From: Bacteroides stercorirosoris | GTDB lineage: Bacteria > Bacteroidota > Bacteroidia > Bacteroidales > Bacteroidaceae | Reading direction: 5' to 3' | DNA length: 64,000 nt | Assembly (NCBI RefSeq): GCF_900142015.1 | Contig: NZ_FQZN01000017.1 | Span: forward strand, 62,001-126,000 | Shown here: positions 1-64,000 of the stretch, piece by piece | Layout of the letters: the number at the start of each line of letters is the position of its first letter | Position numbering within the stretch: the stretch's first letter is position 1 | The notes under the pieces: model-generated | Told to the model about the DNA's origin: nothing | What the model saw: only the letters and a program-made list of their open reading frames with translations | Database searches by the model: none | Made by a program: the position numbers and the translations under genes

Positions 1-388
1 CAAAAGGTATTTTGTGTGCATATTTGCGAGCCACGGCTCCCAATATGCCGAATGTAGATGCAACTGCGTTACACCCTCCTTCAATAGCCAATTTTACTAT
101 ATTTTCAGGATCAAAATAGATTGGATTCGGAGCAAATGACGCTCCGGCTGTATGTTCTATATCCTGGTCGACCGGCAAAATAGATACATACCCGGTATTT
201 GCAAGGCGTCCATGCCCGTACAAGGTTTGCAAACTATTAAGCGTACGGACATTCCTGTCAGAGTCCATCCAGACTTTATCAATCATATCAGGCCCCGGAA
301 CATGAATTAATTTCTTATCTATTGTCTTACATGTATGGTTCAGGTAATATTCTGCCTGTTGTCCCAACAAATCAACTGTTTTATTCAT
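1..388 (-). CDS. fbaB: Class I fructose-bisphosphate aldolase (partial)
   Basis: The first 129 codons of a gene read leftwards from an ATG at 386-388; the rest lies outside the window. The protein reads [17 protein letters not shown], then [20 protein letters not shown] and [17 protein letters not shown]. This is the N-terminal part of the archaeal-type (DhnA/FbaB) class I aldolases, which cleave fructose 1,6-bisphosphate to glyceraldehyde 3-phosphate and dihydroxyacetone phosphate through a Schiff-base lysine. That lysine would be in the missing part. It is a cytosolic enzyme of glycolysis and gluconeogenesis. Its promoter region is shared back to back with the acetyltransferase on the other strand. 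The family call is firm; the symbol is less so. Confidence 0.85.
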
Positions 389-466
389 AATTATATCCGT
401 TTTAAGTTATATGATAAGAAACAGTTTTCCTTTGTTTATTGTTTCGCTGTTTCATAGAATAAATGA

Positions 467-500
467 TTGCTTCTCTTTATGAAAACTTTTCGTATTTTTG
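467..500 (+). promoter_or_regulatory. Promoter of the GNAT gene
   Basis: A TATTTTTG box at 493-500 matches the Bacteroides -7 consensus TAnnTTTG, with a weak TTG at 467 in the -33 area. Transcription would start near 506, just before the ATG at 518. A longer reading frame starting at 467 is therefore unlikely to be used. Confidence 0.6.
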
Positions 501-517
501 CGGAAAACAGATTTATT

Positions 518-997
518 ATGGAAAATAGAAACTACCGATTCAGGAAAGCAACTCTCGCTGATATCCCGGAGCTAAAGGAGATGTACAAAGCAACTTTACG
601 CGCTATCAACAAAGCTGACTATACGCCAGAAGAAATAGAGGATTGGGCTTCATGTGGGGATGATATACAACACCTGACCGATTTAATCACCAATCTATAT
701 TTCATTGTTGCACTGAATGAAGAAAACCAGATTATCGGATTTACATCTATACAACAAGATGGTTATTTGCAATCCATGTTTGTGCATAAGGACTATCAAG
801 GCAGAGGAGTTGCAAGTTTTCTTTTATCAATGGCCGAAGAATATGCAATAGAACGACAAATCCCCATAATAACCTCTGAAGTCTGCATCACGGCAAAACC
901 CTTCTTTGAAAGTAAAGGTTATAAGGTAATGCGTGAACAAAAACGAAAAGCAAATGTATTGTTTCTCACAAATTATTGGATGAAAAAAGAACTGTAA
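518..997 (+). CDS. GNAT family N-acetyltransferase
   Basis: A 159-residue protein of the GNAT fold. The acetyl-CoA pyrophosphate-binding motif A is visible as HKDYQGRGVAS around residues 90-100, followed by the usual PFFESKGYKV near the C-terminus. Length and order match the small-molecule acetyltransferases. The substrate cannot be read from the sequence. The start at 518 is chosen because the promoter box lies at 493-500, which puts the upstream TTG codon outside the transcript. The next gene is arsR, but an independent promoter separates them, so there is no reason to assign this acetyltransferase a role in arsenic resistance. Confidence 0.85.
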   Translation: MENRNYRFRKATLADIPELKEMYKATLRAINKADYTPEEIEDWASCGDDIQHLTDLITNLYFIVALNEENQIIGFTSIQQDGYLQSMFVHKDYQGRGVASFLLSMAEEYAIERQIPIITSEVCITAKPFFESKGYKVMREQKRKANVLFLTNYWMKKEL

Positions 998-1031
998 CCG
1001 TCTTGCACTTAACCGAAAAAAACTGTTTTAT

Positions 1032-1069
1032 TTTGCCATTCAAAATATTGTTCGTAGTTTTGCGAACAA
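1032..1069 (+). promoter_or_regulatory. arsR promoter with overlapping ArsR operator
   Basis: TTTG at 1032-1035, a 19-base spacer and TAGTTTTG at 1055-1062 form a near-perfect Bacteroides promoter. The -7 box is exactly the 8-base spacer of an inverted repeat, TTGTTCG (1048-1054) and CGAACAA (1063-1069). A repressor dimer bound there would cover the -7 element, which fits autorepression by the downstream ArsR. Confidence 0.8.
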
Positions 1070-1087
1070 ACAAATAGAAGAGCTGAA

Positions 1088-1414
1088 GTGAAAGAGAAAC
1101 AGTATACAGCAGAACAGGAACAAATTGCTCGCTTTGCCAAAGCAATGGGACATCCGGCACGGATGGCTATTCTTGCTTTTTTGGCAAACCAGGAAAGCTG
1201 CTTCTTCGGTGATATCCACGAAGAATTACCTATTGCTAAAGCAACCGTTTCGCAGCATTTGAAAGAGTTGAAAGAAGCTGGTTTAATTCAGGGAGAAATA
1301 GAAACTCCCAAAGTCCGGTATTGTATCAACCGACAAAATTGGGAACTCGCCCGCAAATTATTTGCCACATTCTTTGGTGACTACCAATGTACGGAAACAT
1401 CGTGCTGTGGATAA
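1088..1414 (+). CDS. arsR: ArsR/SmtB-family arsenic-responsive repressor
   Basis: A 108-residue winged-helix repressor. The core [14 protein letters not shown] and the recognition helix region [17 protein letters not shown] are typical of ArsR proteins, which leave DNA when As(III) or another thiophilic metalloid binds cysteine thiols. Cysteines are at about residues 38 (SCFFGDI, in the position of the usual ELCVC site), 79, 101, 106 and 107; the C-terminal CTETSCC cluster is a likely part of the sensor. The start codon is GTG at 1088, 26 bases past the -7 box. It precedes arsM in the same direction with an intrinsic terminator between them. The metalloid is inferred from arsM. Confidence 0.85.
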
Positions 1415-1428
1415 CAGCACTTTTTTTT
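1402..1428 (+). terminator. Intrinsic terminator between arsR and arsM
   Basis: A 7-bp perfect stem GTGCTGT/ACAGCAC (1402-1408 and 1414-1420) with a 5-base loop is followed by eight T residues (1421-1428). It overlaps the arsR stop codon, so translation to the end of arsR would compete with hairpin formation. Confidence 0.8.
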
Positions 1429-1438
1429 GAAAAGAACG

Positions 1439-1454
1439 TTCGCTGTTCTACGAA
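1439..1454 (+). promoter_or_regulatory. Second candidate ArsR operator, upstream of arsM
   Basis: TTCG (1439-1442), eight bases, CGAA (1451-1454). Geometry and half-sites repeat the operator in front of arsR (shared GTTCG-N8-CGAA). It sits 36 bases before the arsM start and suggests that arsM has its own repressible promoter, although no convincing -7 box was found. Confidence 0.45.
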
Positions 1455-1490
1455 TTACGATTATAGTATAAACTTTAATACAGGCTAGAA

Positions 1491-2300
1491 ATGGAAAATA
1501 ATCAGAATCTGAAAGAATTAGTGAAGCAACGCTATAGTGAACTTGCTTTAAATGCCGATGAACCCAAAGGATGCTGCTGTGGCAGAAACCCGGCAAGCCC
1601 ATCCAAGAAAGTATTCACTATCATGAGTGAAGATTATACAAACTTAAAAGGGTATGAACCCGATGCGGATTTAGGAGTGGGATGCGGACTGCCGACTCAA
1701 TATGCTGACATAAATAAAGGTGATACAGTTGTTGATTTAGGTTCCGGGGCAGGAAATGATTGCTTTATTGCCCGTGCAGAAGTGGGTGAGAGTGGCAGAG
1801 TCATTGGCATTGATTTCTCCCCCAAAATGATATTAAAGGCTCGCAAGAATGCACTCAAGCGGGGATATACTAATGTGGAGTTCCTGGAAGGAGACATAGA
1901 AGAGATGCCTCTGCATGACAATACTGCAGATGTGATTGTAAGCAACTGCGTGCTAAACCTACTTCCCCAGAAAAATATGATCTTCAAGGAGATTTACCGC
2001 GTACTAAAACCGGGAGGACATTTCTGCATATCAGATGTCGTACTTAACGGAATATTCCCCAAAGAGTTTACAGATAATGCTGCCATGTATGCGGGATGTA
2101 TCGCAAGTGCCATTCAAAGGGAAGATTATCTGAAAGAAATAGAAAAAGCTGATTTCATGGATATTCGCGTTGAAAGAACCAAAACAGTTCTTATTCCTGA
2201 TGAAGTACTATATGAACATTTGGATGAAGACACAATTCGGAAGTATAAATCAGGCAATGTCGGGATTTACTCAATAACAGTAACAGGCTGGAAACCATAA
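1491..2300 (+). CDS. arsM: Arsenite S-adenosylmethionine methyltransferase
   Basis: A 269-residue cytosolic enzyme that transfers methyl groups from S-adenosylmethionine to As(III). The SAM-binding motif I is VVDLGSGAGNDCF near residues 80-92. The three cysteines conserved in ArsM enzymes are recognisable: C65 in GVGCGLP, C153 in VSNCVLNL and C203 in YAGCIASA. An extra CCC cluster lies at residues 28-30. It follows arsR, with a terminator and a second operator-like site between the two. The C-terminal region ends in VGIYSITVTGWKP, which looks complete. Arsenic methylation is well established for this family; volatile versus soluble products cannot be predicted here. Confidence 0.92.
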   Translation: MENNQNLKELVKQRYSELALNADEPKGCCCGRNPASPSKKVFTIMSEDYTNLKGYEPDADLGVGCGLPTQYADINKGDTVVDLGSGAGNDCFIARAEVGESGRVIGIDFSPKMILKARKNALKRGYTNVEFLEGDIEEMPLHDNTADVIVSNCVLNLLPQKNMIFKEIYRVLKPGGHFCISDVVLNGIFPKEFTDNAAMYAGCIASAIQREDYLKEIEKADFMDIRVERTKTVLIPDEVLYEHLDEDTIRKYKSGNVGIYSITVTGWKP

Positions 2301-2461
2301 ATGATATAAATAAGGTATAGCGTGTAAAATCTATTTCCTATACAAATCTGATATGTCAGTCGCTGAGAAAGTTTGAACTTGCGGAATAACGAAGTTACTA
2401 ACGAAGCAGACTAACGCTTACAGCGTTCTCTGCTTAGCCATTGATAGCAACAGTGCAAAAC

Positions 2462-2542
2462 ATGAAAATTATAAAAATGACATTGTTTTACTTACTATTG
2501 GCAAGTACCCTTTAGGTAGATACAGGTTTCATGGCTCAATGA
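2462..2542 (+). pseudogene. Possible remnant of a secreted-protein gene start
   Basis: From ATG 2462 the frame reads like a signal peptide (MKIIKMTLFYLLLASTL), meets a TAG, continues VDTGFMAQ and meets TGA. A hydrophobic start followed by an alanine-glutamine end resembles a Bacteroides signal peptide with one nonsense mutation and nothing after it. It may equally be chance. It lies in the 290-base gap between arsM and the AraC gene, where I see nothing else. Confidence 0.2.
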
Positions 2543-2592
2543 CACAACACTGTTCCGATTTATGTAAGTCTTTGAATATAAACATTTAGCAT

Positions 2593-3447
2593 TTAGGTAT
2601 TTACCTTCCTATAGTCCTTTGGTGATACTCCTTTCAATTCTTTGAAAACTCTGTTAAAATGTGGAACATCATTAAAGCCTACCGCAAAACAGATTTCCGA
2701 AACTTGTTTTTGTGAGTGTTTCAGAAGTTCACAAGCAGTATTCAAGCGATACTGGGTAACAAATTGTGAGAATGTCATCCCTTTGCATCGCTTGAAATAA
2801 GAGCAAAACGCAGAACGGTTCATGCCCACTTCGGCGGCAATTTCATCTAAAGAGATAGTATGAACATAATGAGCCATCACATAAGTACAAATTTGTTGCA
2901 TACGTCTTACATCACGTTCAATGTTCATAGGTTTACCTGCAAAAATATGGTCGGAAGTATTGAAAATAATAGGTAGTAAGCGGAACATTTCGCACAATCG
3001 ACCTAATTCGTCCATTTCGTTCATCTGAGATAATATTTTGCGAATGATACGAGAACTTTCCAGTCCAAACTTTAATGCATTAACAGGAAATGTAAGACTT
3101 GCTAAACGATTTCGCAATTCGGGAAATACCTCCATGCACCTCGTTACAAAAGAGTGACTGAAAGCAACCATCAAGTAGTGAATACACCCGTCACTGTCTG
3201 CCGATGAAGGTATATATTCCCAATAATGATGCATGGATGGTGGTATCAATGCCACATCTCCTGCCGAAAAAGATTGTAACGTATCACCTGCCATCCGAGT
3301 TCCATATCCATGTAACACATAATATAACTCCCATGCATCATGCTGATGCAATTTGGCTTCTATATGAGTATCAACTCGTTGGTCTATAAAGAAGAACGAA
3401 TGATTTTCCACTTCGGGCAATTCATAAGGGATAATTACTTCTTCCAT
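2593..3447 (-). CDS. AraC-family transcriptional regulator
   Basis: A 284-residue regulator with an N-terminal cupin-like sensing domain (DTHIEAKLHQHDAWELYYVLHG, residues about 20-45) and two C-terminal helix-turn-helix motifs (ISLDEIAAEVGMNRSAFCSYFK and VSEICFAVGFNDVPHFNRVFK), ending with the family signature GVSPKDYRK. The start at 3447 begins MEEVIIPYELPE; the frame upstream to 3504 runs through the intergenic promoter and is not needed. It is divergent from a nitroreductase gene 129 bases away, and this arrangement makes the nitroreductase its likely target. The ligand is unknown; redox-active or electrophilic compounds are an inference from the neighbour. Confidence 0.85.
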   Translation of the reverse strand: MEEVIIPYELPEVENHSFFFIDQRVDTHIEAKLHQHDAWELYYVLHGYGTRMAGDTLQSFSAGDVALIPPSMHHYWEYIPSSADSDGCIHYLMVAFSHSFVTRCMEVFPELRNRLASLTFPVNALKFGLESSRIIRKILSQMNEMDELGRLCEMFRLLPIIFNTSDHIFAGKPMNIERDVRRMQQICTYVMAHYVHTISLDEIAAEVGMNRSAFCSYFKRCKGMTFSQFVTQYRLNTACELLKHSQKQVSEICFAVGFNDVPHFNRVFKELKGVSPKDYRKVNT

Positions 3448-3575
3448 AATTGCATATAAATTAGTTCTATGCAAATATACGACAATTATACAAAACAATA
3501 CCACAAATATGCAACAATAAACAGCCGTAACTTTGCTGCCGAAAACAATAAGTATAACTATTAAAATGTATTGTT

Positions 3576-4205
3576 ATGGATTTCTATCAAGTATTAGAGA
3601 AAAGAAGAACCATCCGCGACTTTTCCGATAAGGAAGTAACGGATAAAGTGCTGGAAAAAGTATTATCGGCAGCCTTTAAAGCTCCGACCAACGACCATTT
3701 GCGACAGTTTGAGTTCATTGTGGTGAGAGGGCAAGAAAACATTGCCCGACTTATATCGCCAGTGGCAGAAAACACCAAAAACATTCAACAGACCGGACTT
3801 GAAGCCGCCGCAGATGTAATGGACAAAGACGGATATGCCATGTTTGTTGATGCGTTACCCAAACAACAACGTATGCTAATGCAGAGTAATTGCCTTGTTC
3901 TACCGTTTTTCCGACAAAAGGATTGTCCTCTGTGTCACCCGACAGACCAAAGTTCACTCAATTATTTCGCTTCGGCATGGGCGGCAGTAGAAAATATCTT
4001 ACTGGCAGCAACCGCAGAGGGACTGGCGTGTGCGTTCCGTATTCCCATCGGTAACGAACCGGAATATGTAAGACACCTCGTTAATGCTCCCGAAGAATAC
4101 GAGTTTACTTGTTTTCTTGCCATCGGCTATGCAGCGGAAAATGCACATATCTGCAAACAGAAAGAAATTTGGATAGAGGATAGAATACATCGTAATATTT
4201 GGTAA
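3576..4205 (+). CDS. Nitroreductase-family flavoprotein
   Basis: A 209-residue protein starting MDFYQVLEKRRTIRDFSDKE, the phosphate-binding RRxxRxF start of the nitroreductase family, followed by SAAFKAPTNDHLRQFEFIVV (FMN contacts). The end GLACAFRIPIGNE, then FLAIGYAAENA, is the usual C-terminal signature. Members are FMN-dependent and reduce nitro groups, quinones or related electrophiles with NAD(P)H. A run of cysteines (CLVLPFFRQKDCPLC, mid-protein) is not a general feature of the family and recalls the Fe-S-decorated variants, but only three cysteines are present. It is probably controlled by the divergent AraC regulator. Confidence 0.85.
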   Translation: MDFYQVLEKRRTIRDFSDKEVTDKVLEKVLSAAFKAPTNDHLRQFEFIVVRGQENIARLISPVAENTKNIQQTGLEAAADVMDKDGYAMFVDALPKQQRMLMQSNCLVLPFFRQKDCPLCHPTDQSSLNYFASAWAAVENILLAATAEGLACAFRIPIGNEPEYVRHLVNAPEEYEFTCFLAIGYAAENAHICKQKEIWIEDRIHRNIW

Positions 4206-4412
4206 TCTCAAAAATGAAAGGTTCTTAGTTACACAGAGCAAGAAATGAAAAAACGAAATCAAAAATTAGTGCCCAATAGTACCAGAAGTTCGCCAATTTC
4301 AGACTAAGTGTACCCCTTTTACGCTTTCTGTTGTCGGGGGTACGAGTTAGGTTACTAACTTTGTCTTTTAAAGGCTAAATGATGTCCGGTAGGGCAGACA
4401 TAAGGGGATAAA
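4206..4412. other. Gap between nitroreductase and tRNA terminator
   Basis: About 200 bases with no credible reading frame. No hairpin followed by T residues was found just after the nitroreductase stop. I see no clear repeat or promoter here. Confidence 0.5.
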
Positions 4413-4446
4413 AAAGTCCCACAAATCATTGAATTTGTGGGACTTT
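4413..4446 (-). terminator. Terminator of tRNA-Ser(UGA), copy 1
   Basis: A perfect 14-bp inverted repeat (4413-4426 and 4433-4446), with A residues on the plus strand at 4411-4415 that become the T tract on the minus strand. It lies 35 bases past the tRNA 3' end. Confidence 0.8.
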
Positions 4447-4481
4447 ACTATTCATTATCCGGCTTTGTCCGGTTAATTCAG

Positions 4482-4566
4482 CGGAGAGACAGGGATTCGA
4501 ACCCCGGGTACCTCGCAGTACAACGGTTTTCAAGACCGCCGCAATCGACCACTCTGCCACCTCTCC
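4482..4566 (-). tRNA. tRNA-Ser (anticodon UGA), copy 1
   Basis: An 85-nt minus-strand tRNA. The acceptor starts GGAGAGG and pairs with TCTCTCC before the discriminator G. The T arm is GGGGTTCGAATCCC, the anticodon loop reads CTTGAAA (anticodon TGA), and a long variable arm marks it as class II serine tRNA. CCA is not encoded. A -7 box (TAACTTTG on the minus strand, 4608-4615) stands about 42 bases upstream. The tRNA and its upstream 50 bases are nearly identical to the copy at 13388-13472. Confidence 0.95.
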
Positions 4567-4891
4567 AAAACTTCTCTTTCAAGAAGTGCTTTTCTCTTAA
4601 AGCGGTGCAAAGTTACTATTCTTTTTTGATAACGCAAACATTTCTGCGCAAAAAAACAGCTTCTATACCTAAAATAATATACATACAAGAAGATTAGCCG
4701 ATGCTACGAATCCTATAGCATCACAAGTAAACAAAATCACTGTAAAGCAAAGTAGGAATAGTTTCAATAGAATGTAAACTAAAGCAGGAAAGAACAATAG
4801 TATGTGACAACTCATTTAGTAACTAACAACTGATAGTGACAACCATTTTAGTATAAGTCAGACCATTATCAGGACAATGCAAGGGCACACT

Positions 4892-5023
4892 CGTTCCCAT
4901 GAAGAGAAACGAGCGTTCCCACGAAGAGAAACGATAGTTCCCATTAAGGGAAACGACAGTTCCCATTAGGAGAAACTGCAGTTTCCATTAGAGGAAACTG
5001 TCGTTCTTATACGAAATCAGAAA
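4892..5023. repeat. 22-bp tandem repeat array 1
   Basis: Five head-to-tail units of exactly 22 bases start at 4892, 4914, 4936, 4958 and 4980, with a decayed sixth from 5002. The core is GTTCCCATTAAGGGAAAC with drift between units; unit five is a perfect dyad (GTTTCC, six bases, GGAAAC), and a second dyad GAAACTGCAGTTTC spans the junction of units four and five. There are no spacers, so it is not a CRISPR array. It lies 9-140 bases downstream of the DUF6078-like gene. The rest of the 4620-4890 stretch shows nothing I can name. Confidence 0.85.
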
Positions 5024-5031
5024 TGAGCCCT

Positions 5032-5469
5032 TTAGTCTCCCCAATTATATCTATCCACATAATCGTCAAAGTAGTCATCCAACTGGAGTCCGCACTCTTT
5101 GGCCAAACGAATGATATACTGCTGGTCAGCAGGCTTTATCAACCAGTCGCCTTTACGGGCAAGATAGTAGTTCTTGCGTCCGAAGTGTGAAATAAGCCGG
5201 CACCTGAAAGTATCGGAAACACTGACCGTCAGGGAATTCAGTAACTGCGTGAATCCTTTAGCATAACGCACTGTCTTGTTCGGACGATAATATTCGCATT
5301 TTCCCTTCATGGCTTGCAGTTTTTGAGGAGTCAGGGTGGGCAGGAACGGATATTTTACGGGAGCATGCTCCAAAGCTATGTGGCGCAGACAAGTAGAAGC
5401 CTTAGGGCAATCGGCAGATGCACATAAGCCAAAACCATAAGGCACCTGCGAGTAATCGAATGTTTCCAT
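5032..5469 (-). CDS. DUF6078-like Bacteroides protein
   Basis: A 145-residue cytosolic protein starting METFDYSQVPYGFGLC. It has a cysteine-rich N-terminus (CASADCPKASTCLRHIA, about residues 16-32) that could bind a metal, a further CEYYRP, and an acidic end LDDYFDDYVDRYNWGD. I recognise it as one of the uncharacterised Bacteroidales families, probably DUF6078; the name is tentative and no function is known. The longer frame to 5610 adds a proline- and phenylalanine-rich stretch that overlaps a hairpin, so 5469 is preferred. A 22-bp repeat array follows directly downstream. Confidence 0.65.
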   Translation of the reverse strand: METFDYSQVPYGFGLCASADCPKASTCLRHIALEHAPVKYPFLPTLTPQKLQAMKGKCEYYRPNKTVRYAKGFTQLLNSLTVSVSDTFRCRLISHFGRKNYYLARKGDWLIKPADQQYIIRLAKECGLQLDDYFDDYVDRYNWGD

Positions 5470-5563
5470 ATCGTGTTTATTAATAATTGACGGCAAAGGT
5501 AAACAGAATAAATCGGGAAAAAGAGGAAAAGATTGAAAAGATTTAAGAGGAACAAAAGGTGAT

Positions 5564-5590
5564 AGTGACGGCAAGTGATTTGCCGTCACT
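5564..5590. repeat. Inverted repeat with AGTGACGGCAA arms
   Basis: Perfect 11-bp arms AGTGACGGCAA (5564-5574) and TTGCCGTCACT (5580-5590) around a 5-base loop, followed by TTTTG. Related single copies occur at 5640 (AGTGACGGTAA) and 5702 (AGTGACGACAA). The block is in the 409-base gap between the DUF6078-like gene and pflB; the remainder of the gap holds only the pflB control region. Confidence 0.6.
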
Positions 5591-5812
5591 TTTGTCAGCA
5601 CTAAGAACATAGCTAATAATCAAGCAGATACACCACACGAGTGACGGTAAAACATTTTGTCTACACTAATAACATCCTATCTATCAACAAGATAATATGA
5701 AAGTGACGACAACCGCCATAAAAACAAACTTTCCAGTGAGTGATGAAAGTGGCATACCTAACAATAGTTATTTTATGCTGTTCAACATAAAAAAGGCATA
5801 TATATCCATACT

Positions 5813-5838
5813 ATTACGGAAATATTTCCGTAATTTTG
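5813..5838 (+). promoter_or_regulatory. pflB operator and -7 box
   Basis: A perfect palindrome TTACGGAAATATTTCCGTAA (5814-5833), extendable by one base pair to 5813-5834, overlaps a TAATTTTG -7 box at 5831-5838. No good -33 TTTG is found 19-21 bases upstream. A regulator bound to the palindrome would sit directly on the core promoter. Redox or energy control is inferred from the enzyme it precedes. Confidence 0.75.
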
Positions 5839-5878
5839 CAGCCCCAAAAGGATAACATTACATTTACCCACTAACAAA

Positions 5879-8116
5879 ATGAATATTATGGAATTGAACA
5901 AAACCTTTATTGACGGGCTTTGGAGCAAAGAAATCAATGTCAGTGATTTCGTTAGTAAAAACATCGCGCCTTACACTGGAGACGCATCCTTCCTGCAAGG
6001 ACCTACCGAGCGCACGAAAAAAATCTGGGAACTTTGTCTGAAAGCACTCGAAGAGGAAAGAGCCAACAACGGCGTCCGCTCTCTCGATCCCCATACCGTA
6101 TCTACCATTACTTCACACCAGGCAGGCTATATAGATAAGGAAAGCGAGCTTATCGTCGGCTTACAAACGGATGAATTGCTGAAACGTGCCATCAAACCCT
6201 TCGGCGGCATCAACGTAGTGATGAAGGCTTGCCGTGAAAATGGCGTGGAAATAGATGATAAAGTAAAAGAAATCTTCACCCACTACCGCAAGACGCACAA
6301 CGACGGGGTGTTCGACGTATATACCGAAGAGATCCGCTCATTCCGCTCACTGGGCTTCCTCACCGGACTGCCCGATAACTATGCCCGCGGACGTATCATC
6401 GGCGATTACCGCCGTCTGGCACTCTACGGCATCGACCGCCTCATCGAAGCCAAACAAGAAGATTTGCACAATCTGACCGGCCCGATGACTGACGACCGCA
6501 TCCGCTTGCGCGAAGAAGTGGCAGAGCAAATCAAGGCTTTGAAGGATATTAAAGTAATGGGCGAATACTATGGTCTCGACCTCAGTCGCCCGGCAACTTC
6601 GGCACAGGAAGCTGTGCAATGGGTGTACATGGCTTATCTGGCTGCTGTGAAGGAACAAGACGGTGCTGCCATGTCACTGGGTAATGTTTCCTCGTTCCTC
6701 GATATCTTTATCGAGTACGACCTGGCACATGGAAACATCAACGAAACGTTTGCTCAGGAACTGATTGACCAGTTCGTAATCAAACTCCGCATGGTGCGCC
6801 ATCTGCGTATGCAGTCGTACAACGATATCTTTGCGGGTGACCCGACTTGGGTGACCGAAGCCATCGGCGGACGCTTCAACGACGGACGTGTGAAAGTGAC
6901 AAAGACTTCTTTCCGCTTCCTGCAAACGCTGTACAATCTTGGCCCTTCTCCCGAACCGAATCTGACGATATTGTGGGGACCTGAGCTGCCCGAAGGTTTC
7001 AAGGAATTCTGCGCAAAAGTATCAGTAGATACCAGCTCTATCCAATATGAAAACGATAATCTGATGCGCGAAGTGCGCAACTGCGATGATTACGGTATTG
7101 CGTGCTGCGTATCTTATCAGGCTATCGGTAAGCAAATCCAGTTCTTCGGCGCACGTGCCAACCTGGCAAAAGCCTTGTTGCTTGCCATCAATGGCGGCCG
7201 TTGCGAAAACACGGGTACGGTTATGGTAAAAGGCATCCCCGTACTAACCAGTGATGTGTTGAAATTCGAGGAAGTGATGGCGAATTATAAAAAGGTGCTG
7301 ACGGAAATTGCCCGCGTTTACAACGAAGCGATGAACATTATCCACTACATGCACGATAAGTATTATTATGAAAAAGCGCAGATGGCGTTTATCGATACAA
7401 ATCCGCGCATTAATCTGGCTTATGGCGTAGCAGGTCTTTCCATTGCCATCGACTCACTGTCCGCCATCAAGAACGCAAAGGTTACGGCACGCCGCAATGA
7501 AATCGGCCTGACGGAAGGTTTCGATATTGAAGGAGCATTTCCTTGCTTTGGTAATAATGATGACCGCGTGGACCACCTCGGTGTGGACTTGGTGTACTAC
7601 TTCAGCGAAGAACTGAAGAAGTTGCCCGTTTACAAGAATGCCCGTCCTACCCTTTCATTGCTGACCATCACTTCTAATGTGATGTACGGTAAGAAGACGG
7701 GTGCCACTCCCGACGGACGTGCCAAAGGTGTGGCTTTCGCTCCGGGTGCCAACCCGATGCACGGACGCGACAAGAACGGTGCCATCGCATCGTTGAGTTC
7801 CGTAGCCAAGTTGCGTTATCGTGACTCACAGGACGGTATCAGCAATACGTTCTCAATTGTTCCGAAATCTCTCGGCCCGACTGCGGAAGACCGTGTTGAA
7901 AACCTGGTAACAATGATGGACGGTTACTTTACCAAAGGTGCACACCACCTGAACGTAAATGTACTGAACCGTGAAATGCTGGAAGATGCCATGGAGCATC
8001 CGGAGAAGTATCCGCAACTGACAATCCGTGTTTCGGGCTATGCTGTGAACTTTGTGAAGCTGAGCCGCGAACATCAGTTAGAGGTTATCAGCCGCAGCTT
8101 CCACGAAAGAATGTAA
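5879..8116 (+). CDS. pflB: Formate C-acetyltransferase (pyruvate formate-lyase)
   Basis: A 745-residue glycyl-radical enzyme that converts pyruvate and CoA to acetyl-CoA and formate in the cytosol during anaerobic growth. The adjacent catalytic cysteines are C409-C410 in GIACCVSYQ, and the radical glycine is G720 in RVSGYAVNF near the C-terminus, both where the family has them. Full length. An ATG at 5888 could also serve as start. pflA begins two bases after the stop, so the enzyme and its activator are co-transcribed. A perfect 22-bp palindrome overlaps the promoter. Confidence 0.97.
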
Positions 8117-8117
8117 T

Positions 8118-8843
8118 ATGATAAACGTACACTCCTACGAAAGTATGGGAACATTCGACGGGCCGGGTCTCCGGCTCGTCGTTTTCCTGCAAGGTTGTCC
8201 GTTCCGTTGTTTGTATTGTGCCAACCCGGATACAATAGATGCAAAAGGGGGTACACCTACCCCACCAGAAGAAATCCTGCAAATGGCAATCAGCCAGAAA
8301 GCATTCTTCGGGAAGAAAGGAGGTATCACTTTTTCCGGTGGCGAACCAACGTTGCAGGCAGAAGCTCTTATCCCTTTATTCAAGGAACTGAAAGCTAACG
8401 GTATCCATATATGCCTGGATACTAACGGAGGTATTTGGAATGAAAAAGTGGAAGAACTCTTAAGCCTGACGGATTTAGTATTACTGGATATCAAAGAATT
8501 TAATCCCGAGCGCCATAAGAGTCTGACCGGATGTAATAATATCAAGACCTTGCAGACAGCCGCCTGGCTGGACGAACACGAACGTCCTTTCTGGTTGCGC
8601 TACGTGTTAGTTCCGGGATACAGTGATTTTGAAGAAGACATCCGCGGTCTGGGTGAATATCTCGGAAAATATAAAGGTATACAGCGGGTAGAAATTCTCC
8701 CCTATCACCGACTGGGCGTGCACAAGTACGAAGCTATGGGATGGGAATACAAACTGAAAGAAGTAAAGGAGAATACTCCCGAACAACTGGAACGTGCTGA
8801 AAGACTGTTCAAACAATACTTTGAGACTGTCATAGTCAACTAA
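8118..8843 (+). CDS. pflA: Pyruvate formate-lyase activating enzyme
   Basis: A 241-residue radical-SAM enzyme that installs the glycyl radical in PflB. The [4Fe-4S] motif CxxxCxxC is C27-PFR-C31-LY-C34, and the SAM-binding GGE motif is FSGGEPTLQ near residue 75. The C-terminal half has the LLDIKEFNPERHKSLTG and ILPYHRLGVHKYE blocks typical of PflA. It starts one base after the pflB stop codon and is certainly in the same operon. It is followed by a long perfect hairpin. Confidence 0.96.
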   Translation: MINVHSYESMGTFDGPGLRLVVFLQGCPFRCLYCANPDTIDAKGGTPTPPEEILQMAISQKAFFGKKGGITFSGGEPTLQAEALIPLFKELKANGIHICLDTNGGIWNEKVEELLSLTDLVLLDIKEFNPERHKSLTGCNNIKTLQTAAWLDEHERPFWLRYVLVPGYSDFEEDIRGLGEYLGKYKGIQRVEILPYHRLGVHKYEAMGWEYKLKEVKENTPEQLERAERLFKQYFETVIVN

Positions 8844-8863
8844 ATACAAGAAGGAAAAAAGGG

Positions 8864-8916
8864 ACGGGTGATAACAATGTATGTAACGTTTCATTACATA
8901 CATTGTTATCACCCGT
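8864..8916. terminator. 23-bp perfect hairpin between convergent genes
   Basis: Arms 8864-8886 and 8894-8916 pair without a mismatch around a 7-base loop. It lies between pflA (plus) and the beta-barrel protein gene (minus) and could end transcription from both sides, although neither side carries a long T tract. Such a long exact stem is more than a terminator needs. Confidence 0.6.
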
Positions 8917-8958
8917 TGCATATACAAGCATTTCCCTTGCCGGGAAACAGATATTCTC

Positions 8959-10293
8959 TTAGTAAGTCAGACGGATACCTGCCTGCAACGTAAAGTTGGT
9001 TGGATTTTCTTTACGTATCGTCTCTATCGCAGAACCGTCATCAAAGAAGTAAGAAACACCCGGCTCTACATAGATACCTACTCTATTACTTATATTATAC
9101 TGAGCGCCCACCGCTCCCATTACCGAAAGCTGCACGGGCTTCACCGTTTCCTTTTCACCTCCTACCTTACCGTAAACGCACTTTTCTACCGCACCACCGG
9201 CAGATACATACATCGTAAAGTTCTTGTTATTTATAAAGTTCCAGTTTGCACGCACCGGAATACCGATGTAATGCAACTTCTGGTCTATCTTCTCCGAACT
9301 TCCTTCATACGTTATTTCGGATGCCAGCATTGTATAAGTCACTCCGGTCTCCACAGAGAAGTTTTTAGGTAATGACTTTCTTACAGAAACGCCAAAGCTG
9401 ATAGGTTGCTTATGTTTGATGTCCCGGACAACACGCGTACTCTTCCGCAAATAAGGTACTCCGCCGTCAAACACCAGTTCCTGCCCTTCAGGAATGCTCA
9501 GGATGCCATTAGAGACATTCGTCAAATCCAGTTTATCACTAAACAACGGGCCGCTGTTCTGAGGAGTCTGCATATCACCGGCATTATCCAGTGAAACAAG
9601 ACCACCCGTATTTCCTACAGACAAGCCTACCGCCCAGCCTTTTTCTTCTCTGGATGATTTCTTTTCAGAAGGCAAATGCAACTTATCCTTCCCTGAAGGA
9701 CGGTACACTCTCCGGTCATCTTTCTCCTGTTTCGAAGATGTATTTTCCATTGCCTGTCCAGAAGTCACGTTTTCTTCCGCCACCTTCTCCGTTCCTTCTG
9801 AAACCGGAAGTCCTTCGTTAACTTCAGTCATACGTGTGCCTGCACCCTCACCCGGCAGTTCTTCACCTGTCCTCACGTTAGTTCCTTCCGTCTCCAGACG
9901 TTGTGCAACAAGAGATTGATGGTGAGAATCACTTCCTTGTTCCACCACCCGTCTGATTACAGGTTCCGGTTGTTCTCCCTGAGTAGCCGGTTTCGCCTGT
10001 TCCGGCAGAGCATCGGGTATTATTGCCAGAGCCGGCCCTGCCGAGCGGCGCACATCGTCCATCACCGGACTTTGCATCAGCCACAGGCTGACCGATGACA
10101 CCGCTACCAGTACGACAGCCGCAGCCGTCATCGCCCAACGCCGGAACAGAATATTCTTTTTCGTCCCGACCGACATGGACGGAGAAGCCGGCAAAGCCTT
10201 CTCCAGCCGTTCCCAGCCGGTATCAGGCAACGGTTCGGAATAATCGTCCAACCGTTCCTTTATCTTTTTCAACCACAATTCATCATCTTTCAT
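8959..10293 (-). CDS. Anti-sigma-like protein fused to an outer-membrane beta-barrel
   Basis: A 444-residue protein. Residues 1-50 are hydrophilic and anti-sigma-like (DELWLKKIKERLDDYSEPLP). A single membrane segment follows at about 53-74 (WAMTAAAVVLVAVSSVSLWLM), preceded by KK and RR, which suggests a cytosolic N-terminus. Then comes a polar linker of about 220 residues rich in E, K, S and G. The last 150 residues are an outer-membrane beta-barrel of the porin/OmpA-like PF13568 type ending in aromatic RLTY. It lies 15 bases downstream of an ECF sigma factor gene in the same operon. Inner-membrane anchoring and outer-membrane insertion of one chain is an inference from these two parts. Start chosen at the second of two Met codons. 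Confidence 0.75.
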   Translation of the reverse strand: MKDDELWLKKIKERLDDYSEPLPDTGWERLEKALPASPSMSVGTKKNILFRRWAMTAAAVVLVAVSSVSLWLMQSPVMDDVRRSAGPALAIIPDALPEQAKPATQGEQPEPVIRRVVEQGSDSHHQSLVAQRLETEGTNVRTGEELPGEGAGTRMTEVNEGLPVSEGTEKVAEENVTSGQAMENTSSKQEKDDRRVYRPSGKDKLHLPSEKKSSREEKGWAVGLSVGNTGGLVSLDNAGDMQTPQNSGPLFSDKLDLTNVSNGILSIPEGQELVFDGGVPYLRKSTRVVRDIKHKQPISFGVSVRKSLPKNFSVETGVTYTMLASEITYEGSSEKIDQKLHYIGIPVRANWNFINNKNFTMYVSAGGAVEKCVYGKVGGEKETVKPVQLSVMGAVGAQYNISNRVGIYVEPGVSYFFDDGSAIETIRKENPTNFTLQAGIRLTY

Positions 10294-10308
10294 CATACGT
10301 CCTTTCCT

Positions 10309-10872
10309 TTAAGCATTGTTTCTCATCCACTCCTTCACTTTCGTAGCCAAAGCAGCCTTGGCACGTGTCAGCTGCGAAGCTGATGACTTCTCATTGATAC
10401 CCAGCATCTGGGCAATCTCCCTATGAGATTTTTCTTCAAATATATATAAGTTGAATACGGTGCGATAACCGGCAGGCAATTCACTGATGAATTGCATCAG
10501 CACCTTCTGAGGAATAGTTTCCACTGTCGAAACATCTGGCTCTTCATACGTTTCGGGTATGTTGTCCAGTGCCTCCGACTGGTTGATTACATCATTCTTG
10601 CGCAAGTATTGCAACGCCGTATTCACCATAACACGCTCCATCCACGCCCGCAAGGAACCATCACCCCGCCAAGTGAATTTATCAAAAGAATCGAAGAGTT
10701 TCAGGAAGCCATCGTGCATCAGGTCTTCTGCTGTTTCACGGTCGCCCGTATAACGGAGGCATACGCTGAGCATCCGCCCTGCATAGCGCTCGTACAGCTC
10801 CTTTCTGGCAAGATTGTCTCCTTGCCTGCACCGTCCTGCCAGTTCCTGTTCTTCCATTCCTTCTTTTGACAC
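10309..10872 (-). CDS. ECF-type RNA polymerase sigma factor
   Basis: A 187-residue sigma-70 family protein with region 2 (LARKELYERYAGRMLSVCLRY, then ETAEDLMHDGFLKLF) and region 4 (LPAGYRTVFNLYIFEEKSH followed by IAQMLGINEKSSASQLTRAK). It directs transcription of a regulon that likely includes its own operon. The downstream gene encodes an anti-sigma-like membrane protein. A -7 box TATCTTTG is present on the minus strand at 10894-10901. An ATG at 10857 is an alternative start that gives the more usual EEQELAGRC beginning. Confidence 0.9.
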   Translation of the reverse strand: MSKEGMEEQELAGRCRQGDNLARKELYERYAGRMLSVCLRYTGDRETAEDLMHDGFLKLFDSFDKFTWRGDGSLRAWMERVMVNTALQYLRKNDVINQSEALDNIPETYEEPDVSTVETIPQKVLMQFISELPAGYRTVFNLYIFEEKSHREIAQMLGINEKSSASQLTRAKAALATKVKEWMRNNA

Positions 10873-11030
10873 GCGTTTATCTTATAAATGCAGCAAAGAT
10901 AGAAATACTGCGCGGAGCGGACAAGAAAATAGTTCTTTTGTTTCTTTAACACTCACTTATGCAGTATTTCCCGGTCTATTGTATTTTCTAAGCAAACGGA
11001 TTTTTTTAGATTAACACCAAAACCCCACAA

Positions 11031-11735
11031 TTGATGAAGAAGTTAAGATTTTATTTGGTAGCAGTTATACTTACGGTTTTAACAATGCCAATGTTACAGT
11101 CTTGCCTGGATGATGATAACGATTATCGCAATACCCTTTTCACGATCGGTACCCTGGAGATAATTGACGGCAAAGATTATTTTTTTAATCTGGATGACGG
11201 TGATAAGATGTATCCCAGTGATACGGCCTATATACATAATTACGAATTGGTGAACGGACAACGTGTTTTCATCCATTTTCTTCCGCTGGAAGAAGACAAA
11301 CCGGGCTATGAATATAATGTGAAGCTGATACAACTTGAAAATATACTGACGAAAGATATCATTCCTCTCACCGAAGAGACTGCCGACAGTATCGGTAACG
11401 ACCGCATCAATGTCGCCGAACTTTGGATTACGGGAAACTATCTAAATATCGAGCACCAGTTCTTTCACAGCGATAATCCGGACAAGAAACATATGCTGAA
11501 CCTGGTAATTAACCAAACCTCCGAAGCACCGGAGCCGGACGAGGATTACATCAATCTGGAGTTCCGCCACAATGCTTACAATGATGAGCAGCGCAAACCG
11601 GGTTGGGGGGTAGTATCATTCAAACTGGATGAAATAGAAAAGCAACTGGAAGGAAAAAAAGGATTGAAAATACTCGTCAACAGTATCTATGACGGGAAAC
11701 GTACTTATACTGTAGAAGTAAACAAGAAGAAATAA
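11031..11735 (+). CDS. NigD-like lipoprotein
   Basis: A 234-residue protein with a lipoprotein signal peptide (hydrophobic core, then MLQSC, Cys at about residue 25, followed by DDDND, which favours export to the cell surface in Bacteroides). It matches the NigD family by its two-part body: an OB-like N-terminal domain (GTLEIIDGKDYFFNLDDGDKM) and a C-terminal domain ending VNSIYDGKRTYTVEV. NigD was named from a Bacteroides bacteriocin-associated locus; most members have no known role. It is divergent from the ECF sigma operon and may belong to the same regulon, which is inference only. Confidence 0.8.
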   Translation: MMKKLRFYLVAVILTVLTMPMLQSCLDDDNDYRNTLFTIGTLEIIDGKDYFFNLDDGDKMYPSDTAYIHNYELVNGQRVFIHFLPLEEDKPGYEYNVKLIQLENILTKDIIPLTEETADSIGNDRINVAELWITGNYLNIEHQFFHSDNPDKKHMLNLVINQTSEAPEPDEDYINLEFRHNAYNDEQRKPGWGVVSFKLDEIEKQLEGKKGLKILVNSIYDGKRTYTVEVNKKK

Positions 11736-11756
11736 AACCTAAACTGACCGATTGAA

Positions 11757-11796
11757 AAAAGAGGGTGCATTCCGCTAAGTGAATGCATCCTCTTTT
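11757..11796 (+). terminator. Terminator of the NigD gene
   Basis: A 16-bp stem with one G-T pair (11757-11772 and 11781-11796) ending in TCTTTTCCTTTT. It lies 22 bases after the stop codon. Confidence 0.8.
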
Positions 11797-11903
11797 CCTT
11801 TTCTGCAAAACTGATCTTGCTACTTATCGCTACCGATCATCTATTATAGATAAACAAAAAGCAATCAGGAAAAGAAAGGTCTCGGAAAGCTAGAAAAACA
11901 TAA

Positions 11904-11935
11904 AAGTCTCGCAAACTCAATAATTTGCGAGACTT
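11904..11935 (-). terminator. Terminator of tRNA-Ser(GGA)
   Basis: A 12-bp perfect stem (11904-11915 and 11924-11935) with A residues at 11902-11905 giving the minus-strand T tract. It lies 25 bases beyond the tRNA. Confidence 0.75.
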
Positions 11936-11960
11936 CATCTATTATTACATATACACTTTG

Positions 11961-12048
11961 CGGAGAGACGGGGATTCGAACCCCGGATACCCTTTAGGGG
12001 TATACACGCTTTCCAGGCGTGCCTCTTCAACCACTCGAGCACCTCTCC
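11961..12048 (-). tRNA. tRNA-Ser (anticodon GGA)
   Basis: An 88-nt minus-strand class II tRNA: acceptor GGAGAGG, anticodon loop CTGGAAA (anticodon GGA), long variable arm TATACCCCTAAAGGGTAT and T arm GGGGTTCGAATCCCC. CCA is not encoded. It is the middle of three serine tRNAs in 9 kb, and the only one with this anticodon. Confidence 0.95.
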
Positions 12049-12244
12049 TTGTTCGGGGCGCGAAGATAGGGGAAGTTTTCGGAATAACAAAATTTCAAAC
12101 CAACTTTATTTAAAGATTACAGTTCTGCTACTTGATACGGTCTTTCTATTCATAAATATATTCTATGATTTCATATAAGATATATGCAAGGTTCCTTCTT
12201 TTTTCTATCTTTGTGAAATTAACTCCAAAAACAATATTATCAAT

Positions 12245-13306
12245 ATGAAAGTCCCCAACATCCGCCTACTGAACCAACAATTATCGGCTCCGCAGTTTCG
12301 TCAGCCCAAAGAATTAGTATCCTGGATGGGAGCTATACAGGCGCAAGATTACACGATGGTCAGATGGGCTGTAGGAATGCGTTTGAAGTCACCCTCTCTC
12401 CGGATGGTAGAGGAAGCGCTGCATCAGGGAGAAATTCTAAGAATTCACGTGATGCGCCCTACATGGCATCTTGTAGCGGCAGAGGATATTCGCTGGATGC
12501 TGAAGTTGTCTGCCCAACGTATTAAATCGGCCAACGATTCATTTGCCAAAGGGCATGAGTTGGAAATAACGGAAAGTACTTTCACGAAGAGCAACCGGCT
12601 GCTCGAAAATATTCTTTGCGGAAAGAAAAGTATGACAAAACAGGAGATTGCCGAACAGTTCGGACATTCAGGACTTCCCGCCACCAATTATCACATAAGC
12701 CGGTTTATGGCACGCGCAGAGACAGAGGGCATTCTGTGTAGCGGCGAATGCAGAGGCAGACAACACACCTATGCACTTCTGGAGGAACGGGTTCCGCCGA
12801 TGCCCGACCCTACAAAGGATGAAGCTTTGGCACGCTTGGCAAGAAGCTATTTTCGCAGCCATGCCCCCGCCACTTTGCAGGATTTCATCTGGTGGTCCGG
12901 TCTCCCGATAACAGAAGCCCGACAAGCCATTTATCTGATAAAGTCTGAAATGACCTCTGAACAATGGAGGGATCAGACCTGGTATATCCATAATACTTGC
13001 CGTACCCGTGGAAAGACATCCGGCAGTCTGTTACTGCTTCCTCCGTATGATGAATATCTTATCGGATACAAAGACCGCACGGACGCTCTGCCTAAAGAAT
13101 ATTACTCAAAAGCTTTCACTAATAACGGATTGTTCTACCCTGTGATCGCTCATGACGGACAAATCATAGGCAATTGGGACAGAACAATAAAGAAAAAAGG
13201 AAGTTACCCGGAACATTCATTTTTCCGGAACGGTGCTTGCGTTGACGAAGAAGTTCTGAGTCAAGCCAAACGGAAATATATGCAGTTTACACTGTGTACT
13301 CCATAA
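12245..13306 (+). CDS. AlkZ-like winged-helix DNA glycosylase family protein
   Basis: A 353-residue protein of the HTH_42/YcaQ-AlkZ family. The conserved QxQ motif is visible as [19 protein letters not shown] with Q32 and Q34, in the place where AlkZ and YcaQ have the glutamines used to unhook DNA crosslinks or release alkylated bases. The [10 protein letters not shown] and [15 protein letters not shown] blocks are also typical. A role in removing alkylation or crosslink damage is established for some relatives only; the substrate of this subfamily is not. A TATCTTTG -7 box at 12206-12213 gives it its own promoter. Confidence 0.75.
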
Positions 13307-13340
13307 CAGATATATTCAGAAAGAAAATCATACGCAACAA

Positions 13341-13373
13341 AAAAGCCTGCAAGTTATTGACTTGCAGGCTTTT
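13341..13373 (-). terminator. Terminator of tRNA-Ser(UGA), copy 2
   Basis: A 14-bp perfect stem (13341-13354 and 13360-13373) with an A-rich plus strand 5' side. It lies 15 bases past the tRNA 3' end and could also end the convergent AlkZ-like gene. Confidence 0.8.
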
Positions 13374-13387
13374 ATTAGCTTATCCAG

Positions 13388-13472
13388 CGGAGAGACAGGG
13401 ATTCGAACCCCGGGTACCTCGCAGTACAACGGTTTTCAAGACCGCCGCAATCGACCACTCTGCCACCTCTCC
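13388..13472 (-). tRNA. tRNA-Ser (anticodon UGA), copy 2
   Basis: Identical over all 85 bases to the copy at 4482-4566, including the TGA anticodon. The next 45 or so bases upstream (leader and -7 region) also match with very few differences; here the -7 box reads TACCTTTG on the minus strand (13514-13521). The flanks outside this block differ, including the terminator stem sequence. Confidence 0.95.
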
Positions 13473-13574
13473 AAAACTCCTCTTTCAAGAAGTGCTTTTC
13501 TCTTAAAGCGGTGCAAAGGTACAAATCATTTTTAATTCTACAAACTTCCTGCCATTTTTTTCGCGAATAAATAC

Positions 13575-13582
13575 TACTTTTG
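13575..13582 (+). promoter_or_regulatory. mutS2 -7 box
   Basis: TACTTTTG ends only four bases before the mutS2 ATG at 13587. With the usual spacing, transcription starts at or within a base or two of the ATG. Confidence 0.55.
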
Positions 13583-13586
13583 CATC

Positions 13587-16112
13587 ATGATATACCCACA
13601 GAACTTTGAACATAAGATAGGTTTCGACCAGATACGCCAATTGCTAAGCGAAAAATGCCTTAGTACATTAGGCGTAGAACGGGTGACGGACATGGCATTC
13701 TCTGACCACTATGAAGAAGTGGAAGAACGTCTGAACCTCGTCACCGAATTTATCCGTATTATAGAAGAGGAAGATAATTTCCCCGCCCAATACTTTTTCG
13801 ACGTACGCCCGTCGCTAAAACGAATACGTGTAGAAGGAATGTACCTGGACGAGCAGGAGCTGTTCGACCTGCGCCGCTCGCTGGAAACAATACGCGACAT
13901 CGTGCGATTCCTCGAAAAGGACGATACGGAAGAGGGAGATTCCCCCTACCCTTGCCTGCGGCATCTCGCCAAAGACATCCTGGCATTTCCACAGCTTATC
14001 CAGAAGATAAACAACATATTGTCACCTTACGGGAAAATAAAGGATAATGCCTCCTCCGAACTGGCACGTATCCGCCGTGAACTGGCAAATACCATGAACA
14101 GTATTTCCCGTTCGCTGAACAGCATCCTGCGCAATGCCCAATCGGAAGGTGTGGTAGATAAAGACGTCACCCCCACCATGCGCGACGGTCGTCTGGTAAT
14201 TCCCGTAGCACCGGGACTGAAACGTAAAATCAAAGGTATCGTACATGACGAGTCGGCAAGTGGAAAGACAGTCTTCATTGAACCCGCCGAAGTGGTGGAA
14301 GCCAACAACCGCATCCGCGAACTCGAAGCAGACGAACGCAGAGAGATAATCCGCATCCTGGTAGAATTCTCCAATCTGCTGCGTCCCTCCATCCCCGATG
14401 TGTTGCAGTCCTACGAATTCCTTGCCGAAATAGACTTCATCCGTGCCAAAAGCCTGTTTGCCCTGCAAATATCAGGCATAAAACCCGCATTGGAAAATAC
14501 GCAGATACTGGACTGGACTATGGCTGTACATCCGTTACTCCAACTCTCCCTTGCCAAACACGGCAAGAAGGTAGTCCCCCTGGAAATCGAGTTGAACAAA
14601 CAGCAACGCATTCTTATCATCTCCGGTCCGAATGCCGGCGGTAAATCCGTCTGCCTCAAAACCGTAGGTTTATTGCAATATATGTTGCAATGCGGTATGC
14701 CCATCCCCATGCACGAACGTAGTCATGCGGGCATTTTCAGCAGCATCTTCATAGATATAGGTGATGAACAGTCCATCGAAGATGACCTGAGTACCTACTC
14801 TTCACATCTGACCAACATGAAAATGATGATGAAGAATTGCAATGAGCGCAGCCTCATCCTCATCGATGAATTCGGTGGCGGCACGGAACCGCAGATTGGT
14901 GGAGCCATAGCCGAAGCCGTACTGAAACGCTTCAACCAAAAACTAACGTTCGGTGTTATCACTACACACTACCAGAATCTGAAGCATTTTGCCGAAGACC
15001 ATGAAGGTGTAGTGAACGGAGCTATGTTGTACGACCGCCACTTGATGCAGGCACTCTTCCAACTCCAGATAGGTAATCCCGGAAGTTCGTTTGCCGTAGA
15101 AATAGCCCGGAAGATCGGTCTTCCGGAAGATGTCATTGCCGATGCATCCGAAATTGTAGGCAGTGAATACATCAATGCCGATAAATATTTGCAGGACATT
15201 GTACGCGACAAGCGTTATTGGGAAGGAAAACGCCAGACCATCCGCCAACGCGAGAAGCACATGGAAGAAACTATCTCCCGCTACCAGGCCGAAATGGAAG
15301 ACTTGCAGAAATCCCGCAAAGAGATTATCCGAAAAGCCAAAGAAGAAGCCGAACAGCTGGTACAGGAAGCCAACGCCCGGATTGAGAATACCATCCGTAC
15401 CATCAAAGAAGCGCAGGCGGAAAAAGAAAAGACCCGCCAGGCACGTCAAGAGCTGACTGAATTCCGCGAATCAATGGAAGCTCTCGCCTCCAAAGAACAA
15501 GAGGAAAAGATAGCCCGCAAGATGCAGAAATTGCAGGAAAGGCAAAACCGGAAGAAAGATAAAAAAGCCAAAGATGCAGGAAACGGACTTTCAGCACAGG
15601 AACAGGAGGCACTAAAAGCCAAACAAGAGGCAGAACGCCTGGCAAGTATCGTCCCCGGTGCTATGGTGAAGATAAAAGGGCAGAGTTCGGTGGGCGAAGT
15701 AATGGAAGTGAACGGAAAGAATGCCGTCATCGCTTTCGGCAGTATAAAGACCACCGTGAAAGTGGAACGCTTGGAACGTACCAACACTGTTCCGCAAAAG
15801 GTGGACAGTTCTACCAAAAGTACATTTGTCAGCAATCAGACGCAGGACAGCATGTATGAGAAGAAACTGAACTTCAAACAAGATATTGATGTACGAGGTA
15901 TGCGTGGTGATGAAGCCCTACAGGCAGTGACCTACTTCATTGATGATGCCATCCTTGTCGGCATGGCGCGTGTACGTATTCTTCACGGAACAGGTACAGG
16001 CATTTTGCGCACACTTATCCGCCAATATCTGCAGACAGTTCCCGGCATCAGGCACTTTGCTGACGAGCATGTGCAATTCGGCGGCGCAGGAATCACAGTC
16101 GTTGACCTATAA
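13587..16112 (+). CDS. mutS2: MutS2-family ATPase/endonuclease
   Basis: An 841-residue protein with the full MutS2 layout: N-terminal core and lever (NFEHKIGFDQIRQLL onwards), ATPase with Walker A GPNAGGKS at about 347-354 and Walker B LILIDEFGGGTEP, a long charged coiled coil (about 520-670, rich in E, K and R), and a C-terminal Smr domain with DVRGMRGDEALQAV and HGTGTGILR. It lacks the mismatch-recognition domain of MutS. Family members suppress recombination or rescue collided ribosomes, and the Smr domain can act as a nuclease. It precedes sdaA by 11 bases. The mRNA seems to be almost leaderless. Confidence 0.95.
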   Translation: MIYPQNFEHKIGFDQIRQLLSEKCLSTLGVERVTDMAFSDHYEEVEERLNLVTEFIRIIEEEDNFPAQYFFDVRPSLKRIRVEGMYLDEQELFDLRRSLETIRDIVRFLEKDDTEEGDSPYPCLRHLAKDILAFPQLIQKINNILSPYGKIKDNASSELARIRRELANTMNSISRSLNSILRNAQSEGVVDKDVTPTMRDGRLVIPVAPGLKRKIKGIVHDESASGKTVFIEPAEVVEANNRIRELEADERREIIRILVEFSNLLRPSIPDVLQSYEFLAEIDFIRAKSLFALQISGIKPALENTQILDWTMAVHPLLQLSLAKHGKKVVPLEIELNKQQRILIISGPNAGGKSVCLKTVGLLQYMLQCGMPIPMHERSHAGIFSSIFIDIGDEQSIEDDLSTYSSHLTNMKMMMKNCNERSLILIDEFGGGTEPQIGGAIAEAVLKRFNQKLTFGVITTHYQNLKHFAEDHEGVVNGAMLYDRHLMQALFQLQIGNPGSSFAVEIARKIGLPEDVIADASEIVGSEYINADKYLQDIVRDKRYWEGKRQTIRQREKHMEETISRYQAEMEDLQKSRKEIIRKAKEEAEQLVQEANARIENTIRTIKEAQAEKEKTRQARQELTEFRESMEALASKEQEEKIARKMQKLQERQNRKKDKKAKDAGNGLSAQEQEALKAKQEAERLASIVPGAMVKIKGQSSVGEVMEVNGKNAVIAFGSIKTTVKVERLERTNTVPQKVDSSTKSTFVSNQTQDSMYEKKLNFKQDIDVRGMRGDEALQAVTYFIDDAILVGMARVRILHGTGTGILRTLIRQYLQTVPGIRHFADEHVQFGGAGITVVDL

Positions 16113-16123
16113 ACAATATAACC

Positions 16124-17341
16124 ATGAAATCAATCAAAGAACTCTACCGTATCGGTACAGGTCCCTCAAGCAGCCATACAATGGGACCACGCAAGGCTGC
16201 CGAGCTTTTTCTGGAGAAACATCCGGAAGCTTCCTCTTTTAAAGTGACCTTATACGGTAGCCTTGCCGCTACAGGTAAAGGGCATATGACCAATATAGCC
16301 ATTACCGAGACGCTGCAACCTGCCGCTCCGGTAGAGATAGTATGGGAACCGAAAATATTCCTCCCCTTCCACCCCAACGGTATGAAATTCGTGTCTTTGG
16401 ATGCAGAAGGTAAAGAAACGGATTCCTGGACGGTCTTCAGTGTCGGAGGAGGCGCTCTGGCCGAAGAAAACAATGGTGCATCTTCGGTCAACACATCGGA
16501 TATCTACACCATGAACCACATGACCGAAATTCTGCAATGGTGCGAGAAAACCGGAAGAAGTTATTGGGAGTACGTCAAGGAATGTGAGGAAGAGGATATC
16601 TGGGATTATCTGAACGAAGTGTGGAAAACCATGCAGGCAGCTGTCCGCCGCGGACTGGAACAGGAAGGGGTATTACCCGGTCCGTTGAATCTGCGCCGCA
16701 AAGCCTCCACCTATTATATACGTGCCAGCGGATACAAACAATCCCTGCAATCACGCGGACTAGTATTTGCCTACGCTCTGGCCGTAAGTGAAGAGAATGC
16801 TTCGGGCGGAACCATAGTTACCGCACCCACCTGTGGCTCCTGCGGTGTGATGCCGGCAGTGCTTTATCACCTTGCCAAGAGTCGGGATTTCAGTGATATC
16901 CGTATTCTGCGTGCTCTTGCCACGGCAGGTCTTGTAGGAAATATCGTGAAAACCAACGCTTCTATTTCAGGAGCTGAAGCAGGATGCCAGGCAGAAGTCG
17001 GCGTAGCTTGTTCTATGGCTTCAGCCGCTGCCAATCAATTGTTCGGCGGCAGTCCGGCGCAGATAGAATATGCTGCTGAAATGGGATTGGAACATCATTT
17101 GGGCATGACGTGTGACCCGGTTTGCGGATTAGTACAGATTCCTTGTATCGAACGAAATGCGTATGCTGCCGCCCGTGCTCTGGATGCCAATCTTTATTCT
17201 TCCTTTACTGATGGTATGCATCGTGTATCTTTCGACAAAGTAGTGGAAGTGATGAAAGAAACCGGAAATGACCTGCCGTCGCTTTACAAAGAAACCAGTG
17301 AAGGCGGGCTGGCTAAAGATTATCGCCCTATGGGAGAGTGA
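16124..17341 (+). CDS. sdaA: L-serine ammonia-lyase, iron-sulfur type
   Basis: A 405-residue single-chain enzyme that deaminates L-serine to pyruvate and ammonia. The beta-type N-terminus carries GTGPSSSHTMGPRKAAE and the alpha-type C-terminus APTCGSCGVMPAVLYHL and TCDPVCGLVQIPCIERNA, whose cysteines hold the catalytic [4Fe-4S] cluster. Full length. It starts 11 bases after mutS2, so the two are probably co-transcribed, although no functional link between them is known. Pyruvate from this enzyme would feed pyruvate formate-lyase, whose genes lie 8 kb upstream. Confidence 0.95.
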   Translation: MKSIKELYRIGTGPSSSHTMGPRKAAELFLEKHPEASSFKVTLYGSLAATGKGHMTNIAITETLQPAAPVEIVWEPKIFLPFHPNGMKFVSLDAEGKETDSWTVFSVGGGALAEENNGASSVNTSDIYTMNHMTEILQWCEKTGRSYWEYVKECEEEDIWDYLNEVWKTMQAAVRRGLEQEGVLPGPLNLRRKASTYYIRASGYKQSLQSRGLVFAYALAVSEENASGGTIVTAPTCGSCGVMPAVLYHLAKSRDFSDIRILRALATAGLVGNIVKTNASISGAEAGCQAEVGVACSMASAAANQLFGGSPAQIEYAAEMGLEHHLGMTCDPVCGLVQIPCIERNAYAAARALDANLYSSFTDGMHRVSFDKVVEVMKETGNDLPSLYKETSEGGLAKDYRPMGE

Positions 17342-17366
17342 TAATTTAGCACATAGTACTAATTTA

Positions 17367-17418
17367 AGTGACGGGCTACAGCGCAGCAACTTGTAACTTG
17401 CGCCCGTAGCCCGTCACT
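17367..17418. terminator. Bidirectional terminator after sdaA
   Basis: A 13-bp perfect outer stem (17367-17379 and 17406-17418) with a further GCGCA/TTGCGC pairing inside. It lies between the convergent sdaA and PepSY genes. Confidence 0.65.
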
Positions 17419-17421
17419 ATC

Positions 17422-17925
17422 TTACACCTCCGGCGGATAAATCGTATCATCCTTACCTGACACATCCACCGTATTCATCAATCCTCCATCTTCAGAGTAG
17501 AACAACTGATATTTCAGTTTTCCCTGCTCCACTTCAATCACATACTGCATAGGCTGCAACGGATAGAACAAGAAATAATAATCATCTTGCACCCAGTTGG
17601 CGTATTCACCATTAGCAAATGCAGTTTGTACGGCAGCCGGAACGTCATTCCAATACAATTCCGATTCCGTCATCTGCCAATTGGCGCTGGCGTCAAACCA
17701 TATATTCGATTCTTTTCCATCCAGCCAACAGTCGGCAACGTAATACGATTTCTTCTGTTTCCACTCTATCCCTGTCGCACTCGGATATCTCTGTTTCAGA
17801 GCCTGTGCCACAGATTCCGGCACATTAATGCCTTTATCATCATTGTCATCATCACTACATGCGCTGAAGGTCATAGCAGCTATGCACATCATCATCGCTA
17901 ACATCAAAAATCTTGTTTTCATCAT
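17422..17925 (-). CDS. PepSY-like lipoprotein
   Basis: A lipoprotein of about 167 residues (signal ending MTFSACSDDDNDD) with a duplicated PepSY-like (DUF2874) fold: GINVPESVAQALKQRYPSA then GIEWKQKKSYYVADC, and a second VPAAVQTAFANGEYANW. Proteins of this type sit in the periplasm or outer leaflet beside two-component systems and are thought to modulate sensors. The chosen ATG (17925) follows GGGGG at a good distance. A further ATG at 17937 overlaps the stop of the upstream gene by one base, so the two are translationally coupled whichever start is used. Confidence 0.75.
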   Translation of the reverse strand: MMKTRFLMLAMMMCIAAMTFSACSDDDNDDKGINVPESVAQALKQRYPSATGIEWKQKKSYYVADCWLDGKESNIWFDASANWQMTESELYWNDVPAAVQTAFANGEYANWVQDDYYFLFYPLQPMQYVIEVEQGKLKYQLFYSEDGGLMNTVDVSGKDDTIYPPEV

Positions 17926-17936
17926 TTTTTCCCCCA

Positions 17937-18374
17937 TTAGTCATCCATACTGACAAACTGTCCTTTCTTATTAAACTTCAAAGAGAAATCATTCGCAAGT
18001 TCCACTTCTATGCCTACTCCCTTACGCTCTATCTTAGTAATAATCTCATTGGGGAAATTAGCCTTTACATAATCCTTAATGGAAACCGGGATAAGGGCGG
18101 CAGGCACAGCATTCTTCTTACAGTCTATTTCAGTCCAGTTACCTTTCTTGTCGAACTCGATCTCCGTACGGTCAGTCAGCAGCACTTCATACTTCTTGGA
18201 TAAGAGTTCACTGTCTATCTTGATGTATGAAATCTGCGGTTTACTGAAATACTGATTGATAAAGTTACGCGCAGTCAATGGGAGTTCCTTTGCGTCTTTG
18301 GTAATGACATCACCTGCAAAAGCGAACTGAACGGCTACGATAGCCAATACGAGAATAGATAAAATCTTCTTCAT
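17937..18374 (-). CDS. PepSY-like periplasmic protein
   Basis: A 145-residue protein with a cleavable signal peptide (MKKILSILVLAIVAVQFAFAGD) and a PepSY-like (DUF2874) body: ELPLTARNFINQYFSKPQIS, KYEVLLTDRTEIEFDKKGNW, VPAALIPVSIKDYVKANFP and FSLKFNKKGQFV. It has the same two-repeat plan as the next gene but no lipobox. It lies 98 bases downstream of the histidine kinase gene and probably shares its regulon. A sensory accessory role is inference. Confidence 0.78.
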   Translation of the reverse strand: MKKILSILVLAIVAVQFAFAGDVITKDAKELPLTARNFINQYFSKPQISYIKIDSELLSKKYEVLLTDRTEIEFDKKGNWTEIDCKKNAVPAALIPVSIKDYVKANFPNEIITKIERKGVGIEVELANDFSLKFNKKGQFVSMDD

Positions 18375-18472
18375 AATCGTTATTCTTTTTAAGTGTTACT
18401 AATTTATTTCCTGTTTTTGTTCACACTGCAAATAACGACACAGAACTGGGAAAGATTTGGGAATACCCGCCT

Positions 18473-19762
18473 TTAGCTTTTCTTTTTAGGTTCTTTAACG
18501 AGCAAGAATACATGCATTCCTTCCTCCCATTTATAAGTCAGACGGAGGGAAGCGGAAGTAGCGATGGAACGGGCAATGGCAAGTCCCAGTCCGGTAGAAT
18601 CCTTCTTACCATCAATGCTGCGATAGAAACGCCGGAACAATTTTTCTCCATCCAGGGGATGTTCACCGCTGTTTTTGATACTTAGCGACGAAGATGTAGT
18701 AACGATGTGCAATTCACCACCTTCCTGATTATGCAGTAAAGAGTTCTTCACCAGGTTGGAAACCAGAATCTGCGCCAGAGAAAGATTGCAACGGATTACG
18801 AAAGGCGTCTCCCCTTTGGTACGCATCAGATGAATATGTTTTCCTTCATATATATCCATCAGGTCGGGCAACAGTTCATCCAGCACGTCATCTACAGAAA
18901 CATCCTCCGTCTCGGTATATTGCCCGTTCTCAATACGAGACAGCAGTAGCAAGGATTTATTCAGTCGCACCGCCCTGCCCAACGTAGCATATATCTCATC
19001 CAACTCTTTCAACTGCTCTTCCGTCATCGCCTCATTCTCGGCAAGCAATTCCACCTTACCGCGCACAATGGCAAGCGGTGTCTGCAACTCATGCGAAGCA
19101 TTCTCGATGAACTGTTTCTGCTCTTCATACGCCTTATAGCTACGGTTTCCCATATCCACAGCCGCATCACCCAACTGGCGGAATTCCCGGATTTTCGTAG
19201 GATTATCAAGTACCGGAACCTCTTTTCCCGGTTGAATTTGCTTCAACCACTCCAACAAATGATGCAACGGACGAAACACACTTTGCAATATCAGACGTGT
19301 TCCGATGGACGTACAAATCAAAAACAACAGGAATAACGCCCCCAAATACCAGAGCATCGCTTCCACCATATCGTCACGCTCCAGAATGGAAATCATCAGT
19401 TCCAACTCATAATATTGACCGTCCGGCATACGGAAAGCGGTTTTCATCACCCGCACCGGCTCGTCCTCGTCTTCACTCTCTATATAGACGGTAGAGTCAT
19501 AATACACTTCATCATAATCTTCCGCCTCTTCTTCAGAGATAGGGCGGAATTTATAAAAAGACATCAGCGAACCTTCCGTGTCAAGAATGGAAGGATCCAT
19601 AAGAGCGTTACTAATCAATATCTTACCATAGTTTTCAAGTGTGTCATCCGTTTCATCCACCACTTCATCGACAATGGCATAATAAAACAGCATACCCCAT
19701 ACCGCCATCAACAAAAACAGCAGCAGCGAAAGCTTTCCGTAAGTATAGTGAAGCAGTTTCAT
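18473..19762 (-). CDS. Sensor histidine kinase
   Basis: A 429-residue inner-membrane kinase: membrane segments at about 11-30 and 136-158 enclosing a roughly 105-residue periplasmic sensor that is very acidic, a HAMP-like linker, HisKA with phospho-acceptor H224 in ENASHELQTPLAI, and an HATPase domain with NLVKNSLLH and GLGLAIARSIA. It overlaps the response regulator gene by four bases. The PepSY genes downstream are likely partners or targets. The acidic sensor face could respond to cations or cationic peptides, which is only a guess. Confidence 0.92.
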   Translation of the reverse strand: MKLLHYTYGKLSLLLFLLMAVWGMLFYYAIVDEVVDETDDTLENYGKILISNALMDPSILDTEGSLMSFYKFRPISEEEAEDYDEVYYDSTVYIESEDEDEPVRVMKTAFRMPDGQYYELELMISILERDDMVEAMLWYLGALFLLFLICTSIGTRLILQSVFRPLHHLLEWLKQIQPGKEVPVLDNPTKIREFRQLGDAAVDMGNRSYKAYEEQKQFIENASHELQTPLAIVRGKVELLAENEAMTEEQLKELDEIYATLGRAVRLNKSLLLLSRIENGQYTETEDVSVDDVLDELLPDLMDIYEGKHIHLMRTKGETPFVIRCNLSLAQILVSNLVKNSLLHNQEGGELHIVTTSSSLSIKNSGEHPLDGEKLFRRFYRSIDGKKDSTGLGLAIARSIATSASLRLTYKWEEGMHVFLLVKEPKKKS

Positions 19763-20436
19763 ACCTCAGAGAGTTTATAACCAAAACCATACACCGCTTT
19801 CAACTCCACGGTGGCTTCGGCCTGTTTCAGTTTCCGGCGAAGATTTTTCACTTGCGAGTAAATGAAATCCAATGAATCCGCCTGGTCGATATTATCCCCC
19901 CAAACAGACTCCGCAAGACTCATCTTATTGATGACACGGTTGGGATTGACTACGAAATAATAGAGCAAATCAAACTCTTTACGATTGAGTTGTAAAGGGA
20001 CTCCCCCAACCTCCACCTGGCGCTTATCAGGATATAGCAGCAGATTTCCCACTGTGACGGATACATCTCCTTTAGCTTGCCGACGGCGGATTACAGACTT
20101 CACCCGTGCGTTGAGTTCCGCCAGATGAAAAGGTTTCGTCAGATAATCGTCGGCACCCAGTTCCAATCCCTCCACTTTATCATCCAGTGAGTCCTTGGCT
20201 GAGATGATCAGCACACTGTCGCTACGACGCAGACGTTTGAGTTCACGCAACAAATCCAGACCACTCCCACCGGGCAACATGATGTCCAGCAAGATACAGT
20301 CATAATCGTAGTCGTTCACTTTCTCCAATGCCGAATAATAGTCGGCTGCAGTTTCTACCACGAAGTTCTCTTTCAAAAGGGAGATGCGGATCGTTTCCCG
20401 CAAATCCGGTTCATCTTCTACAATCAGGATTTTCAT
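19759..20436 (-). CDS. OmpR-family response regulator
   Basis: A 225-residue regulator: receiver domain with the acidic pocket VEDEPD, phospho-acceptor D51 in CILLDIMLPGG and the KPF switch lysine, then an OmpR/PhoB winged helix (LYPDKRQVEVGGVPLQLNRKEF to VKNLRRKLKQ). It is the first gene of the pair with the overlapping kinase. Similar in layout to RprY of Bacteroides, but I cannot claim orthology. Confidence 0.93.
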   Translation of the reverse strand: MKILIVEDEPDLRETIRISLLKENFVVETAADYYSALEKVNDYDYDCILLDIMLPGGSGLDLLRELKRLRRSDSVLIISAKDSLDDKVEGLELGADDYLTKPFHLAELNARVKSVIRRRQAKGDVSVTVGNLLLYPDKRQVEVGGVPLQLNRKEFDLLYYFVVNPNRVINKMSLAESVWGDNIDQADSLDFIYSQVKNLRRKLKQAEATVELKAVYGFGYKLSEV

Positions 20437-20490
20437 ACCGGCAAAGAAAACTCATAAATCAGGAAACTTTCTGGAATTCTCAATCTCAAC

Positions 20491-21042
20491 TTACCTAATG
20501 CTGTCCGTTTGATACAAATCTTCCAGCAATTCTTCTTTCGCCATGGATATTTTTCCGTCGGGCGTAACCGTCAGCGACAACGGAATATAGAGGTCAGTCT
20601 GCGGATAGCAGATGCTTGCCGCATATACAATACCTTTCGGGGTGGTTTTATCATACACGAGTCCTTCGAGGATGGAGTGTTTCAGGAATTTTGCGTCCAC
20701 CAGCGAAGCAAAATTCTCCTTTGTGAACACCTTATCCACAACGGATTTACCACCGGAAGTTATACGTAACGTGATGCGATTGTCCACGAATTTTTCTCCC
20801 TGCTCATTTATCACAATCGGCAGGCTGTCATCGGGTCGGCGAACCACGTTCGACTGATAATCCTTACCCTTATAAGTAAATGTCGTCTTAATATCAGACA
20901 CCTGCATACGTTGCAAACCGCTGGCATCCACACTGTCTTTCATCAACACCTGTATGTCAACCCCATCTCCCTTTTTCTGTGAAGAACAAGCTGATAACAG
21001 CCACACCGCTATACATATACAGAAATAAAATACGTTTTTCAT
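20491..21042 (-). CDS. DUF4738-like lipoprotein
   Basis: A 183-residue lipoprotein (signal peptide, lipobox LLSACSSQ, Cys at about residue 19). The body, with FTYKGKDYQSNVVRRPDDSLPIV and ITLRITSGGKSVVDKVFTKENF, resembles the uncharacterised DUF4738 family of Bacteroidales; the assignment is from memory. It is 54 bases upstream of the response regulator gene and in the same direction, so it may be co-expressed with the two-component and PepSY genes. No enzymatic motif is visible. Confidence 0.65.
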   Translation of the reverse strand: MKNVFYFCICIAVWLLSACSSQKKGDGVDIQVLMKDSVDASGLQRMQVSDIKTTFTYKGKDYQSNVVRRPDDSLPIVINEQGEKFVDNRITLRITSGGKSVVDKVFTKENFASLVDAKFLKHSILEGLVYDKTTPKGIVYAASICYPQTDLYIPLSLTVTPDGKISMAKEELLEDLYQTDSIR

Positions 21043-21123
21043 TCTACCATTTGTTTACAATTAACGGGAACAAAGGAACAAAAAGAGAGGCAAAAATACA
21101 AGGGAAAGGCAAAATAAATGAAA

Positions 21124-21150
21124 AACGGGCGAATTCATCATCCGCCCGTT
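21124..21150 (-). terminator. Hairpins downstream of the metallophosphoesterase gene
   Basis: An 8-bp stem AACGGGCG/CGCCCGTT (21124-21131, 21143-21150). A second, weaker A-rich hairpin lies nearer the gene at about 21216-21247. Either could end minus-strand transcription from 21302. Confidence 0.5.
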
Positions 21151-21301
21151 CTAAACTAATACCTGCTTATATTTTATCATACCTATTGAATTACAATATT
21201 TATAGGACAAACAAAAAAGCGAAAAGTTTAATCACACTCTTCGCTTTAACAAAAAACAAGATTTAAAGACATTTATATTCTTTTTCCCCGCTATCAATCA
21301 A

Positions 21302-22426
21302 TCACATACCTGACAAATTCAATACCGCCATATCACTATTTGTTCCGATTCGGAAAGGAGGCCCCCAAAGGGATAACCCGCTGGACACATAGATGTGTGC
21401 TTTACTCCATTTACGATAGCCATGGCTTTGCTCATACAGTCTGTCTGTCAGCCAACTGATAGGCCATACCTGCCCGTGGTGTGTATGTCCGCTGAATTGC
21501 AGGTCTATTCCTAAAGAATCTGTTTTCTTCAGATTATAGGGCTGATGATCCAGAACAATCATAGGCTTGCTATTTTCAGTTCGTTTCAATAGTTCAGGCA
21601 AAGAACGGCGCGAACGGTTGGAACGGTCGTCACGCCCTATCAGCTGCACTCCATTGGGTAATGTCACCACGGAATCACGTAACAACTGTATCGGAGTAGT
21701 CTTTAAGAAACTCACACAGTCATCAATGCCGCTGATATATTCGTGATTGCCCGGAACCATATAAATACCCATCGGAGCTTTCAGTTCCGCCAGTTCTTCC
21801 GCCATATTCTCTTTATACAACGGTATAAGGCTGTTGTCTATCAGATCGCCGCCGATAAGTATCAAATCGGGACTTTGGGCGTTTATCATATCCACATAGC
21901 GTTTCAACATAGCTTTTCCTGTCCCATTTCCTAAATGCAGGTCACTTACGGCTACAATCTTCATCCCCTTGCCATCTATAGGCTTATCAATCGGAATATT
22001 AATATTGTTTATCTGCGGATGAAGATAGTTATAGTAACCATACAGAAGCAGGCAGCAGGTGAAACCTAAAGCATAACAAAAACCATATTTCATTGTCGGT
22101 ACAAACAGTCTTGTCACATCCGTCAGCAACAGAGCCATTACCATATATAACGTAAGCACCAGCCATGCCGAACCGACATTAAACATTGTTTTCGACAAGG
22201 TGGCAGGTATCTCCATGTGGCGGGTCAACAGAGCAATTACCAACGAGAACGCCGCCAGCCAGAAAAAGACAGACAGCAGAATCCTCAGAGGCAACGATGC
22301 ACCGGACAGCATCTGCAATGCACGAATAAATACGTAAACATTGCCACCTATATAGCCAAGTATAAATATCAGGAAAAACATCCGCATAATTTTTATCAGT
22401 TTATATAGCCGCAAAAATATCGTCAA
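21302..22426 (-). CDS. Membrane-anchored metallophosphoesterase
   Basis: A 374-residue protein with four predicted membrane segments in the first 135 residues (for example FLIFILGYIGGNVYVFI and SAWLVLTLYMVMALLL) followed by a calcineurin-like phosphoesterase domain: VSDLHLG, GGDLIDN, PGNHEY and FSGHTHHGQ supply the two-metal ligands. This architecture is that of YkuE/YaeI-type enzymes, whose known relatives cleave lipid-linked phosphate bonds; the substrate here is not known. A second Met at residue 14 (22387) could be the start. Confidence 0.85.
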   Translation of the reverse strand: MTIFLRLYKLIKIMRMFFLIFILGYIGGNVYVFIRALQMLSGASLPLRILLSVFFWLAAFSLVIALLTRHMEIPATLSKTMFNVGSAWLVLTLYMVMALLLTDVTRLFVPTMKYGFCYALGFTCCLLLYGYYNYLHPQINNINIPIDKPIDGKGMKIVAVSDLHLGNGTGKAMLKRYVDMINAQSPDLILIGGDLIDNSLIPLYKENMAEELAELKAPMGIYMVPGNHEYISGIDDCVSFLKTTPIQLLRDSVVTLPNGVQLIGRDDRSNRSRRSLPELLKRTENSKPMIVLDHQPYNLKKTDSLGIDLQFSGHTHHGQVWPISWLTDRLYEQSHGYRKWSKAHIYVSSGLSLWGPPFRIGTNSDMAVLNLSGM

Positions 22427-22644
22427 AAAGCCAACTAAGCTCCATTGGCTCAGTTGGCTTTATTCTTAATTATGATTTAATAACATACCTGACTATTTAA
22501 GTTTCAAGGTTTATCCGGACGACTCAAGAACCCAAGTTCAGCGTCCAAGCTCTACACAGAGTTTATCATCACTTTTACCTACACACTTACACCCTCGCTC
22601 TGCATCTCTTTATTCATCGGCAATACAGCGTGGTGTAAGCAAAG

Positions 22645-22684
22645 ATGTATGAGGTGTAGGCAATTTTACCTACACCTCATACAT
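22645..22684. repeat. 16-bp perfect inverted repeat
   Basis: Arms 22645-22660 and 22669-22684 pair perfectly around an 8-base loop. It lies in the 900-base gene-poor stretch between the metallophosphoesterase and the DJ-1 gene. No T tract follows. It may be a terminator or a relic of a palindromic element. Confidence 0.5.
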
Positions 22685-22745
22685 TTAAGCATATCCCATT
22701 CATAATCTTAGGATTATGTCTTTTCAGCACATAAATCGTTAGTTT

Positions 22746-22883
22746 CTACAACCCTCTACTTTTCAGCTTTCCTTCGTCACTAAGACGCCGAATATGTCGG
22801 ATAGCAGTATTTTTGTCATTCGTTCTTTTACTTTTTCGCATTCCCGCCCATTTCTGTGATGTCCAGAGTAGGGATTGGTTATG
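22746..22883 (-). pseudogene. Possible winged-helix C-terminal fragment
   Basis: The minus strand reads SLLWTSQKWAGMRKSKRTND then TAIRHIRRLSDEGKLKSRGL and a stop. The pattern of TSQKWA followed by TAIRHI and EGKL resembles the C-terminal winged helix of Fic or RecG-like proteins from this phylum. No upstream domain remains: a stop codon precedes it after a few residues. Read as a decayed gene end, with low certainty. Confidence 0.3.
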
Positions 22884-22995
22884 TTAATCTCCTATGTTTC
22901 TTCCGTTGGTTGCCTATGTTTCTTGTGTTGATAAGCAATATTTTTGCAGTGTTTACAGCTGTGAATCACGTACTTCACAACTCAGGGCTGACGCA

Positions 22996-23205
22996 TTAAA
23001 AATATTTCATGGATAAAAGTTCACAAAGTAGTTTATTATCCCATCCTACTGCCTTTCTTTTCCCTTTTATGCTTCCTTTTCTTTCATTTTTCTTAATAAC
23101 CATCAGTGCTATTTTATTCATAAGTGAAACGTTTTGTGCCGCATTTCCGGTTTTTCTGCCTGCATCTTCATCAAAAGAGACATACAACTGCCAATGCAAA
23201 TTGTT
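22996..23205 (-). pseudogene. ISAs1-family transposase, C-terminal relic
   Basis: About 70 codons reading LHWQLYVSFDEDAGRKTG, then NAAQNVSLMNKIALMVIKK and RKGSIKGKRKAVGWDNKLL. This is the C-terminal signature of ISAs1 (H-repeat) transposases (LHW.LDV.F.ED, then KIAL, then KR..AGWD). Everything N-terminal is missing; a TAA stops the frame just upstream. The sequence CAGGGCTGACGCATTAAAA at 22983-23001 beside the stop looks like the corresponding IS end. The element is dead. Confidence 0.7.
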
Positions 23206-23338
23206 TTAGTAGTGTTCTCTATGGTGGAACGCATTAGTATTCGCAGGCAAAGGTACTAAATTCTCCTATTGCTCTGCGAAACCATGTCATCAAAAATCCT
23301 TCGTCTTCTCAAAGAATCTCAAAAGCCGCGAGTTTATC

Positions 23339-23932
23339 TTATTTCAAGAAACCATTCTTATAGAAATCATAAGAAGATTCTATATTTTCCGGAGTATCAG
23401 CCTTTAAAAGCAACAGCAGTTCGCGAGTGAACTCCAAATGCCCCGTACCATTAGCGGTCACAATATTCTTATCACTGACAGCTTGTTTTTCCTGATATCC
23501 GGCTTCATTGGTATATCGTTCACCGGCAAACTGTTTCAGATATGGAAGCGTGTTACTGGTATGCTTCACATCGTTCAGAAAGCCATGTGCACCCATAAAT
23601 GCGGACGCATTGCAGATAGCTCCTACTATTTTGCCACGTCGCAAGGCATCTTGCACGATAGGCACCACCAATTCCGATTCGGGTGATTGCCACTGCATGC
23701 CGCCTATCAGAATCAATGCTGCATAATCGGCAGGCATAGTCTGAAAACTATAATCCGGCACTGTACGGAATCCGCCTATGGAACGGACTTCATCCAGTGT
23801 CGGAGCAACTGTCTTTGGTGTATATTTCACTTCGCTACCCGGTATCACCCCGGCATTTAAAGAAATAGCGAGGAACGCGCCTTCCCAATCGGCATAATCA
23901 TTCAATAGGAGAAATAAGACTTCCTGTTTCAT
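23339..23932 (-). CDS. DJ-1/PfpI family protein
   Basis: A 197-residue cytosolic protein with the class I glutamine-amidotransferase-like fold of the DJ-1/PfpI superfamily. The nucleophile elbow is VGAICNASAFMGAHGFL, with Cys at about residue 105, and the preceding glycine-rich strand is LILIGGMQW. Members act as glyoxalases, deglycases, chaperones or peptidases. The close sequence type with a TPKTVAPTLDEVRSIGGF stretch is a common uncharacterised one in gut bacteria. Function beyond the superfamily cannot be read. Confidence 0.85.
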   Translation of the reverse strand: MKQEVLFLLLNDYADWEGAFLAISLNAGVIPGSEVKYTPKTVAPTLDEVRSIGGFRTVPDYSFQTMPADYAALILIGGMQWQSPESELVVPIVQDALRRGKIVGAICNASAFMGAHGFLNDVKHTSNTLPYLKQFAGERYTNEAGYQEKQAVSDKNIVTANGTGHLEFTRELLLLLKADTPENIESSYDFYKNGFLK

Positions 23933-24017
23933 TGTTTTCAGTTTTTAGAGTTTCATAATCGATCTGCAAAGATACACTAATATGCTAGAAACAAAAATAC
24001 AGCGCAGTCTACTTAAC

Positions 24018-24956
24018 TTATTGTCTGTTGGCCCTCTTGATATCCATCAGTGAAATGTTTTCATTCCGGTATCGGGCATTCGGATTTCGTTCGCCTCTTG
24101 CCAATAAAGGATCTTCATCATTCTTTTTGAACTGAATGGCTTTCTGCGGACAGTTTTGAATGCAGGCGAAACAGAAATCGCAATCTCCCTGCATGGTAAT
24201 CCCATTTGAAGTAAATTCATAGTTTCCACGCGGACAGACCTCCGTGCAGGCTCCGCAACCGATGCAATTCTCCGTAACGACAAAATACCGTTCACTTTTC
24301 TTGAGAAAACCTACTTCAGGATCAAGTCCCGAAAGCGTCATGAATCCTGCATGCATCTGCCGCTCCTCTTCACTTACCGGTTCGTGCCACTCTCGCCTGC
24401 GGGAGATGTCCCCGGTGATTCGCTGCAAGTTCTCCGGAATATGCTTCTCTATTTTAATCTGTTCGTTCATGTCGAAGTTCGGCAACCAATTATCCACCAT
24501 GATGAGCGTGGCAATATAATCAAATGGGTTACCCGCCTCGCGCGATATACCATCTCATATCTCTATCGCGTCGCATTTTCTCGCTCCATAAGTGAGAACT
24601 GCGAACTTATATCCTGCTTTCAGCTTAGCTTTCCTGATGAAGTTCCGCACCATATTGGGCGGCATATGGCCATATATCGGATAGACAATACCTATTTCAT
24701 CCGCCTCGAACTCGTACTGGTTTTGTTTCACCATTTGCGGAATACTCAATAGCTGTCCTTCCTCCCCTGCCAATTGGCGGGCGACATACAAACAGTTTCC
24801 CGTAGCAGTGAAATACAAAACAATACGCTTCTTCTGTGTTTTTTCTGCACAAGAAGTCAAAACTGATAATCCTATTGACGAGGTGGCTACTCCTGCGACA
24901 ATCATACCGATTCTCGCCAAAGCTTCTCTACGGCTGATTCCTTTATCTGTTCCCAT
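24018..24956 (-). pseudogene. EFR1-type flavodoxin-ferredoxin protein interrupted by one in-frame TGA
   Basis: One frame of 312 codons is broken only by TGA at 24555-24557. Before it: a signal sequence with SRREALARIG (twin-arginine-like) and a lipobox-like LTSCAEK, then a flavodoxin domain (RIVLYFTATGNCLYVARQL, YPIYGHMPPNMV). After it, in the same frame: DGISREAGNPFDYIATLI, MVDNWLPNFDMNEQ and two [4Fe-4S] motifs, CIGCGACTEVCP and CDFCFACIQNCP. This is the domain order of the EFR1 family. No frameshift is needed to rejoin the halves; a change from TGC or TGG to TGA explains it. It is either a nonsense pseudogene, a sequencing error or read through. It stands at the 3' end of the redox locus. 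Confidence 0.8.
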
Positions 24957-25135
24957 ATCAGATTCTAATTTGAGGTATTTATACTTTCGTTATTGACAAA
25001 ACTCACTTTCAATAATGCAAAGTTACACGATAAATAAGGGCGCATCCATAGACGTATTACAGTTTCAAGCACCAATCTTACTGTATATGAAAGCAACCAC
25101 CTTACAACTGAATAAAAACAATGAGGTGAGCACTA

Positions 25136-25182
25136 TAAAAAACGCTGATATCATTGTCTTTATATGACAACAATATCAGCGT
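25136..25182 (-). terminator. Terminator of the MBL hydrolase gene
   Basis: Imperfect 17-bp stem (25142-25158 and 25166-25182) with A residues at 25136-25142, read as six T residues on the minus strand. It lies 33 bases beyond the stop codon and probably ends the operon, so that the EFR1 pseudogene has separate transcription. Confidence 0.75.
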
Positions 25183-25214
25183 GATCCACTATTTATTACA
25201 GAGATGAAAGTTTT

Positions 25215-26291
25215 CTATAAAGGTACGACCTCCCCAATCACGGGAACCAGCATATTCAGCGAATCTTGTTTCTGCATATTCTTTTCGTTCATCAGAGGTT
25301 CATCCCAAGGATGCCTTGCCAGAGCATATTTGGAATGATGTACCGTCAATATTCTTTTCGCTTTCAGTTCTCTGGCAGCCTTTCCCATATCCGAAGGCAT
25401 CAGATGGATGTACTTCCAGTCTTCATTATATTGGCCGTTCTCCAGAATGGCAAGGTCTATATCGGGAAAGCGTTTTCCGATTTCTTCAAAATGAGAATCA
25501 TATCCACCGTCTCCTGCCATATATAGCTTCTGAGACGGAGTTTCCAACAGGAAGGACGCCCACAAGGTCTGGTTGGCTTTCAGACCACGCCCGGAGAAAT
25601 GCCGTGTCGGGAGACAATAAGCGGTAAAGCCGTTATCCAGTGCGGCATTTTCCTGCCAATCCAATTCCACAAGCTGTTCTTTTCTGTATCCCCAATGTTC
25701 CAGATGTTCGCCGACACCCAATCCGCAAATCACCTTGCCCACCCGGTCTTTCAGACTTTTCACAGTGCGATAGTCCAAGTGGTCCCAATGATCGTGGCTG
25801 ATTACCAGATAATCAATGTCCGGCATATCCTCCGGCTTATAAATATCGGTTCCCTTGAATGGTTTATTGACAAAGGACACAGGGGAAGCCATGCAGAATA
25901 CAGGGTCAACCAGAATACGTTTTCCGTCTATCTGGATAAAGTAAGAGGAATGCCCGAACCAGATGAGTACATCTTTATCACGCTCCAATTTATGCAAGTC
26001 CGTTTTAATGGTCGGAACTGCATTCTCCGGTCTCAATCCTTCCGGCTTGCGGAACAGGAAGGAAAGCATCGCTCCAAAACGCCCCTTATCCGACGCCATC
26101 ACCGGTGTCTGGTGCAGATTGCTGAACTGACCGTCACGGTAATGGGGCGAACGTTTGATTCTCTCCAAGCGCTCACCTTGGGGCAACCTGCCGAAGCTCG
26201 GCTGATTGATAAAAGCGAATACGGAAATGCATATTACTGCTATGACCGCTATTAGTATTCCAAACCACATACGTACTTTTGTTTTTCTCAT
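25215..26291 (-). CDS. MBL-fold metal-dependent hydrolase (RomA/NAPE-PLD-like)
   Basis: A 358-residue protein with an N-terminal membrane anchor or signal (WFGILIAVIAVICISVFAF) and a metallo-beta-lactamase fold. Metal ligands are visible in VISHDHWDHLDYR (HxHxDH variant), CLPTRHFSGRG, YMAGDGGYD and LTVHHSKY. The GHSSYFIQIDGKRILVDPVF strand is shared with NAPE-hydrolysing phospholipase D and RomA-like proteins. It is likely periplasmic and tethered. Its substrate is unknown. It follows the aldo/keto reductase by 18 bases and belongs to the same operon. Confidence 0.8.
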   Translation of the reverse strand: MRKTKVRMWFGILIAVIAVICISVFAFINQPSFGRLPQGERLERIKRSPHYRDGQFSNLHQTPVMASDKGRFGAMLSFLFRKPEGLRPENAVPTIKTDLHKLERDKDVLIWFGHSSYFIQIDGKRILVDPVFCMASPVSFVNKPFKGTDIYKPEDMPDIDYLVISHDHWDHLDYRTVKSLKDRVGKVICGLGVGEHLEHWGYRKEQLVELDWQENAALDNGFTAYCLPTRHFSGRGLKANQTLWASFLLETPSQKLYMAGDGGYDSHFEEIGKRFPDIDLAILENGQYNEDWKYIHLMPSDMGKAARELKAKRILTVHHSKYALARHPWDEPLMNEKNMQKQDSLNMLVPVIGEVVPL

Positions 26292-26309
26292 TCTAAATTA
26301 GTTTACGAG

Positions 26310-27698
26310 CTACAACGTTTCCTGTTTCAACTGTTCCACAAACGCATCAATGCGTCTCAGTTCCTTAGGAATATTGATACTCTGCGGACAGTGGGGCGAG
26401 CATTGGTCGCAACCGATGCAATGGCTTGCCTGGCGCAGGCGTGGCACACTGCGGTCGTATCCTACAAGGAAAGCACGACGCGCCTGCCTGTAATTCTCAT
26501 CCTGCTGGCTCTTCGGCACATTGCCTTCATTCACACATTTATTATAATGGATAAGCACAGCAGGAATATCAATACCATACGGGCAAGGCATGCAATATTT
26601 GCAGTCATTGCAAGGCACCGTAGGATATTTCAGCATCAACTGCGCCGTTTCTTCCAGAAACTCCTTATCATCCTCGGTCAGAGGAATCAGCGGGGAGTAT
26701 GTACGGATATTATCTTGCAGATGCTCCATATACGTCATACCACTCAACACCGTCAACACCAGTTCCGGGGAACCGGCAAAGCGGAATGCCCACGACGCCA
26801 CACTATCTTCCGGGCGACGTTGTTTAAGACGCGTCATGATATGAGTGGGCACATTGGAGAGGCGTCCTCCCAACAGCGGTTCCATAATGACCGCCGGAAT
26901 ATTGCGCTTCACCAATTCATCATACAGATAATCCGCATTCACATTGCGTCCCGAAGCATGTTTCCAATCCACATAATTAAGCTGTATCTGCACAAAATCC
27001 CATTTCACTTCATCGTGCAGGGAGAGCGCATAATCATATGTATCTACCGAACCATGAAAAGAGAATCCCAGATTGCGGATACGCCCCGCCTCCCGCTCTT
27101 TCAACAGAAATTCCATCATTCCGTTATCAATATACCGTGCCTTGAAAGCCTCCGTTCCGCCACCACCGATGGAGTGGAGCAGATAATAATCGATATAATC
27201 CGTCTGCAAATCCTCGAACGACTTGCGATACATGGCAATGGAATTCTCACGGCTATAATTACTGAAATTAGAGAGTTTGGTAGCAATGAACAGTTTCTCA
27301 CGCGGATGACGTTTCAGCGCAATGCCTGTTGACTTCTCCGACCATCCCTGCACATAAACCGGGGATGTATCGAAATAATTCACCCCGTGTGCGATGGCAT
27401 AATCCACCAATTCGTTTACGGCATCCTGGTCAATCATATCCCCTTTCCCGTCCGGTGAAGGAACAGTAGGCCAGCGCATACAGCCATAGCCGAGAAGTGA
27501 AACACGATCTTTCTGAGCCACAGAGGTGCGGTAAGTCATTTTATCCGTAGGCACCGGCGTAGATGCAGTACCTCCGGGCGTCACCCCGTCTTTTTGCTTG
27601 CAGCTATAAAGAGTGGCGGCAGCCGTAGTAGTGGCAGCACTGATACCCACTATTTTCAGGAAATCCCTGCGGTTTATATTTTTATTATGTTCTTCCAT
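26310..27698 (-). CDS. Exported aldo/keto reductase with C-terminal ferredoxin domain
   Basis: A 462-residue protein. The N-terminus NRRDFLKIVGISAATTTAAATLYSC is a twin-arginine-type signal ending in a possible lipobox. An aldo/keto reductase barrel follows (VNYFDTSPVYVQGWSEK, FIATKLSNF, IDYYLLHSIGGGG hold Asp, Tyr, Lys and His of the catalytic tetrad), and then a ferredoxin-like end with CNDCKYCMPCP and CIGCDQCSPHCP. The substrate would be a carbonyl compound reduced with electrons from Fe-S clusters or NAD(P)H. The start at 27698 puts the RR motif near residue 11. It sits directly downstream of a membrane polyferredoxin that could supply electrons outside the cytosol; that link is inference. 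Confidence 0.85.
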   Translation of the reverse strand: MEEHNKNINRRDFLKIVGISAATTTAAATLYSCKQKDGVTPGGTASTPVPTDKMTYRTSVAQKDRVSLLGYGCMRWPTVPSPDGKGDMIDQDAVNELVDYAIAHGVNYFDTSPVYVQGWSEKSTGIALKRHPREKLFIATKLSNFSNYSRENSIAMYRKSFEDLQTDYIDYYLLHSIGGGGTEAFKARYIDNGMMEFLLKEREAGRIRNLGFSFHGSVDTYDYALSLHDEVKWDFVQIQLNYVDWKHASGRNVNADYLYDELVKRNIPAVIMEPLLGGRLSNVPTHIMTRLKQRRPEDSVASWAFRFAGSPELVLTVLSGMTYMEHLQDNIRTYSPLIPLTEDDKEFLEETAQLMLKYPTVPCNDCKYCMPCPYGIDIPAVLIHYNKCVNEGNVPKSQQDENYRQARRAFLVGYDRSVPRLRQASHCIGCDQCSPHCPQSINIPKELRRIDAFVEQLKQETL

Positions 27699-27729
27699 AT
27701 ATGTTTCTAACATTTATCACATTATCATC

Positions 27730-29235
27730 TTATATCACCCTATGTCTCTCATGCCCTTCCACATAAATAGCACTGAACGGACGTGCCGGACAAAGATTCT
27801 CACAGGCTCCGCAACCGATGCAACGCTCCACGTTGACGGCCGGGATTTTCGGGGACTTGTCATCATTCGCATCAGAAGGCACCATCGTAATGGCAGCAGC
27901 CGGACAATGACGGGCACAGTTTCCACAATTCACCCCGTCCGTCAGGGGCACGCAGTTCTTCTTAATCCACACGGCGTGGCCTATCTGAATAGACGATTTA
28001 TCGGCCAGACTGGTGAGATGAATAGCATCCGTGGGACACACCTCGGCACACTTGGCACATTCCGGACGGCAATAACCACGTTCATAAGACATCTCCGGCT
28101 GCATCAATGTCATCAGATTGCCGGAAGGACGCAATACCTGATTAGGACACACCGACACACAAAGCTGGCAAGCCGTACAATGCTCCGTAAAGTTGCGCGC
28201 TCCCAATGAACCTGCCGGGAAAATAGGCGTCGTGCGCTTGGGAATCTTTTTATCTTCGATAACCGCCAGTCCGCCATCCACCTTTTTCTCTTGCGCTTTC
28301 AGCAAGGTGCTTGTGGCAAATATGGCTCCGGCAGAGAAGAAGGCACGGCGTGCATTATCCACCTGTTCCGGTGACACGCTATTCACCTTTCCGGCAGCCA
28401 CCGGTTGCAGTGTTTCTTTACGCGGACGTTCATAGCGGATGGCTCCCTTCTTGCATTTTCCAATGCAATCCATGCAAGCCACACAACGGCTATAATCTAT
28501 TTTATGGGCTTTCGGGTCGATGCAGGCCGCTTTACAGTTGCGTGCACACAGTCCACAGCCATTGCATTTACTGGTATCAATCACCGGTTTCAGCAAAGAA
28601 AAACGTGACAGGAATCCCAGCACCGTGCCCACCGGACAAATCGTATTACAATATGTACGTCCGTTGCGCCAAGCCAGCACAGCCAGAATGACAAACGTCA
28701 GGGCAGCTATCGCAAAAGTCCCCACAGCCTTCATCCACACGTCCACGGAATAAAACATATAGCTGTCCGCACGTTCCGCCAGATAGGCAAGCAGGTTATT
28801 TCCCCACTGATATACCGGGGCAAAGAGATTGGAGGCAATCCGACCATACGAACTGTAAGGTGCAAGCAGCGCCACCAGAGAGCCGACGCCCCCTATCAAA
28901 GCCAATATAAACACGCCCAATACTCCATAGCGCAACCAATTGAGTGCAGGCGAATAAGAGTAGCGGTTCTTCTTCCGCTTTTTGCCCAGCCATGAAACCA
29001 CGTCCTGAAAGACACCCAGCGGACATATTACCGAACAATACACACGTCCCAAAAGCAACGTCAGCACAATCAGGGCTATCACAACCCCTACATTCAAGGC
29101 TAACAACGCAGGCAAGAATTGAATTTTAGCCATCCAGTCGAACCAACCATGCAGTGTCCCCGTGAAGTCGAGGAACAGCAGCGTAATCAGCACAAAGAAG
29201 AAAATGGCAACCGTTAGTCTGATTTTTCGTAACAT
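27730..29235 (-). CDS. Membrane polyferredoxin (NapH/CcoG-like)
   Basis: A 501-residue protein. The N-terminal half has membrane segments at about 5-25, 42-62, 100-125 and 168-190, with CSVICPLG (from residue 67) and CNTICPVG, the paired CxxxCP motifs of NapH-type proteins. Then come CNGCGLCARNC and CVACMDCIGKC. After a second hydrophobic stretch headed by RRAFFSAGAIFATS follow CTACQLCVSVC, CAKCAEVCP, CGNCARHCP and CIGCGACENLCP. About six clusters could pass electrons across the membrane. Neighbours are a TonB-dependent receptor, a small transporter-like protein and an exported reductase, so electron delivery to the periplasm is the natural reading, though unproven. Confidence 0.85.
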   Translation of the reverse strand: MLRKIRLTVAIFFFVLITLLFLDFTGTLHGWFDWMAKIQFLPALLALNVGVVIALIVLTLLLGRVYCSVICPLGVFQDVVSWLGKKRKKNRYSYSPALNWLRYGVLGVFILALIGGVGSLVALLAPYSSYGRIASNLFAPVYQWGNNLLAYLAERADSYMFYSVDVWMKAVGTFAIAALTFVILAVLAWRNGRTYCNTICPVGTVLGFLSRFSLLKPVIDTSKCNGCGLCARNCKAACIDPKAHKIDYSRCVACMDCIGKCKKGAIRYERPRKETLQPVAAGKVNSVSPEQVDNARRAFFSAGAIFATSTLLKAQEKKVDGGLAVIEDKKIPKRTTPIFPAGSLGARNFTEHCTACQLCVSVCPNQVLRPSGNLMTLMQPEMSYERGYCRPECAKCAEVCPTDAIHLTSLADKSSIQIGHAVWIKKNCVPLTDGVNCGNCARHCPAAAITMVPSDANDDKSPKIPAVNVERCIGCGACENLCPARPFSAIYVEGHERHRVI

Positions 29236-29254
29236 ACTTCTATTTTATGGAATA

Positions 29255-29767
29255 TCATTTATAAACCAAATACTTAATGAACAGATAGCCACCCAGCACC
29301 TGCAATACCATTCCCGGAATACCGATACGGAAATCCTGAAAGGCAAGAGTGAAGTTACCCAGCATGGCCCACTCGCCCAGTGTGCCCGCAAGCTGATAAG
29401 CCAGAACCACCAATGCCAGCATCGGGACAGAAACACGCTTGAAGCGGTTGGCAACAGTTCCGGCAGCCATAGCCAGCAAGGCCGATTTCAGTAGTATAGC
29501 CGGAAGCATGCCCGCAGCAGGCATACCGAAAAGCAGATGATTCAAAACCGGAGAAAAGACAGCAGTCAGTAACCCTACTTTCCAACCATATTTATAAGCT
29601 GCGATAAGCGTAAAGAAATAAATGGGAAGCAGCGTGAGGCCGCCTTGCGGGATAAGATGGCAAAGCTGAGGCAGAGCCAGGTTGCCCAGAATGAAAAGAG
29701 CAGCGGCAAAATACGTTTTCACATTGCCGTAATCCAGAGAATACAGTCTGATAGTTGTTGTTTTCAT
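29255..29767 (-). CDS. Small membrane protein of ECF S-component type (DUF6580-like)
   Basis: A 170-residue protein with five or six membrane segments (for example TYFAAALFILGNLALP, LLPIYFFTLIAAY, AILLKSALLAMAAG and MLALVVLAYQLAG). The size, the conserved YKYGWKVGLLTAVFSPVLNHLLFG stretch and the arrangement recall substrate-binding S components of energy-coupling-factor transporters, and the DUF6580 group in particular, which I name tentatively. It lies between the TonB-dependent receptor and the polyferredoxin in one operon, as expected for the inner-membrane half of an uptake route. No ECF ATPase gene is in the window. Confidence 0.6.
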   Translation of the reverse strand: MKTTTIRLYSLDYGNVKTYFAAALFILGNLALPQLCHLIPQGGLTLLPIYFFTLIAAYKYGWKVGLLTAVFSPVLNHLLFGMPAAGMLPAILLKSALLAMAAGTVANRFKRVSVPMLALVVLAYQLAGTLGEWAMLGNFTLAFQDFRIGIPGMVLQVLGGYLFIKYLVYK

Positions 29768-29781
29768 AATCTATATACTTA

Positions 29782-31692
29782 TTAAAAATTGATGTTTACT
29801 CCACCCATAAAAGTAGCTTTCGGCATCGGATAGCCGGCTATTATTTCGTAACGTTGTGCCAGCAGGTTCTCGCCACGCACATAGAACGACAGGTAATGGG
29901 TCGCTTTGAAGCTCCCCTGCATATCCCACAGCACAAAGTTCTCCTTGGTTTCCGCATCCAGGTCGGTATAAAGTCCTTTCACATATTGGATGCCCGTAGA
30001 TGCGCTCCAACGTCCTTTCCTGAAGTTCACACCTCCGTAAAGTTTATGTTCGGGAGATGCCAGCACAGGATTCTCCATATGAAGCCAGCTATAATTTGCC
30101 GTGACACCCCATGTTGAATTGAACCGGTATCCTATGTTGGCTTCCGCTCCCCAGTTCTCAATCTCACCGGAGTTCTGGTTCAGCATACCGCTTCCGGCCG
30201 GGTTGGGAAGACGCAGAATCAGGTTTTCACCATTGATATAGAACACATTTACGCCGTATGACAAACGGTTTTCCATAAGGCGCTGCGAGAAGGAAAGTTC
30301 ATAATTCCACAGTTTCTCGGGCTTCAAATCAGGATTTTGCGGAGGGAACATATACATTTCGCGAATGGTGGGATTGCGAAATCCCTTACTTGCCATTGCC
30401 TTGATTTCCGCATCTTTCGGGAGGTGGAAGGCCAGACCGACTTGTGGAATAAACTCCGTCCCTGTCTGCGAATGATGGTCTACGCGTGCACCGGCATTCA
30501 GTGTGAGCCAGGTGACGATGTCCTGCCGGAAGTCTACATATCCGGCTACTTCATTCAGGGATTTATCCGCCGAAGTTTCACGATGTCCGTCAGAGAATTT
30601 GTTCCATGCTTCACCGCCGAAATGAAAATAATCGGCTCCTACAGTCACCCGGTTCCCTTTGAAAAGTTGCAAGCTCTGATACCATGATACACCGAGCATC
30701 TGGTCGTTGGAGTTGAAGCGGTAGTCAAGCGGTTTTCCGCCGGGCTGGTAGCCGTCGTTTATCCAGTGGTCTCCCCAGTTATAGAAGAAACTCAATGCTC
30801 CCGAGGTCTTTTCGTAATGATTCTCCAGAGCAAAAGAGGTCATACCGCGAGTGATGCGCTGGTCGTTGTCGATATAAGGGCGACTTACCGACCCCGGATT
30901 GGTGGCATTGAAACGGGTGATATTCACATCTCCCCACAGCTTCCAGTTGTCCGTGAAGTCATAACCCAACTTGGCATAACCGCCGTATTGTTCAAAGCCC
31001 ATATCGGCCCGATGCCCGTCCGTACGATTATAAGAAGCCGTCACCGTACTGCTGAAACGTCCTTTCCGGATGCGGTTGGTAGCTTCGGTCTGCAAGGTTC
31101 CATAAGAACCGGCACCGATGTTGATGCTTGTATTCACACCGTCTTCCTGCATCTTGCGGGTGACGATGTTGATGACGCCACCCATGGCATTGGAACCGTA
31201 AAGCACCGATGCCGGACCACGAAGCACTTCCACTCGCTCCGCCATCATCGTTTGGTAAGCATCGGCGATGGGATGTCCCATCAAACCCATATATTGAGGA
31301 TGTCCGTCAATCAAAACCAACAGTCCGGTAGTGGGTAACCCCGCCTGTGCAGGACCTCCGATTCCACGCAGCGACATCTGTCCTGATGCACCTGTGGCCA
31401 CACCATACCCCATCACACCGCGTGAAGTGGAGAAGAAACCGGGCACCTGGGAGTTCAGCACCGGAAGTACGGAAGCCTGTTGGCTCGCTTCAAGTTGCGG
31501 ACGTCCCACCACTGATACGGTCATGGGCAGATGGCGTACATCCGTTTCGCTGCGTGTGCCCGTCACCACCACTTCATTAATAGCGTAGCTTCTCGCTACC
31601 TGTGTGCTGTCCTTGCCGGTTTGTGCTTGCAGGCTTGCCGCACTTATCAAGCAGCCTGTACATAATGCAAGTATCGTTCTCTCTTTTTTCAT
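29782..31692 (-). CDS. TonB-dependent receptor
   Basis: A 636-residue outer-membrane receptor with signal peptide (MKKERTILALCTGCLISAA), TonB-box region YAINEVVVTGTRSETD, plug domain (VLIDGHPQYMGLMGHPIAD, VEVLRGPASVLYGSNAMGGVINIVT) and a beta-barrel ending AGYPMPKATFMGGVNINF. It is of the compact BtuB/FepA size class rather than the 1,000-residue SusC type and has no SusD partner, which points to a small cofactor or metal chelate rather than a glycan. The start at 31692 is supported by a TATATTTG -7 box on the minus strand at 31734-31741. The LytTR regulator gene lies directly upstream. Confidence 0.92.
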   Translation of the reverse strand: MKKERTILALCTGCLISAASLQAQTGKDSTQVARSYAINEVVVTGTRSETDVRHLPMTVSVVGRPQLEASQQASVLPVLNSQVPGFFSTSRGVMGYGVATGASGQMSLRGIGGPAQAGLPTTGLLVLIDGHPQYMGLMGHPIADAYQTMMAERVEVLRGPASVLYGSNAMGGVINIVTRKMQEDGVNTSINIGAGSYGTLQTEATNRIRKGRFSSTVTASYNRTDGHRADMGFEQYGGYAKLGYDFTDNWKLWGDVNITRFNATNPGSVSRPYIDNDQRITRGMTSFALENHYEKTSGALSFFYNWGDHWINDGYQPGGKPLDYRFNSNDQMLGVSWYQSLQLFKGNRVTVGADYFHFGGEAWNKFSDGHRETSADKSLNEVAGYVDFRQDIVTWLTLNAGARVDHHSQTGTEFIPQVGLAFHLPKDAEIKAMASKGFRNPTIREMYMFPPQNPDLKPEKLWNYELSFSQRLMENRLSYGVNVFYINGENLILRLPNPAGSGMLNQNSGEIENWGAEANIGYRFNSTWGVTANYSWLHMENPVLASPEHKLYGGVNFRKGRWSASTGIQYVKGLYTDLDAETKENFVLWDMQGSFKATHYLSFYVRGENLLAQRYEIIAGYPMPKATFMGGVNINF

Positions 31693-31815
31693 CTTTAAAA
31701 ACACTCTTTTTATTCTATAATAGTTTTCGATTGCAAATATAGGGACTGTTGTCAACAGAAACCGTAGACAAATTACAGTAGTATATACCTAAATTACTGA
31801 TTAACGTCCTGTAAC

Positions 31816-32574
31816 CTAACCGTTATTACTCACCAGCCACGACTTGAACTCAGACGCTTTATTCTTACTGATATAGACACGTTCGGGAACCTCCACATCG
31901 AGCGTCACCAACAGGCGGCTATCGAACCAGATGGTTATATCCGTCACGCTGTTCCTGGCTATGATGAATTGCTTATTCGCCCGGATAAAGTCGGCGGGAT
32001 TCAGAGAGGACATTATCTGTTCCAACGTCTTGGAGTACGGATACAGGGTCCCGTCTTTCAGATACACACACGTATTCTTATCCGCCGTATAAAAACACGA
32101 AACATCCCTCAGACTGACAGGCAGCAATTTATCTTTATAGGGAATCAATAGCTTGTCTTTATATCTGGGCGCCGGTGCCAACAGGTTCAACTGAGACAAG
32201 TATTGCAGAATATCCTGACGGGTCAGCTTGCTATACTTATCCAGTGCATGCTTCACATCCTCCACCTTCACCGGTTTCAGCAGGTAGTCCACGCTGTTCA
32301 CCTTAAAGGCTTCTATCGCATAACGGTCGTATGCCGTCGTAAAAACAATGGGGGTTTCCAGTTCCATCTTGTCGAAGATGGTAAATGCCGAGCCGTCCGA
32401 CAAATGTATATCCATGAATATCAAATCCGGAGCCGGATTGGATTGCAGCCAATGGATAGTCTGGGTCACACTTTCCGTATTACCGGAAATCTGAATATCA
32501 TAGGAGACTTCCTTAAGAATATCTACCAGATTCTCATAAGCGGCAGTCTCGTCTTCTACAATAAGCACTCTCAT
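31816..32574 (-). CDS. LytTR-family response regulator
   Basis: A 252-residue regulator: receiver domain with VEDET pocket and phospho-acceptor D55 in LIFMDIHLSDG, then a LytTR DNA-binding domain (KDKLLPVSLRDVSCFYTAD to RANKQFIIARNSVTDI). It forms a pair with the kinase gene 35 bases upstream. The TonB-dependent receptor operon downstream is the obvious target. Its closest relative in the window is the regulator at 42343, with which it shares the same spacing of motifs. Confidence 0.92.
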   Translation of the reverse strand: MRVLIVEDETAAYENLVDILKEVSYDIQISGNTESVTQTIHWLQSNPAPDLIFMDIHLSDGSAFTIFDKMELETPIVFTTAYDRYAIEAFKVNSVDYLLKPVKVEDVKHALDKYSKLTRQDILQYLSQLNLLAPAPRYKDKLLIPYKDKLLPVSLRDVSCFYTADKNTCVYLKDGTLYPYSKTLEQIMSSLNPADFIRANKQFIIARNSVTDITIWFDSRLLVTLDVEVPERVYISKNKASEFKSWLVSNNG

Positions 32575-32609
32575 ATCGCTACTCTTTTGTTTTGATATTG
32601 ATTCTATTT

Positions 32610-33626
32610 TTATTTTAAAGGGAGATACACCCGGAATGTTTCTTCATCGCACTCCACCCGGATTTGCTTGTTCATCAGCAAAGCGAAACGGCTTTCCAGA
32701 TTCTTCAATCCGGTTCCGTTGGTATCGGGCGGAGAGAGTTTGGGGTAAACAGGATTGGACACCACCAACTCGTTCCGCTCGTTCAGCCGGATGGAGATTT
32801 CCATCTTATGTTCACTGTCTATCATATTATGAACGGTCACGTTCTCCACTAGTGGGAGCAATGAAAGCACCGGCAATGTCAGTTCATCCTGCACAGCCTC
32901 GTCTACCCGGATGGAGAACACCAGCTTATTGGCAAAGCGCACCTCCATCACGTAGCGGAAAGACTGGATGAATTCCAGTTCCTCCCTCAGCGTGACGAGC
33001 CCCTTCTTGTCACTCTGAAGAATGTAGCGGAAGATGTCGGACAACTCATGCACGTACATCAGTGTTTTCTCGTCATCCTTCTTGCGGATGAGCGATTGCA
33101 CTCCGTTCAGTGAGTTAAAAAAGAAATGCGGGTTTATCTGGTTGGCCAATGCATCGCAACGGCTTTGCAAGTTCTCTATGCGCAGGCGCTCAATCTCGTG
33201 TTCCTTCTCCCGTTGTTTGGAGTAGAGCATGGAGATGTGACCGATAAGCGTGCAGAGGGAACACAGGATGAAGAATTGGGAAAGCAAGGTGCTGCCCAGA
33301 AAGTCGGTGCGGATGCCATACGAGGCAATCCAGTAGGAAACGGATGCAAACCCCGCGTAGGCAAGCAACGAATAGCCGAAGTTGCGGGCAAAGCGTTCCT
33401 TAAACTGTGCATCCGGTAGCCGGCGCAGATTATAGCGTATCAACAGGCTAATCAGTGCCCAGAAGAAAAAGAAACGGTAGGCGAAATACCAATAAAACCC
33501 TGCGCAAACTCCCCAGAATTGTATATCCCAGGGGAGGCAGGCTATGTTGGGATATATAATGAAAACCGCACTAATCAGGCTGACCAGCGGCAGTTTACGG
33601 CTTATGTAGGTATCGAATGAGGACAT
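32610..33626 (-). CDS. LytS-type sensor histidine kinase
   Basis: A 338-residue kinase of the His_kinase (PF06580) family. About four membrane segments fill the first 130 residues (LVSLISAVFIIYPNIACL, FFFWALISLLI, LLAYAGFASVSYW), followed by a short coiled coil and the phospho-acceptor motif ANQINPHFFFNSLNGVQSLI, then an ATPase domain (LPLVENVTVHNMI and GTGLKNLESRF). With no large extracytoplasmic domain, the signal is likely sensed in or at the membrane. The start at 33626 drops an unlikely 22-residue extension. Pairs with the LytTR regulator downstream. Confidence 0.9.
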   Translation of the reverse strand: MSSFDTYISRKLPLVSLISAVFIIYPNIACLPWDIQFWGVCAGFYWYFAYRFFFFWALISLLIRYNLRRLPDAQFKERFARNFGYSLLAYAGFASVSYWIASYGIRTDFLGSTLLSQFFILCSLCTLIGHISMLYSKQREKEHEIERLRIENLQSRCDALANQINPHFFFNSLNGVQSLIRKKDDEKTLMYVHELSDIFRYILQSDKKGLVTLREELEFIQSFRYVMEVRFANKLVFSIRVDEAVQDELTLPVLSLLPLVENVTVHNMIDSEHKMEISIRLNERNELVVSNPVYPKLSPPDTNGTGLKNLESRFALLMNKQIRVECDEETFRVYLPLK

Positions 33627-33768
33627 ACGGTTTTCTTCTTTTCTGCAAAGAAAAACAAAATTATCGAGACGCGGTAGCGGCAAAAGAGGCAAAACGAAAA
33701 AACAGGGGGTAAAAGCGAATTTAACTTAAAAGGAAAGAGAGTGCATTAAAGATGAAAGAGGCAGAACT

Positions 33769-33861
33769 CACCACAGATTACACGGATTGACACAGATTAA
33801 AATTAAAAAATTGATTATCAAAATAGATAATCTGTGGAAATCTGTGAAATCTGTGGTTAAA
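33769..33861. repeat. ATCTGTG-type imperfect inverted repeat
   Basis: Arms of about 30 bases (33769-33799 and 33827-33861) built from repeated CACAGATT and AATCTGTG words, paired with a few mismatches around an A/T-rich loop. It lies between the kinase gene and the HigBA-like module and could terminate the latter. The type is a short non-coding palindromic repeat. Confidence 0.6.
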
Positions 33862-33871
33862 AAGACTTTCT

Positions 33872-34189
33872 TTAAAGAATAGTCAGACTGACCCTTTTCC
33901 CCAACCCTTCGAAAATGCGGAAGAGAGTGGAAAGTTGTACATCTGCTTTTCCATTTTCGATACGTGAGATATAGGTTTTCTTTGTACCTATTTTCGCGGC
34001 AAGCTGCTCTTGGGTAAGACCGGCTTTCAGACGTTCTTCTTTCAGACGTTCTGCAAGAATAAAGGCTTCTGCACCCCGTTCAAATTCATTGCGTTCCGGT
34101 GTGCCTTTCTGCCCGTATTCCACATCCAATATTTCATCAAAGGTATGGCATCCTTTGACTGATTTTGCTTTAGCATTTGTTTCACTCAT
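33872..34189 (-). CDS. HigA-like XRE antitoxin
   Basis: A 105-residue protein with a helix-turn-helix of the XRE/Cro type: LKAGLTQEQLAAKIGTKKTYISRIENGKADVQLSTL. The N-terminal 50 residues carry SVKGCHTFDEILDVEYGQKGTPER and are the probable toxin-neutralising part. The gene follows the toxin gene with a four-base overlap, in the toxin-first order typical of higBA. It should autoregulate the operon. Confidence 0.85.
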   Translation of the reverse strand: MSETNAKAKSVKGCHTFDEILDVEYGQKGTPERNEFERGAEAFILAERLKEERLKAGLTQEQLAAKIGTKKTYISRIENGKADVQLSTLFRIFEGLGKRVSLTIL

Positions 34190-34542
34190 AGTCTATTTCC
34201 TTTCTTCTTTAAATCAAAATATTCTTTCATAATTGAGGTTGCCTTTTCTATTTCTTTTAGAGGTGTCTTTTGTGTTTTCTTTTGAAAACCATTAAAGAGC
34301 ACAACCAGTTTTCCTTCATCAAAGCAACAGAATATGCGAAAGATATTGCTTTCCATTTCTATTCTTATCTCAAATAGTCCTCTGACATTCTCTATATTTC
34401 GAAAGAATCTGGAAGGAATATGTTCTTCTACACGCAGGAGATTGAGTACATAATTTATTTTTTGTCTCACAGAAGATACTTGTTTATCATAAAACTCTGC
34501 AAAATAATCCCCATGCACGATTATTTCTCTTTTATATTCCAT
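34186..34542 (-). CDS. RelE/HigB-like toxin (Gp49 family)
   Basis: A 118-residue basic protein of the RelE superfamily, Gp49/HigB branch: KINYVLNLLRVEEHIPSRFFRNIENVRGLFEIRIEMESNIFRIFCCFDEGKLVVLFNGFQKKTQKTP. The EIRI, FRIF and LFNGFQKK blocks are the conserved strands of these ribosome-dependent or free mRNA endoribonucleases. The gene is first in a two-gene operon with the XRE antitoxin. Confidence 0.85.
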   Translation of the reverse strand: MEYKREIIVHGDYFAEFYDKQVSSVRQKINYVLNLLRVEEHIPSRFFRNIENVRGLFEIRIEMESNIFRIFCCFDEGKLVVLFNGFQKKTQKTPLKEIEKATSIMKEYFDLKKKGNRL

Positions 34543-34897
34543 TACTGTTTTATTTTACCGCAAAGTTAACTATATAATTAACTTACGCAATCCATTCCTG
34601 CACATTTAACATCATCTTATTCTTCCATTCCCTCTCCATCTCAGAATAAATAAGCGGGAATAGCACTTTCACCTGATTTATCGTGTGCCGATACAACTGG
34701 CTAATTGACACTTTGCATATTTGAACGGCTGAGAATGCGTTGTTTTTGTCCGGATGCCTGTGTGAATGAAAACACAGCAGTAAAAAGATGTAAGAACAAG
34801 ACAAGCAGCAAGATACATAAATATATACATTTAAAATAGCAGGAAATAGGGGCTGAAATGACGGATACGGCAGTGCGAGGTGACGGTTGTACAAGTG
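34543..34897. other. Gene-free stretch upstream of the toxin gene
   Basis: About 350 bases. A 103-codon minus-strand frame here is rich in Cys, Tyr, Phe and Leu without any family pattern, and I do not regard it as a gene. The toxin promoter should lie at its left edge. Nothing else is recognised. Confidence 0.4.
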
Positions 34898-35007
34898 TTG
34901 GATGCCGGAACTATAGATGTTAGGCGTCGGAACTATAGATGTCAGCCGTCGGAACTATAGATGTGACGCGTCAGAAGTATAGATGCAACGTGTCCGATAT
35001 AGATATC
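34898..35007. repeat. 22-bp tandem repeat array 2
   Basis: Units of exactly 22 bases begin at 34898, 34920, 34942 and 34964, with a decayed fifth from 34986. The constant part is CGGAACTATAGATG; the other 8 bases vary. Unit four contains the palindrome TGACGCGTCA. No spacers. It lies in the intergenic region between the toxin gene and the MATE leader. About 25 bases further on, GCAGGGCTTGACGCATAAA (35029) resembles the IS end next to the ISAs1 relic. Confidence 0.85.
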
Positions 35008-35239
35008 CAACGTATAAAATCTGTATAAGCAGGGCTTGACGCATAAAGAAATAGTATATATATGCATATTAAGCGGATTACCATTTCTATTTCTTCCTTT
35101 TTGTAAAACAGCATTGTAAGGGAAATCGGTGATTAGTTTATCTTTTCATACCTATGTAGAGAAAGACCTATCTTTTTGTTATGACAACACAGCAAAGATA
35201 TGTCTTTGAAATTTCTTTTTATATAAATTCCGGATATAA

Positions 35240-35271
35240 TTTGGTGGTTATAAAAACATTGCCCACATTTG
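35240..35271 (+). promoter_or_regulatory. Candidate promoter of the MATE leader
   Basis: TTTG (35240-35243), 20 bases, CACATTTG (35264-35271), which is one base off the TAnnTTTG consensus. Transcription would start near 35277. Confidence 0.5.
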
Positions 35272-35335
35272 CACCCCGAAAACGAAGACAGGAAATTAAA
35301 ATCCTCATCGGAGGGCATAATAATCAATAATTAGG

Positions 35336-35440
35336 ATGCCGGATAAGATGAATGGTGCAAATCATTCATCCTGTCCGGCACTTTTTTTTATACTAATAAT
35401 AACAGCTTTAGCCAAATTGACGAAAGAACAAGTTCAATGA
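35336..35440 (+). CDS. Candidate leader peptide of the MATE gene
   Basis: A 34-codon frame from ATG 35336 (MPDKMNGANHSSCPALFF, then ILIITALAKLTKEQVQ) whose TGA stop overlaps the MATE start codon as ATGA. The whole intrinsic terminator lies inside it, so a ribosome translating it would melt the hairpin, and termination of its translation would hand over to the MATE gene. The peptide has no known relatives that I recognise and may be chance. Confidence 0.35.
   Translation: MPDKMNGANHSSCPALFFILIITALAKLTKEQVQ
35338..35389 (+). terminator. Intrinsic terminator in the MATE leader
   Basis: A 17-bp stem with two mismatches or wobbles (35338-35354 and 35363-35379) is followed by CTTTTTTTT. It stands 48 bases upstream of the MATE gene, on the same strand and after a likely promoter, the position of an attenuator. 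Confidence 0.8.
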
Positions 35441-36774
35441 AAGAGTTAGATTTGACACAAGGCAGCGTTCCGAAAGTACTGTTGCAGTTTGCAGTACCCT
35501 TCCTGATAGCGAATGCACTTCAGGCATTCTACGGGGGTGCCGACCTCTTTGTTGTGGGGCAATATGATGATTCTGCAAGCGTGGCAGCCGTTGCCATCGG
35601 CAGCCAGGTGATGCAGACCATTACGGGTATCATTCTCGGAATTACCACGGGAACCACCGTATTGATTGCCATTGCAACCGGAGCCAAAAACGACCGACAG
35701 GTGGCTTCCACAATCGGTTCGTCCGTGTGGTTGTTTTCAATTATCGGCGTGGTGCTTACGCTGGTGATGGTTCTTTTCCATAGCCGGATTGCCAGCCTGA
35801 TGCATACTCCGGAAGAGGCTATGGCAGATACGAAGAGTTATATCCTGGTGTGTTCCGTGGGTATCCTATTTATTGTGGGCTACAACGTGGTGTGCGGCAT
35901 CCTGCGTGGGCTGGGTGACTCGAAAACTCCCCTCTATTTTGTGGGACTGGCCTGCGTGATCAATATCGTTCTCGATTTCGTATTGGTGGGATATATTCAT
36001 CTCGGGCCTATCGGGGCCGCCATTGCCACGGTTACAGCACAGAGTGTCAGTTTTGCGATAGCGCTTTGGTTTCTGCATCGGCGAGGATTTCACTTTGAGT
36101 TCACGAAGCGGGACATCCGGCTGAACAGAGTTCTGTCCAAAAGAGTGCTGACACTGGGCGCTCCCATAGCCTTGCAGGATGCACTGATTAATGTCTCGTT
36201 TCTGATAATCACCGTTATCGTGAACCAGATGGGAGTGATTGCATCGGCTTCACTGGGTGTAGTGGAGAAAATCATCGTATTCGCCATGTTGCCTCCGATG
36301 GCCATATCATCGGCCGTGGCAACCATGACAGCACAGAATTATGGTGCAGGATTGATACAGCGGATGAACAAGTGCCTACTTTCCGGAATAGGGTTTGCTC
36401 TCGTTTTCGGATTGTCGGTTTGCCTCTATTCGCAATTCCTGCCCGAAACGCTTACGGCTTTTTTCACTAAAGACCCGGCTGTGGTGGCTATGGCGGCGGA
36501 ATATCTGCGGGGATACAGCATCGACTGCGTCATTGTCAGTTTCGTGTTCTGTATAAATTCCTACTTCAGCGGACAGGGAAATTCACTGTTCCCGATGATT
36601 CACAGTCTGATAGCGACTTTCTTGTTCCGTATTCCGTTGTCGTACTGGTTCAGCCAGATAGACAGTTCATCACTGTTCATTATGGGGTTCGCTCCGCCCA
36701 TCTCGACAGTGGTTTCGTTGCTGATATGTATTTGGTATTTGAGATATAGCAGAAAAAAAACGAACGTACATTAA
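35437..36774 (+). CDS. MATE-family efflux transporter
   Basis: A 445-residue inner-membrane antiporter with twelve predicted membrane segments in two six-helix halves. The beginning LTQGSVPKVLLQFAVPFLIAN and ALQAFYGGADLFVVGQY, then ILGITTGTTVLIAIATGAK, are typical of MATE (NorM/DinF) exporters, which use sodium or proton gradients to expel cationic drugs, dyes or metabolites. Full length. A Crp-like regulator gene follows 19 bases downstream. The leader carries a terminator and a short overlapping frame, so expression may be controlled by attenuation. Confidence 0.92.
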   Translation: MKELDLTQGSVPKVLLQFAVPFLIANALQAFYGGADLFVVGQYDDSASVAAVAIGSQVMQTITGIILGITTGTTVLIAIATGAKNDRQVASTIGSSVWLFSIIGVVLTLVMVLFHSRIASLMHTPEEAMADTKSYILVCSVGILFIVGYNVVCGILRGLGDSKTPLYFVGLACVINIVLDFVLVGYIHLGPIGAAIATVTAQSVSFAIALWFLHRRGFHFEFTKRDIRLNRVLSKRVLTLGAPIALQDALINVSFLIITVIVNQMGVIASASLGVVEKIIVFAMLPPMAISSAVATMTAQNYGAGLIQRMNKCLLSGIGFALVFGLSVCLYSQFLPETLTAFFTKDPAVVAMAAEYLRGYSIDCVIVSFVFCINSYFSGQGNSLFPMIHSLIATFLFRIPLSYWFSQIDSSSLFIMGFAPPISTVVSLLICIWYLRYSRKKTNVH

Positions 36775-36793
36775 CCCCAAAAATCAAGTTGTT

Positions 36794-37339
36794 ATGGAAG
36801 CTTATTTGAAAAAGCTCTGTTCGGAAAACCAGGTTACCGAACAGGAAATGAAAAAGTTGTTGGCTCGCATGAAAATGATGCATTTGGACAAAGGAACAAT
36901 GCTGGCTCCGGAAGCAGCCGATGAATCGGGTCTGTATATCATTGCCTCCGGCATTCTCCATGCATTCACCTCATGTGAAGGAGTGGACAAGACGATTGAG
37001 TTCTTGTCGGCGGGAGACACTTTGTTTTGTTATCACACAGACGAGTGTTCCGTAAAATCCCTGACCAAAAGCATAGTCTACTATATCGGTGGAGACGAAG
37101 TTGAAGAGTTATGCGCAGCCTCAACGTCGTTCGCCAATTTAATCCGCCAACTGACAGAGCATCAGCTCCACTTCAGAGAGGAGATGTATGTAAATGCGCA
37201 TAAGCAGACGGTGAAAGAGAGATACTTGTCACTGTTTACCCACATCCCCGACATCCTGCACAGGGTTCCTTTAGAGTATATCACTTCTTATTTAGGAACG
37301 GAAGTCACCAGTCTGGGATATGTGGCAGGAAGATACTGA
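36794..37339 (+). CDS. Crp/Fnr-family regulator with atypical end
   Basis: A 181-residue protein of the short Bacteroidetes Crp/Fnr type: cyclic-nucleotide-binding-like barrel (MLAPEAADESGLYIIASGILHAF and KTIEFLSAGDTLF) and a C-terminal helix-turn-helix start (VKERYLSLFTHIPDILHRVPLEYITSYLGTEVTSL). Most relatives continue with a recognition helix of the SLSRIR type; here the last residues are GYVAGRY, so DNA binding may be altered or lost. No nucleotide-binding arginine-serine pair is visible. Co-transcribed with the MATE gene, of which it may be the regulator. Confidence 0.75.
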   Translation: MEAYLKKLCSENQVTEQEMKKLLARMKMMHLDKGTMLAPEAADESGLYIIASGILHAFTSCEGVDKTIEFLSAGDTLFCYHTDECSVKSLTKSIVYYIGGDEVEELCAASTSFANLIRQLTEHQLHFREEMYVNAHKQTVKERYLSLFTHIPDILHRVPLEYITSYLGTEVTSLGYVAGRY

Positions 37340-37364
37340 TATGCATTTTCCCTACTTTTAGGAG

Positions 37365-38255
37365 TTATGCCCGATACTCATTCGGGCTTACTCCTACTAC
37401 CTTCTTAAACAAACGGCTCAGATGGTGCGGATACTTGAAGCCCAGTTCATAGGCAACTTCGCTGACGGTTTTATTCTCATCATAGAGCCGTTCCTTTGCT
37501 TTCTCTATCACAAAGAGCTGAATGGACTCCTGAGCAGACTTTCCGGTTTCTTTCTTAATCAAATCACCAAAATAATTGGCAGAAAGATGCAGTTTGTCCG
37601 CGGCATATTGCACAGACGGCAAACCGACAGTTTGCGGCTGGTCTGATTCAAAGTAGTCACTGAGCAGATTCTCAAAGCGAACCAGGATATCTTTATTCAG
37701 GCTTTCACGCGTAATGAATTGGCGGTCATAGAAACGCTGGCAATGGTTCAGCAAAAGTTCAATGGTAGAAGCGATAATGCTTTTACTATGCTTATCTATG
37801 GCCCGTTCCAGTTCTTCCTGTATCTCCAGATAACAGTTAAGGATAATCTGACGCTCACGCTCGGACATGTGCAAAGCTTCATTTGCTTCATAAGAGAAGA
37901 AACTGTAGTCCTTCATCTTGCGTCCCAATGATGTGCCCCGCAATAAATCAGGATGGAATAGTAACGCCCATCCTTGCGGGTTCAATGTTTCTTTGTCGTC
38001 ATCGACACCCGCCACCTGTCCCGGAGCGACAAAAACCAGCGTACCTTCCTGATAATCGTAGGTGCTGCGTCCATAAGACAACTCACCACATTTAAGCTGT
38101 TTCAGGAAGATACAATAAAAGCCGAAATTCTTGCGCCCGTGCTTTAATGATTTCAGCGTTGAAAAGTCGACCACACTGACGAGCGGATGTAATGTCTCCA
38201 CTCCCACCGCCATATTATACTCATGAATTGTATTCAACTTTACGATTGCTCCCAT
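37365..38255 (-). CDS. AraC-family transcriptional regulator
   Basis: A 296-residue regulator with an N-terminal AraC-ligand-type domain (GELSYGRSTYDYQEGTLVFVAPGQVAGV) and two C-terminal helix-turn-helix motifs (QYAADKLHLSANYFGDLIKK and VSEVAYELGFKYPHHLSRLFKK), ending GVSPNEYR. It is divergent from the flavodoxin and aldo/keto reductase pair, a context seen often in Bacteroides for control of redox genes. The ligand cannot be read. Confidence 0.88.
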   Translation of the reverse strand: MGAIVKLNTIHEYNMAVGVETLHPLVSVVDFSTLKSLKHGRKNFGFYCIFLKQLKCGELSYGRSTYDYQEGTLVFVAPGQVAGVDDDKETLNPQGWALLFHPDLLRGTSLGRKMKDYSFFSYEANEALHMSERERQIILNCYLEIQEELERAIDKHSKSIIASTIELLLNHCQRFYDRQFITRESLNKDILVRFENLLSDYFESDQPQTVGLPSVQYAADKLHLSANYFGDLIKKETGKSAQESIQLFVIEKAKERLYDENKTVSEVAYELGFKYPHHLSRLFKKVVGVSPNEYRA

Positions 38256-38436
38256 ATTCTTCTTTGATTTTATCCAATGACAAAAATAAAGGTTTTCTCT
38301 TAGCTTCCAAACATCCGCATCATTAAATCTGTAATATTGGTATGAGAAACTGTAATCTGTGCATGCACCTCATTTTCAAGCATTCAAGAAAGATTCTGAA
38401 ACCGTAATTATGGTTTGCAAAGCAGTAATCTGTCTA

Positions 38437-38467
38437 TTTACAAACACTGTCCCACGGCCTACCTTTG
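38437..38467 (+). promoter_or_regulatory. Promoter of the flavodoxin gene
   Basis: TTTA (38437-38440), 19 bases, TACCTTTG (38460-38467). It lies 68 bases upstream of the ATG and 180 bases from the divergent AraC gene, leaving room for its binding sites. Confidence 0.65.
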
Positions 38468-38534
38468 CAACATCAAAAACATAAAGAATAATCCCCTATC
38501 TCTTGATAGAGTCAAACTTTAAAATTAGCATAGT

Positions 38535-40008
<1,474 letters not shown>

Positions 40009-40025
40009 TAATAAAAAAAACTCAT

Positions 40026-40074
40026 AAAACTAAAGAGGGCTATTTCAAAAATCAAAGCAGTCCTCTTTAGTTTT
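40026..40074 (+). terminator. Terminator between AKR and HepT genes
   Basis: A 13-bp perfect outer stem (40026-40038 and 40062-40074) ending in TTTT, with A-rich sequence on the other side, so it can act for both convergent operons. Confidence 0.7.
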
Positions 40075-40093
40075 AACTATTCTCAAATACTCT

Positions 40094-40444
40094 TCATTCA
40101 GTCTTACTCCTTGCAATAATCATCTCTATTTGAGGAATCAATGTTGGAATTATATTCTTAGCAACATCCCAAACAATCAGATAGTTTACTCCCATATAGT
40201 CATGAATCAATTTATCCCTCATCCCTGCCATTTCACGCCACGAAATTCCCTGCCACTGATATTTTATATCTGCAGGAATCTTTTTGGTAGCTTCGCCTAT
40301 AATCTCAAGGCTACGTGTCACAGCACGCTTCAATGTTTCATCAGAGAGAAATTGATGCATAACAGCATTATCCGGCACAACCGAACGTATATAATTACAT
40401 TCTTGCAATATATGTTGCAAATATGGAATGTAAGACTTACACAT
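40094..40444 (-). CDS. hepT: HepT-like HEPN-domain toxin
   Basis: A 116-residue HEPN (DUF86) protein. The RNase motif RxxxxHxY is R76-DKLI-H81-D-Y83 in GMRDKLIHDYMGVNY. In characterised HEPN/MNT pairs the toxin is an RNase that is silenced when the partner nucleotidyltransferase adds AMP to the tyrosine of this motif; Tyr83 is the corresponding residue. The gene overlaps the end of the mnt gene by eight bases. Confidence 0.85.
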   Translation of the reverse strand: MCKSYIPYLQHILQECNYIRSVVPDNAVMHQFLSDETLKRAVTRSLEIIGEATKKIPADIKYQWQGISWREMAGMRDKLIHDYMGVNYLIVWDVAKNIIPTLIPQIEMIIARSKTE

Positions 40445-40730
40445 ATTCTACCTCATTAAGAATGTGATTTCCAATGTATGGACTAAGCCCTTTAAAAGTC
40501 ACAATATCCAATTTACACTGTTTAAATACACTTTCCAATTTATCACAAACAGACATAAAATTCTGATAAGTTTCTTTTTCCGGTTGAAAATCAATTAAGA
40601 TATCAATATCGCTATGTTTCGTATTCTCTCCCCTTACCGTAGAACCAAACAGCCCCAACTTAATTACCCCATACTTGGATAATTCAGATTTTAATTGCGA
40701 TAACTTACGAAGCACCGTTATTTTATTCAT
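40437..40730 (-). CDS. mntA: MntA-like nucleotidyltransferase antitoxin
   Basis: A 97-residue minimal nucleotidyltransferase: LGLFGSTVRGENTKHSDIDI with G29-S30 and the metal-binding D41 and D43, then LDIVTFKGLSPYI. The family is the antitoxin half of HEPN/MNT modules and inactivates the HEPN protein by AMP transfer. The start at 40730 is preferred over 40754 because a TATCTTTG -7 box lies on the minus strand at 40752-40759. Confidence 0.85.
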   Translation of the reverse strand: MNKITVLRKLSQLKSELSKYGVIKLGLFGSTVRGENTKHSDIDILIDFQPEKETYQNFMSVCDKLESVFKQCKLDIVTFKGLSPYIGNHILNEVEYV

Positions 40731-40856
40731 AATCATCTTCTTTAGCTGATGCAAAGATAAATGATTAATCGGAGAAACGGAAACAACAAGCTATTTTTTA
40801 AAGTGAGTGACAATCCTTTAAACGACGATATACCTGAAAGTGATATTTTCCTCCCC

Positions 40857-40962
40857 ATTAAAAGATAATTTGCATACAATCTATACTTTTATAGAGTGTT
40901 TTAGAAATTGAACAGGTATACAAAACGACTTTTATGCCGATTACTCTATCTGAATACATGAT
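40857..40962 (+). pseudogene. Dead copy of the hxlR promoter and first codons
   Basis: This stretch aligns with 44403-44530. It keeps the -33 region (TTAAAAGATAATTTGCATAC), TAGAGTGTTTTAGAAAT and, in frame, T-I-Q-N, Y-A-D and I at the positions of TDIQNGSYADCPI in HxlR. Two deletions of about 11 and 17 bases remove the promoter spacing and the start codon, and TGA codons interrupt the frame. It lies in the 357-base gap between the mntA gene and the next kinase gene. Confidence 0.75.
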
Positions 40963-41056
40963 ATCTCAATACTGAAAAATGCAGTATTGTAGAGACGATT
41001 CACAGCCTATTTTGTCCGTTTCACCGTCTTATTTGAAATAAAACGGATGGATTGAT

Positions 41057-41064
41057 TATTTTTG
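41057..41064 (+). promoter_or_regulatory. -7 box of the second LytS/LytTR operon
   Basis: TATTTTTG at 41057-41064. Transcription would start near 41070, which makes the ATG at 41088 the likely start of the kinase gene. Confidence 0.6.
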
Positions 41065-41087
41065 TCCCGCAAATAACGCAGCGTCTC

Positions 41088-42362
41088 ATGAATATTACAT
41101 TCCCCCAAAAACGGAGTAATAAAACTGACAGTGATTTTATTATATGGCATTTGACAAAGAATGAATTATTGATTGGACTCACCATATCTGTGATTCTGAC
41201 TCTTTTTGCCAATTTTGCATTGTTAATGCGACGCTATGATTTAATAATGGACTCAAAAGGAGCCGGCATCACTTGGGAAATAGAGAAATATGATTTCTGG
41301 TTTTCCATAGTATGGTTCTGGCTCTTTTCTTTCATTTTATTTATCCTCTACAGGTGGATGTATAAATGGGGAAACATAATATTCCGGCGCAAGGAAGTGA
41401 AAACAATAGGGTTTGCAATGGGAATTATTATATTCGTGGCTTTCGGGCTATATCAGGCACATCCTGCATTGAAGAAGATAATCATCATGGAAAAGAAACA
41501 TGATGCCATTACCTCCTATAATTTCACGGAACACGCAGTTTTTATAACGGAAGTCTCAAAAAAAACATTAGACGTGGCTCCAGATTCCATAACCTCCCCC
41601 AATAAGGCACAGATGGGAGTAAGTGCCGTTTTTTCAAGCACCAATTCATACCCTCTGCTGGTAGAGCATATTTTTGTCCTACTGACTATCATGCTAAGCA
41701 TGCTTTTGCTCCATCTGCTTGATAAAAAGCAAGAAATGACACTGGAATATGAAAAAATAAAAGTCGAAAAACTACAAAACTCATACAATGCACTGATGGG
41801 ACAAATTAACCCGCATTTCTTCTTCAACTCATTAAACGGACTCAATTCGTTAATCCGCATGAACGAACAAAACAAGACACTTGAATACCTGGAAGAATTA
41901 TCCAATGTTTTCCGCTATATCTTGCAAAGCAATCACAAAACATTAGTTCCCCTTGATGAAGAACTACAGTTTGCAAGAGCCTATACTTATCTGCTCAGTG
42001 TACGTTATGAAAACAAGCTGTTCTTCTCAATCCGGATTGCAGAAAGCTGCCGACAGAAGAGGCTGCCTATTCTTAGTCTGCTCCCGCTTATTGAGAATGC
42101 CGTGAAACACAACATCATCAGCATGCAACACCCCCTGCAGGTTGAGGTTTATACAACATCCGAAGATTTATTAGCCGTATCCAATCCTATCCGCCCCAAA
42201 ATGGAAGAGTGCGTCTGCAACAAGATAGGACTAAAGAATCTTCAGGGGCGCTATCAAATGCTGACCGGAAAAAGCATACGGATAAACAATTCCAACGGAT
42301 ATTTTGTAGTATCTCTTCCATTGTCTGATATATTGGAAATGTATGAAAGCAATAATCATTGA
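41088..42362 (+). CDS. LytS-type sensor histidine kinase
   Basis: A 424-residue kinase of the PF06580 family. Membrane segments at about 30-50, 75-95 and 110-130 and again at 195-215 frame an extracytoplasmic loop of about 70 residues (KKIIIMEKKHDAITSYNF onwards). The phospho-acceptor motif is MGQINPHFFFNSLNGLNSLI, and the ATPase domain has LPLIENAVKHNII and IGLKNLQGRYQML. The response regulator gene overlaps its end by 20 bases. It is the second such pair within 10 kb, with a larger sensor than the one at 32610. Confidence 0.9.
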   Translation: MNITFPQKRSNKTDSDFIIWHLTKNELLIGLTISVILTLFANFALLMRRYDLIMDSKGAGITWEIEKYDFWFSIVWFWLFSFILFILYRWMYKWGNIIFRRKEVKTIGFAMGIIIFVAFGLYQAHPALKKIIIMEKKHDAITSYNFTEHAVFITEVSKKTLDVAPDSITSPNKAQMGVSAVFSSTNSYPLLVEHIFVLLTIMLSMLLLHLLDKKQEMTLEYEKIKVEKLQNSYNALMGQINPHFFFNSLNGLNSLIRMNEQNKTLEYLEELSNVFRYILQSNHKTLVPLDEELQFARAYTYLLSVRYENKLFFSIRIAESCRQKRLPILSLLPLIENAVKHNIISMQHPLQVEVYTTSEDLLAVSNPIRPKMEECVCNKIGLKNLQGRYQMLTGKSIRINNSNGYFVVSLPLSDILEMYESNNH

Positions 42363-43104
42363 AGATGAAACAGCAGCAGTAAACAGCCTGAAAGCTATTT
42401 TACAGCAAAATTCAGTGGCCGACATTGAAGTGGTTGCCGAATTAGAAAGCATCGAAGACAGTATTGAATGGTTTCAAAGTTCATCACCACCGGATATCAT
42501 TTTCATGGATATTCATCTGGCAGACGGTTTGGCTTTTACTATTTTCGAACAGGTAGAAGTTGCAGCTCCCGTAGTGTTTACTACCGCTTATGATGAGTAT
42601 GCTTTACAGGCTTTTCAAGTGAGTAGCATTGACTATCTCCTGAAACCTATCACGCTGAATTCATTGGAGCATGCATTGAACAAATTCCTTCTTTTCAATC
42701 CAACGGAACGAAGAGAACATATCCTACGAACCAATGCCATGATTGAGAACCGGAAAGAAGTGAAAAAACTGTTGGTTATGCTTGCTGATAAGTTTTATCC
42801 GCTCCCGGTAGATGATATCTGCTATTTCTATACTGCCCGGGAAAAAGTTACGGCCCATACTTTTGACGGCAAAAAACATCCGGTAGACCGCACGCTCGAC
42901 ACACTTTATGAGCAATTGAACCAACAGAATTTCTTTCGCGCCAACCGTCAATTCATTATTTCACGGAAGTCTGTCAAAGACGTAGACCTCTGGTCAGGTA
43001 ACCGGCTTTCCGTCAACTTGTTTATACCCGTTCCCGAACGCATTGTTATAAGTAAGGTGAAAACTCCGATATTCAAAAAATGGATTATGCAGGAAGAGGA
43101 TTAA
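42343..43104 (+). CDS. LytTR-family response regulator
   Basis: A 253-residue regulator: receiver with IEDET pocket and phospho-acceptor Asp in DIIFMDIHLADG, switch lysine in DYLLKPITLNS, and a LytTR DNA-binding domain (DKFYPLPVDDICYFYTAREK to FRANRQFIISRKSVKDV). It overlaps the kinase gene, so the two are co-translated. Downstream genes at 43232 and 43739 may be targets or accessory members. Confidence 0.92.
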   Translation: MKAIIIEDETAAVNSLKAILQQNSVADIEVVAELESIEDSIEWFQSSSPPDIIFMDIHLADGLAFTIFEQVEVAAPVVFTTAYDEYALQAFQVSSIDYLLKPITLNSLEHALNKFLLFNPTERREHILRTNAMIENRKEVKKLLVMLADKFYPLPVDDICYFYTAREKVTAHTFDGKKHPVDRTLDTLYEQLNQQNFFRANRQFIISRKSVKDVDLWSGNRLSVNLFIPVPERIVISKVKTPIFKKWIMQEED

Positions 43105-43231
43105 AAACATTACCCCGCTCTGTTGTTTGCTTCACCTGCAAAGAATCCCCGTTTGCCGGTACTTAACTTTTGTTAGCTGATATTTTCCTTTAATTTGCAG
43201 CAAATGATGAGAATAAATTAAACGAAACATT

Positions 43232-43669
43232 ATGCTGAAATGTATAATTCTCGACGGGGATATTGCCACTCTCAATGAACTGATGGAATATCTGGAAAAG
43301 GTTAACCGCTCCCTAACGGAAGTAAATTCACTGTTTACCGCCAATAAGTTTAGCAATCAGTCTATTTTCCTCCGTGACGGAAATCGAATTGTGCGCATCA
43401 ATCAGGAAGATATTCTATATTTGGAAGGATATGGAGATTACGTCAAAGTACATCGCACAGAAGGAAAGCCTATACTTTCGCAATTAACTTTAAAACACTT
43501 CGAAGAATGCCTTGAAGGAGTTTTTTGTCGCGTGCACCGCTCTTATATCGTTTCACTATCCCATATCAATTACATCGAGCATAAAAGAATCCGCATTGAA
43601 GGAGCCACCATTCCGATCAGTGATTCTTATATGCCTATATTAATGAGCAAACTGCACATGCAAATATAA
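43232..43669 (+). CDS. LytTR DNA-binding protein with a collapsed receiver domain
   Basis: A 145-residue protein. Residues 1-40 (MLKCIILDGDIATLNELMEY) resemble the first strand and helix of a receiver, but the acidic pocket reads DGD and the next 70 or so residues, including the phospho-acceptor aspartate and the switch lysine, are absent. A complete LytTR domain follows (FLRDGNRIVRINQEDILYLEGYGDYVKVH, then FCRVHRSYIVSLSHINYI). It can probably bind DNA but not respond to phosphorylation, and so may compete with or assist the regulator at 42343. Internal deletion in an ancestral response regulator is the likely origin. Confidence 0.8.
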   Translation: MLKCIILDGDIATLNELMEYLEKVNRSLTEVNSLFTANKFSNQSIFLRDGNRIVRINQEDILYLEGYGDYVKVHRTEGKPILSQLTLKHFEECLEGVFCRVHRSYIVSLSHINYIEHKRIRIEGATIPISDSYMPILMSKLHMQI

Positions 43670-43738
43670 GTTGACTCTACCGGCTATAGCACAAATTATA
43701 AATATTTTTAATGTATCACATTCTAAAAAAGAATTATC

Positions 43739-44359
43739 ATGATTGACAAAAAGAATTTTAAAATGAGCAGATTAGCATTGTTAGTGCTCTCAACTCTTAC
43801 CTTAATCTGTGAAACTGCAACTTCTGTCAGAGCACAAGGTTCCAATAACAAAATAAAGGTTTCTACTTCCCATATATGCAGCGCTACCGATTCTCACAAT
43901 GGCATGCGGGCTATGTTTGCTTTTCTCAGGGAAAATATTGGATATCCTTCAAAAGCAATTGAAGCGAAAATGCAGGGAGATGTGACAGTAGGTTTCACAG
44001 TGACTAAAGAAGGCGCTATAACAAATAGTAGAATAACCAAGAAGCTCTACCCTGCTTTAGACATAGAGGTACTTGAAACTGTAAAAAGAATGCCTGCATC
44101 GGAATTTGTGGAAAAGAAAGGGCAAAAAGTCGACATGGATTATAAAATCACCATAAAGTTTGCTTTGCCAGACGATACATCACTCACAGAACCTGACGTA
44201 TCGATTGTGGAAGTGGAAACGGAAGATCTGAAGATGACTCTGATGAGAGGCGAAAAAAAGGATGGAGTAAACAATGCTACTATAGCTACTTACGATTCAT
44301 CTGTAAAAGATGATACAATTCTAACGAAAACGGTGATTACAACGGTTAGCGATGAATGA
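43739..44359 (+). CDS. Secreted TonB-C-terminal-like protein
   Basis: A 206-residue protein with a signal peptide (RLALLVLSTLTLICETATSVRAQ) and a TonB C-terminal-like domain: FLRENIGYPSKAIEAKMQGDVTVGFTVTKEGAI, then MPASEFVEKKGQKVDMDYKITIKF. Unlike true TonB it has no inner-membrane anchor or proline-rich spacer. Such free TonB-CTD proteins are common in Bacteroidetes with no settled role. The acidic tail after residue 150 is unusual. An alternative start is the Met at 43763. Confidence 0.72.
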   Translation: MIDKKNFKMSRLALLVLSTLTLICETATSVRAQGSNNKIKVSTSHICSATDSHNGMRAMFAFLRENIGYPSKAIEAKMQGDVTVGFTVTKEGAITNSRITKKLYPALDIEVLETVKRMPASEFVEKKGQKVDMDYKITIKFALPDDTSLTEPDVSIVEVETEDLKMTLMRGEKKDGVNNATIATYDSSVKDDTILTKTVITTVSDE

Positions 44360-44415
44360 GATAAGAACACCTAAACTGATTTAAGAAGCTAACTGTCCAA
44401 CAATTTAAAAGATTA

Positions 44416-44447
44416 TTTGCATACAATCGGCATATTAGTTACTTTTG
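44416..44447 (+). promoter_or_regulatory. hxlR promoter
   Basis: TTTG (44416-44419), 20 bases, TACTTTTG (44440-44447). This is the intact counterpart of the degraded sequence at 40857-40962. Confidence 0.7.
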
Positions 44448-44475
44448 TAGAGTGTTTTAGAAATCAAAGCAATAT

Positions 44476-44859
44476 ATGAATAGAACAGATATACAAAATG
44501 GCTCTTATGCCGATTGCCCTATACGGATGATACTGGCGCGCATCAGTGATAAATGGTCTATACTGACTCTGTTTACCTTGACGCAAGCACCCGTAATGCG
44601 GTTTAATGAGTTACAGAAAACAATACCGGATATTTCACAAAAGATGCTGACCGTTACGCTTCGCACATTAGAAGAGGACGGACTTGTAAAAAGACAAATC
44701 TATGCACAAGTACCGCCTAAAGTGGAGTATTCATTGACAAACAGGGCAATGTCTCTGTTGCCACATATTAACTCTCTGATTTCATGGGCACAAGAAAACA
44801 TGAATGATATTATCAATGACAGGAAAATACGCAATCAAAATGTCAAGAGTGCTACATAA
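44476..44859 (+). CDS. HxlR-family transcriptional regulator
   Basis: A 127-residue winged-helix regulator with the HxlR signature CPIRMILARISDKWSILTLFTL, the recognition region RFNELQKTIPDISQKMLTVTLRTLEEDGLVKRQIY and the wing VPPKVEYSLTNRAMSL. Members sense aldehydes, quinones or redox state, often through the N-terminal cysteine (present here near residue 14), and control oxidoreductases and efflux genes. The flavodoxin-AKR pair and the MATE gene upstream are the kind of targets expected. A broken copy of its 5' end lies 3.5 kb upstream. Confidence 0.88.
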   Translation: MNRTDIQNGSYADCPIRMILARISDKWSILTLFTLTQAPVMRFNELQKTIPDISQKMLTVTLRTLEEDGLVKRQIYAQVPPKVEYSLTNRAMSLLPHINSLISWAQENMNDIINDRKIRNQNVKSAT

Positions 44860-44864
44860 AAGTC

Positions 44865-44931
44865 GGGTGAATGATTATTTGCCCCTACAAGTATCGCCAT
44901 AATGCATGTAAGGGCGAATAATCATTCGCCC
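44865..44931. repeat. 25-bp arm inverted repeat element
   Basis: Arms 44865-44889 and 44907-44931 pair over 25 bases with about three mismatches around a 17-base loop (outer words GGGTGAATGATTATTTGCCC and its complement). It is a short palindromic element between hxlR and trkA and may act as their shared terminator. Confidence 0.65.
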
Positions 44932-44983
44932 AAGATACACAATGAAATTCCTACAAATTCATATGTCCGATATATAACTTCCT

Positions 44984-45670
44984 TTATATCGCTTTCCAGA
45001 ACTTCTGAAAGTCCTTATACCGTCCGTAGCAAACCAACTCGTCGCCAGCCTGTACCTGGTCATTTTCAGGCAATTCATTCATCACGTCATGCTCTGTAAA
45101 AGAAATGCCCAAACAATTTTTCAGCGTCTTGGCACGTTTCAATGCCAACAGTTTTAATCCGAATTCCTTGTCCAGATTCAGTTCATTGGCATAATATCCT
45201 ACCATTTTTTCCGGCACGGTGAACTTTACCACATAATAATCCGTATCTACCCGGAACGTTTCCATATTGGAACCGAATTCCAAAAGATGCACCAGTCCAC
45301 GGGCAGCATCCTCTTCAGGAGTCAGTATCCGTTCCAGTTCAAAGGCTTCGAGCACGGAGCGATGAACACCATCAATAGCCCTTGCATAGATATGTTTCAC
45401 CTTCTGTTGTTTCAGCAAAGCCACTACACGGATAGAAGCACCAAAGTTCTCACCGATAGCCACTATCACTACATCCACCCCATTCAGAGGCAGGACAGAA
45501 AGTGCCTGCTCGTCCGTTGCGTCCAGCACAAAAGCCGTAGCGATTTTCTCTTTTATACTATCTACACGGCCTGCACTGACATCCGCACCAATCACCTCGT
45601 GTCCCAATGCCGAAAGTTCTTCGGCAAGCATGTGCCCGTAATTTCCTAAACCAATAATGATATATTTCAT
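44984..45670 (-). CDS. trkA: Trk/Ktr potassium uptake regulatory subunit
   Basis: A 228-residue RCK protein: Rossmann nucleotide-binding domain (MKYIIIGLGNYGHMLAEEL, then ADVSAGRVDSIKEK) and a TrkA_C domain (YYANELNLDKEFGLKLLALK). It forms the cytosolic ring that gates the TrkH channel in response to nucleotides. Length is that of KtrA rather than the doubled TrkA. The trkH gene lies immediately upstream in the operon. Confidence 0.92.
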   Translation of the reverse strand: MKYIIIGLGNYGHMLAEELSALGHEVIGADVSAGRVDSIKEKIATAFVLDATDEQALSVLPLNGVDVVIVAIGENFGASIRVVALLKQQKVKHIYARAIDGVHRSVLEAFELERILTPEEDAARGLVHLLEFGSNMETFRVDTDYYVVKFTVPEKMVGYYANELNLDKEFGLKLLALKRAKTLKNCLGISFTEHDVMNELPENDQVQAGDELVCYGRYKDFQKFWKAI

Positions 45671-45674
45671 ATAA

Positions 45675-45703
45675 ATTGAAAATTGAAAGTTGAAAATTGA
45701 AAA
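45675..45703. repeat. Short A/T-rich GAAAATT repeats between trkH and trkA
   Basis: Four or so degenerate 9-10-base units of the form ATTGAAA(A/G)(T) in direct repetition within the 70-base spacer. Probably a slippage-prone spacer rather than a regulatory element. Confidence 0.5.
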
Positions 45704-45740
45704 ATGAGTATCTCCTACTTACTACTAACTACTTACTACT

Positions 45741-47570
45741 CTAATTAATAATAATCTGCCCGCTCGGATATTGATATTTCGTATGCTTCTTTTGCTTGAT
45801 GATACCCAGCATCAGCGTTATCAATCCTACACGACCGATGAACATCAGAAAGGCAACAAGCAATTTACTGTTATCACCCAATGTAGGTGTAAGATTCAAA
45901 CTGGAACCTACCGTGCTCAACGCCGATACACATTCAAACAGAAGTGCCATGACAGATGCCTGGGGTTCCCATATCGTCAACGTAAAAACAAATACAAACA
46001 AAACACCGATAGACATCACTACCGTTGCATTGGAACGACGGATTGAATCGTAAGACAACTCGCGTCCGAAGACCTCTACTTTCTCCGTACCGCGAAGTAC
46101 AGCAACCAGATTCAACACCACAACCGCAAATGCATTCACCTTGATACCGCCCGCCGTGGATTGTGCCGCACCACCAACCCACATCAGGAAAATATAAATA
46201 AGAACGCTCTGCACTCCCAACGAAGTCAGATCCACACTGGTAAATCCAGCTGTACGGGGACAGGTTGCATTGAAGAATGCTTGTGTCCATTTATCAGCCA
46301 CGGACATTCCGGCAAAAGCGCCATTCCACTCAAAGAGGGCAATGAGTACCGTGCCAAGCACCAACAACAGGAAAGTCATAATAAGCACAATCCTCGTATT
46401 GAGATTATACAGATGATAAAAACGATGCCTGTCCCACTCCCACGTATGCAGAAATCTCCATATCCGACGCAAATGATGAAGCACAATGTCTTTCAAGTTC
46501 ACCAATATCGGAAAACCGATACCACCCAGGATAATCAGCAGCGATATATAGATAAGGAATGGATTATGCCCTGTCATCACCAGCGGATTACCCAGATTGC
46601 CCGGCAGTGTGGAGAACCCTGCATTACAGAACGCCGAGATAGCATGGAAAGCCGAAAAAGCCACTTCTTCTTCAAATGTCATCCCCATCGTGCCGTGAAT
46701 GTCGCTCCAGATGGCAAGCATCCCCGCCCCCTCGATGGCCAACGTAAAGCCCAATATATACAGCAAAGTGGAAAGCAGCGAGTTCAATGAATTAGAACTG
46801 ACCATATCACGAACCACCAACTGATTGTAGAACGAAGTATTACCCATGAAGAACATAGCAAAGAAACTGGTCAGTGTCATTACCCCCAAACCTCCAATCT
46901 GTATCAGCAGGATAATCACTACAAAACCGGACGTGGTGAATGTGGACGCCACATCCACCGAAGTCAATCCCGTGACACACACCGCACTGGTGGAGATGAA
47001 CAGTGAATCTACCCACGAAATACCGTTCATGGTGCATCGCGGCAGCATCAACAACCCTGTTCCTATGAGAATGATAATCAGAAAGCTGACAGCCAGAATC
47101 AATGAAGGGTTCGTACGACGCCCCAACAGCCGGACCAGGCCATTGGAAAGATTGAGGAACGAAAATATCAGCAGAAGTACTATGTGATAAAGCTTTCCGT
47201 CCAGAAACTCCCAGAAATGCAGGATAGCCCCTTCTTCTTCCGGCCGATGGAAAATGACGGGAATAAGAGTCAGATAGAGCAATATGGTCAGTACCCACGT
47301 CAGCCTGTTGAACTTACGCTTCGTATCCTGATATTCCAGCAGGATGCGCAGAGTGATTTCCGTCAGAAAAACGCCCCATACCAACTGATACAAGTGCTGC
47401 AATTGTTGAGACTCGTGTTCGGAAATAGTAAAGCCGTGTTCATATACCACTCCCACAATCAGCAGAATAGAAGCCAGGTAGGCTATGTAAGTCATCCCTG
47501 CAAGAAAAATCCGGATGTACGGATGAATCCATTTATTCTGATACAAAAAGAATTTGTGATAAATCTTCAT
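45741..47570 (-). CDS. trkH: Trk-type potassium transporter, membrane subunit
   Basis: A 609-residue protein with a hydrophobic N-terminal extension of about four helices (PYIRIFLAGMTYIAYLASILL) and the four-repeat channel core. Selectivity-filter glycine stretches are visible as TSAVCVTGLTSVD, HAISAFCNAGFSTL, FNATCPRTAGFTSVD and CVSALSTVGSSLN. It conducts potassium into the cell with TrkA. The N-terminal extension resembles that of several Bacteroidetes TrkH proteins and is longer than in E. coli. Confidence 0.93.
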   Translation of the reverse strand: MKIYHKFFLYQNKWIHPYIRIFLAGMTYIAYLASILLIVGVVYEHGFTISEHESQQLQHLYQLVWGVFLTEITLRILLEYQDTKRKFNRLTWVLTILLYLTLIPVIFHRPEEEGAILHFWEFLDGKLYHIVLLLIFSFLNLSNGLVRLLGRRTNPSLILAVSFLIIILIGTGLLMLPRCTMNGISWVDSLFISTSAVCVTGLTSVDVASTFTTSGFVVIILLIQIGGLGVMTLTSFFAMFFMGNTSFYNQLVVRDMVSSNSLNSLLSTLLYILGFTLAIEGAGMLAIWSDIHGTMGMTFEEEVAFSAFHAISAFCNAGFSTLPGNLGNPLVMTGHNPFLIYISLLIILGGIGFPILVNLKDIVLHHLRRIWRFLHTWEWDRHRFYHLYNLNTRIVLIMTFLLLVLGTVLIALFEWNGAFAGMSVADKWTQAFFNATCPRTAGFTSVDLTSLGVQSVLIYIFLMWVGGAAQSTAGGIKVNAFAVVVLNLVAVLRGTEKVEVFGRELSYDSIRRSNATVVMSIGVLFVFVFTLTIWEPQASVMALLFECVSALSTVGSSLNLTPTLGDNSKLLVAFLMFIGRVGLITLMLGIIKQKKHTKYQYPSGQIIIN

Positions 47571-47664
47571 GGAGACATCAATTTAAAAATCGGGCAAACA
47601 TAAGCAAAACAATGCTTATAGACAAAAAACAAAAGAAAAAAGAAATTGTTTTAAAAATAATAGT

Positions 47665-47672
47665 TACATTTG
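47665..47672 (+). promoter_or_regulatory. trpB2 -7 box
   Basis: TACATTTG at 47665-47672, 32 bases before the ATG; the -33 region is weak. No attenuator or leader peptide is seen upstream, unlike a biosynthetic trp operon. Confidence 0.5.
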
Positions 47673-47704
47673 GCCTCGTAAAAATTTAAATTCAAGTAAC
47701 CACC

Positions 47705-49072
47705 ATGAGCAACAAGACAAAAAGATTCTTCCTTCCGGAAGAAGAAATTCCACATTACTGGTATAATATACAGGCAGATATGGTAAACAAACCTATGCCG
47801 CCTCTTCACCCGGGCACTAAACAACCGCTGAAAGCAGAAGATTTATATCCCATCTTCGCACAAGAACTGTGCAAGCAGGAACTTAACCAGACCGACAAAT
47901 GGATTGAAATCCCTGAAGAAGTACGGGAAATGTACAAATACTACCGCAGTACTCCGCTGGTTCGCGCTTACGGACTGGAAAAGGCATTGGGCACTCCGGC
48001 ACATATTTATTTCAAAAATGAAAGTGTCAGCCCGATGGGTTCTCACAAACTGAACTCTGCCATTCCCCAGGCATATTATTGTAAAAAGGAAGGAGTAACC
48101 AACGTTACTACCGAAACCGGTGCCGGACAATGGGGCGCTTCACTGGCTTACGCAGCCCGCCTGTTTGGCCTGGAAGCTGCCGTTTACCAAGTGAAAATCA
48201 GCTACGAACAAAAGCCTTACCGCCGCAGCATCATGCAGACGTTCGGCGCACAAGTCACCCCGTCTCCATCCATGTCCACCCGTGCAGGAAAAGATATTCT
48301 GACAGCGCACCCCAATTATCAAGGTTCACTGGGCACAGCCATTTCCGAAGCCATAGAACTGGCACAGACCACCCCGAATTGCAAGTACACACTAGGCTCT
48401 GTACTGAGCCACGTGGCCCTGCACCAGACGGTTATCGGTCTTGAAGCTGAAAAGCAGATGGAAATGGCCGGAGAATATCCCGACATGGTTATCGCCTGCT
48501 TCGGCGGCGGTTCCAATTTCGGCGGTATCGCATTCCCCTTCATGCGCCATAAGATTCTGGAAGGCAAGCAAACCCGTTTCATTGCTGCCGAACCGGCTTC
48601 CTGTCCCAAACTGACGCGCGGTAAGTTCCAATACGACTTCGGTGACGAGGCCGGTTACACTCCGTTACTGCCGATGTACACACTGGGACATAACTTTGCT
48701 CCTGCCAACATCCATGCGGGCGGTTTGCGCTATCACGGTGCAGGTGTCATCGTTTCCCAACTGCTGAAGGACGGTCTGATGGAAGCTGTGGACATCAAGC
48801 AATTGGAATCATTCGAAGCCGGATGTTTATTTGCCCAGGCAGAAGGTATCATTCCCGCTCCGGAATCTTGCCACGCTATTGCCGCCGCCATTCGCGAGGC
48901 AAACAAATGCAAGGAGACAGGCGAAGAGAAGGTCATCCTGTTCAACCTTTCCGGTCATGGACTGATTGATATGGCTTCTTACGACAAGTATCTCTCAGGC
49001 GACCTGGTGAACTACGAACTGACTGACCAGGACATTCAGAAGAATCTGGATGAAATAGGCAATCTGGCATAA
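47705..49072 (+). CDS. trpB: Tryptophan synthase beta chain 2 (TrpB2)
   Basis: A 455-residue PLP enzyme of the TrpB2 type, longer than TrpB1 and with a characteristic N-terminus (FFLPEEEIPHYWYNIQADM). The PLP lysine is K115 in SPMGSHKLNSAIPQAYY; the ETGAGQWGASLAYAARLFG and IACFGGGSNFGGIAFPF loops bind indole and phosphate. It joins indole to L-serine. It stands alone, away from trpA and the trp operon, so indole salvage is the likely role. The end converges on the ClC gene with only 12 bases between. Confidence 0.92.
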   Translation: MSNKTKRFFLPEEEIPHYWYNIQADMVNKPMPPLHPGTKQPLKAEDLYPIFAQELCKQELNQTDKWIEIPEEVREMYKYYRSTPLVRAYGLEKALGTPAHIYFKNESVSPMGSHKLNSAIPQAYYCKKEGVTNVTTETGAGQWGASLAYAARLFGLEAAVYQVKISYEQKPYRRSIMQTFGAQVTPSPSMSTRAGKDILTAHPNYQGSLGTAISEAIELAQTTPNCKYTLGSVLSHVALHQTVIGLEAEKQMEMAGEYPDMVIACFGGGSNFGGIAFPFMRHKILEGKQTRFIAAEPASCPKLTRGKFQYDFGDEAGYTPLLPMYTLGHNFAPANIHAGGLRYHGAGVIVSQLLKDGLMEAVDIKQLESFEAGCLFAQAEGIIPAPESCHAIAAAIREANKCKETGEEKVILFNLSGHGLIDMASYDKYLSGDLVNYELTDQDIQKNLDEIGNLA

Positions 49073-49084
49073 GTCATCGCCGCA

Positions 49085-50659
49085 TCAGTATATATTTGCC
49101 ATACTGACCAGCGGTTCATAGAGTTTTTCTATGTCTTGTGCATCCATTTCAATATCAACCTGGTCCCCCGGAATCAATCGCATTCCGGGGGGCTTGTTGT
49201 CTTTACCATCCCGGTGTACATTGATGATAGCGCAATTCTCCGGCAATAACAGTTCATCCACCACCTTGCCATCCATATACGAACCCGTCATTACTTCCAC
49301 CGAAAGTTTATAACGCTTCTGTTCCTGAAAAGCGGGGGTATTAATCATATCCTCATAAAGGGTCACATTGAAAGGCTTCATCTGAAGAAGTTCTGTGAAA
49401 TAATAAGTCAATCCGCCCACCACTACCGACGGATAGAACACTTCGAAATGTCCCGTTATCTCAGTAATCAATACAATAGCAGTCAGTGGTGTACGAATCA
49501 CCGCCACCAGGAAAGAAGACATGGAGATCAGCATCACATAGCTGATATTTTCCGGAGCAATGACACCATATCTCACCCCCAACAGACCAACAATCTGCCC
49601 CAGCAAACCACCGGTCACCAAAGTAGGAATGAAGTTTCCGCCCGGCAGACCGGATGAAACAGAAATAACCGTAAAGCCGAAGTGCAACAACATCATCGCC
49701 ACTATCCACATGATTTGCGAATGGGCACCGGACTGTGCCTGTTGCAGAAGGAAGTTCTCTCCCCCACCCGTCAGATCCACCTGCATAAAGGAAATGATGT
49801 AAGCGACCAATAACAGATAGGACATCTTAACGTACACAGGAGACTTCACCGTGGCATATACCCGCTTAAAAGAAACCATTATCAGAGAATAAATCTTTCC
49901 ACAAACGGATATGACCACAGCCAGCAATAAGAAATACTTTATCTGAATCAGAAATGAAAAGACAGGTTCCGTCACTTGTATCAGATGGTATGAATTGATC
50001 GGAAAAACCATGCTTGCCACGGCTCCCGCCACCACACCGGCCAGTAATGTAGTGATTGCGGTTTTCGGAGCATCAAAACGCTCGATAGATTCTATAACAA
50101 GGAGCGAAGACGCAAGCGGTGCGGCAAATGCGGCGGCAAGTCCGGCACCTGCACCGGCAGCAAGCAATTGCTTTCTTTCACCCCGCAGAATGCGTGTCCA
50201 ACGGGCAACGAGGCAACCCACATACGAACCGATCTGCACAGAAGGCCCTTCACGTCCCAGCGACAAGCCTGCGGCAAAAGAGAGGATGCCGCCTGTGAAT
50301 TTGGATATCATCTCTATGAAGGGGTGTTTATAAGAGATACGTCCGTTTATGGCAGCACGTGTTTGAGGAATACCTCCACCCGTGATAAGAGGCATCTTCA
50401 TCACCAGCCATGATACGAATATCAATATGCCCCAAAACAATAAGAAAAGCGGAATATGCCAGTACCACGCCGGACGGGAAGAAAAAAACTCACTGCGGAG
50501 ATGAAAGAAATAGTATAGGCAATAATGGTAAGGAACGGCGACAAGCCCCGTCAGCAGTCCTACGAAGATACTGACGAAGTACAGGCGTGCGTCAACCAAT
50601 TTCAGTTTGACGACATACCATGTCCTTAGTTTTTTCAAGTCTTTGAGCCTTTGAAACAT
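49085..50659 (-). CDS. ClC-family chloride channel or antiporter
   Basis: A 524-residue membrane protein with the ClC selectivity motifs GGGIPQTRAAI (GSGIP variant), GREGPSVQIGS with its gating glutamate, and SGLPGGNFIPTLVTGG (GxFxP). The external glutamate suggests proton-coupled exchange rather than a plain channel. The C-terminus has an RCK_C-like domain (VVDELLLPENCAIINVHRDG, PGDQVDIEMDAQD) instead of CBS domains. The ATG at 50659 follows GGGGA and is preferred over a TTG at 50683. Confidence 0.9.
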   Translation of the reverse strand: MFQRLKDLKKLRTWYVVKLKLVDARLYFVSIFVGLLTGLVAVPYHYCLYYFFHLRSEFFSSRPAWYWHIPLFLLFWGILIFVSWLVMKMPLITGGGIPQTRAAINGRISYKHPFIEMISKFTGGILSFAAGLSLGREGPSVQIGSYVGCLVARWTRILRGERKQLLAAGAGAGLAAAFAAPLASSLLVIESIERFDAPKTAITTLLAGVVAGAVASMVFPINSYHLIQVTEPVFSFLIQIKYFLLLAVVISVCGKIYSLIMVSFKRVYATVKSPVYVKMSYLLLVAYIISFMQVDLTGGGENFLLQQAQSGAHSQIMWIVAMMLLHFGFTVISVSSGLPGGNFIPTLVTGGLLGQIVGLLGVRYGVIAPENISYVMLISMSSFLVAVIRTPLTAIVLITEITGHFEVFYPSVVVGGLTYYFTELLQMKPFNVTLYEDMINTPAFQEQKRYKLSVEVMTGSYMDGKVVDELLLPENCAIINVHRDGKDNKPPGMRLIPGDQVDIEMDAQDIEKLYEPLVSMANIY

Positions 50660-50736
50660 TCCCCAGGGTTTTCTTTTTATCAATTCAGGTATCTACAACA
50701 ATTTAACCCTGTTGAAGTTTTGAGGCTTTACGTTTT

Positions 50737-53484
50737 TTACTTTTTCCCCATCATATTCAATCGTAGAATAGCATGCACCATAAAATAACGGCCCAACACG
50801 TTATAGTCCGTATCACGTATAGCAGTGGCTGAGATGGTACGCACCATAGAAATTTCCTGATGGAGGATATCATAAAGTTTAAAACGGAGCAGTAATTGTT
50901 TCTTTTTCAAGAAAGACTTCGACAACTGACAATTCCATATCAGATTCTTCCGGCTGTTACTGTCATATCCATATCCCGTACGAAGAAAATAAGTGATATC
51001 ACTACTGTACTCAAATCCCCAGGGGAGATAATACTGCAAGTCTCCTCCAAGCTGATAATCGAATGTCTCCGTTCGCATATCTTTCACATTATTGTACGAG
51101 TTATTATACAGTACTTCACCCCGTGCGCTCAATTCAAGCTGCCGGGTGCGGAAAGTCAGTTGCAGACGTTCACGCGCGGTCAGGTGTTGCACGGAACTTT
51201 TCATGGGCTCTTCCTTATTCTGGGTGGTATATCCGTTCTGATTTCTGAATTGTAAATAAGAATAAGTACGGAACAGCCAGTTGGGATTCTTAAAAGGTCC
51301 GTTCAATGAAAAAGCCCCCGATGCCCTCCAATTCCCATTCATATTAACGGGCATCGTAGTTCTGCCTCCCGTTTCACTGTCGTAAGTGACCTGATTCGTC
51401 ACACTGTTGAGCACATTCTCCACATAAAGCGACACAACCATATTGCGCTGACGTTTCGCATTATACGAATTATAATTCAGCGTAAACGTATTTGTATATG
51501 AAGGTTTCAAAGCAGGGTTACCAATGCGGACATTCAACGGATTGGACCTGTCAGCCACCGGTTGCAAATCACGGACACCGGGTTGACGTCCCCTTCCCCT
51601 GTATATGGCCTGCAACTGCGTGCGTTTAGAAAACTTATAACGGAAGTTCAGCGTCGGCGAAAAGTTAAGGACGGTTTTTCTCATCCGGTGCTTGGCTACC
51701 TCATCCAGAAAAGAGCGGCTGTCCAGCTTCTGAGGCTCCAAATCGACACCCACATTATAGTTATACTTCTTTCGGGAAGAACGGATAGCCATATTGAAGA
51801 GATGCGTACTGTATTGGCTCTCAAAACTATTGCTTGCCAATGTATCATAATCAGCGACAAAATCATCCATGCCAGCGTCCCAGTTATAGACAAAACGGTC
51901 AGAGCCGGTCACCCGATACTGATAGCTGTAGCGGAACTGGAGGAAATAACGGTTAGGCAAAGGTTCTACATACACCAGTTGCAAACGGTAATTATAACCG
52001 TCTCCTTCATCATCCATCCGCTGATTCACAACTTTCTCGGTATCATTTTTGAAGTAATGGGTAGTGGAAAAGTTTTTCCTGTCAGCAGAAGAGGCGTTTG
52101 TTCCATAATCCACCTTCAGAGCCAGGTTTCTTCCCTTCCGGCTGAACTTACGGTTAACCTGCAACATAAATGTCAGATTATACTGAGAATTATCGTAAAG
52201 ATTGGAAGCAGTCCTCTCATTCAGCAACGTCTCGTCCGACCAACTTTGCTGATATCCACCGTTCTTTCTGTCACTCGCACTATAACGGTATTGCGGGCGG
52301 AATACCAGATTGGTCACCGAATCTATCTTCCACTCCAGGTAAGCATTGGCCGTCAGATTGTGGTTTTTCGTACGATTATTGTTGGAACTGCGGGTAATCG
52401 ATTTATCCTGTTTCAAGAAGTTATCCACCGTAGCACGGCTATCCTCCGAACGGTCTATACCCGTATATTGTATATTCGAGCGAAGTTTCACTCTATCCCA
52501 GTCATGGCTCAAATTCATGCCCAAAGAACGTGAGGTAACCAGCCCCACTCTATTCAGAATATTTCCACTGGCAGCAGACGACTCCCGTTGCAACTCCGAG
52601 AACCCTTGATTGTTGGTATTATTCAGATTGCCGATAATGGTAAGTTGGGAATTATCCCGGAAACGGTTCAAAGTGTTGGCAAGTTCGTAGCGTTCTTTGC
52701 TGCCTGCACCCGCCATAAAGTTATTCATCCACCCTGTTTTCATATCCTTTTTTACCGACAGGTCAAGTATCATTTCTTCGTCCCCGTCGTCAATTCCCGT
52801 CAAACGTGCCAAATCGGACTTACGTTCATAAGCCTTCAGTTTTTCCACCATTTCCACAGGGAGATTTTTCAAAGCGGCTTTCGGGTCATCAGAGAAAAAC
52901 TCTTTGCCATCTACCAGTATTTTTCTGACTTCTTTGCCATGAATCAGCAGTTTGCCATCTCCGTCAATCTCACCACCGGGCAACTGTTTCACAAGATCTT
53001 CCAGCATAGAGCCTTCGGGGGTACGATAGGCCGAAGCATTAAAGACCGTCGTATCCTGTTCTGTGACTGCCAAGGGGGCTTTACCCACCACTACCGTCTC
53101 ACTCAATAAGAAGCCATCGGAAAATAGTGCAATATCCCCCAGATTCTGTGAAGTACCTCTGAATGAAGAAGGAATAGGTTTTGAAAAAGTAGTGTAACCG
53201 ATGAAAGAAATCTCCAACAACAGTTTCTTATCTTTCGGCCAGACAACCGGTATCTTAAATTTGCCATCATCCGTTGTCGCTACGCCTGCAACGAAAACAC
53301 TGTCCGGCAAAGTCAGTAAACGCACTGCCGCATACCCTACCGGTTGCTTCGTATCCCTATCAACAACACGACCGGCAAAGTTTCCTTTGCCGGATTGCGC
53401 ATTAGCAGTCATACCCGACCACAACAGAACAACATATAATAATACGCTTTGGAAAGTCAGATATATACGCCTGCCATGCTCCAT
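50737..53484 (-). CDS. Outer-membrane beta-barrel receptor of TonB-dependent type
   Basis: A 915-residue outer-membrane protein: signal peptide, a carboxypeptidase-regulatory-like domain (GNFAGRVVDRDTKQPVGYAAVRLL), a plug domain (YRTPEGSMLEDLVKQLPGGEID, KEVRKILVDGKEFFSDDPKAAL) and a long barrel of the OMP_b-brl_3 class. No SusD partner is present and no TonB box is obvious. It is the last gene of an operon started by an ECF sigma factor, with an anti-sigma-like protein and a Spy-like protein between, suggesting an envelope-stress or peptide-handling role; its cargo is unknown. Confidence 0.85.
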   Translation of the reverse strand: MEHGRRIYLTFQSVLLYVVLLWSGMTANAQSGKGNFAGRVVDRDTKQPVGYAAVRLLTLPDSVFVAGVATTDDGKFKIPVVWPKDKKLLLEISFIGYTTFSKPIPSSFRGTSQNLGDIALFSDGFLLSETVVVGKAPLAVTEQDTTVFNASAYRTPEGSMLEDLVKQLPGGEIDGDGKLLIHGKEVRKILVDGKEFFSDDPKAALKNLPVEMVEKLKAYERKSDLARLTGIDDGDEEMILDLSVKKDMKTGWMNNFMAGAGSKERYELANTLNRFRDNSQLTIIGNLNNTNNQGFSELQRESSAASGNILNRVGLVTSRSLGMNLSHDWDRVKLRSNIQYTGIDRSEDSRATVDNFLKQDKSITRSSNNNRTKNHNLTANAYLEWKIDSVTNLVFRPQYRYSASDRKNGGYQQSWSDETLLNERTASNLYDNSQYNLTFMLQVNRKFSRKGRNLALKVDYGTNASSADRKNFSTTHYFKNDTEKVVNQRMDDEGDGYNYRLQLVYVEPLPNRYFLQFRYSYQYRVTGSDRFVYNWDAGMDDFVADYDTLASNSFESQYSTHLFNMAIRSSRKKYNYNVGVDLEPQKLDSRSFLDEVAKHRMRKTVLNFSPTLNFRYKFSKRTQLQAIYRGRGRQPGVRDLQPVADRSNPLNVRIGNPALKPSYTNTFTLNYNSYNAKRQRNMVVSLYVENVLNSVTNQVTYDSETGGRTTMPVNMNGNWRASGAFSLNGPFKNPNWLFRTYSYLQFRNQNGYTTQNKEEPMKSSVQHLTARERLQLTFRTRQLELSARGEVLYNNSYNNVKDMRTETFDYQLGGDLQYYLPWGFEYSSDITYFLRTGYGYDSNSRKNLIWNCQLSKSFLKKKQLLLRFKLYDILHQEISMVRTISATAIRDTDYNVLGRYFMVHAILRLNMMGKK

Positions 53485-53515
53485 TCGTGTTTCTCAAGTA
53501 GGGTTAATGAAAATG

Positions 53516-54058
53516 TTACTTACTATTTGGAGCTGGTCTTCCCGCTACCGGTCTTTTTCCTTGTCCGTGCTTCTGGCCTTTTCTCCTGTCAAATTCTTTT
53601 CTAAATTTATTCGCATTGTTCTTCTCCGTCTGATAAATCTTCATGATTTGTTTGGGAGCCAGAATCTTGCGGAACTCATTGTAATACTTTTCGCGAACGT
53701 CCAGTATCTTACGGCTCTGAGCAAACTGGTCCTTGATCTGCTTTTCTATTTCCGCATCCGTCGGCACAGGCTTCGGAGTTTGTTTGGCTTCCGCATTGTT
53801 ATTCCTCATCCGGCCTTTGCGGTTCATCATCCGGCATTCACGCAATTCTTTCAGATAATTCTCGTAAACCGGAGTGAACTTAGCTGCCGTAGCATCATCC
53901 AGCATCAACGTTTTCACCATCAGATTTGTCTGTCTCTGCATCATCTGTTCGGGCGTAGGGCGTTGTTTGTTATCCTTATTATCCTTGTTCTGTGCAGAAA
54001 TCGTCTGGCTACCCATCAAAAGAACAGCCAAAAGTACATAAATAAACCTTGTTTTCAT
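53516..54058 (-). CDS. Spy/CpxP-like periplasmic protein
   Basis: A 180-residue protein with a signal peptide (MKTRFIYVLLAVLLMGSQTISAQ) and a helical, highly charged body: PTPEQMMQRQTNLMVKTLMLDD, YLKELRECR and KILAPKQIMKIYQTEK, with the LTPEQ-like pattern of Spy/CpxP folds. The C-terminus is strongly basic (KGQKHGQGKRPVAGRPAP). Such proteins act as periplasmic chaperones or as repressors of envelope-stress sensors. It lies in an ECF sigma operon. Confidence 0.7.
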   Translation of the reverse strand: MKTRFIYVLLAVLLMGSQTISAQNKDNKDNKQRPTPEQMMQRQTNLMVKTLMLDDATAAKFTPVYENYLKELRECRMMNRKGRMRNNNAEAKQTPKPVPTDAEIEKQIKDQFAQSRKILDVREKYYNEFRKILAPKQIMKIYQTEKNNANKFRKEFDRRKGQKHGQGKRPVAGRPAPNSK

Positions 54059-54081
54059 AAATTTCTTGTTTTAATTAATAC

Positions 54082-54435
54082 CTAATTCAAAAATATATCA
54101 TTTTCAGAAAAGTTGACGAGCTCTTCCAACTCCTCATCCGACAATTCATAAATCCATTTATCCGCCGGATCGCTACTGCTCCTTTCTACAGCCAGCATAT
54201 CCGAAGCTCCGTTAGTAACATCTCCTGTGTGGAAATAAGACGGGATAAACAATACTCCGGCCAACACCGCCGCTGCCGCTATCGCAGCAGAGAACAATAT
54301 TTGCAGGCGATGCTTCCGGCGCTGCCCTCCATACGTGCGTTCCATCACCTTTTGCTGCATATCCTCAAAGAAATTATCAGGAGTGCGGTAAGGCGTTTTT
54401 TTACCTATATCATCAAAATCAAATTCTTTATCCAT
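54082..54435 (-). CDS. Small membrane anti-sigma-like protein
   Basis: A 117-residue protein with a cytosolic N-terminus (EFDFDDIGKKTPYRTPDNFFEDMQQKVMERT), one membrane segment at about 45-67 (LQILFSAAIAAAAVLAGVLFI) and a 50-residue acidic periplasmic tail ending ELSDEELEELVNFSENDIFLN. It lies five bases after the sigma factor gene. The topology and context fit an anti-sigma factor, although there is no recognisable zinc-binding or FecR domain. Confidence 0.7.
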   Translation of the reverse strand: MDKEFDFDDIGKKTPYRTPDNFFEDMQQKVMERTYGGQRRKHRLQILFSAAIAAAAVLAGVLFIPSYFHTGDVTNGASDMLAVERSSSDPADKWIYELSDEELEELVNFSENDIFLN

Positions 54436-54440
54436 CGTTC

Positions 54441-54980
54441 TTATCTGTTTAAGATGTATTCTTTTATTTTTTCTTTCGCATAGTGATAATTCACTTTGAG
54501 AGTATCGACCTTGCTATCCAGTATGCGGCTGATTTCTTCATAATCAAGCTCATCGTAATAGCGCAGGTTGAATATCAACCGTTGTTTTTCGGGCAAACTC
54601 AGTATGGCTTCCTGAAACTTGACCGCCAACTCATTTTCATAATCAATGTAGTCGGAGGCTTTCAGTTTACCAATCAGTTCTTCCTGCACTTCTTCCGACG
54701 GAATGGCTTCTTCATTCTTCCGTGTGTTCAGCAGGCGCAGGCTTTCGTTTGTCGCAATCCTGTAAATCCAGGTACTCAATGAGCTTTCGCCACGAAACTG
54801 CTCCCAACCGCGATATACCCGGATGAAGACTTCCTGAAGAACATCTTCTGCATCCTCATGCGACACCACCAAACGCCGTATATAATAGTATATAGGTTCC
54901 TGGAAGTTATCCATCAGCATTTTAAAACCCGTCTTGGGGTCGGAAGCATATACCTGCCGGATCTTATCCTCGTTTATCAT
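54441..54980 (-). CDS. ECF-type RNA polymerase sigma factor
   Basis: A 179-residue sigma-70 family protein: region 2 (PIYYYIRRLVVSHEDAEDVLQEVFIRVYRGWEQF with SSLSTWIYRIATNESLRLL) and region 4 (LPEKQRLIFNLRYYDELDYEEISRILDSKVDTLKVNYHYAKEKI). First gene of a four-gene operon with anti-sigma-like, Spy-like and receptor genes. The upstream region contains the third 22-bp array about 200 bases away. Confidence 0.93.
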   Translation of the reverse strand: MINEDKIRQVYASDPKTGFKMLMDNFQEPIYYYIRRLVVSHEDAEDVLQEVFIRVYRGWEQFRGESSLSTWIYRIATNESLRLLNTRKNEEAIPSEEVQEELIGKLKASDYIDYENELAVKFQEAILSLPEKQRLIFNLRYYDELDYEEISRILDSKVDTLKVNYHYAKEKIKEYILNR

Positions 54981-55186
54981 CAATTCTGTTTCTTAGCTTT
55001 GTTAGGTTAGAAACATAAAAAGAGACGAAGTTAAATCGGAAAGTTCACTTTTTGCATTTATTAAAAGAGTGGTTAAAAATAAAGCAGAATACATTACTTC
55101 TATTTGAAGTATTTTTGCACATTATACAGGCCTTGCTTCTTTACTTTGCATTGCTTTATAATAAGTAATGTAGTATTGCAACTGTG

Positions 55187-55340
55187 TTGCAACGTTGCTG
55201 CTTATAGTTTGCAGTGACGTTGCATATAGCTTGCAGTAATACTGCATATGCTTTGCAGTGATGCTGCATGTGCTTTGCAGTAACGCTGCACCTGTCTTGC
55301 AGTAACGCTGCACCTGTCTTGCAGTAACGCTAAATCATTT
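55187..55340. repeat. 22-bp tandem repeat array 3
   Basis: Seven units with starts exactly 22 bases apart (55187, 55209, 55231, 55253, 55275, 55297, 55319). The consensus begins TTGCAGTAACGCTGCA and is a dyad (TGCAG, five bases, CTGCA). Units five and six are identical and the seventh fades after 14 bases. There are no spacers. It lies between the sigma factor gene and the hairpin cluster. Confidence 0.92.
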
Positions 55341-55558
55341 AGTAAGGGAGATGAAGTGACGATAGCTGACTATCAACACTCATCTTGGTAATTGAAATAT
55401 ATTGTAATATGGGTTCCCACTGCGATAAATATCATTAGAAAAGTCCTTTTATGCACAATATAGGGGGATTGTCACATAGTTGCAAAATGCGGGTTATTTT
55501 TCTGATTTACAGCAGTGTGTGCTCGGAAGTGGTTTGGAAATCAGTGTTGACAAAACGT

Positions 55559-55625
55559 TTGTCGTCACTTATAAGCACATTGTCGTCACTGCCTTCAAAC
55601 CCCGACAGGCAAAGGGTTTGAAGGC
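55559..55625. repeat. TTGTCGTCACT repeats and a 12-bp hairpin
   Basis: TTGTCGTCACT occurs at 55559-55569 and 55580-55590, directly followed by a perfect 12-bp hairpin (55591-55602 and 55614-55625). The same 11-base word, reversed, occurs at 5702-5712. Both strands have 70-codon frames here, but neither looks like a protein. Confidence 0.6.
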
Positions 55626-55736
55626 TATTAGTGCTGAAGTGCTGACAAATATTGAAAAAACTCGATTGAATGACCTGCTTATTACTAATCACTTTTGTTT
55701 CTTTCTGTAGGGATTTGAACAGAGCAGGCATTCATT

Positions 55737-55940
55737 GCGCAGCTCAAGGCTGAAAGCCTTTTATCTTATAGCCCAGGGCAACGCCCTGGGAATTGAGTAA
55801 TGTTTATCCCTGCGCCCTGTAAGGGCATAACAGTACACACTGGCTTTTGCCCTTACAGGGCGTAAGATTGTGGGGTACAATTCATTCCCGGGGCGTTACC
55901 CCGGGCTATAAGATGAAAGCCTTTCAGGCTTGGGCTGCGC
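55737..55940. repeat. 204-bp inverted-repeat (MITE-like) element
   Basis: Outer arms of about 60 bases (from 55737 and back from 55940) run GCGCAGCTCAAGGCTGAAAG against its complement with few mismatches, contain the self-pairing CCCAGGGC and CCCCGGGG blocks, and enclose an inner stem CGCCCTGTAAGGGC (55813) against GCCCTTACAGGGCG (55849-55862). No coding capacity. The symmetrical layout is that of a non-autonomous palindromic element. Confidence 0.8.
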
Positions 55941-56024
55941 TAAATTATCATTTGATTCCTTTTTATACAATTATGAACAGAATAACAATAGCATAACGTA
56001 TATTTGCAGAAAAAACAGTTCATT

Positions 56025-56252
56025 ATGAGAGACCAAGCAGTATTAGTACGCAATGCGGTTAAAAATGAAATTCCCGCATTTGCACTGATCGGAAAAGACA
56101 AGTTCGCATTACAGACTTTAGAATACTATTATGCGCTGGCAAAAGAAGAATGCAGCGAAGAATTCCTTAAAGATTTAAGGGATTTGATAGACAACGATTT
56201 CAAGAAGTTCAAGGAAGAAAATCCAGAGAAGATTAAGGTGCCTGATATGTAA
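56025..56252 (+). CDS. Small conserved-looking cytosolic protein
   Basis: A 75-residue protein, MRDQAVLVRNAVKNEIPAF then LIGKDKFALQTLEYYYALAK, helical and acidic toward the end (CSEEFLKDLRDLIDNDFKKF). I do not recognise a domain. A TATATTTG -7 box at 55999-56006 fixes the start at 56025. It is transcribed alone, with hairpin-rich sequence on both sides. Confidence 0.65.
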   Translation: MRDQAVLVRNAVKNEIPAFALIGKDKFALQTLEYYYALAKEECSEEFLKDLRDLIDNDFKKFKEENPEKIKVPDM

Positions 56253-56286
56253 CGGATGGACTATGGACGAGTCCGCAATATGCCAT

Positions 56287-56355
56287 AAAAAAAGGCTATC
56301 TATCCCAGACAGCCAATCTTTTTGTTAACCTTAAATCTAATACTATGAAAAACAC
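56287..56355 (-). ncRNA. Candidate small RNA
   Basis: On the minus strand a perfect promoter, TTTG (56390-56387), 19 bases, TATCTTTG (56367-56360), is followed within 75 bases by a 7-bp hairpin (56314-56308 with 56300-56294) and seven T residues (56293-56287). The predicted transcript of about 69 nt contains no sizeable frame. No gene lies downstream in this direction within reach, as the neighbouring gene converges on it. It does not match a named RNA that I can recall with confidence. Confidence 0.55.
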
Positions 56356-56359
56356 ATTG

Positions 56360-56390
56360 CAAAGATACGGACTTTGGGGATATCTCCAAA
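56360..56390 (-). promoter_or_regulatory. Promoter of the candidate small RNA
   Basis: TTTG-N19-TATCTTTG on the minus strand, exactly the Bacteroides consensus. The plus strand here reads as a 24-codon frame from 56344 (MKNTLQRYGLWGYLQ), which is more likely fortuitous. Confidence 0.65.
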
Positions 56391-56628
56391 TTTTCAGCTC
56401 CGGACAGGCGTTTTTATAACATGGTTTAATAAGTCTGATGACCTTGTTAACTTCTCAAGTCCGTTGTGTTAAAAATTAACATGAGCAAAAACTAAGATGA
56501 AACTAAACTGCAAGATTATTGGATATATGCAAAAGAATTGTTAAATTCGCAAATAGAACGATTGCACTTTTTTCCTTTTACTTTGTTTATAGTATAAAGA
56601 TGCGAAGTATTCATTTAAAATAAGGTTG

Positions 56629-57726
56629 ATGTTGAAAGGAGTTATCTTCTGGTTGTGCATAGTGCTACCTCTCGCTTTGTTTGCGCAAAATGAGAGGAAT
56701 GACTCCATCATGCATGATAGCCTCACCACCGGCAAGCAACAGGGAGGCTTTATGAAAGCTATAAAGAAGTTCCTCAACTTCAATGACTTCGACACCACCT
56801 ACATAAGCCCCAACCGTTACAACTACGCCTTAATGCTGGACCACTTCACGAACTACGAGTATTACTCTGTAGGCACGGGTGCTCCCGAACCCCAGCGACT
56901 CCGCTTCACACCCAACCCTCATAACAAGATAGGCGCTTACTTCGGATGGCGCTGGATATTCTTAGGATGGTCTGTCGATACGGACGGACTTATCGGAAAG
57001 AAAAGCGGAAAAAACAGAGGGACGGAGTTCGATCTCAGCCTTTATAGTTCTAAATTAGGGGTAGATATATTCTACCGCCGTACAGGAAACGACTACAAGA
57101 TACACAATGTGACAGGCTTTTCCGACCGCATCCCGTCCAATTACTCGGAGGACTTCAACGGCTTGAAAGTGAATATGAAGGGACTGAATCTATACTATAT
57201 CTTCAATAACCGCCGTTTCTCCTATCCGGCTGCTTTCAGCCAGTCCACCAATCAACGCCGGAATGCGGGTTCACTCATAGCCGGACTCTCCGTGTCTACG
57301 CACAATCTGAAGTTCGATTACACAAAGTTGCCCGAAGTCATCCTGGAGACGATGAATGCCGGCATGAAAGTAAGACATATAAAATACACGAACATCAGCC
57401 TCAACTTCGGTTATGCTTACAACTGGGTGTTCGCACGCAACTGCCTTGCTTGCCTGTCACTCAGTCCGGCAGTCGCCTATAAGACCTCACGCATTGAAAA
57501 GGAGGCAGAAGAGCCAAGTGACTGGTACAAAAACTTCAATATAGACTTTATATTGCGGGCAGGTGTGGTGTACAACAACAGTAAATACTTTGTCGGTACC
57601 TCGTTTCTGGGCAGAACGTACGATTACTATCGGGATAATTTCTCACTGAACAACGGATTCGGTACACTGCAAGTATATGCCGGATTCAACTTCTATCTGA
57701 AAAAAGAGCACCGGAAGAAGAAATAA
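56629..57726 (+). CDS. DUF4421 family protein
   Basis: A 365-residue protein with a signal peptide (FWLCIVLPLALFAQ) and a beta-rich body: FDTTYISPNRYNYALML, GAYFGWRWIFLGWSVD, SLYSSKLGVDIFYRRTGNDY and a C-terminal GFGTLQVYAGFNFYLKK. This is the DUF4421 pattern, probably an outer-membrane beta-barrel; function unknown. The ATG at 56629 is used rather than the TTG before it. The stop is 10 bases from the convergent DUF4250 gene. Confidence 0.8.
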   Translation: MLKGVIFWLCIVLPLALFAQNERNDSIMHDSLTTGKQQGGFMKAIKKFLNFNDFDTTYISPNRYNYALMLDHFTNYEYYSVGTGAPEPQRLRFTPNPHNKIGAYFGWRWIFLGWSVDTDGLIGKKSGKNRGTEFDLSLYSSKLGVDIFYRRTGNDYKIHNVTGFSDRIPSNYSEDFNGLKVNMKGLNLYYIFNNRRFSYPAAFSQSTNQRRNAGSLIAGLSVSTHNLKFDYTKLPEVILETMNAGMKVRHIKYTNISLNFGYAYNWVFARNCLACLSLSPAVAYKTSRIEKEAEEPSDWYKNFNIDFILRAGVVYNNSKYFVGTSFLGRTYDYYRDNFSLNNGFGTLQVYAGFNFYLKKEHRKKK

Positions 57727-57736
57727 TCACCGGGAA

Positions 57737-57913
57737 TTACCAGAACTTATTATGTTCGGCGCTATATTCAAATCCGACGGACTGCAACAGTCCTACAATC
57801 ATTTCCTTACTGACATTCATATCATCGCAAAGTTCGTCCAGCGAAGAATAACAATCACGCAGTTTCATGTTGATGAAGCTGAAAAGCATCATCGGGTCTT
57901 TAGGCAATTCCAT
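57737..57913 (-). CDS. DUF4250 family small protein
   Basis: A 58-residue protein reading MELPKDPMMLFSFINMKLRD, then CYSSLDELCDDMNVSKEMIV and GLLQSVGFEYSAEHNKFW. The start LPKDPMMLxSxxNxKLRD and the YSSLDELC core are the hallmarks of the small DUF4250 proteins of unknown role, which look like a minimal helical DNA- or protein-binding fold. It lies alone between DUF4421 and the STN-domain gene. Confidence 0.85.
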   Translation of the reverse strand: MELPKDPMMLFSFINMKLRDCYSSLDELCDDMNVSKEMIVGLLQSVGFEYSAEHNKFW

Positions 57914-57969
57914 TTTTTATACTAATACTTATTGATTCCGGCTGCAAAATTACAACTATCCGTATAATC

Positions 57970-59523
57970 TTACTCCTCCTGCGGGCCTATTTTTTCTATC
58001 TTTAACGCTACCTGCTCTATAATCTTGCTGAGTCCTTCCTCCAATGGAATGACATTGAAGTCCTCCCAGAAGTCTTTATCATATTTGTATTCTTCTTCGG
58101 CAAGAACCGTACGTGTCGGCAGCCTTTCGGCACGCGGAAAACGCACCACGTTCTCATTATCAACCCTGCACGTCACCATCTCGAACCAGGTATGCAGGAT
58201 AGGATTACTGAAGAAAGCACGTTTCCGTTTCATCCTGAAGTACTGGTCACCACGGATATGATGAATATAATAAGTCCCGTTCCAGGGCTTGTAAGAGATG
58301 GTATATACTATCTTCTGAGCTGTAAGGTTTACTTTGGGCGCCTGGCGGACCACAAAAATACGTGTAGCTTTCTTGATGTGTTTAGGCTGCATCTCGATGC
58401 GTGCCTGCACCAAAGCTCCATTTTCCGAGTCGATGTACAGCGCTCCACAATAAAGCGGCTCCTTGACTGTGTGCCTTTGCTCAAAATAAACCACATTGAC
58501 GCAACGGTCGTCTATAAAAGCGATGTCACCGGAGGTATATACATAGGGATTGTCCACTGCGTCAACAGAGAAGAAGTCCGGCAAATCTTTCATTATGTCC
58601 AGTTGTAGGCAAGCCTGGATGCCGGCCCTTATCTTAGCTACCAGGCTATCCGTACTTTCCCGGTTGTCAATCCGGCTCATCTTCAAGAGTTTCACCTGGT
58701 CGAAAGCATTTTTCTCCTTCAAAGAAGTTTTGTAGACCTTGAATACAGCTTCCGTCAGACTTTGGAATTTATTCTTCAACTGGACTCCCTCACGATAGAA
58801 CGTGGTCAGATAGACGGGGTCCAATGAATAGTTTTCCTCGCGGCGTTCCAGCATTTCCCGCAACAGTTTCTTGGGTTCCACCAGCCTTATCAATACTTCC
58901 TGCAAAGGAACCACCTTAGGTTCCAGATTCAACACATTGTCGCGGCCAACCAACGTAGCCGCCTCAATGCTTTGCGCCATATATCCCAGATGGGAAAAAG
59001 AAAGGTTGCTGCTTTTCAGGGAGTCCGGCAAATGAAGCCGGAACTCCCCGTCTTTATTTGAAACATTACCTATTGAAGTTCCTTGAATTATGACTGACGC
59101 ATTGGGCACAGGTTCACCCGTTTCCTTATCCCGCAAAACACCGGTGATAGTGGAGAAAGCAAATTGAATAACCACCGGGGGCTTTTCTGTCCTTACAACC
59201 CTTTCAGCAGGAGGCAGAATCAGGATATGCTGTCCTATCACTTTCAGCTCCAATGCTTTGTTGCCTATTATTTCATAAATGGCCTGCCGGACGGTACATT
59301 TCTGCCCCTTCGTCTTCACTACGGCATCATTATTCACCACCTTGCTGTCATAGACAAAAAGATATCCGGACTGCTCCGAAACTTTCCCCAGCAAGGCATA
59401 TACCGTCCCTTTCATCCGTGGCAACCTGATGACACGTTCCAGCACATCTCCCCCATCCGCTTTCATGTTGCCGATGATGAAAAGCAGTCCCAAAAGGATG
59501 ACGGGGAAACGGTGCTGTTTCAT
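57970..59523 (-). CDS. STN and carboxypeptidase-regulatory-like domain protein without a barrel
   Basis: A 517-residue exported protein: signal peptide, secretin/TonB short N-terminal (STN) domain (GTVYALLGKVSEQSGYLFVYD, then VRQAIYEIIGNKALELKV), a carboxypeptidase-regulatory-like domain (TGVLRDKETGEPVPNASVII, LSFSHLGYMAQSIE), and a 300-residue domain (LDPVYLTTFYREGVQLKNKF onwards) shared with the protein at 61002. There is no TonB plug or beta-barrel. STN domains normally contact FecR-type anti-sigma factors, and a FecR gene lies 18 bases upstream. The protein is likely periplasmic or at the outer membrane's inner face. Confidence 0.82.
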   Translation of the reverse strand: MKQHRFPVILLGLLFIIGNMKADGGDVLERVIRLPRMKGTVYALLGKVSEQSGYLFVYDSKVVNNDAVVKTKGQKCTVRQAIYEIIGNKALELKVIGQHILILPPAERVVRTEKPPVVIQFAFSTITGVLRDKETGEPVPNASVIIQGTSIGNVSNKDGEFRLHLPDSLKSSNLSFSHLGYMAQSIEAATLVGRDNVLNLEPKVVPLQEVLIRLVEPKKLLREMLERREENYSLDPVYLTTFYREGVQLKNKFQSLTEAVFKVYKTSLKEKNAFDQVKLLKMSRIDNRESTDSLVAKIRAGIQACLQLDIMKDLPDFFSVDAVDNPYVYTSGDIAFIDDRCVNVVYFEQRHTVKEPLYCGALYIDSENGALVQARIEMQPKHIKKATRIFVVRQAPKVNLTAQKIVYTISYKPWNGTYYIHHIRGDQYFRMKRKRAFFSNPILHTWFEMVTCRVDNENVVRFPRAERLPTRTVLAEEEYKYDKDFWEDFNVIPLEEGLSKIIEQVALKIEKIGPQEE

Positions 59524-59541
59524 AGTTTTACAAATTAGAAT

Positions 59542-60402
59542 CTATCGTTCGGACAAAATCAATTTATCACCTTCGCGGGAACACTTCAGAGTAAGTGCCC
59601 AACAAATCAGTTCAGCCACCGCTTCGGGCGAACTGTCTTCAAATTCGATAGTCAGCTTCCGTTTTCCTAAAGCTGACGAACCGGCCTTTATCTGCAAGGC
59701 AGAAGCTTCCGCATTTACTACTCGCAGGACATCTTCCAGACACTCGTCCTTGAAACGTATATTCCGGGTATAGCGCCCGAATGCATCGAAATCTGTCGTC
59801 TCGCTCAACTGCAACTGTTGCGCCTGTAACGTCACTGTTTCTCCTGCATTCACAAACACGCTTTGCCCGCCTTGCTTCATAGAAACCTTCACCTTGCCCC
59901 GCTGTACGGACAGTTTGAAGGGGCCATCCTCGTGACTACGGACATTGAAAGCCGTGCCCAGGACCTCTATCCGCACCTTCTCTGTTTCAATAAGGAAAGC
60001 TTGCGCCTGCTTTTTAGCCACATCAAAAAAGGCTTCTCCCTGCAGGTTGACCATTCTTTTGTCCGTAGCAAAATGTTCGGGATACTGTAAAGTGCTTTCC
60101 TGTGCCAGATAAACAACCGAGCCGTCTTCAAGGGTAGTGACCAGTGTAGACGACTCCCGGTTCTCTTGTGTCACCAGATTCAAATCTACATCCCCACTTC
60201 CCGGCACAAACCACAAGGCGGACGCCAGCCAGACAAAACCCGCAATCACGGCAGCCACCATCGTTCCCCATTTCAGGAGAAGCGTGCGGCGCACTGCACG
60301 TCCTCGTCCTGCCTCTGCCAACAGGTGGTCTTCATTCAAACGGGCATACAAACGTTCCCATGCCTCATCCGTCTTCGTCCTATTTTTATTCACTTCAATC
60401 AT
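59542..60402 (-). CDS. FecR-family anti-sigma factor
   Basis: A 286-residue protein: cytosolic N-terminus (DEAWERLYARLNEDHLLAEA), a membrane segment at about 46-68 (LLLKWGTMVAAVIAGFVWLASALWF) and a periplasmic FecR domain (TTLEDGSVVYLAQESTLQYPEHF, VEVLGTAFNVRSHEDG type motifs) with the DUF4974-like C-terminal secretin-fold (LTIEFEDSSPEAVAELI). It overlaps the sigma gene by four bases, so the two are co-translated. It should hold the sigma factor until an STN protein signals. Confidence 0.92.
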   Translation of the reverse strand: MIEVNKNRTKTDEAWERLYARLNEDHLLAEAGRGRAVRRTLLLKWGTMVAAVIAGFVWLASALWFVPGSGDVDLNLVTQENRESSTLVTTLEDGSVVYLAQESTLQYPEHFATDKRMVNLQGEAFFDVAKKQAQAFLIETEKVRIEVLGTAFNVRSHEDGPFKLSVQRGKVKVSMKQGGQSVFVNAGETVTLQAQQLQLSETTDFDAFGRYTRNIRFKDECLEDVLRVVNAEASALQIKAGSSALGKRKLTIEFEDSSPEAVAELICWALTLKCSREGDKLILSER

Positions 60403-60953
60403 CTCGTAAGAATATAATTATCAATTTCATTTCGTAAGGTCCGGAGCGCTTTCGTCATCTCAGCCTCTACCGTCTTGACGGACAGAGAGAGCAGCGAGGC
60501 AATCTCCGTATATTTCTTTCCCTCCATGCGGTGCATTTCAAAAATCCGCAGTCTCCGTCCGGGCAGTTTATCGAGGGTGTGACGAATCAGCCCCTGCAAC
60601 TCTTCATACTCCAACTGCCGATGAGGATCGGACGCCTGCTGAGCAGTGGCATCACTTGCCAATACATACTCCCGATACCGCTCCTTGACCTCCTTGTGCT
60701 GGCAGTATTGAAGAGCCTCATTGCGCACGGCCTTGTACAGATAGCTTTTTACGGACTGGAAAATCTGCAAGTGTTCCCGGTCTTTCCAAAAGACGTAAAA
60801 CAATTCTTCCACAATTTCCTCAGCCGCCTCCATCTCTCCCGTAATGCCTGCGGCATACCAGCAAAGAGGGGAATAGTAACGGCGGAAGATTTCCTCAAAC
60901 GCCTTTATATCGCCCTCTTTTACTTTAGTCAGTATGAATAGTTCATTCAGCAT
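60399..60953 (-). CDS. ECF sigma factor (FecI-like)
   Basis: A 184-residue sigma-70 family protein: region 2 (FEEIFRRYYSPLCWYAAGITGEMEAAEEIVEELFYVFWK) and region 4 (LDKLPGRRLRIFEMHRMEGKKYTEIASLLSLSVKTVEAEM). Typical FecI-like Bacteroides member, coupled to the FecR gene by overlap. The gene at 61002 ends 48 bases upstream of its start and may be transcribed with it. Confidence 0.93.
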   Translation of the reverse strand: MLNELFILTKVKEGDIKAFEEIFRRYYSPLCWYAAGITGEMEAAEEIVEELFYVFWKDREHLQIFQSVKSYLYKAVRNEALQYCQHKEVKERYREYVLASDATAQQASDPHRQLEYEELQGLIRHTLDKLPGRRLRIFEMHRMEGKKYTEIASLLSLSVKTVEAEMTKALRTLRNEIDNYILTR

Positions 60954-61001
60954 ATCCCGGAATTATTGTGGTCTCCAAATATAAGCAAAACTATCTGAAA
61001 T

Positions 61002-62264
61002 CTAACGTGATTGCTTTTTCAATTTGCTCACTGCATGCTCCAGAGACTCCGTAGGTTCAATAATGTTGTATGCTTTCCAGAAGTCTTCGTTCCAGTATTC
61101 GTCTACCATATCATAGAATACTTGCTTTTCCTTGAACGCTTTCTTGCTGGGAATGGCTGCGAAGTTACTCTCTTTCCTGTCCGTCACCACCATTTCGGAG
61201 AATGCCGTGTAGCTCGAAGAGAACAAACGCTTTTTCCAGTCGCACTTGAAACGTATTTCATTCCGGATATAATTCAGATATGTCCGTCCATCCTTTTCCT
61301 TATACGTCACCAGGTAAGAGACTTCCTGTGGTCTGAACCGCAACCCGAGAGGTTTCTTATGGAGAATAGCCTCCACCGCCTTCACCCTGTTCTGCATATC
61401 CAATGAAAACTCCGCACGGGTGAATGCCAGTTTCTCAAAATCAATATAGATTTTTCCGTAGAACAGCGCATACATCAGGCTGACTCTGGGGCGGAAACTG
61501 ACCACGTACTGCATGCGGTTGTCCAGATTCACGGGTTCCTCTATGCGAAAATCATAGTAATTCAGGTTTTCTATGCTCAGCAATGCATCCCCATTCTTCA
61601 CAATATCCAGATAGATGGAGAGATTAGGCCCGCCCACTACCTTAACAGCCAGTGTATCGCCCGTCTTCTGACTCAACAGCCGACGGCCCTTCTGCAACTG
61701 CACCTTATCATTCGACGGTTCACGGTCACTGTATGCCGTTTTAGAGACATCTATGACAGCTTCCGACACACTGATGTAACGGCGCCTCTTCTGTACGGTC
61801 TCCCGATAGAACGCGGTCAGCAGATTTTTGTCCACGGCATAGTTCGCCGGGATTTTCTTGATAGCCTCTTCCACAAGTCCGCGGGCGTTATTGCCGAAGA
61901 TGACAATCTCATTCAGCATATTAGGAGCCGGCAGCATCCAGATTGTCAGATCGGATACATCTTTATTTTCTTTCAGGGAGATTTGAGTATTAAGATATCC
62001 GATATGGGAAACTTCCAGTCCACGAACGACTTCCGCATCCTTAATCTTCAAAGAGAACACACCGTCCGCATTCGTAACGGTTCCGATATTCGTACCGGGA
62101 ACAGACACATTCACGTTTTCCAGCTTCCTCTTGTTATCCTTATTCTTCACTATCCCTGTGACAGTGAAATAGCTTTCAACTTCGTCCTGTGCCCATAGAG
62201 GTGAAACGTCCAATAGCAAAAATGCCATCAACCACCCAAATGTAATTCCAACTAACTTTTTCAT
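61002..62264 (-). CDS. Carboxypeptidase-regulatory-like domain protein
   Basis: A 420-residue exported protein: signal peptide (ITFGWLMAFLLLDVSPLWAQ), one carboxypeptidase-regulatory-like domain (TVTGIVKNKDNKRKLENVNVSVPG to EVSHIGYLNTQISLK) and the same roughly 290-residue domain as in the STN protein at 57970 (KNLLTAFYRETVQKRRRYIS, ISEAVIDV type pattern, DEYWNEDFWKAYNIIEP near the end). It lacks the STN domain. Function unknown; surface or periplasmic. Likely a paralogue that works with, or is controlled by, the sigma/FecR pair next to it. Confidence 0.8.
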   Translation of the reverse strand: MKKLVGITFGWLMAFLLLDVSPLWAQDEVESYFTVTGIVKNKDNKRKLENVNVSVPGTNIGTVTNADGVFSLKIKDAEVVRGLEVSHIGYLNTQISLKENKDVSDLTIWMLPAPNMLNEIVIFGNNARGLVEEAIKKIPANYAVDKNLLTAFYRETVQKRRRYISVSEAVIDVSKTAYSDREPSNDKVQLQKGRRLLSQKTGDTLAVKVVGGPNLSIYLDIVKNGDALLSIENLNYYDFRIEEPVNLDNRMQYVVSFRPRVSLMYALFYGKIYIDFEKLAFTRAEFSLDMQNRVKAVEAILHKKPLGLRFRPQEVSYLVTYKEKDGRTYLNYIRNEIRFKCDWKKRLFSSSYTAFSEMVVTDRKESNFAAIPSKKAFKEKQVFYDMVDEYWNEDFWKAYNIIEPTESLEHAVSKLKKQSR

Positions 62265-62527
62265 CTTCGTATGATTTTAAAGGTGAACAATTCTTGTCTT
62301 CTACATATAAGATTGCCCAGAACTGAAAAACCCTATCAATTTACGAAGAAAAAATAAGGAAAATGTTTCTGAAAGGAAATATTTCCAACAAACCTCATCT
62401 AACCGCCCAATAGTGAAAGAATACAAAAACAGCCACTAATCATTTGCATATGCGAACATTGATTCAAACCTATTGTTCTCTTGCGATGAATAGACAAAGT
62501 ATTCACCTTACAAAACATTTAACAGCT

Positions 62528-62983
62528 ATGAGAACAATTCATCTGATAGTCATTCATTGTTCCGCAACAAAGGAAAATGATACGTTAACAGAAATGGAGT
62601 TAGAAAAGTCGCACCGGCAACGTGGGTTAAATGGTATCGGCTACCATTATTATATCCGGAAGAACGGGGATATAAAAAGCACACGCCACATTCGGAAGCC
62701 TGGGGCGCATGCGAGAGGTCACAATATTAATAGTATTGCGATATGCTATGAGGGTGGACTCAATTGTCATGGAGTCCCCAAAGATACACGCACCGAATGG
62801 CAAAAGCACTCCATGACAGTCTTACTCAGGACGCTTCTCATCGATTTCCCGCTATGCCACATCTGCGGACATCGCGATTTACCTCAAATGGCTGATGCCA
62901 ACTCACAGGTAGAACCGGAATCCTGGCTGGAAGAATGTCCCTGTTTTGATGCCGCTACGGAGTTCAGGAATTTACGCCAATAA
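62528..62983 (+). CDS. N-acetylmuramoyl-L-alanine amidase (phage-type)
   Basis: A 151-residue Amidase_2-fold protein: IHLIVIHCSATKEN (first zinc histidine), GIGYHYYIRKNGDI, GAHARGHNINSIAICYEGGL, and CGHRDLPQ with the C-terminal PCFDA, which supply zinc ligands and active site. It cleaves the bond between MurNAc and L-Ala of peptidoglycan. No signal peptide is seen from the ATG at 62528. Close forms are common in Bacteroides mobile elements and phages, and the next feature is a truncated regulator beside a repeat, so a mobile origin is plausible. Confidence 0.85.
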   Translation: MRTIHLIVIHCSATKENDTLTEMELEKSHRQRGLNGIGYHYYIRKNGDIKSTRHIRKPGAHARGHNINSIAICYEGGLNCHGVPKDTRTEWQKHSMTVLLRTLLIDFPLCHICGHRDLPQMADANSQVEPESWLEECPCFDAATEFRNLRQ

Positions 62984-63013
62984 GGTTTCTTCAGAGGGGA
63001 TCGCCTTTGCCCG

Positions 63014-63254
63014 TTATCTGTTCCGGTAATTCAGAGGTGAAACCCCTTTGTATCTTTTAAAGAATTTGCTCAGTACGGCCTGGTCCGAGAAATTCAGTTC
63101 TTCGGCTATCTGTGATATAGGTATATTCGTTTCATCCAACACCTTGCAGACTTCGCACATAAGTGACTGGCTAATCCAGGAGTACATCGTCTTGTTTGAC
63201 AGTTCTTTGACCACACGTCCCCAAGTATTGGGGAGTAACGTATAATTTCACCAA
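63014..63254 (-). pseudogene. AraC-family regulator remnant with a frameshift
   Basis: Reading leftwards: VKLYVTPQYLG, then a one-base shift at a run of four C residues (63219-63222), then RVVKELSNKTMYSWISQSL, IPISQIAEELNFSDQAVLSK and FFKRYKGVSPLNYRNR. This is the two-helix-turn-helix end of an AraC protein. The N-terminal sensing domain and first half are gone, ending at a TAA (63255). Beyond that lies a tandem repeat, CGTGCCAAATA (63263-63284), which marks the break. Not functional. Confidence 0.75.
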
Positions 63255-63340
63255 TTAAGACGCGTGCCAAATACGTGCCAAATATAAGGCAAATATCGAT
63301 AAACATATCATAACAAGCCAACACCCTCAAAACGCAGAAA

Positions 63341-63368
63341 GAGCCGTAGGTCATTGCCCTACAGCTCA
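63341..63368 (-). terminator. Terminator of dnaK
   Basis: A 10-bp stem with one G-T wobble (63341-63350 and 63359-63368) around an 8-base loop, 35 bases past the dnaK stop. The T tract is short. Confidence 0.65.
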
Positions 63369-63402
63369 TTCTTTTAATATTCTAATCGTTTATCAATCGA
63401 TT

Positions 63403-64000
63403 TTACTTCACTTCCTCAAAATCAGCATCCTGCACATTATCACCATGCTTGCTATTATCCTGAGCACCGCCAGCTTGTCCGGCATTCATATCAGGACCAG
63501 CCTGGGCACCACCTTGTGCACCGCTTTGTGCATACATCTCAGCGCTTGCAGCCTGGAATGCAGTGTTCAATTCTGCCATTGCAGTATCTACCGCAGCCAA
63601 ATCCTGTGCTTTGTGAGCGTCTTTCAGTTTCTGCAAAGCAGACTCAATCGGAGCTTTCTTTTCAGCCGGCAGCTTGTCGCCTAATTCCTTCAACTGATTT
63701 TCAGTAGTGAAAATCATTGAGTCAGCCTGGTTCAGCTTATCAATCTTCTCACGTTCTTTCTTATCAGCTTCAGCATTAGCTTCAGCCTCAGCCTTCATTC
63801 TGTCAATCTCGTCTTTGCTCAAACCGCTGGAAGCCTCGATACGGATTGCTTGTTCCTTACCGGTAGCCTTATCCTTGGCAGATACCTTCAAGATACCATT
63901 AGCATCGATGTCAAACGTTACCTCAATCTGAGGAACACCACGACGAGCCGGAGCAATACCTGTCAGATTGAACTGACCGATGGATTTGTTCTGCGCAGCC
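63403..64000 (-). CDS. dnaK: Chaperone DnaK (Hsp70), C-terminal part
   Basis: The last 199 residues of DnaK; the start lies beyond the right edge. The substrate-binding domain reads [41 protein letters not shown], followed by the helical lid ([20 protein letters not shown] to EMYAQSG) and a G/A/Q-rich tail ending DADFEEVK, which matches the EEVD-like end of bacterial DnaK. It is an ATP-dependent chaperone of the cytosol. Confidence 0.96.

Follow-up and report, generated by a model that had tools for sequence, protein, structure and literature searches.

A conserved gene set of Bacteroidales that may couple uptake of a cofactor-like compound to its reduction outside the cytosol

The window, a stretch of 64,000 nucleotides from Bacteroides stercorirosoris (contig NZ_FQZN01000017.1), contains seven genes on the minus strand between positions 25215 and 33626 (Table 1). 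Open reading frames and domain matches agree with the gene content and order given in the original prediction. The LytS/LytTR pair lies upstream, and 123 nt separate LytTR from the receptor gene. From there, the receptor, S-component, polyferredoxin, reductase and hydrolase genes (31692 to 25215) follow one another with gaps of 14, 19, 16 and 18 nt. Ten terminator-like sites were found in the region compared to 8.6 in shuffled sequences, and the stem behind the hydrolase gene is by far the longest of them. Due to the short gaps and this 17-bp stem, the genes from receptor to hydrolase were regarded as one operon of five genes. With Rfam at gathering thresholds, only tRNAs and two sRNAs and no riboswitch were detected in the window and in seven loci. 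The locus is flanked by a DJ-1 gene (23339-23932) and by genes for an AraC regulator, a flavodoxin and another aldo/keto reductase (37365-40008). None of the papers listed in the literature searches, as far as titles and the beginnings of abstracts show, dealt with this gene set, which is conserved but uncharacterised.

Table 1. Position and assignment of the features at the locus.
Feature	Position	Strand	Assignment
Putative LytTR direct repeat, TTCGCTTTT ... TTTTTCGTTTT, 21 bp apart	33691..33719	-	64 nt before LytS ATG
LytS-type sensor histidine kinase	32610..33626	-	PF06580 (5.5e-24); ATG at 33626
LytTR response regulator	31816..32574	-	PF00072 and PF04397
Compact TonB-dependent receptor	29782..31692	-	PF07715, PF00593; 636 aa from likely ATG at 31692
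Solitary ECF-type S-component, 170 aa	29255..29767	-	PF12822 (9e-6); AlphaFold fold
Polytopic polyferredoxin, NapH fused to NapG	27730..29235	-	NCBIfam NapH, NapG and NapF matches in the corresponding halves
Tat lipoprotein aldo/keto reductase with C-terminal two-cluster ferredoxin domain	26310..27713	-	PF00248, Fer4
Membrane-anchored NAPE-PLD-like metallo-hydrolase (accessory)	25215..26291	-	PF12706; N-terminal hydrophobic segment (by eye)
Intrinsic terminator closing the operon	25142..25182	-	17-bp stem and T run; -26.6 kcal/mol, z -5.98

LytS/LytTR may sense the need for the compound and probably controls its own gene via the putative direct repeat. The repeat motif was found once in the window and never in 100 shuffles; it was derived from LytS upstream regions, so that matches at these sites are not independent. 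A relaxed scan of the fetched loci gave eight matches, compared to 3, 0, 0 and 1 for four control spacing sets. Six of the eight precede LytS (ten loci with LytS), one lies elsewhere and one, the single case independent of the derivation, precedes the lar-receptor-DUF1893-S-component genes of locus L178. No repeat was found before the receptor gene of the window or, in the relaxed scan, before LytS of L062, L121 and the duplicate contigs L066/L210. In 5 of 50 loci with the type A polyferredoxin, LytS is located at a distance of at most 9 kb. The accessible parts of the literature on the P. gingivalis haemin regulator HaeSR and the iron stimulon contain no link to the locus.

The receptor matched best to TIGR01779, the family of the B12 receptor BtuB, with 136.9 bits at a cut-off of 599.7, and B12 was therefore rejected as cargo. 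The S-component scored 26.2 bits against PF12822, which is below the Pfam cut-off of 30.7. Its fold is nevertheless supported by an AlphaFold model (pLDDT 87) which matches ECF S-components with Z-scores from 14.7 down to 10.6, in line with the original description of an S-component-like membrane protein. The best predicted match was TmRibU (Z 14.7, 148 residues, 2.9 Å), the next different fold being Lnt with a Z-score of 8.4. Foldseek alone gave no E-value below 0.001 for this model (best 6.4e-3). NCBIfam assigned no family to the protein, and among 42 S-components only two weak matches, each of a single member, were obtained. No PF02361 (EcfT) match was detected in this genome. Since EcfT gave no match in 31 of the 34 genomes with the S-component and a match in three, the S-component must act alone or with other partners. 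Riboflavin was considered as cargo due to the proximity to RibU and rejected: RibH occurs in 32 of the 34 genomes, most of which are thus not riboflavin auxotrophs, and the Z-scores of the S-components are nearly tied.

The polyferredoxin has four strong transmembrane segments and two CxxxCP motifs. Two cluster motifs precede and four follow an internal twin-arginine hydrophobic segment, the fifth hydrophobic segment of the protein, which confirms the six clusters originally proposed. The cysteine motifs are complete in 106 of 107 homologues. Among 109 type A polyferredoxins, the internal Tat motif reads RR in 100 and KR in four; it is missing in four and one could not be parsed. The 19 type B proteins contain RR (16) or KR (3). 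The CxxxCP motifs and the clusters on both sides of the RR segment are the sequence marks of polytopic Sec/Tat NapH-NapG fusions; for one of these, use of both Sec and Tat has been demonstrated (PMC5449189). A NapGH-like electron supply fits a class with experimental support in that study.

The reductase begins with an RR motif followed by a lipobox (RRDFL ... LYSC) and carries two [4Fe-4S] motifs. Its residues D115, Y120, K146 and H180, corresponding to the D-Y-K-H catalytic tetrad of aldo/keto reductases, and eight cysteines are invariant in all 106 aligned homologues. RR and lipobox were both found in 86 of 109 homologues and RR only in 18, while five have no RR; the lipobox was scored with a pattern of our own. 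The Tat signals of polyferredoxin and reductase are thus both conserved. Since 104 of 109 homologues carry RR, export of the reductase is predicted rather than a cytosolic location. The tatC gene, for which a check was suggested originally, is present in the genome. In 10 of 50 type A loci it is located no more than 9 kb from the polyferredoxin, and it is present in 20 of 80 loci chosen by DUF1893 (see below). However, it was dropped as a discriminating marker, as TatC occurs in 246 of 295 genomes and its presence proves little. Concerning the hydrolase, both PF12706 and the closest solved match (4qn9, E 2.4e-34) place the sequence in the NAPE-PLD family. It is separated from the adjacent core gene by 18 nt in the window and in L155 and by 28 nt in L181.

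Conservation was surveyed in 295 Bacteroidales genomes with per-family profiles for the core genes; 91 survey loci were chosen for the S-component, DUF1893 or the polyferredoxin, and 80 named loci by DUF1893. In 48 of 50 loci, the reductase lies at most 9 kb from the type A polyferredoxin; in a 49th (L132) only its start is left before the contig ends. The S-component shares 23 genomes with the type A polyferredoxin (5.6 expected) and 23 with DUF1893 (3.3 expected), with Fisher p-values that ignore shared ancestry. A polyferredoxin is present in 29 of the 34 S-component genomes compared to 135 of 295 overall; in the other five (G058, G121, G164, G211 and G257) none was detected at E<=1e-40. 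The core genes are thus associated beyond chance. Neither a lack of co-conservation nor a cytosolic reductase, the two findings that would have spoken against the original prediction, was observed, although export of the reductase is itself a prediction. All four of receptor, S-component, polyferredoxin and reductase occur in only 7 of 91 survey loci and in 18 of 80 named loci; several genera of Bacteroidales, with B. fragilis among the species, possess the set. On the other hand, of the 48 pairs of polyferredoxin and reductase, 34 have no S-component within 9 kb, and an S-component is missing altogether from 26 of the 49 genomes that encode the type A polyferredoxin. The structural part of the original prediction hence holds, whereas reduction of the imported compound itself is a hypothesis, and these counts speak against its simple form. 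A flavodoxin gene, with a signal peptide recognised by eye in the copies inspected, was observed near 10 of 50 type A loci, and four loci have an AraC-type regulator nearby.

DUF1893 is a frequent partner elsewhere and is absent from this genome. It is fused to the Tat-reductase in three loci and precedes the receptor in the same reading frame in three loci of the survey and five named ones, with one contig common to both sets. In the three survey loci, a signal-like stretch separates both parts (by eye). Its compartment is ambiguous, since it would be exported behind the Tat-reductase and cytosolic ahead of the signal peptide of the receptor. The DUF1893 model matches TM1506 and, with Z-scores of 7.5-9.8, AICAR transformylase, deaminases and an FdhD-like protein. 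A solution structure of the Borrelia protein exists (9e9a), its title giving no function. The literature search yielded no mention of DUF1893 and, among the matches listed, nothing useful for TM1506, 1VK9 or 9E9A. In a second version of the locus, the S-component occurs with a Tat-DUF362 protein and often with a phosphoribosyltransferase. The DUF362 protein is unrelated to the reductase, takes its place and is present in 18 of 19 type B polyferredoxin loci. DUF1893 (at least 13) and the phosphoribosyltransferase (at least 10) were never found together in 37 S-component loci, fused or overlapped copies being uncounted.

The reading that we tentatively favour, though with considerable doubt, is a reductive uptake module which couples import of a cofactor-like compound to a quinol-driven periplasmic reductase. 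The TonB-dependent receptor would take the scarce compound across the outer membrane. The NapH part of the polyferredoxin would oxidise menaquinol and pass electrons via cytosolic and then periplasmic NapG-type clusters, a route suggested by its architecture and the known NapGH class, to the clusters of the lipid-anchored reductase. This enzyme may reduce the compound in the periplasm, thereby freeing it or making it transportable, and the solitary S-component might then move it across the inner membrane with no ECF ATPase involved. Elsewhere, DUF1893 or, in the second version, the phosphoribosyltransferase would probably process the compound; both are missing from the operon in the window. 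As cargo, 1,4-dihydroxy-2-naphthoate (DHNA) or another naphthoquinone precursor and a nickel-pincer or pyridine-type nucleotide precursor are weakly indicated. Operon and terminator, the 48 of 50 pairing, co-occurrence, fusions, proximity of tatC, the invariant tetrad and cysteines and the NapH-NapG precedent (PMC5449189) argue for this reading. Against it stand the many pairs and type A genomes lacking an S-component, the transport parts without polyferredoxin in five genomes, the second version with its DUF362 protein instead of the reductase, the ambiguous compartment of DUF1893 and the near-ubiquity of TatC, which weakens the argument from tatC. Furthermore, aldo/keto reductases normally use NAD(P)H, which the periplasm is not known to contain, and domain scans detected no flavin domain in the reductase that would turn single electrons into hydride.

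The same genes could instead supply a cofactor: an imported cofactor or nucleobase-like precursor, converted by DUF1893 or the phosphoribosyltransferase, would be loaded into the reductase or the DUF362 protein before Tat export, and the reductase would act on something else. We consider this rather unlikely, although several findings point to it. Tat exports folded, cofactor-loaded proteins; two unrelated exported oxidoreductases with the same kind of polyferredoxin share one S-component family; and the mutual exclusion of DUF1893 and phosphoribosyltransferase (subject to the uncounted copies), the DUF1893-reductase fusion and the predicted similarity of DUF1893 to TM1506 and the other folds named above would agree with it, yet fold matches with Z-scores under about 8-10 may reflect a common arrangement only. 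DUF362 shares its Pfam clan with LarA, the lactate racemase that has the nickel pincer nucleotide as cofactor (PMC11770544). L178 contains the run larE-larC-larB-permease-receptor-lipoprotein-DUF1893-S-component with the repeat in front (permease and lipoprotein by eye), but it is the one such operon in the scanned loci, and most pairs have no S-component nearby (34/48). A divergent lar cluster lies beside type B genes without S-component in L147; with these two cases among the loci scanned, too few, a lar linkage was dropped as a claim.

It is improbable that the locus is the missing Bacteroidota importer of extracellular naphthoquinone precursors of vitamin K, in which the TonB-dependent receptor and the solitary S-component would carry out the import and a menaquinol-driven Tat reductase would keep the imported quinone, e.g. 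DHNA, reduced for MenA. This genome has a MenA match of 201 bits and no match for MenD, MenB or the futalosine enzyme PF02621, and MenA is over the cut-off in 8 of 11 S-component genomes without MenD and PF02621 (MenB was considered in this genome only). For Porphyromonas pasteri, DHNA has been described as a growth factor (PMC9704088). However, MenD occurs in 23 of 34 S-component genomes compared to 79 of 261 others, a positive association and the opposite of what loss-driven salvage predicts, even if a genome may combine salvage and synthesis. In the literature, nearly 25% of 254 gut genomes were reported to encode a respiratory reductase while their pathways are absent or incomplete; the 8-11 of 34 counted here is a similar share, so that no enrichment is shown. 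In addition, no menaquinone gene was seen in a core operon and DHNA may diffuse. Equally doubtful, if not slightly more so, is a chain for detoxification of periplasmic electrophiles or quinones, comparable to MsrPQ, with the transport genes as incidental neighbours. The 34 pairs without nearby S-component, the flavodoxin and AraC-type genes near some loci and the DJ-1, AraC, flavodoxin and aldo/keto reductase genes around the window locus would suit it, whereas tight operons, fusions joining reductase, DUF1893 and receptor, and genome-level co-occurrence of the core speak against it.

If reductive uptake is correct, TonB-dependent uptake, an S-component free of ATPase and respiratory electrons for an exported Fe-S aldo/keto reductase would be joined in one system; to our knowledge, these three features are not known together. 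Recurrence in B. fragilis and others makes gene removal testable in laboratory strains. A quinone precursor as cargo would explain growth-factor uptake by vitamin-K-requiring Bacteroidota. If the cargo is a nickel-pincer or pyridine compound, the locus would point to scavenging of this cofactor. A functional setting would also be provided for DUF1893 and DUF362.

Compared to known systems, the receptor resembles BtuB-type receptors in size and in its best, though weak, family score, but differs with 137 bits at a cut-off of 600. The S-component is similar to RibU, ThiT, PanT, FolT and BioY in predicted fold and size; complete ECF transporters differ, as their EcfT/CbiQ partner is unmatched in this genome. 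NAPE-PLD is the best solved match of the last operon gene, which encodes a membrane-anchored bacterial protein assigned to the family from its sequence. MsrPQ, a periplasmic repair system, likewise combines a membrane electron donor with a Tat-exported reductase; it differs in using heme and molybdenum proteins and, in this comparison, has no transport genes. A further resemblance concerns NapGH and the polytopic Sec/Tat polyferredoxins (PMC5449189): a CxxxCP-containing NapH-like membrane part, a four-cluster NapG-like periplasmic part and a twin arginine just ahead of the fifth hydrophobic segment are shared, while the MLMS-1 protein was reported with seven clusters and the window protein has six cluster motifs. 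The neighbour of the window polyferredoxin is an aldo/keto reductase rather than NapAB.

Small gaps of 14, 19, 16 and 18 nt separate the receptor, S-component, polyferredoxin, reductase and hydrolase genes of the window. The hydrolase is followed by a 17-bp stem (z -5.98) and a T run, and the five genes thus form one operon, with LytTR 123 nt from the receptor. The hydrolase is accessory and adjoins the core genes (the other four) in a few loci. Nearby, two successive ORFs correspond to residues 1-88 and 110-235, respectively, of a single EFR1 flavodoxin-ferredoxin family; the first has a Tat-like signal, and the pair was read as an interrupted gene. AraC-type and flavodoxin genes, as in the flanks, recur near the system in other loci.

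Features of the window and of related loci (window coordinates unless a locus is named)
Feature	Position	Strand	Description
LytS, LytTR, receptor, S-component, polyferredoxin, reductase, hydrolase	25215-33626	minus	in the order listed
TonB-dependent receptor	window operon	minus	636 aa
S-component	window operon	minus	170 aa
Polyferredoxin	window operon	minus	501 aa
Aldo/keto reductase with ferredoxin tail	window operon	minus	467 aa
Metallo-hydrolase	window operon	minus	358 aa
Putative LytTR direct repeat	33691-33719		TTCGCTTTT ... TTTTTCGTTTT, 21 bp apart; 64 nt before the LytS ATG
Inverted repeat upstream of LytS	33765-33860		ACCACAGATTTCACAGATT type; may be a dispersed element
EFR1-like ORF pair	24018-24956	minus	
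Locus flanks	23339-23932 and 37365-40008		DJ-1-like, AraC-type regulator, signal-peptide flavodoxin, second aldo/keto reductase
Further LytS/LytTR-like pair	40008-45000	plus	more distant; 248 and 270 bits
Paralogous S-component operon (L032)	contig C43, same genome		DUF362-ferredoxin, phosphoribosyltransferase, Tat-DUF362, type B polyferredoxin
lar locus with S-component (L178)	L178:1980-8953		larE-larC-larB, permease, receptor, lipoprotein, DUF1893, S-component in one run, LytTR-like repeat in front; permease and lipoprotein named by eye
lar locus with type B genes (L147)	L147:8596-14079		larC-larE-larB run divergently from the genes of a type B polyferredoxin and Tat-DUF362; close by are selD-like and tRNA selenouridine synthase-like genes (both named by eye)

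The S-component reached 26.2 bits against Pfam PF12822, under the cut-off of 30.7. Its structure model, built from 42 sequences (pLDDT 87), matched S-components with Z from 14.7 (RibU) to 10.6, and the next different fold followed at 8.4. S-components also ranked first with Foldseek, with E never below 0.001. The original prediction of an S-component-like membrane protein was thus borne out by the predicted fold. The protein looks solitary, given that the window's genome gave no match to EcfT (PF02361) and that the same was true of 31 among the 34 genomes carrying the S-component.

In the polyferredoxin, four strong membrane segments and two CxxxCP motifs were recognised. Two cluster motifs precede and four follow an RR placed before a hydrophobic stretch, in agreement with the six clusters proposed originally. 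Its cysteine motif pattern was complete in 106 of 107 homologues. The internal RR was found in 100 of 109 type A proteins (the kind of the window, paired with a Tat aldo/keto reductase) and in 16 of 19 of type B (the kind found with a Tat-DUF362 protein); KR replaced it in four and three, respectively, neither occurred in four of type A, and one was not parsed. By sequence, the window protein is of the NapH-NapG fusion class. The reductase, proposed to be a twin-arginine-type enzyme with a ferredoxin domain, was confirmed as such with an RR in 104 of 109 homologues (86 with and 18 without a lipobox, assigned by our own pattern; five without RR), export being predicted. All 106 aligned copies retained the D-Y-K-H tetrad as well as the eight cysteines of the clusters. 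The natural reading of these traits is that the reductase would be exported, sit on the periplasmic face of the inner membrane and receive electrons from menaquinol.

Among 295 Bacteroidales genomes, the S-component was found in 34, DUF1893 in 29 and the polyferredoxin family (E≤1e-40) in 135, 49 of which had type A (≥52% identity, sorted from the match list by our own reading). The S-component was accompanied by DUF1893 in 23 genomes (3.3 expected) and by type A in 23 (5.6 expected), and DUF1893 and type A coincided in 26 (4.8 expected); the p-values for these pairs ignore kinship. Of the 49 type A genomes, 26 lacked the S-component, and five of the 34 S-component genomes had no polyferredoxin at E≤1e-40. 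The 50 type A loci comprised 49 of the 50 near-full-length matches with ≥52% identity as well as L062, leaving out one of genome G286 and two fragments of G001. Within 9 kb, they contained the reductase (48), DUF1893 (17), S-component (14), receptor (13), TatC (10), flavodoxin (10), DUF362 (6), LytS/LytTR (5), NAPE-PLD-like (4) and AraC-type (4) genes. The contig of one locus without the reductase (L132) ends just past the reductase start; the other (L128) has none adjacent. The named loci, which are the best 80 of 590 confirmed stretches, picked by DUF1893 and hence biased, contained the reductase in 67, type A polyferredoxin in 64, S-component in 50, receptor in 25 and TatC in 20 cases. All four core genes occurred together in 18 of these, including B. 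fragilis and Butyricimonas synergistica, and in seven of 91 survey loci; the two sets have several contigs in common (e.g. L157 and L042), so that the counts are not additive. Of the predicted conserved core, the association of its parts stood, with the reductase at 48 of 50 type A loci, but the complete four-gene set occurred in only seven of the 91 survey loci. Because of this gene association, it is well supported that the core genes belong to one functional circle, and all five genes likely act in one pathway in the window.

The 19 type B loci contained Tat-DUF362 (18), the S-component (8), a purine-type phosphoribosyltransferase (7) and the receptor (3). The window's genome also has a locus of this kind (L032), with the receptor absent from the stretch read. 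Among 37 S-component loci, at least 13 contained DUF1893 and 10 contained the phosphoribosyltransferase, with both in no locus (fused or overlapped copies uncounted); the receptor occurred in 16, and two loci were without any known partner. These counts point to one S-component family serving two exported oxidoreductases and two small partners.

The gene order of the window differs from the common order elsewhere, (LytS-LytTR)-polyferredoxin-reductase-DUF1893-receptor-S-component-TatC, of which members are absent in many loci. DUF1893 was not found in the window's genome. Elsewhere, it is fused behind the Tat-reductase (L105, L106, L109) or ahead of a signal-like stretch and the receptor (L042, L099, L110), and it is in frame upstream of the receptor in the named loci L156, L157 (the contig of L042), L158, L202 and L204, L156 and L158 both being B. 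fragilis. In L042, L099, L110, L156, L158, L202 and L204, this is an odd arrangement for an outer-membrane protein. The DUF1893 model (pLDDT 95) matched TM1506 with Z 21; matches to AICAR transformylase, deaminases and an FdhD-like protein (Z 7.5-9.8) may reflect a mere shared arrangement.

The direct repeat, with a spacing in keeping with LytTR-type regulators, matched once in the window and in none of 100 shuffles, the pattern itself being derived from LytS upstream regions. It was not seen directly ahead of the window's receptor. When the loci were scanned under relaxed conditions, eight matches came up, six before LytS (10 LytS loci), one 65 nt upstream of the L178 genes and one elsewhere; control spacings gave 3, 0, 0 and 1. 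L062, L121 and the duplicate contigs L066/L210 failed the scan. L156, L158 and L161 are close relatives, and the sole case independent of the motif derivation is L178.

Two weak leads exist for the cargo, the compound presumably imported by receptor and S-component. Naphthoquinone precursors matter since, according to the excerpts available, DHNA is a growth factor of Porphyromonas pasteri (PMC9704088) and stimulates P. gingivalis (PMC12502741), and no transporter was known as of 2017 (PMC5738691); the excerpts of PMC9704088, PMC12502741 and PMC10746273 name no Bacteroidota transporter. The window's genome contains MenA, and MenD, MenB and the PF02621 futalosine enzyme were not found in it; judged from its genes, the strain is probably a menaquinone auxotroph, unless the gene cluster fell in an assembly gap. 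MenD was missing from 11 S-component genomes; MenA was over the cut-off in eight of these, and PF02621 was found in none of the 11. Given that MenD occurred in 23 of 34 S-component genomes (one partial match) versus 79 of 261 others, and that the menaquinone pathway is reportedly absent or incomplete in nearly 25% of gut genomes (PMC5738691, as excerpted), this pattern is no enrichment. The other lead, nickel-pincer compounds, comes with the lar operon of L178, the only one of its type in the loci scanned, whose receptor is 42.5% identical to that of the window; DUF362 and LarA are placed in one Pfam clan in the accessible part of PMC11770544.

The cargo could be the substrate of the reductase, or it could become a cofactor of the exported enzyme. 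Both readings are weakened by the fact that 34 of 48 polyferredoxin-reductase pairs lack an S-component within 9 kb, and with redox pairs so often found without local transport genes, the pair might instead act in stress or repair.

No description of this gene set was found in the open-access literature, among the matches listed. The parts of the module are of known kinds; no account was seen of their assembly, of a reductase as the polyferredoxin's partner, of fusions with DUF1893 or of the repeat. Sec and Tat insertion was demonstrated for one NapH-NapG fusion (PMC5449189, as excerpted), which has seven clusters compared to six in the window's polyferredoxin.
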